Below are positions 1 to 64,000 of a stretch of DNA of 64,000 nucleotides, piece by piece. The stretch lies in assembly GCA_963971425.1 (NCBI GenBank), contig OZ020517.1:24810462-24874461 (forward strand), given 5' to 3'. Below the pieces are notes generated by a model. It was given only the letters and a program-made list of their open reading frames with translations. It searched no databases and was not told where the DNA came from. The number at the start of each line of letters is the position of its first letter. Position 1 is the stretch's first letter. Source of the stretch: Bryoerythrophyllum caledonicum (taxonomy: Eukaryota; Streptophyta; Bryopsida; Pottiales; Pottiaceae). Made by a program: the position numbers and the translations under genes.

Positions 1-324
1 TTCCTGCACCAACCACTCCGCACCATCATCACCACCTGCCTGCCAACTTCCCATGCACCACAACCTCGGCCCGTCACACCCAATCCGCTACGCACCCACT
101 CCGCTTCAACACACCAACCCAACCGCCATCAGCCCCGACTCAAAACCCATCTCCCAACCACCTACCTTGTCATCATGCTGCCCGGCCTTGTCGTCCCGAA
201 GCTTCATCTCGTTCATCTCTTTCGGCAGCGACTCCACGCCACTCGAACCTGCTTTCGTTGCCGCAGCCCCTCCTCCTCCTATCATGTTTGTGCTTCCGCC
301 CACACCGGCGGCTGCAGCTGCCAT
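1..324 (-). CDS. GSK3: GSK3/SHAGGY-like kinase, second copy, 5' part only
   Basis: This is the N-terminal part of a second kinase gene on the minus strand, running off the left edge. Exon 1 is 166-324 (53 codons, starting MAAAAAGVGG and ending GQHDDK before a GTAGGT donor at 165). The intron ends with CAG at 4-6, and the first codon of exon 2 (GAA) occupies 1-3. It is base-for-base the same as exon 1 of the complete gene at 55276-58062, so the protein is presumably the same plant GSK3. Nothing can be said of its kinase domain because it lies outside the window. The two copies point away from each other. Whether this copy is a real paralogue or an assembly duplicate cannot be told here. Confidence 0.8.
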
Positions 325-2175
325 ACAACGCTACCCACACAACGTCCACGCCCCGTCTCACTTCTCTCCCTCCACCCCCGTTATCTGCCTTCACCTATCT
401 CCCGACCAGCATCCCTGCCTCCGTGTGACCACATCCGTCCGGCCCTCCAATCAACACAGCGAAACTGCCGCTCACAACTCCACGCCCACTGTCACAGTCC
501 AACACCCAACGCCCGCTCAGACATGCACTCATCACCCCATCCACATCCAACATCGCCGCCGCGTCAAACTACGAACAAAACCATCTCAAGTTGTCATCAT
601 CGTGGGCCCCCGAAACCCCACTACCACTACGGGAGGAGCCCCACGTCGCCATCCACGCCCTGCTAACCGCAACCGCTCTACACCAAAGCAATACCAGAGT
701 GATAGACCAACCACGCACGGGCTACGCACAAACTGCTCCTTTCAACACCCATCCAAACCACCTCCACACAACCAGCCATCCCATTACGCATCCAAAAGCT
801 CCACTCCTGCTCCGCTGAGACAGAGGAACAGAGCACCACTCCTCCGAGGATATGCTCTCCGCTGCTTCGATGGTGTACGGCACAAACACAAATCACGGAC
901 GCATTCAATCACTCCCACTGCGACGCGACGACTCTTTACCACACTACCGCACACACCTCATTCGCATCGTCTCGGCATATCAAGCACGGGACAAAACGCA
1001 TGAATCTCAAAGCTACGCTTCAATCTGCCGATCGCATCAAGTAACCCCATTTCCGGCCGCACACAATTATGAGCCCTCACCATCCTGCACCCTACAACGA
1101 CTCGACCGAATGCCCGAGTCCCGCACTCCATCCACTCATCGACCACGAAATGTCGCGCACATACTCCTGCCCATCACACAAGCAACCCATGCCTCACAGG
1201 AGACGAAGCGAACACTGCCGAGTGCGCAAAGTCCTACCCACATGAGTGCGCCTCAATCGACCCGCATTCCTGTCTCCGACTACTGCCACCACCAGGGCCA
1301 GGACCAGACCCATGTCCTGGAACCTGCGCACGACTACCCCTGACTTCGGCAACATTGACACCACCCTAGATGGACGCGAAATAAAAGCAAGCTGGAAGAA
1401 TGCGACAACCACCCATACGTACCGGCATCCGCCCAAGAGCCCAGAACGACTTACATTTCCAGCCACCCGCCAAAGCTAACCCTCGGACCGCCGCATCATA
1501 CGAGCGCCACGCTCCAAATCACCCCGCCTCCCTCGCCGCCAGGTCATGCCGCGAATGCCATGCGCTCGCGCTCCAGATCCCCTCCTCCGGCCCCGGACGG
1601 CCCCCAATGCGCCCACACGCCTCGGGGAGATCCCACCAACCAACTCTTCTTCCACCGCCTCAAGGGAAACGCTTCCAAGAGACACCACCCCTTCCACCCC
1701 GCGCATGACCCTCTCCCAATCCCTCCCGCCCTCCCAACAAACCCCAACCCTCCGCCCCCGCTGGCCTAGTACCCTCGGGACACCCGCCCTCTGCGACCTC
1801 CGCGGCCACCCAAAACCATCCGCCCGAGGACACAAATTAACGACAGCGGGACCTAAGACGTGCAGCGGAGCACAGAGAGAGCGCACAAGTCAAGGGCCAG
1901 CGGGTGAGTTAGGAACGCAGCAGCGGGGGCGGCGCTGCGTGGCGCGAGGCCTGACGCTGGTGCTGCTATGCAAGTGCGACGGCGAGGCCACGGCCATGGA
2001 GCATGATCGCCATAGCCACTGCTGCTTTGCCTTGTTCCCCCCTGGCCTCCTCCCTTCCCTGCCCAACGCAGCTGCAGTCGCCTGCCTAGCTCTCGTGACG
2101 TTGGTCTCGTTGCCGCTCCCTTCACTTTGCGCCCCTCGACCGCGCCTCCATCACCGTGGTCCCGTTCATCTCACC
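1..2175 (-). repeat. Left arm of a long inverted repeat (GSK3 5' region, truncated by window edge)
   Basis: This segment is the reverse complement of 53425-55599: positions x here and 55600-x there match throughout with no indel that I can see. I found one mismatch (2102 against 53498). Similarity stops at 2175, where the sequence after TCTCACC differs on the two sides. The arm contains exon 1 of a GSK3 gene, its first intron and about 1.85 kb of C-rich (on this strand) upstream DNA. The true outer end of the repeat lies beyond base 1. It is either a recent inverted duplication or an assembly fold-back. Confidence 0.95.
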
Positions 2176-2964
2176 TTGGTCAGATTGTCACCAGGGTTGC
2201 GCACAGTAGTCTTACCAGGGCTGTGAAACGGCGTTTGAAAAGGAAGCTGACGTGCGAGTCGGTCAGTACGTCGGCCTAACCCTCTCCCATTGGAGGGGTT
2301 TCTGGACCGAATCGGCTTATGTGCGTGACTCTACTAAGGGCTGCTTTACACCTAGAGGTTGGGCCAATTAGTTGTGTAAGAGGCCTAAAATCCTCACTTC
2401 GGATTGGCTGAAGGGCTGAAATTGGCCCGAAGCCCTTTATACCTAGAGGCTGGGCCGACTTGGTTGTCAGGATTTTTTATTCTAAGAAACCATGATCTGA
2501 CATGGCCCGAGCCTGGCTCGAGCTTCGTGAATTGTGTGCACCACGAATGGAAGGCCAATTCTTGGCCCAGGGGCCAATGTCTGATTTCAAAAAAAAAAAA
2601 AAAAATAATAGAATGTTTTATTTTTCAACAGATGAGATCCGTTGGATTTTAGAGAAATCTGAACAGCTCGTTTGGCCTCGTCTTCACTTCATCCTCTCCG
2701 CTCTTCTCTTCGTTTCTCTCTTTTGTTTTTGTGCCTTGGACTCCAAATTTTTTTGTGGGTTGTCGAATTGTTGCTGCGATTTTCAAGGATAGGATGGAGG
2801 GGTCTTTAGAGATGAGTGGATACAAGGTAATTCAAAGGTATGATGGTGCCGAAGCTCATGCTTTTCAGCCCTTTCCTAGTTGTTTAGAAGATCAATAAAG
2901 GTAGTGTAGAAATCCCTGATTTTTTCAACCGCCTCCTAGAACTCCTATTCCTCCACCACCACCA
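2176..2964. other. Non-coding flank with a 17-A run
   Basis: I see no gene. The segment follows the inverted-repeat arm. A short phrase (TTTA-ACCTAGAGG-TGGGCC) occurs twice, near 2347 and 2438. A run of 17 A at 2589-2605 could be the tail of a retroposed sequence, but no target duplication is visible. 2640-2800 is pyrimidine-rich and ends at an ATG (2794) followed by a possible GT donor, so it could be a decayed 5' leader of the small ORF downstream. Confidence 0.4.
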
Positions 2965-3252
2965 TTGATTATGGATATGTTTGCACCTCATGCAAAGAGA
3001 AAGGCCGCTAAAGAGATTGAGGAGGAGGATGTAGAGATTGTAGCTCCGCCGGCACCAAAGAAGAAAGGAGCTGCAGTTGCGAAGAAGCCTCGCAAGAAAA
3101 TTGTGAAGAAAGAGAAGGAGGAAGATGAAGACTTGAACTCAAAAAATTGGAAGGATGCTGATGTGGAGACTATGATTTCATTGAGAAAAGCTATGCCAAA
3201 ATTTCCCCAAATCTTATTCCTTCTTTATGAGCTGCAATTACATTGCTATTGA
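2965..3252 (+). CDS. Lysine/glutamate-rich ORF with the start of a Myb/SANT-like (trihelix-type) domain, fragment
   Basis: A 95-codon ORF. Residues 10-60 are very basic and acidic, with KKKGAA, KKPRKKIVKKEK and EEDEDL, typical of a nuclear localisation and linker region. They are followed by NWKDADVETMISLRKAM, which resembles the first helix of the trihelix/Myb-SANT domains found in plant GT factors and in PIF/Harbinger-type transposon proteins. The reading frame then enters unrelated AT-rich sequence and stops, so only the first helix is present. The codon use looks like real coding DNA, unlike the AT-rich surroundings. It is most likely a relic of a transposon-encoded or host DNA-binding protein. 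The family assignment is an inference from one short motif. Confidence 0.35.
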   Translation: MIMDMFAPHAKRKAAKEIEEEDVEIVAPPAPKKKGAAVAKKPRKKIVKKEKEEDEDLNSKNWKDADVETMISLRKAMPKFPQILFLLYELQLHCY

Positions 3253-5510
3253 AAAGTTGTAGAGCCAAAATGTTAAAAATAGCTTTTTCATTTTTTATGG
3301 TGTAAAAAGAGTTGTAGATATTAAGAATTAGATAATTAGTGGTAATGTTTACACTAAGTAACTAATTAATTTAAAAAATAACTATTTATATCTAAAAGCA
3401 AAAGAACAATGAGAAAAGGGTATAATTGACACCCTTTGGTAGGGATACACCTTTTCATGAAAAGGTGTGGGAATTAAACTAAAAGAAGCTTGTTGGTTAG
3501 GAAATGGGAAAAACCTCTTGGTAAGAGGTGCACCTTTTAGAAAATAGGTAGCATAAATAACTACTTTGTTGCTATTACCATTGGCATTACCACAAGGAAG
3601 ATTGGAGTCAGCCGTAGCTTTAGGAGAAAAAGCTAGTTGATGACTTTTAATGTTGTAAGAGTATTTAATTATTATTGAATTTGCATATGTTAAAGTCTTC
3701 TGTGTGACTTGAATCATATGAATAATTGCAATAATATTAGATTGTGAGAAAAAATTAACACCCCACTAATAGGAGAGTTACTTTGAATACAAGTCCTAAC
3801 TCAAGGGTCTAGCCTTTGCAAATCAATGCTCTTGACCCTTCAACCACAACTCATAAGGGATTAAGGTATTTAGTTGAATTAAGAGGGGTGTTAGTTTTCC
3901 CTTCCCTTCTAAAGTTATTCGCCTTACTATCGTCCTTCTTTTCTTCTTTACTTTACTTTTATTTTTCTTTCACTATATCCTCTTCTACTCTCTTTTTTTA
4001 CTTGCTCTTTTATCATACTTATTTTATTTTGTTTTATCTGTTATTTTTTATTTTATTTTTATTTGTTATGTTCATTCATTTTATTTTCTATTCCTTTTTC
4101 ATTTTTCCCGACCCTTAGTCTCTAGTTAAGCTTGGTTGATTAGGACTGAATTTTGCCCTTGCCTTAGGGCATAACTTTAACAGCCCATATCTTTTGACTT
4201 ATGACTCCAATTTTCAATTTTTCACCTCCTAGAATGACTAGAAGCTCATTATCAACTTGACCAGGCCACTGTAATTCAAGTCAAGACTAACATACGACCC
4301 CCACAGACAGCCAGCAGCAGACAGTCCCCAAGAATTCCTGAAACTTTAGTTAGTTATAACTTCTTGGTGGTAACTCCGAATTGGATGTTTTCACCCCCTA
4401 TCCTTACTGTTTTTTCGTGCTCTTGACAATGGAACTCTCAAGAGATCCGACTTGACCTCAGTGACCTCATCATACAGACGGACAGCAGTGACCCATCCGA
4501 CACAACACAAATTCACAACTCCCCATGCATTTTCACATACAATTCATCCAACCATTCACAAACTAGTTCCTAATGTGGTCAATTATCATGCAATTGGCAA
4601 GTTCCATGTCTTGCCCTCTCTTCGTCACACACGCACACCTTCAGCCTAAGCTCTTCCCACACTCATCACACGCACCGTCACAACTCTCTCTCTCTCCGGT
4701 GCCCACACTCCCGAACACTGAACTCCGCTTACTGACTTGCGCTTGCTACTGCGTTCCCACCGAACTTGTTCCCTTGGGCAATGAATGATTGATGTCTTTT
4801 TCCCAACTTGAATTGTTTTACTCTATCTAAATTCTTCCTAAATTACATGCCACCATCCACGCATGGGTTCTTTTTAACTAACTAAGTGGTGGTTCATCTT
4901 GATTTTATTTTTCCTTTTCTCCAAGCTTTTTCCTTTTGGTTTAATTATTTTGCTCACCTTCATTTTTGTTTTTTTAATTTTGATTTGTTTTCCAAGACCC
5001 TTTCCATTGTGTAAAAAAACACGTGGGGTTTTAATTGTTAGCTAGGGCCTCTCAATTTAATGTTCTTTTTTTTGTTATAAATTTTTGGTTAACTAAATAA
5101 AATCCCCAAGTTGAAATAAGGCTACTCAAATTAGAAAATAGCAATTAAGAGGCCATTTGATCTATTTAACCACCAAAAGGTGGTTGAGTCTTATATCTTG
5201 CCCTCATTAAAATTTCCTAATGCTAATTAATGAGTTTTTAGTCCCAATTGTCACCGTGAGCCGTTTTTGGGGCTCATATAGATCTTCATAGAATAAATTT
5301 GAAATTGCATTTTATAAATGTAATTGTATGCATTAGGTCTTTGTTGTGGATAAAATTCTTGTACATAAATGCAATACATATTTGATCTTCAATGAGAAAG
5401 TTAGGGAAAGATCCTAACTAGGTCAAAACGACCTTGTGTGTGTTTACAAGTTAATCATAAGCATGTGTGATATTGATGTGACTTTGTGAGTTAATGTGTG
5501 ATTAAGTAAC

Positions 5511-5770
5511 TTAATGCATTAGTGTGAGGAATGCATAAGTACTTGGCAATAGACTTAAGTTTGAATGTAAAAACTTAAATAATAAGTCATAAGAGGGGAG
5601 TCTTATGCATATATTAATAAGAAAACCCAAGTCTACAGTGAGGGAAAACTTAAGTATAAATGACAAAACTTAAGTCTGAGTTATAGAACTTAAGTCATGC
5701 AAGTGTGAGAGTGAAGGAGCTCTTTTTGCATATAAGAGTTATGGACTAATGGATAACTTAGACTTACGTC
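5511..5770. repeat. Cluster of ACTTAAGT-type words
   Basis: The word (A)ACTTAAGT or a near variant occurs again and again between about 5511 and 5770 (for example 5552, 5648, 5668, 5688), at irregular spacing. No coding frame runs through it. It looks like a degenerate short-repeat array inside an old element. Confidence 0.4.
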
Positions 5771-6329
5771 GGGACTCAAAGTAGAATTATTTAGAGGGTT
5801 AATCTAACTTGTGTGTGGTTTAGGTGTGGTACTTGTGATGGATGCCGAAGCCGTTGGACATACGTGAGAAGTGGAGCGTAGTGCACGAGGTAAGATCATG
5901 ATTTCTAACGGACTAATTAAGGAACAACCATGAGTGCAATGGATAGTATCCATGAGCCGAAGATGGCAAAAGCCTAAGAGACTAACTAACTTGCACATTC
6001 ATAGTTATTAAAATAACAAGGCTTTTTAAGGGAGCAAGGCTCTATCTAATTAGTACTCAAATCCTTGGAACTGATACCTTAAGAGGGGAATGCTAAGGGT
6101 GATGCATTTTAAGGCTTAATTCACTAAAAACAAGTGCATAAACTTGAGAAATTATATAGAAGATAGCTTTTGACCTACAATTAGAGACAAACTACTTAAC
6201 ATTAGACGCTAGACCATCCCGGGAGAATGAACTTAGAACAAGAATGAATCTTGGGTGTTTTGAAAAGTGGGGATTTTTTGGGCTACAAAAGTAAATACTT
6301 GGAGAAAGGACTTGAGTTTTAATGAGTAG

Positions 6330-6975
6330 TTAGATCTTGTTGTAAGCTTTCTATGGACACTAAATAGGCTAGATTTCAAGCAAAGATGACGAAGTTATGG
6401 TGTTTTAAGTGTCAAGGGGGTCCTATTGGCATTAGATCTTTTTAATCGATTTTAGCTAGCGAACTACGACTTTGGAGCTAAGCTTTCGAGGAAACCTAGA
6501 ACAACAAGTTAGCTTCTAGAAGACTCTAAGCACGCTTGAATCCAAGCAGACATAGAAGTTGCGGCCCATTTTGTGCTAGGGATTTGTTGTCAGCCAAATT
6601 CAAAGGGTGGATTTTGACAAGCGTTTGCTCCCAGATAGTAACAAATTTGAAGCTATCTTCTTAAGAGTTTAATTATTGTAAAGTTGGCTTTCTAAGGACT
6701 CCAAGCACATTCAAATCCAAGTAGAGACGATAAAATTGCGGCCAATTTAGTAACAAGGGATCTGTTGTGAGGCTGATACAAACGTCCTACTTTGGATGGC
6801 GATTGTTGTCAAACCTCAAAGATTTTGAAGCTAAAATTTTAGGCACATGTGGGTTTTTAAGTAAGCTTTTCAAAGACACCAAGTACAATGCAAGATGCTT
6901 AGATCCAAAGGAGTTGCAGGCAATTTAGTGACGAGGGGTCTGCTGGAGTGCAGATTCGGCGTCCTACCTTTCTTA
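6330..6975. repeat. Degenerate tandem repeat, period about 180-190 bp
   Basis: Three, perhaps four, diverged units follow one another. Each contains a phrase like AAGCTTTCTAAGGACNCCAAGCAC, then GTTGCGGCCAATTTAGT and then GGGATCTGTTGT, at about 6565, 6735 and 6912. Divergence between units is high, so the array is old. Its build resembles the long degenerate repeats inside the LTRs of the Ty3 element at 9744-19637, though the sequences are not obviously the same. Confidence 0.5.
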
Positions 6976-8640
6976 CTATTAACTTCTACCTCAATGATTA
7001 TTTTTTTCTATTGACTATGATACTTTTACCCTTTAATTTTATTTACTTTGCTTATTAATTTTCTTTCATATCCATTTTCACTTCCACTTTACCTTATATA
7101 GTTGAAATCTTTCAACTTTACCTCATCTAGTGAATTTCATCCATTAGAGTTAGGATTCATCTATTAGGGTTAGGATTCATCCATTAGATTGGATGAAATT
7201 AGTTAGTGTAAATTAATGTTCACACCTGCAATAAACTTAAGCTTGATTTGGTTCCATATTAGCTAATACCTTTACAAAGCTATAAGGAACAAAAATAACA
7301 TTCAAATTTTTAAAGATAAACTATGGACATCTAGAGGAAAAAAATGCCCAAACATCTTAGATACTACTTGTTAGGTGGAGAAATGGTATACACTAGACCT
7401 TGATCAACTCTTGAAGGACAATTTGTCCCTACATGGGACAAATCGGTTTTGGGTAGGTGCCTAAAAATCCATTTTTGAAGGTAGCTTCTTGAAATTTTTA
7501 GTAAAAACAAGAAATATGCGTTATGTTTGCAAGGAATTTTTAATTTATTTTTAAGGACTTGTAGAGAAAAATTTATGGTGTTTTAAATATATAAAGCTTG
7601 ATTCTTTTAGAAGATGGCCATGGTACTCATAATCCAGAATTGAACTTGACACGTATCATCCCATAATACACATCAGCTTACTGTTTACTTCATAGCAATA
7701 TGTGACTTTTGTAGCAAGTTACTCAGGTGACTCTAATTCAGTCACAACATATGTTGATTATAACCATCCCGTTAGTGCAGTTCAAAAAATGTTCTAGTAG
7801 TTAGTTATCAGCCGCGTTAGTAATAAAAGACTTGAATTACAAGCCCACTGCACCAGTTGATCACATGGACACCATAGTCGAAGGAACTCTTGTGTTAAGT
7901 TTCTGGCCATCAATAATAATACTCACGCATTTTGAGAATATTCAGAGATTGAAATGAATCTGGACCAAGTTTTATACTTCATTGTTTCATTTGATTTTGT
8001 TGCCGAGACCCGAGTGGAACTTGTGAAAGGGAGAGAATGGAAAAGGGATTCTGTGCAGTTGAGGGATAATAAAGATGGTAGTGAAACTTTGCCGCTCATC
8101 GAGTAATGCGTGTGAGCTTGACCCCTTCATCTACTTAGTAGCCAGAATCAAATTTTATTTGAACCAAGAGAGCGTGAAGCTATTACAAAATATTTATAGA
8201 TCTAATATGTTGCTTATCGAAGGAATGAGTGGTTACTTGTACATGAACTCGCCTTCAATAGACTCTGCAGTCCAGTGGTACATTTGACAGAGAAGGTTGC
8301 TTGAAGTCATCTATGGGAGTCTTAAACTCGCACTTGGTCGCCCCTACCAAAAAAATAAGTTAAAAGAGGGTTTTAGTATTAGTTAATTAGAAAAGTAGTT
8401 AGTATTGTGTGAAATTAGATTAGATAGCCAATAGAGAAAATAGAGAAATGCTTAAGTAGTTAATTAGGTTTATAGTGGTGATAAAACCGGGTTTTAAAAT
8501 CACTAATTTAAGTCCTGGGAAACAATATCAAAAGAGTCCCGGGAGAGATCCTAGGACGTAAGTCTAAAATCACCACTTAAATCTAAATTAACTATTTAAG
8601 TTTAGGAAGTAGTTTGAAGTAGTTGAGTTCTTCTAGATGC

Positions 8641-9743
8641 TAATTCTTGTTTGAATTAGTAGTAGTGGTAGAGAAAAGAAAAAAAAAGACAGAAAAAAAA
8701 AAAAAAAAAAATTCCATAAAAATTAAAATTAAAAAAAAACATACCCGGGTAGCAACCCAGGTATGAACTAGCCCGGGTACCAACCCAAATATGGGCTGAT
8801 ATCCGGATACCCAGGTATCACCCGGGCAGCAGCCCGGATATCTCAAGCTGTCTTCACCGACCCCATCTCCCCGAAATTTTCTTCTTCTCTCCAAAAACTC
8901 TTCTTCCCCCCCTCCACAACTCTTCTCTCTCCCCCTCTTTCTCTAAATCTCCCCCCCTCAAATTTTCTCCTCTATCTCTTTCTCTAGTCCTCTCTTTCTC
9001 ATAAGTTCTCCTTCCCTCTCTATTTGGTGTCTTTTTGGAGTTGGGGTTTGAAGAAGTAGTCAAAGAGGTGGTGCAATAAAGAGTTACAACTAGGGTTTCA
9101 AGAGGAGGTAGCGCAAGAGGTTTCAAGAGGAGGTAGCGCACTAGGGTTTGGTGGAAGACGTGCACGTTTCCTAGGGTTTGGTGGTGGTGGACATTTTTAG
9201 GGTTTGTGGAAGTGGAGGAGATTTGTGGCCGAAGCGAGAAGATAAAAGAGACAAAAGAAGGAGGTTGCGGGTGCAACAACAAAGGTGACTCTTGCCCATC
9301 TTGGATTTCTTTTGTTTGTGAGAATTTCTTGTTTGTGAGTCTTTTCCTCTCTTGTCTACCGGAGTGACTCCCCCGGTAACATCCTCCCCGGTCTAGAGAA
9401 AAATCCCCCGGGGGACTTCATCTAGACCTTATTGTTTACATGTGTAGTTGTTGTCAATTATCCTAGCCTTGTGGCAAGTTGTTATTTAGAGTTGTCTCCC
9501 TCCTCCTATCATTTTAGGTCTTGCCCCCAATTCCTATCTTTTTCCCGGTCTTCCCAATCAACCGGGAAAAACCTCTTTCTAAGTCCTTGTCTCCAAAGTC
9601 CTCTCTTCGTTATCATTATATGTGACCTTGTGTTGTGAGTATGTTGTTAGATGTGTGAGACACCTATATCCACATACTCTAGCAAAGTATTCCGGAGTTG
9701 TTTACCAATTGACCGGTAGACTTGTGTTTCCGGGCCGGACCGG
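8641..9743. other. Repeat-rich flank into which the young Ty3 element inserted
   Basis: No gene seen. 8697-8712 is a long A run. 8740-8845 carries several ACCCGGGTA/TACCCAGGTA-type words in both orientations. 9090-9210 holds repeated AGGGTTT and GGAGGTAGCGCA phrases. Many CCCGGT/ACCGGT words appear from 9360 on and continue on the far side of the inserted element (19638-21100), which ties the two flanks together as one interrupted older repeat. Confidence 0.45.
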
Positions 9744-11634
9744 TGTCCTGATGGAAATTCTTCCATCATGTACATACAAGTATTAGTCTTTATATGTGTG
9801 GATTTTAATAAGTAAGGAGTTGGGATAAAAAGGTTTGGTCGTGGTGAGAACCACGGTTTGAGGATTTGGGCAAGTGTTAGCATGTAGGTGCTGCACCGCT
9901 CTTGTCACTGCTCAGGGGGGTAGGTAGCGGGTTGACTGGTATTTTTCCTGCCTCACTAGCGAGCCAAGCCGTGGGCCGCTCAACCACTCGACGGGCTCGA
10001 TCGGGTTCGAACCCGGACTGGCGGCGGCCACTGACCACGACATTTCCAGCCAACCAAGTCCACGACTTGGCGATCAGGTTGTGCGAATCAACACCTTTAT
10101 ACGTCCGTTCCATCAGCTAACTTTCGATAAGTTTTTATTTATTTATTTTTTAGTTATTTTTTTTATTTTACTTATCTTGTTGGTTGGAAGGTCTAAATTT
10201 TTAGTCTTCCAATAAATAAAAGACTAGGGGATTTATGTGGTTGAAAGTGGAAAGGATAAGAAAGTAGCAAAGTACCTTGTGGGGTACTTTGGATAGGGTG
10301 ACATGGGCTGGAGTGCCCACGTCCACTTGAGGTGGAAAAGTTGAAAAAGATATTCCTTAGTGTGTGTGTGTGTGTGTGCGGGTGAGAGAGGAAGGGTTTG
10401 GAGCAGAACTTTGACTGTGTGTAACTCGTTGAGCTTGAATGCTATGGAATTGAAAATTTGTGATCTTGTTCCTTGTTTCAAGAGCTTTCCATACTCGTTT
10501 TAAAATTTGAATTCGGAGTTGTAGAGAAAAAGTTATTGAGGTTTTAATTCTGTGAAAACCCGAGGCCATCCATTGAGGGGCAGAGGTTTCGAGGAGCCAC
10601 AACTTTTTCTGTAGTTCTCAATTTGATTTGAGATTTTGAGGGACTGTGCATCTCTATCTTAGCTTTATAGAAAGATATTACAATTGAAATTTGGAGTTGT
10701 GAGCAAGAAGTTATAGAGATTTGAATGAATAGGGGTAGGCAGAACTTTGATTGTCCATAACTTTTGGACAGTAGTTTGGAATTGTTTGAGAATTGGAAGG
10801 TGCGTAAACCATGGTCATAGCTCTTCAAAAAGTTAATACAATTTAGATTTGGAGTTTTGAAGAAGAAGTTATGAGCGATTGAATATCTGGAGGGGCAGAA
10901 CTTTGAACTCGTATATCTTTCGGACAGTAGTTTAGATTGACTTGAAATTTGGAGGAGTGTTAGTTGTCTGAATTAGCTTTCCAGAGAGCTATTACACTTA
11001 GTATTTGAAGTTTTGAGTCATCGGTGTCACTTGTTTGAAGGTTACAGCCTTGGTGAAACTTTTCCATTGTGTTTTTGAACACTTCTTTTGAGTTTCTTAG
11101 TGTTTTTGAACACTTGAAGACTTTGGAGTTGAAAGATGGAAGAATTGAAGACTTGAGGATTGAAGAGAAGAGAAGATGGGGACAAGTGTGTTGTGGCTTG
11201 TGGTCCGATTTCTTTTTTTGTGATTCCAAGCCAGTTTTGGAGGCTAGTTGTATTTCAATTCTGTTCTTGTAAACTTTGTTGCGGCGAAGTGGGGTTAATT
11301 GCCCACACGGTCGTGTTTATGTCGTTCCCACCGGTGAGGCACGTTTGCTGGTCACCGTGGGTTTGAATTTTAGGAGCCAATCTTTCGGACGGTTTCAGCT
11401 TGTGGTCTGGCCGTCCCGTTTTACCCGTCCGAGGCCGTGGTTTCTTATCACCCACCTTTACCCTTAACCTTTTAGAGCCACCACAGGATAGGCCGACGGG
11501 GAGGAGTTTGAAGACTGAAGACTGAAGACTGAAGACCGAAGACCACAAGATTTGACAGAACTCCGTAGCAGACTATACGAAGTCGCAGCCAGATACCTCG
11601 CGTATTCTCAAAGCGCTCCCCTCTCTACACGACA
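9744..11634 (+). repeat. 5' LTR of the Ty3/Gypsy element
   Basis: The LTR is 1891 bp and matches 17747-19637 at an offset of 8003. Inside it are a perfect 14-bp palindrome (10002-10015) that resembles a tRNA T-arm, a (TG)n run at about 10361-10378, four degenerate units of about 156-177 bp that each begin near GGCAGAACTTTGA (10402, 10579, 10738, 10894), and a short GAAGACT tandem repeat at 11512-11546 close to its 3' end. Short open frames in it are not supported as genes. Confidence 0.93.
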
Positions 11635-11655
11635 TTTGGTGCTTCCACTGAGAGA
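11635..11655 (+). other. Probable primer-binding region of the Ty3 element
   Basis: Immediately after the 5' LTR the sequence reads TTTGGTGCTTCCACTGAGAG, starting with the TGG expected opposite the CCA end of a tRNA primer. I did not identify which tRNA it would pair with. Confidence 0.5.
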
Positions 11656-11668
11656 GTTTTGAGGCGAC

Positions 11669-14131
11669 TTGCGTGGTTTTGCTATGGGAGACGCTGATGG
11701 GACCGCTGGTGTTGGAGGAAGAGGCACCGGTGGAGTCCAAATGCCTATGGAGGACATTTTAGGGGCGTTGGCCCTATTCATGGAACAACATAGAGCAAAT
11801 CAAGGTGGGCAAGGTGCCACTAAGGCTCTTAAAGCTGTTGTTTCCAAGATTGGAAGGTTCGATGGCAAGAACATCTCTAAGTTCTTGCGAACCTACGTGT
11901 GTGAGATGGAAGTGCATCAGGTTGATGACAATCAAATGATGCACATCTTTGGTATGGCGGTTGTACCTGACATTCGCGACCGGGTTCAAGAGATCCGCGA
12001 GATGGTCATCTCATGGCCAAACTTTGCTGAGCGGCTCCGAGATGAATACTTTGATGAAGACTCTGAGAGAATGACAAAGAGGTCATTTCTTGAATGGGTG
12101 GAGCAACGGCCTGGGAATTCGATGGGTCCCAACGAGCTGTTGAGAGACTTTGAGAAGAAGTTCAGTCAACTACCCATGGCAGAGAGGCGCCTTTTGGATT
12201 CTAGGAAGGCAGAACTTTTTCTCCAAGCAACAGATGCTGCACTTGAAGACAAGCTGCTTCTACTCCTTGGAGATCGTACGACAGAAGGGGGCTTTACCAA
12301 TGATTGGAGGAGGGTTGAAGAAACGGTGATTCTCTTGGCCAAACAACGGCGTGTGAGGTCAAGAGGCGTTGAAGTGGAGCCTATTCAGACTCCGAAGTCT
12401 CTTAAGGTGTCTTTTGCCCCAACACCTTCGACAACTTCGGGACCTACTTTGAAAACCACTAAGACCACCGAAGGAAATGCCCTCGAAGAACTTATTAAGG
12501 GTTTTCGAGAGCTAAGGGTGGAATTTACTGAGTTGAAGAAGGCTAGGGGAGCTTCTTCTTCCCAACCATCCGATGGTGCGAGAAAATATTCAAGGAGGTG
12601 TGTTTGGTGTGATGAGGAGACTGAGCACAATCTCAGAGGCTGTGAATCGTATGAAGAGGCACTCAAGAATGTTCATGTCTACTACAAAGATGGGAAGATT
12701 CACGATGCCTCAACAAACTCTCCATTGGGGACCAATTTTGGAAGAGGTGGAATGAGGAAGCTCATGGAAGAGAAGATGGCAAGATCCAGCTACGTACAAG
12801 TGCACGAAGCTGATACTTACCACGTTCAAGTCGAGCACCATTCAGATAAAGCTTTATCTGTTCAAACTCAAATATTAATGAAGAGAGGAGCTCAAGCCAT
12901 CAGAAGTGCAACTGGATGGGAAGATCCAGTTGATGCAAATAGCATCAGAGCATTTATGTATGAAGAAAAGGACAATGATGAGCTCCGCGAGGCCTCCGTT
13001 GAAGAAAAACGTGTAAGACTTGATGCTGACGATGGTGTTGAGCCAGAAGCAAAGAGAAGATCTCCAGTGCAGAATGAGCCTGCAAAGGAGATGAGAAAGA
13101 GGGTTCCTACACGTTCAAAGCCGACGGACCCTAGTACTGTGCGCCCTAGTGATGCACCGTTACCAAAGGAATGGTGGGAGAAGAATAAAGAGAAAGAGAA
13201 GAATGGGCCAAGCAGACATTCCAGTGATAGCAAAAGAGGAGAAGAAAAAGGAGACTCTACCAAGGTGAAGGGAAAAATGCCTGCTTACAAGCTCCAGTCA
13301 GACATTGAGACCTCTATTGATCTGAAAGGGGTATTGGAGGAAAGGATCTTGGATGCCAAGATCGAATTTACATTGAGAGAAGCACTTGGCATAGCCAAGA
13401 AAGATTTCCATGAGTTAATCATTGACATCATCAAGAGGAAGATGCAGATGACAGCTGAGGCTGTGATGGTCAGAGCTTTAGATACTCACATGACCGAAGA
13501 TGAAGAGACAGAGATTGGTGAGGTATTTGCTATGATGGGTGAGCCAATAGGTCAAGAAGAAGAAATTTCCAAGGAGGAAGCACGAACCTTTCAATTCTCT
13601 TATGATCTTCCCAACATGAAAGAAAATGAAGAGAAGATTGAGTTCGATCTACCATTTTGGGCTAGGGCCACTACTGAAACGAAGATAAAGCTCGGAGGGA
13701 TCGATGACCACGTTTTAGCCCTTGTTGATCATGGTTCAGAGATTAACATAATATCTCGAAATGTCTATGAGAAGGGCAAATGGCCAATCGACACGGATCA
13801 TGGTTGGGTCATGAGAGCAGCTAATAGTGGACGGACTCGGTTGCATGGTGCTTGCCCTGCAGTACTCACGAAGATTGGAGATGTAGAGGTTGAACAAAAT
13901 TTTTTTGTTCAAAATGTTAGCGCCTATCCGATAATTTTGGGCCAACCATTTATCACTGCTTCACGAATGGAGACCAAGGTGTTGGATGACGGGTCTCATT
14001 ATGCCCGTATCCGAAGTGTTGATGGAAAGAGGTCAGTGCAGTTCTTAACGGTGAGACCTGACAATGAGAGGCATCGACTTCAACTCAGAGAAATCCCTCT
14101 ACCAACTTCTTCGAACTTCTCGGATTTCTAG
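11669..14131 (+). CDS. Ty3/Gypsy gag-protease polyprotein ORF
   Basis: An 820-codon ORF. The N-terminal half is the capsid-type Gag region (KFLRTYVCEMEVHQ and YFDEDSERMTKRSFLEWVEQ are characteristic wording). A CCHC zinc knuckle, CVWCDEETEHNLRGC, lies at about residues 311-325. A long charged linker (K/E/R-rich, about 420-560) follows, and then a retropepsin-like segment around residues 675-790 (ALVDHGSEINIIS and later IILGQPFI, the usual second protease landmark). The start was taken as the first ATG after the primer-binding region; a second ATG follows five codons later. In this family Gag forms the particle shell and the protease releases the parts. The ORF is directly followed by the polymerase ORF. 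Confidence 0.9.
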   Translation: MRGFAMGDADGTAGVGGRGTGGVQMPMEDILGALALFMEQHRANQGGQGATKALKAVVSKIGRFDGKNISKFLRTYVCEMEVHQVDDNQMMHIFGMAVVPDIRDRVQEIREMVISWPNFAERLRDEYFDEDSERMTKRSFLEWVEQRPGNSMGPNELLRDFEKKFSQLPMAERRLLDSRKAELFLQATDAALEDKLLLLLGDRTTEGGFTNDWRRVEETVILLAKQRRVRSRGVEVEPIQTPKSLKVSFAPTPSTTSGPTLKTTKTTEGNALEELIKGFRELRVEFTELKKARGASSSQPSDGARKYSRRCVWCDEETEHNLRGCESYEEALKNVHVYYKDGKIHDASTNSPLGTNFGRGGMRKLMEEKMARSSYVQVHEADTYHVQVEHHSDKALSVQTQILMKRGAQAIRSATGWEDPVDANSIRAFMYEEKDNDELREASVEEKRVRLDADDGVEPEAKRRSPVQNEPAKEMRKRVPTRSKPTDPSTVRPSDAPLPKEWWEKNKEKEKNGPSRHSSDSKRGEEKGDSTKVKGKMPAYKLQSDIETSIDLKGVLEERILDAKIEFTLREALGIAKKDFHELIIDIIKRKMQMTAEAVMVRALDTHMTEDEETEIGEVFAMMGEPIGQEEEISKEEARTFQFSYDLPNMKENEEKIEFDLPFWARATTETKIKLGGIDDHVLALVDHGSEINIISRNVYEKGKWPIDTDHGWVMRAANSGRTRLHGACPAVLTKIGDVEVEQNFFVQNVSAYPIILGQPFITASRMETKVLDDGSHYARIRSVDGKRSVQFLTVRPDNERHRLQLREIPLPTSSNFSDF

Positions 14132-14145
14132 AGGGCACACGTGGG

Positions 14146-17100
14146 ATGTGGGGATCCACGGGTGCTAAGGGAACTAAGACTGGTAGATTCCCCAATGTAC
14201 ATACTAGTGTTAAGTGTGGATTTTTAAGTGTGACAAAGTGTGGCTTTGAAAGATTTACGGGTGTCAAAGACTTGGACCATGTATGTAGAAAGCTTGTGAA
14301 AAAGATGGAGAAAAATCTTAAAAAGATGAATGTTGTAGAGGTAGATGAAAGCATTTCTGGTATTTACGAAGAAAATGGAATGCCAGATGATATCTTACAG
14401 ACTTTGCAAGATCTAGAGGCAGATAAGGATGAAGAGAAGATTACACATTGCATTGTCAATGTCCATACAAGTTCAATGTATCATGAGATTTCAACAGCAA
14501 TAACAAAGCTGTGTGACTTCAAAATTGATGGACAGAGACCGGAGGCTGCAGTTTATACAAAATATAAAACTGTGGCCAAGAAAGTGAAGCCAGTGGCTAC
14601 TCAGCTACCATCTGATACTGATGATCATATCAAACAAGCTGAGAAAGAGCCAAGTTTGAGAGAAGCAAGAAGGATTGGACACAAGTTTACCAAAGAGACG
14701 TTGGCAAACTTGAAGATTGGAGGAGATGATTTCTTGACTGAGCCGGAGAAGAAGAAATTTCAGGACATGCTTTCCATGCATGGAAAAGCCTTTGCTTCTT
14801 CGCCAGATGAGATTGGGTGCGTTCAACCAAGTATTGTGGCACCAATGGTTATTTTTACAGTACCACATATACCATGGGATTTGAAGCCAATTCCAGTTCC
14901 TCGAGCTCTACTACCAAAGCTTGTGGAGCTGCTTAAGGAAAAGACACGCATGGGCATACTTGAGCCTTCGATGGCTCCATATTCCAACCGATGGTTCACA
15001 GTGCCAAAGAAATCGGGAGCATTGAGATTCATTCAAGATATGCAGCCAGCAAATGGAGTGACAATCAGAAACAAAGGCTCAGGGCCTAATGTTGATGAAG
15101 TAGCTGAAGCATTTGCGGGGCATGCAATTTATTCCATTGGAGATCTATACTCTGGTTATGATCAATTTCAACTCGCTGCTGAGAGCAGAGATTTAACAAC
15201 CATGAAGACTCCACTTGGATTAGTGCGCATGTGTACATTGCCTCAAGGTGCTACCAACTCGGTGGCACATATGCAGAGCGCCATGAATCAAATCCTAAGA
15301 GATTTTGTGCCTGAAAAAACCATACCATTCGTGGATGACATTCCCATGAAGGGGTGCGAGGAGAAAGAAAGAGACTTAACCATTCAAGATGATGGTTGCA
15401 GAGCCTTTGTGAGTAATCATATTGAAGATGTGGCCAAAATCTTGAGCAAATTGGAGGAGGTCAATTTGACTCTTTCCATTGAGAAGTCCAAGTTTGGGGT
15501 TGATGAGATTTTGGTGGTTGGACACTTGTGTGGTTCTTATGGAAGAAAGCCTAATCCTGAGAAGGTGGATGCTATTGGGAGAATGAAGGCCTGTAGCAAT
15601 GTCACTGAAGTAAGGAGGTTTTTAGGAGCCTGTGTCTTCTACCAAATTTGGATCCCTCATTTTGCTCATATATCAGAACCTCTTTACAAGCTATTGCGCA
15701 AGAGGAACAAATTTGTTTGGCAATGTGAGCAAGACAAAGCTATGATAGAGCTGAAGAAAATCCTGGAGTCACCATCGGTTCTTAAACAAGTGAGTTATAC
15801 TTGTGGAAGACCGGTGATTGTAACTGTTGATACAAGTCCAATAGCTATTGGATGGGCTGTTGGACAAGATGATGAAGAAGGGAAAAGATTTGCTATCCGA
15901 TTTGGAGCAAGGATCTTGACAGAGCGACAAAGGGCTTATCCACAAGTAAAAAGAGAACTCTGGGGTGCCCTTACAGCTCTAAAAGCAGACAGGAACTACT
16001 TGATTGGTGCGGAGGTAGTTTTAGAAACTGACTGCTTGCCTTTGCTGGGGATGATAGCAAATTGTTCTTCACCAGACATTGCAATGCTACGCTGGATAGC
16101 CTACATCAAGTCTTTGAATCCTGTTCTAGTTCACATTGAAGGCAAAAAGAATTCAGTTGCCGATATGTTGTCTAGAGCAAGGTATTTCAAAGAAGAGGAG
16201 ATGATGGCTCACGAACATGGTGAAGAATTGTTACACGGAGGCTATGTGATGAACATAGATGGTGAAAGCACGTCCACTAGAGTATTGCCTTTCAAGGATG
16301 AGCTGTACGAAGGAAAGCTGAGAGATATTGGGCTCTACTTGAGCACAATGGAACGACAAAGAAGTTGGATGGATAAGACATTCAAAGACATCAGACATCA
16401 GTCCTATGGATATCTGCTGAAAGATGGATTTCTATGGAAGAGGGCAAAAAGAGCTGGTGATGTGCCTTTAAGAGTGGTGGGAGACTCTGGAACCAAGACC
16501 CAAATCCTACAAGAGCTTCATGATACACTCTGGGCCGGTCACAGAGGAGTGTGGGCCACTTATACAAAAATCAAGGAGAGATATTGGTGGAAGGGGCTGT
16601 ACAAAGATGTTGAGGAGTTTGTAGCTTCTTGTGTAGTATGCCAATTACAATCCAAGGTGCGACACAGAGACGAATTGCATCCAACTTATCCCATTGCAAT
16701 CCATTTTCAATGGATGATCGATTTGGTTGCTATGCCAAGTGCAATGTGGGGAATGAAGTACCTTGTTTTGGCCCGAGAAGAACTCTCAAACTTTGTTGAG
16801 GGAAGAGCATTGAGGACCAAGGCCACGGAGAATGTATGCCGATTTATACTTGAAGATATTTTTAGTCGGTATGGGAGTATTGGCCGAATGAGAGCTGACA
16901 GAGGAGAGTTGAATGCTACGGAAGCCAAAGAATTTTTCAAGCGATATGGTGTGCAGTTGAAACTGACAACTGCTTACAATCCTGAGGCAAACGGCAAGAT
17001 CGAGAGGGGACATCCTCCAATCATTCATGCTCTAGTCAAAGCTTGCAAAGGGAAGCCTAGTTTATGGCCAAAATTGCTACCGTTTGCACTATGGGCTGAT

Positions 17101-17529
17101 AGAACAACACATAGTACGGTTACCGGTTACATGCCTGTAGAACTTATGTATGGGCAGAAACCTATCATGCCGGTGGAGAACGATATTCCCACATGGGTGT
17201 TTCTTTCATGGGAAGATGGCATCAGTAGGGAAAGACTGTTGGAACTTCGTATTCAGCAGTTGGCAAGATTGCCTGAGGACCTTGAGATAGCCTTGGAGAA
17301 GATGAAAACTGCTAGATTGGGCAACAAAGAACGCTTTGACAAAACACATCGATTGAGGAGAAAGAAGATCAGAGAGGGTGATTGGGTCCTTGTATTTGAT
17401 AGTACATTGGAGCATCAACACAGCACGGTACGGAAATTTGCAAAGAGATGGATTGGACCCTATGTAGTGATTAAAGTGCACCCCAATGGCACTTATTCAC
17501 TTCGAGAGTTAGATGGAGTTTCTCTTTGA
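14146..17529 (+). CDS. Ty3/Gypsy polymerase ORF: reverse transcriptase, RNase H, integrase
   Basis: A 1127-codon ORF that begins just after the gag-protease ORF. The reverse transcriptase region runs from about residue 240 to 480 (RFIQDMQPANGVT, then YSGYDQFQLA, LPQGATNSVAHMQ and the catalytic-loop region FVDDIPMKG). Ty3-type RNase H follows at about 550-680 (VTVDTSPIAIGWAVGQ, LETDCLPLLGMIAN, SVADMLSR). Integrase has the HHCC finger (HRGVW ... CVVCQ, about 800-840), the catalytic core (about 850-1000, including TAYNPEANGKIERGH) and a GPY/F-type module (RWIGPYVVIKVHPNGTYSLREL) near the end. I see no chromodomain. Order RT-RH-INT places it in Ty3/Gypsy rather than Copia. Confidence 0.93.
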   Translation: MWGSTGAKGTKTGRFPNVHTSVKCGFLSVTKCGFERFTGVKDLDHVCRKLVKKMEKNLKKMNVVEVDESISGIYEENGMPDDILQTLQDLEADKDEEKITHCIVNVHTSSMYHEISTAITKLCDFKIDGQRPEAAVYTKYKTVAKKVKPVATQLPSDTDDHIKQAEKEPSLREARRIGHKFTKETLANLKIGGDDFLTEPEKKKFQDMLSMHGKAFASSPDEIGCVQPSIVAPMVIFTVPHIPWDLKPIPVPRALLPKLVELLKEKTRMGILEPSMAPYSNRWFTVPKKSGALRFIQDMQPANGVTIRNKGSGPNVDEVAEAFAGHAIYSIGDLYSGYDQFQLAAESRDLTTMKTPLGLVRMCTLPQGATNSVAHMQSAMNQILRDFVPEKTIPFVDDIPMKGCEEKERDLTIQDDGCRAFVSNHIEDVAKILSKLEEVNLTLSIEKSKFGVDEILVVGHLCGSYGRKPNPEKVDAIGRMKACSNVTEVRRFLGACVFYQIWIPHFAHISEPLYKLLRKRNKFVWQCEQDKAMIELKKILESPSVLKQVSYTCGRPVIVTVDTSPIAIGWAVGQDDEEGKRFAIRFGARILTERQRAYPQVKRELWGALTALKADRNYLIGAEVVLETDCLPLLGMIANCSSPDIAMLRWIAYIKSLNPVLVHIEGKKNSVADMLSRARYFKEEEMMAHEHGEELLHGGYVMNIDGESTSTRVLPFKDELYEGKLRDIGLYLSTMERQRSWMDKTFKDIRHQSYGYLLKDGFLWKRAKRAGDVPLRVVGDSGTKTQILQELHDTLWAGHRGVWATYTKIKERYWWKGLYKDVEEFVASCVVCQLQSKVRHRDELHPTYPIAIHFQWMIDLVAMPSAMWGMKYLVLAREELSNFVEGRALRTKATENVCRFILEDIFSRYGSIGRMRADRGELNATEAKEFFKRYGVQLKLTTAYNPEANGKIERGHPPIIHALVKACKGKPSLWPKLLPFALWADRTTHSTVTGYMPVELMYGQKPIMPVENDIPTWVFLSWEDGISRERLLELRIQQLARLPEDLEIALEKMKTARLGNKERFDKTHRLRRKKIREGDWVLVFDSTLEHQHSTVRKFAKRWIGPYVVIKVHPNGTYSLRELDGVSL

Positions 17530-17730
17530 GTACCAGTGGCTGGAAAACGCATCAAAGTCTTTCGAAGGAGTGACAGGTTTCATCTTGAAGACTTAGAGGA
17601 CATTCTCGATCCACAACAATTTGATGACACTGATCAACCTGAAGATGAAGATGAAGATTTAGAAGATGCAGTTCGGGACAACCAAGATAGTGAGGATGAC
17701 TAAGCTTGGCACATACCAGAGGATGTGCAG

Positions 17731-17746
17731 GTTTGGAGAGGGTGAA
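17731..17746 (+). other. Polypurine tract of the Ty3 element
   Basis: The purine-rich GTTTGGAGAGGGTGAA abuts the first base (TG) of the 3' LTR, the position expected for the plus-strand primer. Confidence 0.7.
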
Positions 17747-19637
17747 TGTCCTGATGGAAATTCTTCCATCATGTACATACAAGTATTAGTCTTTATATGT
17801 GTGGATTTTAATAAGTAAGGAGTTGGGATAAAAAGGTTTGGTCGTGGTGAGAACCACGGTTTGAGGATTTGGGCAAGTGTTAGCATGTAGGTGCTGCACC
17901 GCTCTTGTCACTGCTCAGGGGGGTAGGTAGCGGGTTGACTGGTATTTTTCCTGCCTCACTAGCGAGCCAAGCCGTGGGCCGCTCAACCACTCGACGGGCT
18001 CGATCGGGTTCGAACCCGGACTGGCGGCGGCCACTGACCACGACATTTCCAGCCAACCAAGTCCACGACTTGGCGATCAGGTTGTGCGAATCAACACCTT
18101 TATACGTCCGTTCCATCAGCTAACTTTCGATAAGTTTTTATTTATTTATTTTTTAGTTATTTTTTTTATTTTACTTATCTTGTTGGTTGGAAGGTCTAAA
18201 TTTTTAGTCTTCCAATAAATAAAAGACTAGGGGATTTATGTGGTTGAAAGTGGAAAGGATAAGAAAGTAGCAAAGTACCTTGTGGGGTACTTTGGATAGG
18301 GTGACATGGGCTGGAGTGCCCACGTCCACTTGAGGTGGAAAAGTTGAAAAAGATATTCCTTAGTGTGTGTGTGTGTGTGTGCGGGTGAGAGAGGAAGGGT
18401 TTGGAGCAGAACTTTGACTGTGTGTAACTCGTTGAGCTTGAATGCTATGGAATTGAAAATTTGTGATCTTGTTCCTTGTTTCAAGAGCTTTCCATACTCG
18501 TTTTAAAATTTGAATTCGGAGTTGTAGAGAAAAAGTTATTGAGGTTTTAATTCTGTGAAAACCCGAGGCCATCCATTGAGGGGCAGAGGTTTCGAGGAGC
18601 CACAACTTTTTCTGTAGTTCTCAATTTGATTTGAGATTTTGAGGGACTGTGCATCTCTATCTTAGCTTTATAGAAAGATATTACAATTGAAATTTGGAGT
18701 TGTGAGCAAGAAGTTATAGAGATTTGAATGAATAGGGGTAGGCAGAACTTTGATTGTCCATAACTTTTGGACAGTAGTTTGGAATTGTTTGAGAATTGGA
18801 AGGTGCGTAAACCATGGTCATAGCTCTTCAAAAAGTTAATACAATTTAGATTTGGAGTTTTGAAGAAGAAGTTATGAGCGATTGAATATCTGGAGGGGCA
18901 GAACTTTGAACTCGTATATCTTTCGGACAGTAGTTTAGATTGACTTGAAATTTGGAGGAGTGTTAGTTGTCTGAATTAGCTTTCCAGAGAGCTATTACAC
19001 TTAGTATTTGAAGTTTTGAGTCATCGGTGTCACTTGTTTGAAGGTTACAGCCTTGGTGAAACTTTTCCATTGTGTTTTTGAACACTTCTTTTGAGTTTCT
19101 TAGTGTTTTTGAACACTTGAAGACTTTGGAGTTGAAAGATGGAAGAATTGAAGACTTGAGGATTGAAGAGAAGAGAAGATGGGGACAAGTGTGTTGTGGC
19201 TTGTGGTCCGATTTCTTTTTTTGTGATTCCAAGCCAGTTTTGGAGGCTAGTTGTATTTCAATTCTGTTCTTGTAAACTTTGTTGCGGCGAAGTGGGGTTA
19301 ATTGCCCACACGGTCGTGTTTATGTCGTTCCCACCGGTGAGGCACGTTTGCTGGTCACCGTGGGTTTGAATTTTAGGAGCCAATCTTTCGGACGGTTTCA
19401 GCTTGTGGTCTGGCCGTCCCGTTTTACCCGTCCGAGGCCGTGGTTTCTTATCACCCACCTTTACCCTTAACCTTTTAGAGCCACCACAGGATAGGCCGAC
19501 GGGGAGGAGTTTGAAGACTGAAGACTGAAGACTGAAGACCGAAGACCACAAGATTTGACAGAACTCCGTAGCAGACTATACGAAGTCGCAGCCAGATACC
19601 TCGCGTATTCTCAAAGCGCTCCCCTCTCTACACGACA
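17747..19637 (+). repeat. 3' LTR of the Ty3/Gypsy element
   Basis: It is the same 1891-bp sequence as the 5' LTR at 9744-11634, with the same internal palindrome (18005-18018), TG run and degenerate units. It ends ACACGACA and is followed by CCGGAG. No difference between the two LTRs was found by reading. Confidence 0.93.
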
Positions 19638-21950
19638 CCGGAGTTTGTGACAAGTTAATAGGGAGATTGGTGGAAGTACAGGCATTTTGAGGATTTTGTC
19701 TACCCGGGACAACATGGCTCTCTGGCGAGTCGGGTGGATTTCCCATTCTTCAAGGAGTGGGACTCGAAGGTCTATGAGAGAAAAAGAAGCCTCCCGGTAA
19801 CTTCTACCGGGAAGGAACCGGTAGACCTCCCTTCCTCAACTCCGGAGTCTTTGGTGGAGTCTTCTGTGGCTATACTAATCGAGCTTAAAGAGACTCCACA
19901 TATATCTATACACTAGGGTGAGAGTAGTGATGTCGATGGGGCCCCATTGTGCACCCGGTCACTACCACTTGAATGGTTTCTCCGGCTACTTATTTTTGTT
20001 AGGAAAAGGTTCACCGGTCCCGGGACCGCCGAACCGGGAGTCTTCCAGTTTACCGGTCTACCGGTAATCCGCCGGTGACTAGGCTACCATTGATTTTAGG
20101 ATCTAGATGCCGTTTTGTCTTTTAGTGGAGCTACTTTTGGAGGGTAGCTATTGACTTTAGTGCACCTCCTAGATGCCGTTTTGTCCTTTTGCGGTCTAGT
20201 TTTGGAGTGCAGCTATTGACTTTAGTGCACTCTTTAGATGCCATTTCCACCTTTTGGGGATCTAATTTTGGAGGGTAGCTAGTGGCCTTTGTGTACTTAA
20301 GGACCTTGGGCGCTTGTGTTATGTACTCTTCTCTTTGTTGATCTCCTCGTGTCTTGCTTTCATTGCTTGTGTCTAGAGTCTTTGTTGAGCTTGTGCGAGT
20401 AGACCGAGAGAGTTGAGTCCTCCTAGTGTGTCTTTGCTAGGTGTGCAAGGTTGTGACTTGTTGTGTGTTAAGTGATTTAGTGTGAGTAGAAACATCCCGA
20501 GGGACTAGGATATCCGGGTTAGATAGGTAGAGTGAGGTCCGGGACTTATGCTCTAGACTTTTTACCGGTGGGACCGGGAAGAGTTGCTTACCGGATGGGA
20601 TCTGGGAAGCCCACGGCTATTTATGATAGCTTCCCTTAAGTGGGAAGTGTTCGGATTGGTGGGGAGTAGGGGTGACATCCCCTTTCTCGCGGTACACCGG
20701 GAGACATCCCGGCTAAGCCTAAGTCTGGAGAATATCGGGATTATTACCCTTGTAGTGGATGAGTTCCGACGATCCCAATGGAAGGTTGTTTTGCTTATAT
20801 GATTTGCTTAGTACTAACTTGTTGTGAGTCTTGTATCTTCTTGCTTTGATTCATTGGATGTGGTTGTAGTTGGAACCCGGGCTTGCGTGACCGGTTTACC
20901 AGGACAAGTTCCCGGTAGATTGTGAAGACCGGTGAACCGGTTGCGACCTTTTTAACTCTTTCAAGGTGTAGGGTTAGATTGTGGATATTGTAGCCTCTGG
21001 ACTGCGAGAACGGAGGGCAGTGACTTTCCGAGCACTGTAAAAACTTACCGGAAATGTACTTTGACGCTGAACAGAGTTTAACTGAAACACATGTGGTTAC
21101 TTGTTACCCGTTACTAAGGTACCGGGGAAGCCATCCTTCGGGATGTGCCGAGGTATTATGTGTGGATTGTTGTTAAGATTTAAAGAATTTGATGCACGAT
21201 AAAAATCCCTAGAAACGATCTGGTAAGGTGGGCTTGCTTAAGGTTAATTTCGGTTAATTCTGAGAATAACAAACCACTAGACTACGACATCATCGGTATT
21301 AACATAGAGAGGTTAGAGCATAAGATTAGGACTCCCATTGAGCGTGTAGATCAGCTGCAACAAGTACTTTGAAGTTTCTGGTGACTGATACCGCATATCG
21401 ACAAAGTATAGAAAGAACGTACTTGAGCCAAATGTCGTTAGTTCGTGGACCAAATTTATACACGCTGATGAAGTGTGAGGTTCAAAATGAGAAATGATGA
21501 AGCCCTAGAGACTCAACTTTGGCAGTTCTTGTTCAAAGGTTTTAAGGGCCGGAGCCAGAATGGTCTTGAAAGATCCGAAATGGAACAAGAAGTATTCTAC
21601 CGAAACTTGGAAAACGACTTAGCTTGCAATCAATCCTAATATGCAACATTGGTTGCAGGGTTAGAGATTGCCAAAGATAAAAAGACACATCACCTTTAGG
21701 TGAAAAGAGATTCAAAATTGGTTTGAAACCAAGTTTCAGGGAACTGGGAGGTGCGTGTAGATAACCTACGACCTTATCGCGAACAAGTTGGTAAGCTTAA
21801 ATTCAATTTCAAAACTTCTGAGATTTGGCACATTTTGTTTCAAATCAACAAAAAGAGTGACAAAGTTGCAAAAAACGATTGAAGCACTTCTATTGACAGT
21901 TAGCGGAGATTTCTTCACAGTTAGGAGAGATCTCTTCACATTTAGCGAAG
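19638..21950. other. Older repeat DNA continuing from 9743, probable leader or LTR of a decayed Ty3 element
   Basis: No gene seen. The stretch is studded with ACCGGT/CCGGTA words like those before 9744, so the young element split one older repeat. It runs into the decayed gag relic that begins near 21960, in the same orientation. The simplest reading is that it is the 5' LTR and leader of that fossil. I could not find the matching 3' LTR, so this stays an inference. Confidence 0.4.
20104..20299 (+). repeat. Three tandem units of about 65-66 bp
   Basis: Units begin TAGATGCCGTTTTG at 20104, 20170 and 20235. Each contains TTTTGGAGGGTAGCTA and TTGACTTTAGTGCAC or close variants. The first two are most alike and the third is more diverged. 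Confidence 0.8.
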
Positions 21951-21959
21951 ATTTCTTCA

Positions 21960-24345
21960 CAAATAGTGAATATTTTTGAAGCAAATAAAGATGCAGACGA
22001 TATTTAATTTAGGGAGAGAAGAATCCTTGACAACATATTTCGAAGAGAAGTTGTGGTCCCATTTTGTAGAGCGACAAAAACAAGAGTCAAAATGTGGCGC
22101 TATCAGCTTAAACAATAAACATGAAGGATTAATATTAAAGCCCGAGAGCACAAACGTTTGGCAAAAGAAGAGACCGTTCATCGCAACCATGGTATCAATA
22201 CCGGATTATAATGGAAAGGAGCGAGAAGATACCGAACTTTTCTCTAAACAATATCATAGAGCATGCATGACGAACGGAGATAGAACGGAGAAAACTTGGC
22301 TCAAACTTTCACCAATCCATCTGGATGACACTGCATCATTTTGGAATGGTCAACAAAATGCTCATAACAAATCCACCCAAAGTACTTTGACTGCAGTCCT
22401 TATTTCTGAGTTTTAAAAAAAAAGCTATCAAAGCTTGCTTGGTGCATTGACACTATGAGAAACCCCCGTTTTTTTCAATGCATTGAAAAACCTACTTGTT
22501 GTAAAAAAAAACATGTTGTGACATCAATATTGATGTCACCTAAAATCCTTCTACCTTAACAAGAAAAAATTGTCCAAGATTTTTCTTAACAAGGTTGATT
22601 TGGGGTTGTCAACTTCTTAAGGTCCAAAACAACGTGGTCTAAAAAGCTTTAGAAAAGGCTCCAGGTGGAGAGGTGTTTGTATCCACACAAGGAAAATTTT
22701 CCTTTACGTAGTGCCACACAAGACTTTTTTCATCAACTTCCATTCTAACAGGTCATTGTCGTAGAATTTGAAATTGGCTGACGTGGACCCTCAGTTTCTA
22801 ACATAGACAGCCTGCATTAGCTCGTGACACGATTTTTCACATGAAATTTGGAGAAGAAAATCCGTAGCTACTTTGAAACTTAAACTCGGTTTAGCGTCTG
22901 TGCTGCGGCGTTCGGATGCTACACGACCCTTTTATTTGCACACAAATTGGAGTGTTGTGGAACTGAGAGCCGTGTTGATTCAGAAGGATGATGAGGGATG
23001 ACAGTACGTTGTGGTGTTTGCTTTTAGGAGCAACAACAACGTGGAGTCAAACAATTTGTCTTCTAAAAGAGAGGCTTTGGCCGCGGTTTGGTCCATGTAG
23101 CTCATTTGAGATTCTATTTTTATGGGCAAAGTTTTACGTTGATGATCAAACATCAGCCTTTGAAATAGCTCATGGAGTCAGACATGCTTTCTGGCAAGCT
23201 TGCCACATGGGCTTTGTTGCTTCAGGAGTATGGCTTTGAGGTTGTCCATCAGGCCGACATCAAAAACTTGGATGGGGATTGCCTTTCTTGCAATCCAAGT
23301 CCTTTGAAGGGGATTTCACCGATATCAAGTGGCATAGATACTATAATAGAAAATTAGTCCCTAGGTGGCATGCTGTGGCTTACCTCACTTTGATATCTGG
23401 CTCCGCATCTATGTTCTCCGATTTGGCAACGGATAAGAGCTTGATAAGACCCAAGTTGTTAGAGACGTGTGAGAAGACGTTCCAATCTAGGTCGTTTTGG
23501 TCTACGACAGACTCATTTGATGTCGCGCATCCACTACTAGTGGACCGATATATATCAACAGACCGCCATGTATGTTTTTCGATGTGAAGTGAGCAATCAA
23601 GTCCAATTCAACTTCAACACCTTGTCGCCACAGCAGCAGCCTTTGCCTATTATGGAGTTTGGATTTTGCCAAGCAGCTTGTTGACACTCCACGTTGAGCC
23701 AAATATACATTAGTTATGGTGGAGCACTTTAGCAAGTGGATTGAGGTTGTGGCACTATCCCAAAACTCTTTGGAGTTGGCGGCCATGGCATTCCTCGACC
23801 GAGTGTTGGCTCGTTTCAGAGCCCTAGTTAAGATTCTAACAGACCAAAGGCGTGGGTTTCTTTGGAGCTTTGAAGCTTTGTGTACGAAAGCTTTGATTGA
23901 CTATTATATCACTTTCTTGCGACACTTTCTATTGAGCTTACATCATGCATGTATTATAGAAATTCTTCTAAAGGTCCTTCTTTCCATTTCTTGATACCCG
24001 TAAAAAAACCACTCAAGGTATTTTTGGTGGATAGTGTGTCTCACTACTTACAAGCGGGGTATTAGATTGAAACAATATCAGTGAAGAAGGTCATGCGGTG
24101 TTCTATGGATTTGAAGATGTTGGCCGAGTATCATCAGAGTCCTTATGGAGCCCCAATTGAAAAAGCCAACGGTCTTAAAAGAAATGTGGATGATTTTTTA
24201 GTGTACACAGTCATAGTAAGAACTCCGGCCTTCAAGAAGGTCGGCATGAATAAAGTGTCTGTTTGTTCCCTTCACTATATCAATGTCCAAAAGACAAAGA
24301 TAAGTGGATCGGAACTACTGCCCCCTTTTGGAGGTAGACACTATG
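21960..24345 (+). mobile_element. Ty3/Gypsy fossil, heavily broken
   Basis: A decayed internal region in plus orientation. A gag piece (about 21976-22416) shows EDTELFSKQYHRACMTNGDR and PIHLDDTASFW. RNase H remains follow at about 22860-23330 (GKLATWALLLQEYGFEVVHQ), then an integrase-core piece at about 23716-23930 (DRVLARFRALVKILTDQRR). The reverse transcriptase is largely missing or unrecognisable. The element is broken in many places and is old. The RNase H and integrase wording matches the fossil at 61.4-64.0 kb, so both belong to one lineage, distinct from the young element at 9744-19637. Confidence 0.75.
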
Positions 24346-26394
24346 GTAGGTAGTAGGTGAGAAAGGAGAAGTATCTCCTTTGATAGGTGGATTTAAGAGT
24401 GGAACTAAGAGAAGAGTTTATTTATTGATTTAAAGATGTACATATGATAGTTTTTTTAAAAAATTTAAATTTTTATTAACGTTATTGGATATATATATAT
24501 ATATATTTTTTTTTTAATTTTTTAATTTTTTTAATTTTTTTTAAAAATTAATTTTTTTAAGACATGAGATATCCTAAAGAAATCCTAAGAGAGTCTAGTA
24601 TAGATGGTTCACGGTTCAATCATTGGAGAAGGCAAAGTAAGACTTCATAACTAAAGTATGTGTCTAAAGTAGAGCCCTAGTAAGGTTTTAAGGAGAATAG
24701 TTTATAAGTAGAATAGATCATAGTCTAATTTTTGTGAAGTAGAGCTTGACAATTAATAGTCTGTCTCGGATAAGATAGGAACTAATGATGATGTTTAGAA
24801 GAGAAGTAGCTTAAGGAAGGTGTAAAAATTGTAGTGTTCTCTACATCATGTGTCCAACCTGGGCCGCCAATTGTTCTTTTGATAACTCCTTTGGATGTCC
24901 AAGCAACCATCGATTATGGCCCCAATGCGTTGCTCCCTCTTGTGGCGGTATCAAATTTGCAATTAAACCCTAGAGGGTCACGGTCCACTAAGGTACCCCA
25001 TTTTTGGTGTCACAGTGTCACAAAAGTAAAAAAAAACACTACTTATTTATTATAAGGATATATAAATCAGGAAAATGGCATAATTGAACTTGGTGGAATG
25101 ATTGACATTACTAATGGATCCTAGGGTCCAAGGGCAATTCACCATTTTGTAATCATTATTAGGTTTTATTCACTATTTCACTAAAAAATGAGAAATTCTA
25201 TAAAAAATTGAAAATAATCTTTTTTACACTTTTGTTAATTGGAAAAGGAAATAAACAAGATTGAACAGGTATATATAATTTTTTAATAATTAGTTCATTG
25301 TTTAAATAATTGTAAACTCAAAATTAGGAATTTTTAGCGTCACAATGTCCCTCCTCTCAAGTTTAGCATTCCTAAAAAATTCCTTGTAGAAGGAATAAAA
25401 TATTATAAAAATCAGGCCTACATGTAGGATCAAGTTAACTTCTATCACCAATCAACCAAAATGTTTAAAACTTTTTTTGAATTTTTAATTGAATTCTCAG
25501 TTTTTGCCCAAAAGTGAGTAACCCTAGTGGACTATGACCCTAGAGTTGATCATGATTGGGTCCTTTATATGTTACTTCAAAGTAACGAATTGGTCCTTCA
25601 ACTTTAGTCCTCTCCAACCATAGAAATTGGCCCAATACTCTGGCTTGATCGCGAATGAGATCTCCAATGAATTGTACTTGATCTGTGTTAGTTGCAGAGG
25701 GTTCAGACCTCTCTGGCACTCGAGTAGGTAGAGGAGGATAGATTGGAGGTCTTGGACTAAGATGGGCTCTACCACGACGTTCAAAGTTTGGAGATGGATC
25801 TACCCTTGGCCTTTGAGTAGGGGGTTGTAGAACCACGTCAATCATGGGTAGAAATGGGCGATGTCTACTCTAAGGAGACGATGGTTGTGTGAGGGGTAGA
25901 TTGTGATTTGGAAGATCAAAAAATGAAAGCTCTCGCTTAGGTTGTGGAACTTCTGGTACTAACATCGGTTGGGGATTTGTCTCGATGGAATGTGGGAGGA
26001 TTACATCGACTAGGTTCTTGGTGTTAGGGAAGATATTTTAGTTTGTAGGCAAAGTCATCTTCCTGTGAAATTTATTCATATGTCAAGATATGTGTGGACC
26101 GTTTAACTTTTTGACAGAAATTATATGACGGTGGTTCTGGCTGTAATGAATTGATTATGTTGGCCATAAGTCAGTTGTCAAGTTGGCTGGTTTCTTGATA
26201 TAGAAATGGAATCTAGAGAATTTGTCGTTGAGCATAAATTATTAATAGTGCAGTATTTCATAGCATTTAATGTAAACAGACTATGGGGGATCTTGGATTG
26301 TGGATATTGGTTGGTTGTTTTCAATTCGTCGTTTGTATAATAGTATAGACATAGCATGGTGCGCGAGGATGGTGTTAATATTTCTAAATGTGTG
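24346..26394. other. AT-rich intergenic DNA, no gene assigned
   Basis: 24489-24550 is a (TA)n run passing into T-rich sequence. GTCACA(G/A)TGTC phrases occur at about 25010 and 25339. The only open frame of note is 25540-25845 on the minus strand (101 codons, proline/arginine-rich N-terminal half, then QVQFIGDLIRDQARVLGQFLWLERTK), which I do not recognise and which may be a piece of a transposon protein. The 3' end of the LINE that starts at 33516 may reach into 26.0-26.4 kb, but no poly-A tail is visible. Confidence 0.4.
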
Positions 26395-26990
26395 TTAAAT
26401 GGTGGTAATAGGGATATTAAATCTGTCTGTAAGTATTGTTATTGGCAAATTATGTGAGGAGGCTCTAGCTCCGGCTGTGACAATAATAATAGGATCTATT
26501 TTCCAGCCTTGGCTAGTTATACTGTCAAGTAGCGGTTGATATTTAATAGTTTTGTTGAGAATTGTTTGAGTAGAGAATCTATCATTGCAGTATGCAAATT
26601 CAATAAATTGAATTGTTAAATTTGGATTTGTAGCGGTGGGAGGGGTGGTGTTTAGTGGGAGGCCTCGAACACATAGTATGTCAGGCTTAAATTGAGCATT
26701 GCATTGGCAATGGGGGAGGAGACATGTACATGGTAGAATCCAGGGTGGAACGGTATTTTCCGGTGGGCTATTGTTATATGTACCTGCATGCATGAGGGTG
26801 TAACAACGTGATTTATTCGAGGAAATTAACATTTTTGTAGTTCCCATATAGCTTTATTGTGTCTTTTGGTGATTAAAGCATGTTTATGGAGGTGTTGGCA
26901 TTTTAACAAGACATGGTGCCATGTGTCGGAATCAGTCGAATTGCATATTGAGCATGTTACAGTAGGAAATCAAATATGTCCAAAGAATAG
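26395..26990 (-). pseudogene. LINE C-terminal zinc finger and possible PD-(D/E)xK-like domain
   Basis: CSICNSTDSDTWHHVLLKC (about 26955-26890) is a CCHC-type finger like those after the RNase H in many LINEs. The next 150-codon ORF (26847-26395) contains CTCLLPHCQC, then KPDILCVRG (26671-26697), IQFIEFAYCNDR, a helix with TIKYQPLLDSI and a final strand IIIVTAGARA. The order PD ... (E) ... long helix ... strand recalls PD-(D/E)xK nuclease folds. I cannot confirm that without a profile search. Confidence 0.45.
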
Positions 26991-27329
26991 TTGTTTTCGA
27001 GCGTTTCCCATGTATCGTCCAGTTCAGAATTTGATAAGGCAAGTAATTTGTGCGTCAGTGAGGGTGGAGTTATTCCAGAAGCTTGTTGAGAGTCTTGTAT
27101 CAATGTCATTATTATTGAGCCAATTTTCTATGTTGGAAAATTGTGTTGCTATGATTTCTAGGTTATGAATTCTATCATATTTTAGTAAGTGTTTCTCTAT
27201 AAATCTTATTGGTCCTTTGTCTGGTGAATTTGTCATGTCAGACCATTGATCTTGGTGATAATAGTAGGGGGTAGGGTGGGCGTATTCGTGTGGTTTGGAG
27301 GCATGTTTGTGAGGTTTATTGGTGCCCGC

Positions 27330-27800
27330 TTTGGCTAATTTATCTACATGTTCATTGCCTGATATATGGGAGTGGGCTTTAACTTTGAGTAGTGTAATGG
27401 GATGTGTTCTTTTAAGTAGGAGGTGAATTATTGAAGTTAAGAGAGTGCAGTCGAGGTGGTTATTATGCGATGTTGGGTGTGTAATATGGGTATTAAGAAG
27501 ATAAAGGATATTTAGACAATCTGTGAAGATATATGTTGGTTCATTTGGGAATTGTTTGAGAATCATTTTCAGAGTTTTATAAAGAGCCATCATCCGAGCT
27601 CGTAGAATATTTTGTAGGCCATGTAATCATTTGGAGATATTTAGTTCCTTTAAGCTGTTATAAATGCCATATCCGGCGGTTTCACTTTTCCAGATTTGAG
27701 GACTAATTTCCATAGGTTCCATGAAGGAACCATTTGTATAGTAGCAGTATTCAGGGTTGAATTTCATAGGAGGACGTGTGTTGTAATGTAGGAGAGGAGG
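27330..27800 (-). pseudogene. LINE RNase H domain, decayed
   Basis: CYYTNGSF (usually TDGS; the first aspartate is asparagine) and SETAGYGIY lie at 27751-27670. After a break come TYIFTDCLN (second aspartate) and LLKVKAHSHISGNEHVDKLAKAG (histidine and last aspartate region), at about 27545-27325. This is the ribonuclease H of LINEs, which removes RNA from the new hybrid. The position downstream of the RT fits R1/I/Tad-type and plant/algal LINEs. Confidence 0.8.
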
Positions 27801-30149
27801 TGGAGAAAGGGTATTACTACAGTGGGAGGTAGGATATGGAACGGCGGACAAATGTTTGCTATGGTTGACTTTGAGTTGTGTTGGGGCTGATGGTTTGGGG
27901 TTAGTGTAGATGTAGTCAATGCCTAGGGTTGGTGCTATGGTATGAATTGTATTTAGTTGTTCTACATTACTTATATTATTGTTTTGGTGATGTATGCATA
28001 AGATTTGTAAGTTAGATGGTTTAGTATTATGTTTATGAGATGGGCTATTGAAACTAGGCTTGGTGAATATAATGGTATCGGCATCAAAGAATGTAATGAT
28101 GTGTGTGTCAAGAAATGGTCCTGTAAATGGTGTGGGGTTTGTGTACCAAATTGTGTTTGGGGCAATTATGAAGGTTATGTTGTTGGGTTGTTGTTGTGCA
28201 ACTAATTTGGCCCTATGTATGGCTTGTTTAATATCCGCATTTGTGTGGGGATGTGCAAGTCCTATACCCTGCCATTTGGAATCAAATGCTTTCCCAAGTG
28301 AGCCAAATATTTTGTCCCTATCAAAAGGTGAAAAAAACTTCTCTAGTATTGTGGGACACGTGAATGGTGATGAGAAGTAGGAGTGAATTATATCAAATAA
28401 ATATGCGAGGGAGTGAAGGATTTCGGTTGGTAGAGTGTATTGTACCGATTTAAGGGGAGGTTTATTGGAGATTTACGATTTATATGGTTGGTATAACCAT
28501 ATTATTTCGGTTTCAAAAGATTGAATACGTGGAGTGATGTCAAGAACATTGTGGTTGGATTGGTGGTATTGTTTCCATAACCATTCTAATCTTGTAGTGC
28601 TTATAGTGGTGAGGTGATGTCCATTATGTTCATAGAGGTGGGCTTTGTCATTTTGGACTATTATGGTGGGTGTTGAGATATTAATGTCAGAATCAAGGTT
28701 ACATTCTATGATAGAAACTGAGAGGAGTGAGATGTTCGTAGGTGGGTGGACATAACGGGTATCACTAGTTTGTATTTGAGGGTGGTGGGCGGCTACTATA
28801 TTGGCATAATGGTTGAACTCTTGTTGTTGAAAATAGTTAATAAAGAGGAAGTTGTTGTGGTTGATAATGTTAGTGTTATTCCATGGGAGAAGATGGCGTT
28901 GTGGTTGCCATTTCATATATTGTGTGTTACTAATTATCCATTGACATAGAAAGACTGTGTCATTTATTATTATATGATTTATATTGGTGTATTTCCAAGT
29001 ACGGTGGTTTATTGTATTACAAATGGGATATATTGTGGGATTTTTGAGTATGTGTGAGGGAGGACGTGTGAAGTTAATGGCATTATGTGTCATTGGGGGG
29101 TCAAGAGGTATTGTAATTTGAATGGTAGTAATATTTTGTATAATAATGTATGTGGATTTTAGTGTACGCAGTGGATAATGTGTAGTACATGTTTTGGGAC
29201 GGTACATGTTGGGTGACAAAATAATTGTGTAGCAATGTGAAGCGCTGATTTAATTAATTTTGTAGAAGGGGTATAAAATGTTTTGAAATCATCATGACTC
29301 ATGAAATGAGTACCATTAGGGAGAGTAATATGCTGAAGTGTTGTTATGTTGTATGTATGAAGTTTTGTAACAGTTTAGTTGATAATGCATTATTAAGGTT
29401 GGATAGTTATTCTGCTTCGGTGAGCCAAGTTTATTCTAGTGGTGATGGTTTTAGTAGAAATTGTTCAAGAGTGCTGCGTAGGTGAAGGCCAGCATAAGTC
29501 TTTAGTAAAAATATAGTACGGGTGATGGGGGAACGTATGCAATCCAATTTTTTAAGGCGGCTTAGGAGTTGAGATCCTCCATATTTAGTGAGGATGAATT
29601 TTAGGAGACCGTTATATATAATTCCGATATTTCCTATGTCCTTAAGTGCTTTGAGTAATTGGTCTCTTATACATCAAAAGTATGCATTTTTGAGTGACAA
29701 GGCATTCATTCCATAAAAGTTTATTGGGAGTTGGGTTATTATGTTTGACATGCATTTGGAGAGACCACAAATGGTTTTATGTAGCGCGATAATTTTCTTA
29801 TCTAATTTTTTAATGGCAGGCATGGAATATGGTACAGAGTAAAAGCTATATGCTATGCGTGCTCTTATTACGGTATCTGCCATGTGGATTTTATGTTTCA
29901 TTGTACATGAGCATATTATAAGATCATTGCATTGTTTTATCAAGTTAGTGGTTGTGGCGTGTATTTGTATCTTTCATTTAAAAGAAGCTACAAGTTGAAT
30001 TCCAAGGTAGGGATATGATTCGTTTCGGTGTAAAGTAGGTATAGGTTGTCCATGGAAGTTAATATTTGTTGCTTAGAGATGGGCTTTGAATTTGGTTGGA
30101 TTCATTTTTGATTTGTTAGGGCTATTTGTTAGTGCACATTTTAGAAACT

Positions 30150-30965
30150 CCAAGGTCCATTCCGGTCCATTGACAGAATCTGTCAAGTTTGTTAAGTTGG
30201 GTTAGTATGGAATGTAATTGGGCGGTTAGAGCTGCTAGATTGTCAGCATATGGAGCAGAATTGATAGTAGTTTTGGATGTTTGAAAATTATAACCATTAT
30301 TACCACGTTGCAGCCATTGGAGTAATGGTTGAAGGAAAATGATGAAGAGATATGGACTTAGCGTGTCTCCTTAGATAGTTCCTCGTTGAATGAAAATTGG
30401 GCAAGTTTGTCCAAAATGTTCACCTATAAATGTAGTAATGAATTTAGAGTAGATATTACCAATGAGAGCAACGGCGTCTAAAGGATACCCTGAGCCGTGC
30501 ATGATAGCAAGTAGTCTAGCGTAATCAATGGATCCAAAAGCATTTTTGAAATCTATATGTAAAATATAAATGCCCTGGTTTGTAAATTTGGCGTCTTTAA
30601 GGGAACAATGATAGTTTGAAGTTGTCTAGTTGTTCCTCTTTCTGCTCTAAAGCCCTCCTCGTTGTCATGAAGAATGCGGTGTTTTTTTACCGTAGGTGGA
30701 TAAGATGGATGTTAGTGTGCTTGTGAATAATTTCTATATTGTATTTGCAAGTGCAATTGATCTGTGATTGGATAAATATGATGGATTTCTTTTTTTATAT
30801 TGAAAAATTGTTAGACTAGTCTTCCAGGAGGGTGGGATTTGTTTTTGTTTGTAGCAGTGTTTGAAAAATATAAATAGTAAGATTTGGAAACGCAAAGGAA
30901 GATTTTTGAGAATAGAATTAGGGATTTTGTCTAGACCGAGAGCTTTGTTATTACCAAGGTTTTTT
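30150..30965 (-). pseudogene. LINE reverse transcriptase domain, decayed
   Basis: The landmarks read leftward: LGNNKALGLDKIPNSIL (KAxGxDxIPxE motif, about 30960-30910), HDNEEGFRAERGTTRQLQ (GFRxxRxTxxQ, about 30680-30620), IDFKNAFGSIDYARL (motif A, about 30560-30520), GDTLSPYLFIIFLQPLLQWL with a TAA just before it (motif B, about 30375-30305), APYADN (motif C at 30239-30256, YADN in place of YADD) and LDRFCQWTGMDLGVSKM. Motif order and spacing are those of LINE RTs. The altered YADD and the in-frame stop show that it is inactive. Confidence 0.85.
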
Positions 30966-31949
30966 AAGCATTAATCGTAGAGTTCTTGGATAGAGTATTC
31001 ATAGAGAGGAATTTGTTGTTCTCCACGTTTCACAAGTGTAAAGCCATCTAAGTCGTGCCAAGGGTATTGTCGCACTCCACATGTACATTGGAATGATGTT
31101 GTGGTTGATAATAGCAAGTAGGAACAATGGGGTAATTGTTTATAGATTGTTGTAAATATATTTCGTGTGTGATATCTTCAGGGTTTGTAATTAGATTGTT
31201 GTGTCGATCTATAATACAATCTAATGGACATGAGGTGTTGTCTTGAATACTCTTTTGTTTATTTTCTTTGGGCTTTCTTCATAAAATTTTCTGTATCTAG
31301 AGATTTCTTTTTTAATAGAATCTTTGGAATATTTGGTGGTAATTTTTCTAGCGAGGTGATTAGCATTTTTTGCAATGATTGCAATATTTTGGAGCCAATC
31401 TTCGTGTGGTATAGAGTTGGCCGGGGGTGGTGGTATTTGAACATAAAGGTGGTTTTGGATTGTGTTTATGATAGGGTGATTTCTCTAGTTGTCGGTGTTA
31501 TTAACTACATAGATGATTTTCCGTATAAAGTGATGTAGAGAGGTGTTTTTTCCATTGTTTAGAGAGTTTACTAGGGAGAAAACCACCTTGTTGAGCGGTG
31601 CGTTTGGTGAGTTGTGGTAGAGGAGTTTTAGAGCATGTTTTTTCAAGGGTATTACATAAGTTAGAGATAAGTGTATCCAAGGTTATACATGTTGCGTGCC
31701 ATTGTGTCTGTGTTAAGTGAGGGTTGGTATCTAGTATGTTGATGAGAGTATCAATGGTATGTGAATTTGCTTCCATAAATTGAGTTCTAACGAGTGAAAT
31801 GTTATGTGGTGGGATGGGGTTGAGAATTCTTTTGATTCGTGTTTTCACCGGAGAAAATAATCTAGATTATACTAGTGTGTTTGGTGGTAAATGTAAGTGA
31901 ATGGGATAATGGTATGAATTTAGATTTAGAGTCGTATTAGTGGTTGATG

Positions 31950-32690
31950 TGATGTTGGGGTGGTTAGTGGAATTCATGTAGAATCCGTTAATTAGGCTAG
32001 TGGTAGAGAAGTGGAGACCTCCTTGTCTTGAGTAAGATGTATTTGTGAGAATGTAGGTTAGATTATTGTTTGTGGTGAATAATTTCTATTGTATATCGTC
32101 CGTTGTTGGGATGATGTATATATTATCAATTGTACGGCCAATTAGAGCAATATCTCTATTAAAGTTGCCACATAAAAGATGTACATGATTTTGATGGTTG
32201 TTAAGAGTGTTAGAAATAGTGTTTTCGATATAACTAATGAGTCTAAGATCTTCGGGATGTGTAGACATGTAGATGTTTATGATTAACCAAGGTTGTAATT
32301 GTTGGTTTGCTATTCGGAGTATTTGAAGATATGGTGAGATGGAGGTTGGTGTTGGAATTTTTGAAATATTACAAGGGAATGCATATTTGTTATGTATCAT
32401 GGTGATAAGGCCTCCTCTAGTAGGAGTATAGGGAATTTTGCGTTGAATGCATCGTGTAAGTGCATGTGTGTTGTTAAAGATGATTTTATAGTCTGGGAAT
32501 AATTTTTGTATATATGTGGTTGATTTTTTGGCAATTAATTTTGTGTCTTGGATGTTTATGACTGCATGAGTGTTTGTATTGTTTTGAAGCATGTTTTGAA
32601 TGTTAGGAAGTGAGGTGTGGAGGAGGAAGGTATTCCAAGTGATAATGTGGGTTTGTGGACTGTCAGTGAGTACGGATTGTATGGGTGGTG
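31950..32690 (-). pseudogene. LINE endonuclease (EEP/APE-like) domain, decayed
   Basis: From about 32690 leftward: HIITWNTFLLH (the start motif of EEP nucleases), VINIQDTKL (position of the catalytic Q-E/D pair), RGGLITMIHNKY, WLIINIYMSTHPEDLRLISYI (the typical NVY...S strand), LLCGNFNRDI (usually GDFN; the aspartate is asparagine here) and near its end NSYHYPIHLHLPP (normally SDHYPI). These are the EEP landmarks in the right order. The domain nicks target DNA in live elements. Confidence 0.8.
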
Positions 32691-33065
32691 CGATGAGAGA
32701 AGGGAGATGAAGGGGGTGTGAATACTCAGGTATAGGTTGAAAAATGTGATAAGTTTAATTCAGTAAGTGCTCGGGTAGATAATGGAATCTATCTTTGAGA
32801 TTTTTCTCGTGTGAGAGTTGGTATTTTAGTGCATAAGAAATGGTATAGTTCTTCATGGATTGAGGTTTTATTTGTAAGAATGTGGTTGGAGTTATTTTGG
32901 AAGTTTGTATATGGATGTGTTATGTAAATGTGTCGTTCGGGGGTATTTGTGAGGAAAGTCATCTTTTGCAGAAGTGTTTTAGTCTATTCTAATGTTGGTA
33001 TTAGATTATTTGGATTAGAAAGGATATGATTGCAAGTTAATACTGAAGGATGAACAATAATAATT

Positions 33066-33500
33066 ATAGCGTATCAAATATAAGGAGCTATGTAACTATT
33101 TAAACTATTTATATATTGATTGAGGTATGGAAATTGACTGCTTTGTTCTATATGTTGATTATGGTTTGGTTTAAGGAAAGGTGCAAAGGATTGTGCTAAA
33201 TGTTGATATTCAGGGTATAATTTAATTGTACTAGAAATAAAATATGTTCTTGCACGTCGTCGATGTAATCATGGTGGATGAATTTTGAGAAGGTTAGGCA
33301 TCGAACTTGGGTTATATTCAATATCTCCACATCTATAAAAGAGGTTTGATGCATCAAATGTGTAATGAGATATTGTTGTGCAAATTGTAATGGGGTTATT
33401 AGTGGAAGTGTAAGTAGCGTTGTTGGTATCGTTATTATTAATGTTGTTGTGTGGTGTGTATTTTGATGTATTGTTTGTCTTATGTTTGATATTTACTTTG
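33066..33500 (-). pseudogene. LINE N-terminal region with degenerate 2A-like motif
   Basis: The frame contains SNLFYRCGDIEYNPSSMP (33301-33352 on the minus strand). The core GDIEYNP fits the D(V/I)ExNPGP signature of 2A ribosome-skipping peptides, which are known at the start of several LINE proteins, but the final GP is SS here. A stretch rich in N, T and S precedes it, and MPNLLKIHPP follows before a stop. The rest toward 33066 reads as basic and hydrophobic sequence (RRARTYFISSTIKLYPEYQ). Confidence 0.5.
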
Positions 33501-33518
33501 TGTTTGGTTTTGAATATA

Positions 33519-34248
33519 CAGTGGGCTCTCTTTATAAAAGCATATGATATAACAACAAATTCATTATAACAGGCGGCGTGGGCCCACAACATTTAGTTGC
33601 TCTCTACAACAGTCATTTGCTATTATAGCAACTTCCATCAAACCAAATTGTCACCCCACATAACATCCATTCAATCTAAGGCATGTCAGAATTGGTCATA
33701 ATCAAGGAATAGTCCCTATTGGTAAGATAAATTTGTTATTGTGGATTCCCATGAGAGTTAATTAATTTGTAAGTATGAGTCGTCATACTAAGGCATCAAT
33801 CAGCTCACCTACTCACATGTTCAATAAATCAACCACAGTGCATACATTACATTATACTTCACCATGCTCACTACCAGTACTCAAGATTAGTTTTTGAAGC
33901 ACACTACACACCATTACAAAAAAATTGGCATTAGTGATGAAGTTTAGTTACATGCCATTCATTGTTGAGGTTACATGCCCATCAACTGCCTTGATATGCA
34001 CTAATTGCTTGCACTAAATGCTCAATTTTTTTAGTTCTGCATGTGTCTGACCAAGCCCTTGACTGGTGTGCGTCATATAGAGATTACTTGCACCATCATC
34101 CTTTGATGCCATACTTTGATAGAATCATTCATTCAACAATATCATTTAACAGCCTTTCCCACCATTCCCATTACAACATCCATTCAATATTACAGCCTCT
34201 ATATATAACAGGCATAACCAACAGGGTTGTTATAAAAGGAGCTGACTA
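33519..34248. mobile_element. Probable pogo/Tc1-mariner-type MITE
   Basis: The ends CAGTGGGCTCTCTTTATAA (33519-33537) and, reversed, TAGTCAGCTCCTTTTATAA (from 34248) agree at most positions (16 of 21 counting the flanking TA). Both are flanked by TA (33517-33518, 34249-34250), the target duplication of this superfamily. Both subterminal regions repeat TATAACA-like words, as pogo-type MITEs do. The interior (about 730 bp) has no coding capacity. It lies between the LINE start and the broken protein to the right. Confidence 0.45.
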
Positions 34249-34436
34249 TACCATAGAAAAATACTTCTTGTTTTTGTTTGTTTGAAGGAAATTTTTGTTT
34301 CTTGTTTTGGTTTTTGATTTGGTGTATAAATATTCTATGGTATTGTAGTAGTATTTTATTGGTTTTTGGAATTTTATATATGTCTTTTTGGAATTATTAT
34401 TATCAATATAAAAATATATTACATAATATACCACCG

Positions 34437-36275
34437 CGATGGGTGAACAAACTAGTTTGTCATATCCATTTGTTTTTCCATGATGGACAGACTCCTATGA
34501 GATGTCGCTACCTCCCAAGATGCCTCAACCTCCCATTTGAATGCCTCCGCTTCATGAGCCTAAATAGTTTGGATGAGAGTCATCCGAAATGTGTTTATTT
34601 CACCGTGGAGTATTCGTGCTGATATCGTTTGAATGGTGTTCGCATAGTGGCGGGCTTCCTCCACAATTTCTTCCTTTATTGTGGCCATCTCCCGTCGAAC
34701 TTCGACAATGGTGTGATTGGTGCCGTGCTTCACTTCGCTTTGAACCATCCGTTGTAACTCTTCTTTTGACAATTCAATTTAAGGAGCATTTTCCAATTCT
34801 TGTAAACCCCGAGATTGAGGCAGTGGATGTTGCAAATCTCGCCGTGTTTGCCATGCTCCATTTTGAAAAAGACACCCTTCACATTCTCTTTACCAAAATA
34901 CGCCTCAAGACTCTTTTCTAATTCATCAATGCTTTTTATTTTGTTTAGATTCTTCGCTATAAGAAGTAATGCGTTCTTTTTAGCCTTATCTCTGTCACTC
35001 ATTTTTCCCTTAGTTGCAAAGTACATGGTAAAAATTTCATAATTTAGTGCAACCTTATGGTCTTTGATCTTTTGAGCTTATTTGGGTGAAGCTCTAAGTC
35101 TAAGTCAACTTTTTTTTGTTCATCGGTGACCTCATAGTCAAAATCCCTTGCAAAACCTTCTCGGACAATTTCTTTGTGAATTTTATACCATTGTTGATTG
35201 ATAAGATTAGGTCCAGATATTTTGACGGAAAGAAGGTTTGCAAGTGTTAAAGTGTCATACTTTTGCAAACCTTGCTATGGTTAGGAATTCCTTCTCCAAG
35301 AGTTAGGATACCTAGCCTAGTGCCACGAAGGAGACCAACTCCATCTATCTCAGGGTTTTTGAGATGAATTTTAATAGTGCCACTCCATCTCTTTGTTTTG
35401 TGATAGCACATGATAGCTAAAGGTCCCCCCAAGGTTTCCCGGAGTTCAATTCCCACAACATTCAATCTTTCTTTCCCCATCTCTTGAACGACATCTTTTA
35501 TTGACACTTCCAAATCTCCGAGTTGAAAAAATATTGTGACATGATAGTCTAGGGCAAATCCATTTTCATCTACCTCAACTCCACTTGGAAGTTGAGTTAG
35601 ATTTAAATGGTGACCGCCTTTCCCATCTATTCTCTTAGAGGGCCACTCCTCTTGAGAGACATATGGGAAAGAGGGAAGAACTTTTATCCTCTCCTTTGCC
35701 TCTTTCTCATTCAAGCCCATCCCCACAAGCTCATTTATGGTGTGAAATGGTTTTTTTGGACTATTTTCTCTCATCGCTATGGTATTTAATGTGTTAAATT
35801 CCAACTAGTATAGAGGTCTGTGTAAACTAGCTGCCCTGACCTTCTTTTGGCTTGGAGAAGAAGTGACATCAACATCAAACCGCTTTTGTGCCGACAGCAT
35901 ATCACAAACACTCTCTTCTACTACTTCCATTAATTCTAGTGCCCTAGAGGTTGAGGCAGCATGAACATGAGACATTTTGCAACAAAAAATAAAAATAATG
36001 TTACAACGATTGTCTAAAGAAATGAATTCCGTTTTTCTTCCTTTTACCTTGACACCTTTCCCTTCCCACAACTTATTTTGAGGGCCTTTTGGGTTTAAGA
36101 TAGTCAAGAGAAAATATCTAATAACTTTTAAATAAAGTTGTAAACATATACATATCAAAGACTGAAAATGAAAAAATATATGAAGACCTCTAATATGACA
36201 TCTAATAAAATACCATACACTCTTGTGGGAGGTGCCATAATAATGGTCACCTCCCTGTGAAAAAGTTGTTGTCAT
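34437..36275 (-). pseudogene. Unrecognised broken protein gene, probably of a mobile element
   Basis: Coding-like sequence runs leftward through 36275-34437 in pieces, broken in a few places. Pieces in order: a short N-terminal region (ALELMEVVEESVCDML), a long globular part (TINELVGMGLNEKEAKERIK; DYHVTIFFQLGDLEVSIKDVVQEMG; VVGIELRETLGGPLAIMCYHKTKRWSG), a middle part (LLSVKISGPNLINQQWYKIHKEIV), a part with SIDELEKSLEAYFGKENVKGVFFKM that looks like a beta-alpha-beta RNA-binding fold, and a C-terminal coiled coil (VRREMATIKEEIVEEARHYANTIQ). I do not recognise the family. It could be the ORF1 of a LINE or another element's nucleic-acid-binding protein. Its K/E/G-rich composition differs from the neighbouring LINE. 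Confidence 0.5.
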
Positions 36276-37779
36276 TATTAATAAATTAGAGAGGTGCGCA
36301 CTTGGATTTGCAAAATAAATCCTGTGGCTATATGCATTGATAAATCAACAAAGAAGGATTTTGTAGGAAATGGAATCTGGGAAGGAGGCTGGAGTTCTGG
36401 CCTAGGCCAGAGTCACTGGACATTTGCTGAATAAGGAGTTGGTTAGGCCGGTCTCATTGCGTGCTCCAACTCCCTGTGACGATGACTGCTCCAATCGCTA
36501 GAAACGACTTGAACGGCTCGCTCTTGCACAATGCAGGTTCTCTTGCAAACTTCGATCTTGTGCTCGGCAGGCTCTTGTATTCGTTCTGGAGTTTGAAGGG
36601 TAACACCCTTGGCATTGTGTGGGATGGTGGCTGGACAACGGAGCACGGACTGCGATGTAATAGGCGCTACAGGCGCGCCGCTTTTTGGTCGGGCTGGAGC
36701 AGATTGCCTTTGGCCGCACCTTCTGGAGTGGCAGCTAGAGAGGGCCGTAGGTTCCGGCAACGACTCGTCTTTCGCAAACAACTTGTGGTCTCCTATGCTA
36801 CTCTTCACAGTTCTCTTGCGCTTGTGGTCTCCTGTACTACTCTCCACACGCCTCTTGCATTGCTCTTGTACTCGGTTACAAAGGTTGTGATCACAATGTC
36901 TTGTGTAACAAAAATTGCTATGACATATGCAGCTACGACGGGTAAATAGACGAGAGGTGTTGCTTTGGCGATGGAGTGCTACAGTAGTAGTTATGCAATG
37001 GAAAATGGTGAGAGGGGGTTTGAACGGAAACTGAGCTAGGGTTTTATAGAGGTGTGGCAAGGTTAGGGTATCTGGGGGTGAAAAGATAAATTAGAAAAGA
37101 CGCCGTTGTTGTGATTCGACCGACCTTGTGACGATCTGGACGTGGTGTTTTCGGCGCCCTATGGTGCTTCGCATGCGGTGTCCATTGGCGCAGAGAAAGT
37201 CGAGCTTAATGTCAAGTTCGGTGAGTTGTCTCTTTGAAAGGTAGAGGTTAAGCTTAATTGAGTTGGCAAGCTTTCCTTTCGGTGGGAGCTGAGGGTGTTG
37301 GTTGGAGGTGAGGTGGGATGCGACTTGTGTCTTTTTTTTCCATTGGTTGCCGTGGACGGCGCACCGACGGATCATGCTATTTTTGATGATGTTGCGTCCG
37401 TCAAGGGCTAGATGCTTACTACAAGAAGGTCGTCTACAATCCTGACAAGGTAACTATAAAAAATGAACAAATAGTTGGGAAGAATATACTTGGATTTTGG
37501 AAGTGGCGGTGGCATGTGAAAGGCTGCAATCATTGGCTGAGTGTTGATTGTGGCGGAAAAGATGGCAGGAATCTTGGTAAGCTCTTGATCGGTTGTTGCA
37601 ATCGCTAGTTGAGGCGAGTATTGTATGTGTTTGTCACCTAGAAACGAAAACGAATAATGAGGAGTATGCAAATTGTATGAGATAGGTTAGGATGCTTACC
37701 TGAGGTTTGGCGCGGTTGATGCTGCAACACTGCTGCCGCGAATCTTGTTTGCTCCACATTGCGCGGACTCGGTTGGCTG
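36276..37779. other. Left flank of the CACTA insertion, no gene recognised
   Basis: More GC-rich than the DNA to its left. Open frames on both strands (for example 36443-37060 minus and 36461-36949 plus) are not recognised. 36782-36859 holds two copies of a 39-bp unit starting CTTGTGGTCTCCT. 37396-37441 reads like a short exon end (DAYYKKVVYNPDK followed by GTAAC). The sequence resumes at 49614 with similar composition, so the transposon split one pre-existing region. Confidence 0.4.
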
Positions 37780-37782
37780 CTA

Positions 37783-37818
37783 CACTATAAAAAAACCCTG
37801 TTTTTTCTGATGTCTAAA
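37783..37818 (+). repeat. Left terminal inverted repeat of the CACTA element
   Basis: It starts CACTATAAAAAAACCCTG and ends ATGTCTAAA. It matches the reversed right end at 35 of 36 positions; the ninth base differs (A here, G there). The last part is itself a GATGTCT motif. Confidence 0.95.
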
Positions 37819-38490
37819 TCTGACGCAGAGACATCAAAAAAAATGTCTTGTTAGACAGGAAGACATCCTAGACACGAGGATGTCTAATCGGACATCCAAA
37901 ATTATCTAAAGACATCCTCATTTTCAGGGTGTCTTGAGGTAACTTTGGGAGGTAAAACGTGTGCCACGTAGGTGACACATCAGCGCCATGTGGACGGGCA
38001 ATGCCACATGGCAATGAATTTCATCATGATGTGGACTTTTCGGTGGTCCCGTAGAATCTGATGTGGCGGCGCCAAAATCCGACGTGGACCCGGGAAAATC
38101 CGACGTGGCACACAGGAAATCCGACGTGGCACCCGGGATAATCTGACGTGGACCCGGGAAAATGATGTGGCATGCCACGTCAGCAAAGTTTTCGGGGGTT
38201 TTAGGGTCAAATGATGTTTCTGTTAGACATCATGTAAGACATCTTTGTGTCTTGCTTGATGTCTCCAGTGCCTAGAACGATGTCAAGATTGATGTCTCCG
38301 TTATATTTGTGATGTTTACACGGATGTCTGTTGTGACATCTCGTGGGACATCGAAGTAAACGTTTTCTGTTTTGGTGATGTTTGCGAGGATGTGACGATT
38401 AATGTCTTTTGGGCATATTAAAGGACATCTGGGATGACATTTGTAGATGTTTATATAGACATCAGAACCGTAAACCACAGACGTCTTACA
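37806..38490. repeat. Left subterminal motif region of the CACTA element
   Basis: AGACATC and its reverse GATGTCT, with near variants, recur many times in both orientations at 37806-37935 and 38210-38490. A different 21-bp array lies between them. Subterminal repeats of this type are the binding sites of the TNPA-type protein in En/Spm. Confidence 0.8.
38057..38175 (+). repeat. 21-bp tandem repeat with GACGTGG core
   Basis: Units TCCGACGTGGACCCGGGAAAA and variants start at 38057, 38078, 38099, 38120, 38142 and (partial) 38163. GACGTGGC/CCACGTC is an ACGT-core motif of the kind bound by plant bZIP factors. The array is distinct from the AGACATC motif and lies only at the left end. It could be a promoter element or a second protein-binding array. 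Confidence 0.75.
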
Positions 38491-39178
38491 TAACATCAGC
38501 ATGTGCTCTGCTCACATAGCACAAAACTAGCATGTTCAGTAATACACCAGTCAACAACTGCGAGATACTACGCACCCACAACCTCAAGCCCCTCTACTAT
38601 CATCCCTTGCTGTCGATACCCCCCTACGGTCGTGCGCATGACCGCCGCTGCACATGTTCAATAAGCCAACAACGAATGCACTTAAAAAAGGGTTTCCAAA
38701 GGCGAAGAATTTTGATTTAATTTCATTTACTTGCACTACCTACCTACACATGGTTGACTTCCTAACATCAAGAAATTGATAACCCTACTTCTTGTACTAT
38801 ACGAACGGTCAGCATAGTAGATTACAAGGTGAATCATGCCATAAGATGTCCACACAAACGTCAAAGTAGACATCTTCGACAGGTTTTACTGGATGTCTAT
38901 GAAGACATCTTCTGGATGTCATGTTCCACTCACCTACGTGCACGCCTCTGCCGTCATTTTCTCTTCGCGGCCTCTGATCTTGTTTCGCTGCCTCTCTGGA
39001 ATTGCGAAAAAACAACAGCTCACTTACTCTGCGTATGCAATTTCATTCTATACTACAAAGCAGGGCTTATTTCTTCTATCTTCATGTGTTTTCTATGCTT
39101 TCCTTACCACCATACGGGTCCATTTCAGAAAAAAATGTGCATACATGCAAGTAACCAAGTCCAAACATAACATCATAG

Positions 39179-41704
39179 TCATTTCTTCTGTACCTTATCA
39201 ACCACCTTCTTAGGTTTTGACTGGCTTCCTTGCTTCTCTTCATGTGCCTTCTTCGGTTGAGATTGTCCCGTTGCCTTTGGTGTGACAGACTTTCCCGGTT
39301 TTGACAATCCTGCAGGCTTGGGCATCTTCACCGGAGCCTTTGTTTCGGTACCTGCCTTCGCATTGCACCTTACAAAATATCCCAAGGACTCATCTTGTTT
39401 TTTGACTGCCTCCTGATTCTAACATATTTCAAACATGAAATATTATGCACAAATAAGCAAAATGTGTGACATGAACATGTAGCTACCATAAAACACTGAA
39501 AACTATGTGCACTGGCTTCCCACCATGACATTCAGACACATGCTTAAAACATAACAGTGTTTGCAAAGATGTCTGCTGGATGTCTCTACTGACGCAAGGA
39601 TGTCTCCAAAGACGTCTGTGCGTCCACCAGATGTCGCTGCAAAAGGCATTCCGAACATGGTGACGTGCAGAGTCCCAAACATGGTCACTGCATGTCTAAT
39701 CTAAGTTTACCTTTGCAATCTCCTCTGTTTCTACCGTCTCTGCTGCAAGCACCGGTGTAATGGCCTCCTCAACCTCCTCTACAAGTTCAGCCACCGCACT
39801 CGTGCCTACCACAGTGTCTCCTTCTTCTGATCCCCCTCCTTCTGCAACCTCCATGGACGTGCCTTCTTTCTTGTCCGTCGCAGCTCCCATGTTGGCATCC
39901 TGCCCAATCATGCGCTCAGACACGCCCGATGTGCCATGGTTTGGAGATGCTGGCCGCGTCTTGTCCATAGTGGTTGTTGGTGTAGGAGTAACCTGCAATA
40001 ACGAAACGCGCTGCAGGTTAGCCCATTCGACATGTTTTTCGACATCCTCTTAGACATCCCTTAAGACATCTTTGTGGACATCTTCGTAGACATCTTATCA
40101 TAAACTGATCATTTAAGGAGATTCTATAAGTGTAGAAACTGTAGAATTTGTGTGGATATAATTTTGAAGATAAGAAGGAGAAGTATTCCAAAGTAACCTG
40201 CAATAACACGGGTGTTGTAGGTACTGGCAGCTCCATGTGAGGTTGCGGGGTCGAGGAAGTCTGGGAGTCCAAAAGCTGGCGGATCATCATTTCTAAGCGC
40301 TGATGAGAGTCATCAATCTTGGCCTCCAAGCGCGTGCTGGAGGCATAAATCCTCCCCTCCAAACGCTCGTTTGATGCCTCCATTTTTTGCTCGAGCTCTT
40401 GTAGCTTGTTTTCGACTTCCTGCACATCGTCATCGTTGTCATCGATGTCCCTATCCTCCTGCATTTCATTGTACTGCGCCTCCATCTCCTCGTTAATCTC
40501 TGATTCGTACGGTGAGCGGTGAAGCCGGCAACACTGCAGTAAAGTATTCACAGAATTGGAGGCACAGATTTTAACAAAGACAACAAAGATAACATTTGCA
40601 CAGACGTCTCAGGATGTCCCCAACAACTTCGAAGATGCTTACCAGCTTCACTACCGCCGCCTCCCTGAGCGTTGCGGGCCTTGGTCGCTTGCTGCCCTTC
40701 CCCTTCGAGACATATGCCATTCTCTCAGACTGCACCTTGGCCTCTGAGGTGCTCCTTCTCTTCACGAGCTTGTTCCATTGCTGATCTGTCACCTCTGGTG
40801 GTTTCCGATGTCCTCTATCGATCAGCTGGTTCAGTGCATAGCGTCGGTTCGTTAACGCCTTGTTTACCTTCGTAGCGATCCATGCTGAGTCCACTTCGTC
40901 GTCAACGCCGTCCGCCCTCACGTCCCACCCTACAAAACATATTTCAATCGACGCTGTGAGACATCCCTGCAGACATCTTCGTAGACATCCTGCCGGACAG
41001 CCCTGAAGACATCCTAATAGACATCCTCTTAGACAGAAAACCGTCATCCCCTCCAACAGAAGCACAATTCTCTTACCTCCTGCCAAGCGATTGAAGAATC
41101 TCTCCCTCATCGCCTGAGTCTGCTCTTTGAAGTTGTAGTTTGGATCTAACTCCTTTGAGATCAAGCGCAAATCTTCCTCGTATGTTTTCTTCAAGTTCCC
41201 ATTAGGGAAGCCCTTCTCGTCCACGGTCAAGACTTTCTTCACCGCTTCCCTCTTCAACTGCCGTGCTGATCCACGCTGCAGAGGTGTTGCCTCTTCAGCG
41301 ATGTCATCGTCCTCGATTTCCTCATCCTCTGTGTCGTTTGCCTCCTCCTCATATTCTGGGTCTTCAAACCCCCGACTGTACAACAAGAAACCTTGGCTGA
41401 TAAAACAATACAACATAAAACCACAAAGTAATCACATGTTTTCAATCTTTTGGTGCACTCACCGGAAATCCTGTTGCAGTTCAAGGTCTTTCATCCGCTT
41501 TGTCCGGGTCTGTGCCTCAGTTGCCACGGACCATTTCTGCTTGTTGCTGGGTCCTGCCTGCACGTCTTCGCGATTCTTTGTCCGCAACTCTCTAGTGTGG
41601 CTGTCTTCTCTGCGTGGCGATGGCGGCCGCTTCTTCTCGCCCTTCCTCGTCATCATGACGCGCCTGGCTGGCCACTCAACAAACGCCTCGTACTTCGCAG
41701 CCAT
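39179..41704 (-). CDS. CACTA TNPA-like protein (plant transposase, Ptta/En/Spm, Transposase_24 type)
   Basis: Six exons read from splice sites and frame: 41704-41463, 41375-41077, 40929-40643, 40533-40198, 39992-39711 and 39418-39179, giving 1686 nt and 561 residues with no internal stop. The N-terminus starts MAAKYEAFVEWPARR. Exon 2 has an acidic run (EEEANDTEDEEIEDDD) and KKTYEEDLRLISKELDPNYNF. Exon 3 has the part most like Transposase_24: DQQWNKLVKRRSTSEAKVQ then MAYVSKGKGSKRPR. Exon 4 is a long coiled coil (VENKLQELEQKMEASNERLE). The last exon is a lysine-rich tail. In En/Spm such a protein binds subterminal repeats and helps the TNP2 transposase. Four of five introns carry AGACATC motifs (one has only one or two). 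The intron 4 donor reads GTTACT and its ends share a 16-bp direct repeat. Confidence 0.75.
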
Positions 41705-44250
41705 GCCACAGACATGAAAACACACTTTTAGTGAACAGAAGCACAAAATTAGACATCTTACTAGACATCCAGTCAGACATCTTCGCGGACAACGTCTCAT
41801 ACTTCGAAGTAAACATGCAGCACAATCACGGTATTCACAATGCGGATCAAACCACATCATTCAGAAGATCATGAACATGAGCACAAGCACATACACCACC
41901 TCGTCGTACTACTGCTACAACTGCTGTTCGGGAGTCATGAAATGGACAAACAGACGTCCTGCAGCACACCAACCGTACGAAACCGAACTTTTCCCTCACC
42001 AAATTTCACAGCCACGAAATCACGAATGAAGAAGCTGAAAATCAATTGCAGAACAGATGTGGAGGTAAGGAGAAGAACCACAAATTGACGGAAGCAGACA
42101 ATTCCAAAACCAGAAACAAAAACGTTCGACGGGGATCGGAGCTTCACATCTTCAAGAAGGGAGAGAGCGGGCTCATCAGCGAGGATCGAGCTGCAGAAGC
42201 GGAGCGGTAGAGCGCTCGGAGGAGGGGAGGTGACCTCGCAGGAGACGTTTGCACAATGCAGAGGTGCGAGACGATGCAGGAAAGGCGGCAGCCTTAAAGG
42301 CTCGGTCCGCGGTCACCCATCACCGACCTCCGGACTTATCACCGTGCCCCTCGCCCTATCACCGTGCGATTTCAGAAACCCTCTCCAGCGCTGGTTGATC
42401 GGCGCAGCGCTGTTGAAAATTTTGTCTCCATGCCCCGATTCCAACTTCCTCCCCTTTTGCAGGCATCAATCTGCTCGTGCGACCTCAATCCCAAGAGCAA
42501 AGTGGAGGTCCACATCGCATGTGGAGGAAGTGACGAAATTTGAGGTGGAGCTTAGGGTTCCAGTTGCTACATACCTTCTGATCCATCGTTTTCCCAATAC
42601 TTCGTACGGAGATTGGTGTAGGAAGAGGTAATTGCGGTCGCCGATTTGCTTCCATGGCTTCCTTGAATCGCGCGCTCCGCCGCACTTCTGTTCCGGGATT
42701 TTGACATTGCTCTTTCATTGTTGTTGTAGGCGGTGTGACTCTTGCAAGGGTATCGATAAAGTTATTGAAGACGTCGAGAGCTGCGTTTGTAACCACGGAC
42801 GCTCGCAACTTCTCTGGTACGGTGTCTCCACATCCACCATGTCTATAACGCACATGAAATCCTCTAGTTCCCTCCATGTTTTCAGAATGCTATGGTATGC
42901 ACTAAGGTAGGAATATTGAGGACCTTGGTTGCATGAAAAGTAGGAGTCGTAGCTTATCACAGTTGCCTTAGCTGTTTGACAGTATGCGCAGCCGATGCTA
43001 AGTAGGTTGGACACGTGGATTAGGGTTGCTTATAATTTATTCCTACTGTCATTTTGACGTCTAGACATCTCGTTAGACATCTACTTAGACATCTCGTTAG
43101 ACATCTACGTAGACATCCCATGAGACATCTGCAGGTGAAGAAGTTATTTCATACTTTACGTTGGCAGAAGTTAAGCATCATGGGAAGTATTCAGAACATT
43201 CTTTCAGCTGACATAGAACAACCAAGTTTGGAGTTTGGAAATCAATAGGAATGTATTTTCTTTCATTGTATGAAGAATTACTATTTGAACATAAGGAAAA
43301 TTGAAGAGACTAGAAGCTTGCGATGTTTTTTCGCACTCCATGCACATTGATGTTATGAAATGCACTGTACAGTGAAGTAAATTGGAAATTAAAATCACAT
43401 TATCTATGTATAAAATTTTGTTCATGCCTATAGTGTACAAGTGGATAATAATTCTATATGAGGACGTTACTTTGCGCAATTCGTATTTTGTAGAAGACTT
43501 ACTTCCAAGGTACAAACCCAATGTATTCGATTGCTATATTAACGTCTGCATTTTGAGTACAGTACTTCATTTACTTCATACTATCGTGTAAGAAAGTTTC
43601 GATCCACATATTCGATATTCATGATGTGAATTTGTGCATATACTTCTAGACGCCGTCATTTCCATTCTCCATGTGTAAGTGCTGAAGGACAATGAAATCT
43701 GTTCAAGGTTCGTTCTTTGAGGACGTCTACTGTGATGTCATCATGGATGTTCTCATAGACATCTTTAATGATCAAGACACAGTCTTACAATTGCATGTTC
43801 ACGTTCTATGTATGGTTATGTGAAGATTGTCTTTTCTGTATTGCACTAAGTACTCTTAAGATGGTTATTTTTTATTATCAGCAATGTATGCATGCACATG
43901 TACACGTACGATCAATGCAGTGGATGTATACTACCATCACCTATGGCAGAACACCTATAATCATCCATCTATAATGATGTGCATGGCTGTAGAGAACAGG
44001 GATAATACGTTGTGGTCTCTGACGTAGATATACCAACCACGTACGATGTCTTAGGAGACATCATTACGGATGCTATCATAGACGTCTCTGCGTTTAAATG
44101 GACATCCTCGTACACATTCTGCAGTAAATGATGCCAAATTTGAACAATGCGCAGTCGTGTACAAGTCATTTCTTCCGTGTTCCTTACGATCAGTATGATT
44201 TCTAACATGGTATAATATATTTTTCTATACTTCGCAGCGAAGTTGCGGCA
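41705..44250. promoter_or_regulatory. Head-to-head intergenic region between the two CACTA genes
   Basis: About 2.5 kb separates the two divergent start codons, so promoters of both genes should lie here. 42130-42560 is GC-rich. AGACATC motifs sit at 41750-41795, 43060-43131 (six units in 12-bp steps), 43722-43765 and 44045-44110. A minus-strand ORF at 42485-42877 (130 codons, with TEVRRSARFKEAMEANRRPQ) is not recognised and could be an upstream exon. No TATA box is claimed. Confidence 0.5.
43060..43131. repeat. 12-bp periodic AGACATC array
   Basis: TAGACATCTCGT, TAGACATCTACT, TAGACATCTCGT, TAGACATCTACG, TAGACATCCCA and GAGACATCTGCAG follow head to tail, at 12-bp steps except for one step of 11-13. 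The fixed core is AGACATC with a variable 5-base spacer. It is the cleanest of the arrays in this element. Confidence 0.85.
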
Positions 44251-47200
44251 ATGAGTACACAGCGGTGCCGCCATGGCGCAATGATTCGAATTGATGCTGA
44301 TGGGCGGACAATGCGTCACATCCCGCTTGCGGACCTTATCCTCCAAACAGAGCTACGAGTGGCAACGACGCAAAACATATCATCATTTTACTGCCCTTGC
44401 CAAACCTGCCATGGGGGTCGACGCCAGAGAATCGCCGTCATCCGAGAGCACCTCGCAGCCATTGACAGAGACCCATTTTTGACTAAGTCCATCATCGGGG
44501 GTGACCCGCCTCATGGGTATCCACCGGAGGATATATGGGTGGAGGATGTTGCATACGATGACGACGTTGTACATGATGGTGGCACAGCTGACGCTGATGA
44601 TGTCCCCGACGATGTTGTTCACGATGTCCCTAGAAGGGATGATGTCAACGCAGACGCCATACTACTCGATGAGTTTCACGACGTCCAGCGCCAGGTTATG
44701 GATGCTTTGGATCGTGGTGATGCACTACACAGGGATGCAGGAGGCGAACCCAATGTGGTAGACAATGATGAGTTCGATAGCGACACAGTTGATAAACTGC
44801 AGAACTTGTATGCGGAAGCCACGACACCAGTGTATCCAGGAGCAAAAACCAGCGTTGTCTCTGCTACAATCGTTCTGATGAACATGTGTGTTGTGTTTGG
44901 GGTCAGCAACACTTTCAGAACCGAATTGTTCAGGTACTTGGCACAGGATTTACTACTGAAGGACAACAAGCTGCCCAACACTCATTATGCCGCCGCAAAG
45001 ACAATTCGGAGATTGGGGTTGGACTACAACAACATCCATGCTTGTCCAGATGGCTGTGTATTGTATGAGAATGATCATGCAGAGTTGGTGACATGCCCAC
45101 AGTGTTCGAAGTCTAGATGGTTGGAGGGCACAACTTCCATCCCAGCAAAGGTGATAAGACACTTCCCTCTCATTCCGCGGCTTCAACGAATGTGGAGATC
45201 GCCAGAGATTGCAAGCATGTTGACCGGTTACAAAAAACATGTTAGTGACGATGGAATTATGCGATCTGTAGTTGACAGTCCCGCGTGGAAGCACATCAAC
45301 ACGGACGCTGCGTTTGACATCTTCGGACGTGAGGACCGAAACATGCGACTTGCTTTAGCACTTGACAGTGTAAATCCCTTCAAGTTGAGCAACACAAACT
45401 GGTCGACGTGGCCAATGCTGGTATTGATTTATAACTTGGAGCCGTGGTTTGTTACGAAGAAGTTCTTCATATCATTGTGCATATTGATTTCGGGGAAGTG
45501 GTCGCCCACGGCGACAAACATTGATGTATACCTGCGCCCATTGTTGAACGAGCTACAGCAACTTTGGCGAGGTGTACCAGCACAGGATTTCAGCCAACCC
45601 GTGGGGTCTCGACGCTTCAACCTACGCGGGTTGCTCATGTGGACTATTTCGGATTTCCCGGCGTACGGCCTGATCTCTGGTCTATCATGTAAGGGGTATA
45701 AAGGTTGTCCTTGCTGTGGCCCACAAACAGATGCTCGTATGGCGAAGACTGGGGATCTGCGCCCTGACCGTACGGCAAGAGGCTCGAAGATAGTGTATGG
45801 GGGAATACGTCGATATCTCGGTCGTCAGCATCCATATCGGAGGTACACTAGGTTCAATGGCCACCGTGAGACTCGAACGGCGCCACCAACCGTCTCAGGG
45901 TTAGACGTTATCCGGTACGCTGCATGGCGGCAATCATACTTGGATCTTGGTGGGCGGGAAGGGGCTCCCGGTGACCCTGTTCACAGCACGGGAGTCAAGC
46001 GTCTCAGTGCATTCTTCGAGCTACCGTACTGGCAGGTAAATAAGTCGTTCATCTTCTGTTGTAACAGTTGTCGTTCGCACTTTACGGGCATATAATCGTC
46101 ACGGTACTCCGCACGGATGTCTTCTGAGACTTAACAGATGTCTTCGTAGACGTCTTCGTAGACATCAATTACAACAGCTAGACGTGGACGACAGTGAACC
46201 GCACAATCACGGCATATTGAGCACGAGGAATATGGATCTAATCACATGAATGGTTATTATGTAACAGCATCTGAAGGTTCGACACATCTTGGATGTCATG
46301 CACTGTGAAAAAAATCTATGCGAGAACATTCTGAAGACGTTGTTTGGAATGAACGACAGCCCTGGAAGTCGCCAAGATCTGCAGGACTTGAACATACGTG
46401 AGGAGATTTGGTTGCAGCCCCCACGTTGTCGAGGTCATGAGTACTACATGCCGCAGGCCCCATACATTCTGAAGCTAGAGGAGAAACAACAGTTCGTTCA
46501 TATAGTTTCAAGTATGCGAACTCCAACAAAGTACGTGGGGGCAATTCACAAGCGGTTGCAGGACGGGAAACTACAATATATGAAGACGCACGACTACCAT
46601 GTCCTTATGCAACAGGTACGAAGTTGAATTGGAAATGAGTTCTGAAAAAACTAAAGTACATAGAAGAGTTGAGGTGCTAAAAAGAACTGAATATAGTAGG
46701 AACCCGCATCACTTTGAGACATCATTTCAAACGTCCGCATGTCTAGAAGCATGTCGAGAAGGACATCCTTATGTCCATGCAGACACGGTTGATGTTTTTG
46801 TACACCTCTTTTGAGGTAGATGGAACTGGCAATCCGTTCTTACAAGCACGCATAACTCAATGTCAGAGGATCAGTAGTTTCTTACTTGCACATGATGATT
46901 GTATGGGGGGTTGCAGATACTTGCGGTGGCCATTCGCAACGTCTTTGGCGAAGAGGTGCGGGTTGCGATCATCAAAATGTGCAGGGTTTTCCAGCGCATA
47001 TGCGAGAAGGAGGTACGAGAAGACTCCCGCGATAGTCTCATGCACGATGTGGTAATGGCAACATGCGTGTTGGAGAAGGAATTCCCACCGACGTTCTTAA
47101 ACGTGATGGCGCATCTTCCTGTACATCTTGTGGAACAACTCTTCATATGTGGACCGGTCCACTGTAGATGGATGTATCCAATCGAGAGATACATGAAGAC

Positions 47201-48638
47201 GCTCAAAGATTACGTAAGGACGTACGCACATCCTGAAGGGAGCATAGCAGAAGGGTACCGTCTCGACGAAACACTTGGATTCTGTACAGAGTACATGAAA
47301 CGCCATAGAGCAACAAATTTCCGAGTATGGGACGCAAACAAAGATGCTACCATGAATGATGAGATCTTGGGGCGCAATGAAACAACAAAGCGCCGAATGT
47401 CTGATGAGGTACGGGGCTACGCACATGCATTCGTCATCGACAACGCAGCGTGCTTGGAACCTTTGCGAGAGTGAGTTCCTGTACCAGTACTTGGGCATGT
47501 CAGGCCGTCCCTATGGTTGGCACCTGTAGAAATGGGCCTTGGTAACATGAATGATCGAATCGAAGTCTGATAGACGTGGATGTCAAGGAAGATGTCTAGT
47601 AGGACATCCCTTCTAACATTCATGAGTCCTTAGAAATGTCTTGCAAACGTCAATGTAGATGTAGTAGGCGTTGTTAGCACGGACGCTAGGATGTCTATAC
47701 AGACATCTTCGAGGACATTTCAGCAGTTGACACATGTGTTGTGTGTGTTAAGCATGGAATTGAATAGTCTAATAACAGAAGTGGGAGTGGTGCACAGGGA
47801 ATACATCATTGCGAAGGGACGCCGATGGAAAGAGCGAGAAGCATTTCGAGTACAGTCAAGACGTCATCGATCCTCTAGACCTGTGACATACCCCCCCGAG
47901 CTGAGGGATCTGCCATGCTTTGCAGATTGGCTAAAGGCACGAGTGCTGCAAGCAGAAGCGGCCGGTGATCGTCTTGACGAGGACGTCGTACAATATTCCT
48001 GACCTCCGGAGCGGTTTGCAACCTCTCATCGGCATATGAATGCATTCGGGATGCATTTGCGGGTGCGGACGTCGGAGGCGGGCCTTGTTACTCGAGACTC
48101 ATGTGTAGTGGCCACTTATACACAACAGTTGCGTTGGGGGATTCGCAATGGGAGGCCCATTGAGCATACCGCAGAGCATGTGGGATATATCCAGGAGATA
48201 GTGGAGCTGGATTACCGTAATCACTGCACCACGGTTTTGCTATGCGAATGGGTAAGAGCCTCACCGGACGTGCGAGTGCCGAGTATTGAGCGTGACAAGT
48301 ACGGATTCAGCATGGCAAACTTCAACCACATGGACAATAGAGTGCATCCGGATTCATTTGCATTCCCCTTGCACTGTCAACAAGTTTTTTTCTCCGATGA
48401 CCCGACAAGACGCGGATGGAAGATCATCTACCGAACAGACGTCCGCGGTCGGCGTACAACATTACATCATCGGCAACCTGTGGCGAATGGAATCGCAATT
48501 GGTGACGACGCGAACTTCCAAGGCTTACAACCGCAGATCTTGGAGATAGAGCCTATTCAGAGACCGGCGCCGACTGGAGGGTCCTATGTTACAGCCACAA
48601 CAAATTCAGACAGTGATGGTGAAATGCAGGATGAGTAG
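44251..48638 (+). CDS. CACTA TNP2-family transposase (TNPD-like), one in-frame TGA
   Basis: Four exons: 44251-46035, 46268-46615, 46917-47470 and 47753-48638, all with GT-AG introns and continuous frame, about 1190 codons. The N-terminus has a transposase-associated Cys/His segment (FYCPCQTCHGGRRQR ... GYP). The TNP2 core spans about residues 200-640: CPDGCVLYEND, CPQCSKSRW, FPLIPRLQRMW, DSVNPFKLSNTNWSTWPMLV, NIDVYLRPLLNELQQLW, LMWTISDFPAYG, then HILDVMHCEKNLCENIL. A DUF4218-like part follows (HLPVHLVEQLF, RWMYPIERYMKTLKDYVR, GSIAEGY) and a DUF4216-like C-terminus (ERDKYGFSMANFNHM; HCQQVFFSDDP). A TGA at 48000-48002 interrupts exon 4; the same frame is otherwise open to 48638. It may be a recent lesion or a sequencing error. 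All three introns carry AGACATC motifs. Confidence 0.88.
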
Positions 48639-48839
48639 TAACAGAAGAAGTTGGTACTGCCGCTTTGGGGTAAAGGACGTATAGTAGGATGTCGTGCAGG
48701 ACATTTTTACGGACATCCCAGTGGATGTCTACGGTGAGGTTTATGCGTTACTGTAGTCATAGTAAGCCGGATGTCCACAGAGACATCCGCCTAGATGTAG
48801 TATGACTTGTCAAGTCGTCCGACGTGGAGTTTTTCTTGC

Positions 48840-49270
48840 CAACAACGAAAGCGCTGTAAATTACCTTTTTCATGTATGTCCATGTGTATTTTGAGGATTA
48901 AATATCAATGAAATTACTTATACTTTGAAAATCTATTTTTTGTCACCAATAATATTTTATTGATATTTAATTATTTATATAATATTATTTAATTATTTTA
49001 ATAATTTTATATTAATAAAGAATAATATTTTTATTTGAATACATTATTTTAATATCATAATTTACTTAAATATATTAAAAAATTACTTATTATGTTTTTA
49101 CTAAAATATAAAATTATATTTTTATATTATTCAAAAACTGGACCAATGACAAATCAGTGAGAATATTCTGAATTTAATATTTCCAATATTGCCATGTTAC
49201 AAAATAAAAAATTTAATAGGAAAAAAATAAACACTTTTGAAAAGTGTGATGTCTTTTTTTTTCACTCTTG
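48840..49270. other. AT-rich island near the right end of the CACTA element
   Basis: 48930-49130 is almost pure A and T, unlike the rest of the element. It has no open frame. It follows the transposase gene and precedes the right motif cluster. It may be a matrix-attachment-like or easily melted region, or a small AT-rich insertion. Confidence 0.5.
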
Positions 49271-49384
49271 AAAACCGCTGCCATTAAGCTACTTTTAGAA
49301 CAGTAGAAATGCTTTTTACCTCGCATACCAGTAACTTTTACACGTTTTGACCTCGTTGGACCAAAATCCCTTGCCAGCGTGGCA

Positions 49385-49600
49385 ATTTGATGTCATCGGA
49401 GATGTTTCGTAAGACATCTAAAAAACTCTGACGTCTCGACGAACATCTGGCAGACATCCCCGTCTCCATGCCTCGCCAATTCCAACTGATCTTATTAGAC
49501 ATCCAAGACATCGGGATGTCCTCTAAGACATCATCTAAGACACGAAGACATCCAAAAATCTTCAAGATGTCTAGTTTAGACATCAGAAAAAACAGGGTTT
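49385..49600. repeat. Right subterminal motif region of the CACTA element
   Basis: AGACATC/GATGTCT words recur at about 49399, 49413, 49452, 49497, 49515, 49526, 49547, 49565 and 49578, in both orientations. Together with the left region this gives both ends the same binding motif. Confidence 0.8.
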
Positions 49601-49610
49601 TCTTATAGTG
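49575..49610 (-). repeat. Right terminal inverted repeat of the CACTA element
   Basis: Read on the minus strand it starts CACTATAAGAAAACCCTG. It is followed on the plus strand by the target duplication CTA (49611-49613). Confidence 0.95.
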
Positions 49611-49613
49611 CTA

Positions 49614-50700
49614 GGACGCTCCTTCGGCGATTGGCGGTGCAGTAGACAGATTTCCAAATGACGGTCTCGCCAAGGACATTTGAGCACAAGACAAACATGA
49701 CAATGGAGTGCGAGAATGTGCTGAGAAGCACAATGCCAGTGGAGTGCAGATGAACACATTGCACCGGATGCGCTAGCCATAGAGTCGGTTGGCTTGCACA
49801 TTTGAGCTTGCGCTTTTTGGAGGTGACGTCCTCTATCGAATGCAATTTCTTACTCCTAACTAGATTGTGATAAGCAGTTGAAAAGACAAAAGAAAATAAT
49901 AGAAATAATAGTTTGAATAAGAGGCATGCATCTGGCGCTTTCCGATGGCAATGTTGTAGGAGTCGATGACAAGGTTTCGGCTCTGACGCTCCAGTTGCCA
50001 ATGGCGTGTGCGCGCTGCAGGCATGTCGCTTGGTGTCTCCAGAAGAAGCTAAGGGCCGAGGTTTTGCGCTCTTGGGTCAACTCTTGGATCAGCGTGCGCG
50101 GAGCAAGAAATTGCTTCTTCTGTCACAAACTGCTTGGGTGCGAGGGGATGCTGGATTCGGAGATGTTGCACGGTTGTCCGCATGGTGGCACATGGGCTTG
50201 GCAATCTAGTCCGAATTTAGATGATTGAGGATCGAGAAATGGGTCTTGCGTCTACAATGGCACACATCGATCGGAGTTGTGGCGTGCAAAGAGATTGAAC
50301 TTGTCTTTGATGTCTTTGATGAGCGTTCCATTTCTGCACTGCGCTCTGCGTCGCACGCGGCACGACATGGTGCTCTTGCAGAAATGATTGAGGGGAAGCG
50401 GCAACTTAAAATCTATGTAGATTGAAGCAACAGAATCGATGTTGTGATGAAGCAACCAACATCAGTAGACATTGCATCACTATTTGGTGGATGTGTAGAT
50501 CACAGTGGCGCTTGTGCGTGTGAGTGGCATGTGTGTGTGATGGGTGGTCAAGAATGTGTTTGGAACTATTAGCAAGTGTTCTAGCTAGTGATTGTGGAGA
50601 TGTGAGTACGGTGTGTGAGTGCATCTTGTATGACTGGTGGTGTTTCATGTGTATCTAAAGTTTGTGTGGAGAAGAGTGGAGGTTATCATGAGGGGTGTTG
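49614..50700. other. Right flank of the CACTA insertion, no gene recognised
   Basis: It continues the region interrupted at 37779. A minus-strand ORF at 50001-49603 (132 codons, with SKKLHSIEDVTSKKRKLKCA) crosses into the transposon end and is not recognised. 50500-50660 is rich in GTGTG words. It may be a degraded gene or captured exons of another element. No family is claimed. Confidence 0.35.
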
Positions 50701-52059
50701 CATACTTCCTTCATAGATCTAATTAAACTTTGTCATGCAAACAAGGCTTCCAGTTCTAGTCGCCAACACGTAGGGTCCCTTGCTCAGCTGCCCCCAACTA
50801 GATTATGAAAACCAAGCATCACAAGTATAAGCTTCATTAGATCTATTGCCCTAAAGGAAACTCAATATGCCTAACACATAGCATGCATCATCCTCTATTA
50901 CAGGCTCAAAATACAGCTATAAGTGAGAGCAGCAGCTGCGCTTACGACTCCATTCTACGACTAACTCCCGAGCTTCCTAACCACAATTGTCGGAGCTCAA
51001 GCACCTCTCACCCTCCAGAGATGTTGCACCTTTAGTGTACACATAGTTTAATATCCAGATAGAAAGGATTAGAATGACATCAAACAACAAAATCAATCAT
51101 CTTCAAATTATTACGTATTGAGATAAGTTTAGAAGAAGATCCTACGTTTTATATTCTTAAACAGGATGGGGATCAGGGGTCTCGGAAGGGACGGGAAAAG
51201 AACGAAAGTTGCTATGTTGTTTCGTTGGAGACAACATGTCAATATACTAAAATGGCTAAAGTAGTTTCAAAAACCAATATAAAGCTATCACCTATCAAAT
51301 GCAAGAGTAAGTATTACACTTGCTTTTCCCTAGAGCATCTCCACCGATTTCCAAGACCCATGGACGAGTGGGGTTTCTCTTAAGAAACAATTCCATCGCT
51401 CACCAAAATTGGCGAGGGTCCCCTTTGAGTGGGCCTCCGGTACAATTTGCTCCCGGCAAGGCAACGGCCCCGAGGGTCCTCCCCGCAAGCATTTCATTAA
51501 TCACCATTGGCTTGTTTTTCCTACGCATTTGTTGCAAGTACGGTTGATTTAAAAACCGGTCGGAATTTCTTGCATCTCTAGTAAAAAGTATTGTTATGAG
51601 AGTGTTGACTTAAGTTCAACTTAAGTGTCAACACTAAGGTGTTGACTTAACCCGAAAAGGCCCAACGTCCCCTCGGGGACATTTTGAATTTGGATAAGGT
51701 CCCACGACCTCAAATTTAGCCATGATTTTTTGAGATTTATTAATTGAATGGGCAACTTTTTATTAGCTTCCCGTAGACAAAATTTTCATAGAAATCCGAC
51801 TAACACTTCAAAAGTTATATTTTTTTTAGTAATATATACAAATAATGTAGCGGTTTAGTGTGACATATAACAAATAGTGTAGCAACACTTTAATTAATTC
51901 TAAACTCAACAAAAATTTGATTTTTTGTCCATTTTAAAAAAGTAAAATTTTCTCTTGAAAAGAAAATAGAATTTTTTGCATTTATCGTATGGATTTTCAA
52001 ATTTCAAAAATATGAAAAGGATATGATGTATGCAAAACTTGAAGTGTATTGTTAATTTT

Positions 52060-52430
52060 CAACACATAGTTGCATTGCAGGATTTTTATGGACATCTTAC
52101 ACCCTTCTTCTACTTCTTAAATTTGGTTCACATGTGCCTAACTTGATCCTTTTAAATTAAAATTAGAAAATCACAATCCGTAGTGCAAAAATTTGCCATA
52201 GAAGGTGGTCAAAGTTTGCTGAAGGTGTTTAGTATGACCTCAAGAAGACTTTATGTCTTACTTCATAAACTAATAACTTTCAATCCATGCCCTCAAACTC
52301 AACAAAATTTTTACCACAGTGACTTGTACAATCCTAGTACAAGATCCTACGCTTTGGTGTGTAAAAACTATGCTTGTTTGCATTTTGTGTTGAATGCATT
52401 GAAATTGGCAATTTTCAGTGAGTTTGGGTG
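52060..52430 (+). repeat. Diverged solo copy of the foldback-element arm
   Basis: It shares phrases in order with 60975-61215: TACACCCTTCTTCTACTTCT, GTAGTGCAAAAATTTG, GTCAAAGTTTGCT and CTTTCAATC. Divergence is considerable and no partner arm is seen next to it. Confidence 0.5.
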
Positions 52431-52473
52431 CTAAAATATTGTTGGCCTTCAGGGGTTAAGTTTAGATTACCAA

Positions 52474-52600
52474 GTTGATGTCGACTAAGTTTACTTCTTG
52501 GATGTTGACTTGACTTGGATGTCGACTAAGTTTACCAAGATTGCTAGTTCACTAAATTGATGTTGACTACGGTCACTAGTTAGATGTCAACTAAGTATAT
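52474..52600 (+). repeat. Short irregular direct repeats
   Basis: GATGTCGACTAAGTTTAC appears at 52478 and 52518, with weaker copies at 52559 and 52583. Confidence 0.7.
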
Positions 52601-53022
52601 TAAGGGAGGTTTTCCTAAGCAAGTCAACAAGCGGACATGTTTAAAAATGAATTCAACATGTTTAACGCTTAGTATGAGTTTATAGACCACACTTAGTTCA
52701 CATCGATATTCACCTCAACATTTGCATTGGAGAGCCGGTGTTCGAGAGCTGATGGAGCTTGCTATAGCCTTGCAAAAGGTTTTCCAAAGAGCTCCACTGG
52801 TCCTGAGAACCCCTTGAAATGCTTTAACGCTTCCTGGTCTCATACAATAGGCCGACGCACATGACGACCATATGGGGCTTCATCTCCCAGATATGCTCCC
52901 TAAAAGTTTGGGTTTGGCTCCTCATGCCCACATGAATTTCACGGTAAAATCCGATGTGGTTCCAAACCAAACCATTTGGACACCTTCTTCTAATTTACCT
53001 TTTAACCATATTATTACCACAA

Positions 53023-53152
53023 TGTTCCCAAAACGTTCCCAATGAGTCCCCAACGCATTCCCAATGGGTTCCAACGCGTTCCCAATGAGTTCCCACCGTG
53101 TTCACCCAACGGGTTCCCAACACGTTCTCCATGTTCCCGAAGAGTTCCCAAG
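53023..53152 (+). repeat. Minisatellite of GTTCCCAA(T/C)G-type units
   Basis: About nine loosely spaced copies of (C)GTTCCCAA with spacers of 5-12 bases, such as AATGAG and AACGCA. It lies close to the inner end of the right inverted-repeat arm. Confidence 0.75.
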
Positions 53153-55275
53153 GCGTTTACACCTTGGAACCAGTTTACATAGTTAAAAATTATCCAAATT
53201 TACCTTTCGTTTAGTGGGGCCACCATCGATCATTGGGGCTCCTAGCGGAGGCTCATCCGCACACATGTGCATCTGCGTAGTATGTGCTGGCTGAACTGGT
53301 TGACATGCTACTGAACTCAAACAAATAAACGACGCCCAAATCAACTACGAGCAGAAACTGCGATCCACCAACCAAGAAACAACAACAACTGACTAAAAGT
53401 AAAAACAACCACCCAAAAACCCACGGTGAGATGAACGGGACCACGGTGATGGAGGCGCGGTCGAGGGGCGCAAAGTGAAGGGAGCGGCAACGAGACCTAC
53501 GTCACGAGAGCTAGGCAGGCGACTGCAGCTGCGTTGGGCAGGGAAGGGAGGAGGCCAGGGGGGAACAAGGCAAAGCAGCAGTGGCTATGGCGATCATGCT
53601 CCATGGCCGTGGCCTCGCCGTCGCACTTGCATAGCAGCACCAGCGTCAGGCCTCGCGCCACGCAGCGCCGCCCCCGCTGCTGCGTTCCTAACTCACCCGC
53701 TGGCCCTTGACTTGTGCGCTCTCTCTGTGCTCCGCTGCACGTCTTAGGTCCCGCTGTCGTTAATTTGTGTCCTCGGGCGGATGGTTTTGGGTGGCCGCGG
53801 AGGTCGCAGAGGGCGGGTGTCCCGAGGGTACTAGGCCAGCGGGGGCGGAGGGTTGGGGTTTGTTGGGAGGGCGGGAGGGATTGGGAGAGGGTCATGCGCG
53901 GGGTGGAAGGGGTGGTGTCTCTTGGAAGCGTTTCCCTTGAGGCGGTGGAAGAAGAGTTGGTTGGTGGGATCTCCCCGAGGCGTGTGGGCGCATTGGGGGC
54001 CGTCCGGGGCCGGAGGAGGGGATCTGGAGCGCGAGCGCATGGCATTCGCGGCATGACCTGGCGGCGAGGGAGGCGGGGTGATTTGGAGCGTGGCGCTCGT
54101 ATGATGCGGCGGTCCGAGGGTTAGCTTTGGCGGGTGGCTGGAAATGTAAGTCGTTCTGGGCTCTTGGGCGGATGCCGGTACGTATGGGTGGTTGTCGCAT
54201 TCTTCCAGCTTGCTTTTATTTCGCGTCCATCTAGGGTGGTGTCAATGTTGCCGAAGTCAGGGGTAGTCGTGCGCAGGTTCCAGGACATGGGTCTGGTCCT
54301 GGCCCTGGTGGTGGCAGTAGTCGGAGACAGGAATGCGGGTCGATTGAGGCGCACTCATGTGGGTAGGACTTTGCGCACTCGGCAGTGTTCGCTTCGTCTC
54401 CTGTGAGGCATGGGTTGCTTGTGTGATGGGCAGGAGTATGTGCGCGACATTTCGTGGTCGATGAGTGGATGGAGTGCGGGACTCGGGCATTCGGTCGAGT
54501 CGTTGTAGGGTGCAGGATGGTGAGGGCTCATAATTGTGTGCGGCCGGAAATGGGGTTACTTGATGCGATCGGCAGATTGAAGCGTAGCTTTGAGATTCAT
54601 GCGTTTTGTCCCGTGCTTGATATGCCGAGACGATGCGAATGAGGTGTGTGCGGTAGTGTGGTAAAGAGTCGTCGCGTCGCAGTGGGAGTGATTGAATGCG
54701 TCCGTGATTTGTGTTTGTGCCGTACACCATCGAAGCAGCGGAGAGCATATCCTCGGAGGAGTGGTGCTCTGTTCCTCTGTCTCAGCGGAGCAGGAGTGGA
54801 GCTTTTGGATGCGTAATGGGATGGCTGGTTGTGTGGAGGTGGTTTGGATGGGTGTTGAAAGGAGCAGTTTGTGCGTAGCCCGTGCGTGGTTGGTCTATCA
54901 CTCTGGTATTGCTTTGGTGTAGAGCGGTTGCGGTTAGCAGGGCGTGGATGGCGACGTGGGGCTCCTCCCGTAGTGGTAGTGGGGTTTCGGGGGCCCACGA
55001 TGATGACAACTTGAGATGGTTTTGTTCGTAGTTTGACGCGGCGGCGATGTTGGATGTGGATGGGGTGATGAGTGCATGTCTGAGCGGGCGTTGGGTGTTG
55101 GACTGTGACAGTGGGCGTGGAGTTGTGAGCGGCAGTTTCGCTGTGTTGATTGGAGGGCCGGACGGATGTGGTCACACGGAGGCAGGGATGCTGGTCGGGA
55201 GATAGGTGAAGGCAGATAACGGGGGTGGAGGGAGAGAAGTGAGACGGGGCGTGGACGTTGTGTGGGTAGCGTTGT

Positions 55276-58062
<2,787 letters not shown>

Positions 58063-59484
58063 CGGAGGGTTGGGAGCGGGAGAGAGAGTGAGAGCGCTCG
58101 CGAGAGAGAGGGAGTAAGGTGTTTGAGAAGTTCCGGTGGGGTGAGTAGAGGCGAGCTTTGTAGAAGGCCGTCATGGGAACTGCGTCTCTGGGGGTGGTCG
58201 GATGGCATGGTGGTAGCTGTAGGTTTGAGCCTTCGTCGGGAATGGCGGCGATGTGGTGGTAGGGAGGAGGATGGGCTGCCGAGAGGAGGCGAAATTGGGG
58301 TGGGCTGGTGGGGTGGTTGCGTGGGTGATTGGCGCACGCGAGCGGGATGGCGGGAAGGGCCTTCGTCGTGCATGTAAAGCTGTGGTTGGGAGTTCAGACG
58401 GAGGAGAGCGGGGGGCGGTTGGAGGGTGCAGAGGTATGGTGTCAGTCGGGCCGTTAAATATAGGGGCCCTTCTGGGCAAAGTTGTTAGGAGATGTAACGG
58501 GATGCAGTGTAGCGGGGCGGAAGCACAATGTAATTTGTTAGGGAATGAAAGCGTGATTTGTTGATCCGATTTTCCATGGGCCAGGTAAGGGGACCAAGCA
58601 CAATCGAATTGGTGTTGTTATAAATCGTTGGCTTTGATTGTGATGGGCGTATGCTGAGAGCATGGTAACATTTTGGAGTGTCGTGTTTATCCGCGACGCT
58701 AAGGTCAGTGCGCTGTGTGATGGGACCGGTTGAATGTGTGCGTCCGAGGTGGGAGTGAGACAGCGGATGGGCAGGCGAGGCAGCGTCGTCGAGTGCGGGA
58801 GCGTTCCCTCGCTCGTCTGGAGTTGTGTGGTGTCAGGTGTAGGGGTTGGGCATGGAACTGTCCCTGCGCTCTGACTCCCCTTGTCTGCGTGTGAACAATG
58901 GTGAGCTGTCCGAGTGTGGCAGGCGATGTCAGTTCGCCCCTGGCATGAGCTGGGGTGGCAGTTGTGATCAAGTGAACTGGGGTGGCAGGCAAGATTGTAG
59001 ACGAACTTGGTGTTTGAATATATGATGAGTGTGTGGGCCCTCGTTACATTTACGGCAACTGATTCGACTGGACGAGGAACGACGTAATCCTGCGACGTAA
59101 TTCTGCGCACCATATTCGCAGTGCGCGCTTGGTTAGTGCGGAGTTTGTTGGTTAGCTTGGTAAGAAGGCAGGCATTGTGTGCGGAACGCGTGTGTCGAGA
59201 AGGCCGGAGAAAGTGAGCAAAAGTGGTGTTGAAGCTCTCTAGTGTCCTTGAATTATCAGAGCGTGTGGGTTATGGGCCCACCACGCTTGTGCTGCGCCAT
59301 TCTGATCTGCCAGATCATCTTGATGACGTGGAGCCTGTCTATTCCTGATTGAATCCCAGAGAATAACATATCTGCGGATTAAAATAGTCGTTGTATTGCC
59401 TCTTTATCTCTATGGATCTTGCAAGGTTTTTCACCTAAATCCTTTTGTTTAGTACTTAAACCTCCTTGATTACCGGTATCTCTC
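58063..59484. other. 3' flank of the kinase gene, no further gene
   Basis: 58063-59130 stays GC-rich with the same G bias and should hold the 3' UTR. Open frames on both strands are not recognised. After about 59350 the sequence turns AT-rich. No polyadenylation signal is claimed. Confidence 0.5.
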
Positions 59485-61345
59485 CTTTAACCCCCAAATT
59501 TCTTTGACAATTTCACACCGAAAACACTTCAAACTGCCCGTTTTAGTGTAATGAGTAAGGACGAAACAAAAAACTTTTACTTCTAGTTTTAACCATAGGA
59601 TCTCAATTATGACTTTTGAGTGACTTACAAAAATATTTCATAAAGTTTGACCAGAGGGATTGTAATATTATAGTGTTTGAAGTAGAGGAAAAGGGTCCAT
59701 TTTCTTCCCTACGTTTGATAGATCAGCACACTTTGACTTCACTTTGTGTCAAATCTTTGCACTACACAAGGTCTAAATCCATTTCCATCATGTTAAGCAT
59801 GATATTAGTCCTTGTAGTCCAATTTTTAGAGGTAGAGGAAGGTGTAGCATATTCAAAATAATTGTGCAAAGAGTGGAGGTTCAAAAATATAACTTTCTCA
59901 TAAAATGTCGGATTTAGGAGAAAATTGGACTCACACAAAGCTTTTAATAATGTTCATCTACTGTAAAATTTTCAAAAGTAGATTTACAGTAGATGAACAT
60001 TATTGGGTCAGTTTAATAATGTTCATCTACTGTTCATCTACTGCAAAACGTACCTACCCAAACCTTCTAGAATCCCCAAGGAGACTCTTGGAAATTTAGG
60101 GGTTAAAGCATTCCAGTACGAGTATTCTAGTAGACTATATGGAAAAGAGAAAAATATTCATTTATCAATTTTTAAAACCAATTGGATTTACTTCTTTTAG
60201 TATTCTTATTGTTGAGTTTTCAACGGACGTTCAACAAACCATGAAACGTGTTACATACATTTCTTATTTGCTATGATGAATTTCCAAAAGTGCAAACTCG
60301 ATTTCTAATTTTTCCCAAGGAATTTTGCAGTCGGTTCTGCCAATTTCATTGGAATTATGAACCAAATGCATTGTGTGGATAGCCAATTTAACCCCGAATG
60401 AGAAAAGTCTTCGGGTGGGCTTTTGCATATCTCGGGCACATTCTCGTGGTTGCAATTTAAATTTGTAATTTTCGAAAATTATGTACAAAGATGTAAGAAG
60501 ACAAGAGGTACGTGGAAGTATGATTTTTGTTCTTGATAGACTTATAAAAAGATAGTTATGCAATCTTAAGAAAAGAGTGTCAAGGGCAAGCACGTTGGGC
60601 ATTTCTTGTATTCAATTATTTCATCTAAATTGCGGGCACATTGGCCATGTCAGGCACATCACTTATATTCAATACTAATAAGGAATATTATTTCCTTTCA
60701 TTTTGTCAAATAACATTTCTTGTCTAGTGGAAAAATGCATTTTATCCCAAGTCAAAGCTTTTCACACATTACCACACATTGTTGAGCAAGGAACCATAAA
60801 AACTTCTTCTTTTCCACATAAACTTTGAGATCTTCATGTTTTTTACTTTTTACTTTTACTATTAGAAGACATGATGTAAACCTTCTTATCGACCGCTATG
60901 ATTATCATTCTAAAACATGTTTTGTGTCCAAAAAACTAAAACGTGAATTGGCACTTTTTGAACCTCGACTCCTTGCAAAATATTTTTGAATATGCTACAC
61001 CCTTTCTCTTCCTCTAAAAATTGGTGTATTAGGAGTTAATATCATGTTCAACATGATGATATAAAATTGAGACCTTGTGTAGTGCAAAAGCTTGACATTA
61101 AGTGAAGTCAAAGTTTGCTTATCCACTCAACGTAGGGATGAAAATGAACCATTTCCCTTCTTCAAACACTAGAATCTTTCAATCGTGCAGTCAAAGTTGA
61201 TGAAATTTGGTGAGTATGTTATTTATCAAGTGTTAAATAAGATTCTAGAATTGAATGTAGAGATACAATTTTTTGTTTTCTTCCTTATTCTTTGCACTAG
61301 AGTTATCAGTTATGAAGTATTTTTGGTGTGAAATTGTCAAGGAAT
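59485..61345. mobile_element. Foldback-type element with long (about 390 bp) inverted arms
   Basis: 59495-59900 and 60955-61345 are inverted copies at moderate divergence. Matching phrases include TTGACAATTTCACACC (outer end), TAGTGTTTGAAG, CCCTACGTT, ACTTTGACTTCACTT, TTTGCACTACACAAGGTCT, CAATTTTTAGAGG and GTGTAGCATATTCAAAA (inner end). The interior of about 1.05 kb has no coding sequence. Long arms and an empty centre fit a foldback or Mutator-like non-autonomous element. I could not define a target duplication. A diverged arm also lies at 52060-52430. Confidence 0.7.
59946..60004. repeat. Perfect 22-bp hairpin with a third copy beside it
   Basis: AATAATGTTCATCTACTGT (start of arm 1, 59946-59967) is repeated in reverse at 59983-60004 with a 15-base loop and no mismatch. 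A further forward copy starts at about 60014, followed by a repeated TTCATCTACTG. It sits just inside the left arm of the foldback element. Confidence 0.9.
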
Positions 61346-61399
61346 TTAGGAATTAGCTTGAACTTTTAGCCAATTTCTCTATTTGTTTAATACATTTCA

Positions 61400-64000
61400 T
61401 TAATTTGTGGTTAACTGCAAGGGAGAACCGCGTAGGGCATTGCCCATGTTAGTTAGTTTTTCTAGGTCAAATGCCTTTAAGCATAACGGCCCTTGCCTTG
61501 TTTGGGATTCCTTGTGGCAAGAAATGGTGGAGCCCAATGCCGAAGAACGGGAGAGAGCCAAGGGATTTTCTACGGGCACTACCAATATGCCCGAGATTTT
61601 GAAGCAATAATGGCGATTTTTACTTAGGCCAACAATGGATTTAAACTGCTTGACTTCGATTGTTTTGTTGCTAATGACAGAACAGAAGCGGTAGCTTCAA
61701 GTTTGGCTGGTTACATGGGGTCTTATGAGTTGCGGGCCACCGAAGAACCATTTATCTCTGTCAGGGTGACATGTAAAGTGGTTGAAGGCGAGAGGGCCTT
61801 GGCACCTCATCATGGAACATGTGGGGTACCGCGAATCTTTTTGCAACGTCCAAGGCTGAGGATCCTCACCATGAAGTGGAGGATTGGAGCCAAAGTAGGG
61901 GATTAGTCTACCAGAGGAGGAATTTGGAGGAAGTTGTGGAGAAGATGTTCATGGAAGAACACACAACTCACCAAATGGAGGAGATTGGTAGACTAAGCCA
62001 ATTTAAAATGGAGGCTTAATATAGCTTGTATGAAGGAGAATGCTCGGCCGTGATATAGGCAATTGCTCATTTTTGGTGTTATCTTTATGGTAACGAGTTT
62101 CTGTTGGTTATAGATCATCAACCTTTAAAGTAGTTGATGGAGTCTGACAAATTAAGAGGAAAACTAGCGCGGTGGGCCTTAATGTTAATGGAGTACGACT
62201 TCAAGGTGGTGCACAGAGCGGGATTGGTGAATATGGATGCCGACGGCCTTAGCCGTAATCCAATTCCAAATCAAACAGATGCTATAGGCACTAGGTGGCA
62301 GAGTGAGGATGAGGCCAACTCGTTGCCAGATTGGCATTGTTTGGCCTTTCTAAGTGTGTTGGCGATGCGTAGAGATGACACCAGAGAAGCTACTATGGCT
62401 ACAATAGATGAAGATGAGAGTGAATAATCTAGGGGCGCCAAAGATATTTATGAGGACACAAACGTGATGCAATTTCTGAAAAATGGAAAAGTGGTACCTA
62501 CGTGGTCTACTCGTCCTCTGAGGAGAGAAATCGGGTCTTAAAACGAGCCAAACGATTTGTGTGGAAGTGGACTCACGTTTTGAAAGCGTGTCCCGATGGT
62601 ACGCAAAAGGTTGTGCCGTCCCCATTAGAGAGAGTGAAGCTTATCAAGGACACGCATGAAGACCTTGGGCACTTTGTAATGCGGAGGACTTACAACTTGC
62701 TCCAGCTTCACTATAGGTGGCGTGGAATGCAATCACAAGTTGAAGCTTTGGTTGCCCAATGCATAGTGTGTGATTGTGTGCGAGCGTCTTTTAATGTTTT
62801 GATGCCACAGTTGCAACCATTACCAATTATGGACTTGGGATACATGTGGAGCTTAAAATTTGGAGGTCCACTGCTAGTGACACCTCAACATAATAAGTAT
62901 GTATTAGTGATGATTGAATACTTCTCAAAGTGTACAAAGTTGGTAGCCTTGTTTGACAAGTTCAATGAAGGAGCCGCTTATTCTTTTCTTGATCGTGTTC
63001 TTAGTCGCTTTGGAGCTCTTGCAGAGGTACTCACAGACCAAAGACGTGAGTTCTTGAATGAATTTCAAACGTTGTGTGAGCAAGCGATGATAGATCACTG
63101 CACTACTTCAAGGAATTATCTCGAAGCGGATGGATTGGCAGAGTGCATGGTGCAAACCGCCAAGAGGGGGCTTCCAAAGTATAATTTGAATAAGGGACAT
63201 CACGAGGATTGGGACTTGCCATTACGGTGGATAGCCATGGGCTACCAGTTTAGCAAGCAAGCATCCTTGACGTTGTTTTCTCCATACTTCTTAATGTTTG
63301 GAAGACATCTAGTGTTATTAAAGGCTATTTAGGGAGATGTTAATACCGTGTTGGTTAACAGGGACAATCCAGACATGTGGACTTAAGTGTGTAAGCAACG
63401 TGCGGATTCGATTAAGTGGATGATGGCTGTGGCATTGGAGAACCTCTCTATTGCTCAACATTGGGATACATTGTGCTATGCTACGATATGGGGAGGAGGC
63501 TACTAATCGCAAATGCGGCGTTTTATTCCTGGAGACTATGTGTATTTGCAGCAAGCAACGCCCATTACCTTGGATGTGATGGCGGGTCGGGTGATCTTGC
63601 GAGTTCGTGAGGTGAAGAACTCACGAGTGTTACTGTTGGAGGGTTGTGATGGTAAGGTGTAGAAGGATCACACTCCCAATTGTGCGCCTTGCCATTTGCC
63701 ACACATTGATGGCACGGTACACCCTGGTCTTTCTCACATCTCTGCTAGATTGCGATGTCGGTTGTGTGGTCGTGCCAAACGAGTAGCCACAATGGTCATT
63801 TGTGACTTGTATTCTACGGGGTGGCATCTAAAATGTCTAACTCCACCTCTGTTAGAGATACTAGTGGGTTAATAGTCGTGTCCACGGTGTTAGGCACGTT
63901 GACAGTCTACGTAGACAAGGTCCAACCATTATAAAGTGTTGGAGGCGATTACCAATGGAACTTTCATTGCACCCGGCCTATCCTTTGTCTATACGGTCTG
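61400..64000 (+). mobile_element. Ty3/Gypsy fossil with PHD-finger-like tail, broken, runs to window end
   Basis: A plus-strand decayed internal region. Parts in order: unassigned coding-like pieces (61400-62000), RNase H (about 62020-62270, with DHQPLK, GKLARWALMLMEYDFKVVH, MDADGLSRNP), integrase HHCC finger (about 62640-62775, HEDLGHFVMRRTY ... CIVCD), integrase core (about 62830-63330, YVLVMIEYFSKCTKLV, EVLTDQRREFLNEFQ) and a C-terminal region with a Cys/His cluster and GWHLKCLTPPL (63675-63855) that reads like a PHD finger. Broken in several places; moderately old, better preserved than its relative at 21.96-24.35 kb. No LTR was identified within the window. Confidence 0.85.

What the first reader, a model, noticed from the sequence alone, without database searches (positions are those of the whole stretch)
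39179..49600. 12-bp periodic AGACATC arrays occupy the introns as well as the ends of the CACTA element
Head-to-tail AGACATC(N5) units stepping by 12 bp occur at 40040-40092, 40960-41035 and 43060-43131. Looser clusters occur at 39565-39640, 41750-41795, 46110-46170, 46705-46790, 47560-47725 and 48680-48800. Seven of the eight introns of the two genes carry the motif, while exons are nearly free of it. In maize En/Spm the TNPA protein binds a 12-bp motif confined to subterminal regions; here the motif has spread through every non-coding gap. That suggests a whole-element coating, autoregulation or splicing role, or motif self-amplification at permitted sites.
Basis: partly seen in the sequence, partly recalled or inferred. 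Interest (0 to 1): 0.75.

Follow-up and report, generated by a model that had tools for sequence, protein, structure and literature searches.

The report
Transposon protein-binding sites fill its introns
A plant-type jumping gene carries the same short, evenly spaced DNA tag at its ends, between its genes and inside most of its introns, probably so that its own protein can cover it and keep it from being silenced, as a different family of jumping genes in thale cress is known to do.

Summary
AGACATC occurs 0 times in 5,226 bp of exons, 18 times in 1,688 bp of introns, 25 times in 2,368 bp of ends, 12 times in the 2,546-bp intergenic gap and 7 times in 52 kb of flanks. As a 6-bp core (GACATC, GATGTC or GACGTC), 86 non-coding sites form 31 pairs exactly 12 bp apart against 1.2 expected. 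Without the three clear arrays it is 19 against 0.9, and in introns without them 6 against 0.2, so the stated refutation fails. Inverted pairs at this step are 8 of 9 GATGTC..GACATC, in ends and introns. One clear array (43063-43130) is intergenic; one intron has no site and two are weak. I read this as one binding lattice for an element-encoded TNPA-type protein, most likely working like VANC proteins of VANDAL transposons, which bind non-coding DNA including introns and undo silencing. My searches listed no such CACTA element. The function is inferred: no relatives were available, gene B matches no Pfam family, and the CpG hint is weak.

The parts
37783..49610 (.). Complete CACTA element, 11,828 bp
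   Evidence: 36-bp terminal inverted repeat, 97%; CTA at 37780-37782 and 49611-49613
37783..37818 (+). 5' terminal inverted repeat
49575..49610 (-). 3' terminal inverted repeat
37783..39178 (.). 5' end with 22 core sites (GACATC/GATGTC/GACGTC)
48639..49610 (.). 3' end with 17 core sites
44251..48638 (+). Gene A, TNPD-type transposase; exons 44251-46035, 46277-46615, 46917-47470, 47798-48638; one in-frame TGA at 48000-48002
   Evidence: Transposase_21 E=6e-58, DUF4218 E=1e-34; DUF4216 below its cutoff (28.2 against 30.6 bits); pieces searched apart
39179..41704 (-). Gene B, 568 aa (561 aa with the other acceptor), presumed TNPA-type binding protein; coiled coil judged by eye only; exons 41463-41704, 41077-41396, 40643-40929, 40198-40533, 39711-39992, 39179-39418
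   Evidence: no Pfam match
39419..39710 (-). Intron B5: 5 core sites (four GATGTC, one GACGTC)
39993..40197 (-). Intron B4: 5 head-to-tail sites at 40041-40094; both splice junctions lie in exact 16-bp direct repeats at 39987-40002 and 40192-40207
40534..40642 (-). Intron B3: one GATGTC and one GACGTC
40930..41076 (-). Intron B2: 5 sites on the 12-bp lattice, 40960-41025
41397..41462 (-). Intron B1: no site
41752..41781 (+). Three-unit array just upstream of the gene B start codon
43063..43130 (+). Six-unit array between the two genes, 24-bp higher-order repeat
43722..44106 (.). Seven further core sites upstream of gene A
46036..46276 (+). Intron A1: 4 core sites, three of them at 12-bp steps
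46616..46916 (+). Intron A2: 2 sites 44 bp apart, off the lattice
47471..47797 (+). Intron A3: 5 sites in two lattice clusters

Best explanation
[quoted passage not shown] The unit is a 6-bp core, GACATC in either orientation or GACGTC, preferably as AGACATC, set at 12-bp steps head to tail or as the dyad GATGTCT-N4-AGACATC. At the ends the sites serve transposition, as TNPA sites do in En/Spm. In introns, leader and intergenic DNA they most likely let the same protein occupy the element along its length and keep it free of silencing methylation, the way VANC proteins act on VANDAL transposons. Shown: element boundaries, gene models by open frame and splice signals, enrichment, 12-bp lattice and shared grammar. 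Inferred: that gene B binds it, and that the outcome is anti-silencing.
For: Enrichment in ends, introns and intergenic DNA and no AGACATC in exons. The same 12-bp lattice in ends, introns and intergenic DNA. The same one-sided dyad: of 9 inverted GACATC/GATGTC pairs at 12 bp, 8 are GATGTC..GACATC (5 in ends, 2 in introns, 1 intergenic) and 1 the reverse; with up to one mismatch 7 in ends and 5 in introns (there an AGACGTCT palindrome counts on both strands). A second register at 12n+8 bp, 27 pairs against 5.7 expected, found in ends, intron B5 and intergenic DNA. Precedent: VANC21 binds a 9-bp motif in introns, intergenic and terminal non-coding DNA, arrayed in one orientation, and VANC induces loss of methylation throughout the element (PMC5735166, passages); TnpA activation of Spm correlates with demethylation (PMC10398659, passages); in soybean TgmR* hypomethylation concentrates at subterminal repeats and the 3' end of ORF2 (PMC4219821, passages). 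Weak hint: CpG observed/expected is 0.90 in the element against 0.57 over 9900-19900, which is nearly all one young LTR retrotransposon, and at codon junctions 0.85 and 0.73 against 0.56 and 0.34.
Against: One copy only: no relative was found and no genome is held, so conservation of intronic sites is untested. Gene B matches no Pfam family and its 95-aa exon 3 gave a poor helical model (pLDDT 68.6, pTM 0.30); binding is unproven. Intron B1 has no site, A2 and B3 are weak. GACGTC is also raised in exons (5 against 1.32 expected), so that variant is not specific to non-coding DNA. CpG observed/expected is also 0.84 in 49.6-56 kb and in the 56-58.4 kb gene region beside the element, so the contrast with the retrotransposon may reflect age, composition or coding rather than low methylation. 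Gene A carries an in-frame stop, so this copy may not be autonomous.
Confidence: 0.5

Rival explanations
1. Autoregulation: the element's TNPA-type protein binds sites in introns and leaders and blocks transcription or splicing of the transposase genes, a negative feedback using the suppressor activity.
For: [quoted passage not shown] Sites lie upstream of gene B (41752-41781), upstream of gene A (43722-44106) and in introns of both genes.
Against: Does not by itself call for sites in six or seven introns or 3' of gene A; a leader site would do. Not exclusive with the best explanation.
Confidence: 0.2
2. By-product: the motif arises and spreads by small duplications, gap repair or gene conversion, and survives only where coding constraint permits; intronic sites have no function of their own.
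For: Exons are at background, not depleted. The 43063 array has a 24-bp higher-order repeat. Identical spacers recur somewhat more than chance (2 pairs against 0.37, 206 of 5000). Intron B4 is bounded by 16-bp direct repeats, the only exact direct repeat of 14 bp or more within 400 bp in the element outside tandem arrays, as if a motif-laden insert had been spliced into the gene.
Against: Spacers within arrays are not significantly more alike than between arrays (610 of 5000), so most units do not look like recent local copies, yet core and spacing stay exact; scattered dyads keep the one-sided geometry, which simple tandem copying does not make.
Confidence: 0.22
3. RNA-level role: the repeats are splicing signals or structures in the pre-mRNA.
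For: Present in 7 of 8 introns.
Against: Orientation relative to transcription is mixed: B4 and B2 arrays are antisense to the gene B transcript, B5 sites are sense, gene A introns hold 5 GACATC and 5 GATGTC; the same grammar occurs in the ends; no Rfam match in the window at gathering thresholds.
Confidence: 0.04
4. The arrays are coding: 12 bp is four codons, so they are tetrapeptide repeats in unrecognised exons.
For: Intron B2 (147 nt) is open in frame and would add a Cys-Leu repeat (ORF 40571-41431).
Against: Intron B4 (205 nt) shifts the frame; the core is held at DNA level in both orientations and in both genes; GT-AG splice sites bound each of the eight introns.
Confidence: 0.04

Closest known systems
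VANDAL21 / VANC21 of Arabidopsis (PMC5735166 and PMC10398659, passages read)
   Same: A short motif concentrated in introns, intergenic and terminal non-coding DNA, often in tandem and in one orientation; mainly outside coding DNA; an element-encoded protein as reader.
   Different: VANDALs belong to another superfamily (Mutator-like, recalled); motif YAGTATTAY; no VANC domain found in gene B; demethylation not tested here.
En/Spm and related plant CACTA elements (TNPA/TNPD)
   Same: CACTA ends, 3-bp duplication, tnp2 transposase, short subterminal repeats in direct and inverted orientation; the En-1 motif is 12 bp (PMC2613891, passage).
   Different: There the repeats are described as subterminal; here the same lattice also lies in introns and the intergenic gap. 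Gene B is on the opposite strand from the transposase and has no Transposase_24 match.
Jozin CACTA elements of Chenopodium (PMC8978399, passages read)
   Same: 12-bp subterminal units, 19-23 copies per element.
   Different: Copies described at the 5' and 3' ends in the passages read; other sequence.
Soybean TgmR* (PMC4219821, passages read)
   Same: CACTA element, hypomethylated at subterminal repeats and the 3' end of ORF2 in the mutable line.
   Different: No intronic array described in the passages read.

Membership tests
CACTA (En/Spm) superfamily | Terminal inverted repeats beginning CACTA | tested here: met
   CACTATAA... / ...TTATAGTG, 36 bp, 97%
CACTA (En/Spm) superfamily | 3-bp target site duplication | tested here: met
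   CTA on both sides
CACTA (En/Spm) superfamily | tnp2-type DDE transposase (Transposase_21, DUF4218) | tested here: met
   E=6e-58 and 1e-34, above Pfam cutoffs
CACTA (En/Spm) superfamily | Subterminal repeats of 10-20 bp in direct and inverted orientation (as stated in PMC8195511, passage) | tested here: met
   22 and 17 core sites at the ends, both orientations, 12-bp step
En/Spm-type TNPA protein | Transposase_24 (PF03004) or other recognisable TNPA domain in the second gene | tested here: not met
   No Pfam match for gene B at E<=1; two sub-stretches at E<=10 gave 0 and 8 families, all below cutoff and none Transposase_24. PMC8195511 (passage) notes that tnpA is highly diverged between species, so this is weak evidence against
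En/Spm-type TNPA system | Protein binds the subterminal motif | not testable with these tools
   Needs a binding assay
En/Spm-type TNPA system | Motif confined to subterminal regions | tested here: not met
   28 core sites in introns and 19 in the intergenic gap
VANDAL / VANC | VANC domains (DUF1985, DUF287) in the second protein | tested here: not met
   No Pfam match
VANC-like mode of action | Motif arrays in introns, intergenic and terminal DNA, near absent from coding DNA | tested here: met
VANC-like mode of action | Loss of DNA methylation when the protein is expressed | not testable with these tools
   CpG observed/expected is only a weak hint

The most novel reading that the evidence does not exclude
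A CACTA lineage has independently evolved a VANC-like whole-element anti-silencing system, using its transposition sites as the address label and its introns as landing platforms. At least one intron (B4) was gained as a motif-bearing insert whose 16-bp flanking duplication supplied both splice sites, so the element makes new non-coding room for its own protein inside a gene.
Probability: 0.3. Interest if true: 0.75.

Novelty: new variant of a known kind. Interest (0 to 1): 0.5.

Why it matters
If the intronic sites are functional, two different transposon superfamilies have reached the same solution, marking their non-coding DNA for one self-encoded protein. That would tie the old TNPA activation of methylated Spm to the newer VANC anti-silencing and make the link testable by binding and methylation assays. 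Intron B4 would also be a case of an intron gained together with regulatory sites.

Tried and rejected
Relatives: two viral-contig scans and one genome-contig scan matched 8, 3 and 21 stretches by pattern, none confirmed by tblastn; those collections hold viruses and prokaryotes, so this says nothing about plants. No whole genome is held for the window.

Deamination origin: GACATC and GATGTC are each one CpG deamination from GACGTC, and GACGTC is raised in non-coding element DNA (10 against 0.13 from the flank rate, or about 1.3 from shuffles), while GATATC, the double product, is absent (0 against 1.27). GACGTC is also raised in exons (5 against 1.32). This fits decay of a palindromic ancestor, but the uniform orientation inside arrays argues for selection of an oriented site; I left it open.

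Local tandem expansion as the source of all arrays: not supported for most, by the spacer comparison (18 direct spacers, 610 of 5000); 43063-43130 is the exception. An earlier set of 14 units picked by hand gave 2.85 within against 2.65 between, untested.

Structure of gene B: only exon 3 was submitted; the model was poor, so no fold search was run. PDB sequence search with the same exon: no match at E<=1. Rfam: no match at gathering thresholds.

Literature: eight searches listed no paper whose title or abstract start describes the TNPA-type motif in introns of a CACTA element; several lists were capped (for example 15 of 312), the library is open-access only, and of eight papers I read passages found by term, not whole texts.
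Full report
What is there. Window 37783-49610 is a complete CACTA element of 11,828 bp: 36-bp terminal inverted repeats, 97% complementary, flanked by CTA on both sides. Gene A (+ strand, 44251-48638, four exons) encodes the transposase: Transposase_21 at E=6e-58 and DUF4218 at E=1e-34; DUF4216 (E=3e-6) is just under its Pfam cutoff. It has one in-frame TGA at 48000-48002. Gene B has no Pfam match. By eye residues about 320-372 look like a coiled coil (no predictor was run), and the segment around residues 239-275 recalled to me the TNPA/Transposase_24 pattern; that is a lead only, since the Pfam test was negative.

Is the motif enriched where claimed? Yes. AGACATC on both strands: 0 in ten exons (5,226 bp), 18 in eight introns (1,688 bp), 25 in the two ends (2,368 bp), 12 in the intergenic gap (2,546 bp), 7 in 52,166 bp of flanks where about 6.1 are expected. 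Exons are at background rather than purged: GACATC/GATGTC occurs 8 times there against 4.25 expected, GACGTC 5 times against 1.32, and sites with up to one mismatch are 4.8 per kb in exons, 3.3 in flanks and 17.1 in non-coding element DNA. No pair of the 25 exon sites is 12 bp apart. Of eight introns, seven hold GACATC/GATGTC and six hold AGACATC; B1 has none, B3 one (P=0.07), A2 two that are off the lattice.

Is the 12-bp step real outside the three arrays? Yes. With the core GACATC, GATGTC or GACGTC (86 sites in 6,602 bp of non-coding element DNA, no double counting), 31 pairs lie exactly 12 bp apart against 1.19 under random placement within each segment. Without the three clear arrays it is 19 against 0.89, in introns without arrays 6 against 0.20, in ends 9 against 0.62 and in the intergenic gap without its array 4 against 0.07; each was reached in 0 of 5000 randomisations. 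With exact AGACATC alone the power is lower: introns without arrays have no direct 12-bp pair, and the ends have one. Base-identity autocorrelation, which uses no motif, ranks lag 12 first of 57 lags in introns, in introns without arrays, and in the intergenic gap without its array; it ranks fourth in the ends and fourth in exons, where the top five lags are all multiples of three.

The grammar. Direct pairs step by 12. Inverted GACATC/GATGTC pairs at the same step are 8 GATGTC..GACATC (5 in ends, 2 in introns, 1 intergenic) and 1 the reverse. With one mismatch allowed in the 7-mer, 13 such pairs are seen against 2 of the reverse arrangement, 7 in ends and 5 in introns; in that count an AGACGTCT palindrome scores on both strands. 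A second register at 12n+8 (8, 20, 32, 44, 56 bp) has 27 pairs against 5.7 expected, 0 of 3000; the residue 5 class is also mildly raised, 10 against 4.4, 41 of 3000. The 20- and 32-bp pairs lie in the ends, intron B5 and the intergenic gap. GATATC is absent (0 against 1.27). Sharing one grammar between the ends, where CACTA elements keep the sites of their TNPA-type protein (PMC2613891, passages; PMC5105172, passages), and the introns is the main reason to think one protein reads both.

The array at 43063-43130 lies between the two start codons, so two of the three clear arrays are intronic. Not every gap is filled: there is no non-coding core site from 44101 to 46116 (2,015 bp, mostly exon 1 of gene A), between 41953 and 42770, or between 48782 and 49248.

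How it most likely works. Arabidopsis VANDAL21 is a close parallel in anatomy: its VANC21 protein accumulates over introns, intergenic and terminal non-coding regions, binds a 9-bp motif there, the motifs are arrayed in one orientation at high density, tandem repeats occur in introns of the element's own genes, and VANC induces loss of methylation throughout the element (PMC5735166, passages). A later paper from that line of work points to Spm TnpA as another transposon protein whose activating effect correlates with demethylation (PMC10398659, passages). In soybean the mutable TgmR* CACTA copy is hypomethylated mainly at the subterminal repeats and the 3' end of ORF2 (PMC4219821, passages). 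I therefore take anti-silencing by lattice binding as most likely (0.5), by-product spread (0.22) and autorepression by the suppressor effect (0.2) as the serious rivals. A weak hint in favour is CpG content: observed/expected 0.90 for the element against 0.57 for 9900-19900, nearly all one LTR retrotransposon whose 1,891-bp LTRs are identical, and at codon junctions 0.85 and 0.73 for genes A and B against 0.56 and 0.34 for the retrotransposon's two ORFs. Against it, other parts of the window are nearly as high (0.84 in 49.6-56 kb and in the 56-58.4 kb gene region) while others are low (0.66 in 1-9900, 0.62 in 20-37.8 kb, 0.71 in 58.4-64 kb), so it does not prove low methylation. An RNA-level role is unlikely because orientation relative to transcription is mixed.

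How the arrays arose. The 43063 array has a 24-bp higher-order repeat, so local duplication probably made at least that one. Over 18 direct spacers, those within an array are not significantly more alike than those between arrays (2.61 against 2.27 of 6 positions, 610 of 5000 permutations), though identical spacers recur somewhat more than chance (2 pairs against 0.37, 206 of 5000); most units are thus old or arose otherwise. Intron B4 stands out: donor and acceptor junctions lie in exact 16-bp direct repeats (39987-40002 and 40192-40207). Outside tandem arrays this is the only exact direct repeat of 14 bp or more within 400 bp in the element; no other intron shares more than four aligned bases across its junctions. 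It looks like an inserted motif-bearing stretch removed by splicing. For CACTA transposase genes (gene A's kind, not gene B's) intron loss is reported to have prevailed and intron gain to be exceptional (PMC4158355, passages).

Novelty. The eight literature searches (some lists capped) showed no title or abstract start describing TNPA-type arrays in introns of a CACTA element; the library is open access only. The mode itself is known from VANDALs. I call it a new variant of a known kind. The limits are plain: one copy, no relatives reachable, host not identified, gene models without transcripts, and no binding or methylation data.

Noticed in passing
1-2179 and 53421-55599: 99.9% identical inverted duplication that runs off the window start, enclosing about 51 kb; a recent large inverted repeat or an assembly artefact.
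   Followed up: partly
9744-19637: Young LTR retrotransposon (reverse transcriptase, RNase H, integrase in the order of Ty3 types, recalled) with two 1,891-bp LTRs that are 100% identical.
   Followed up: partly
27027-28472 (-): LINE-like region in which an RNase H domain sits beside a stretch matching PCIF1_WW, above its Pfam cutoff; an odd partner for a retroelement.
   Followed up: no
38074-38163: GC-rich 21-bp tandem repeat (4.2 copies) between two motif blocks of the 5' end.
   Followed up: no
48000-48002: In-frame TGA in exon 4 of the transposase gene, between DUF4218 and DUF4216; this copy may not be autonomous.
   Followed up: partly
40930-41076 (-): Intron B2 is 147 nt and open in frame; if retained, the array would add a Cys-Leu tetrapeptide repeat to gene B.
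   Followed up: no
37783-49610: Second spacing register of the core sites at 12n+8 bp, 27 pairs against 5.7 expected; meaning unknown.
   Followed up: partly
56123-56557 (+): Protein kinase domain; it looks like an exon of a GSK3-like host gene (recalled likeness).
   Followed up: no
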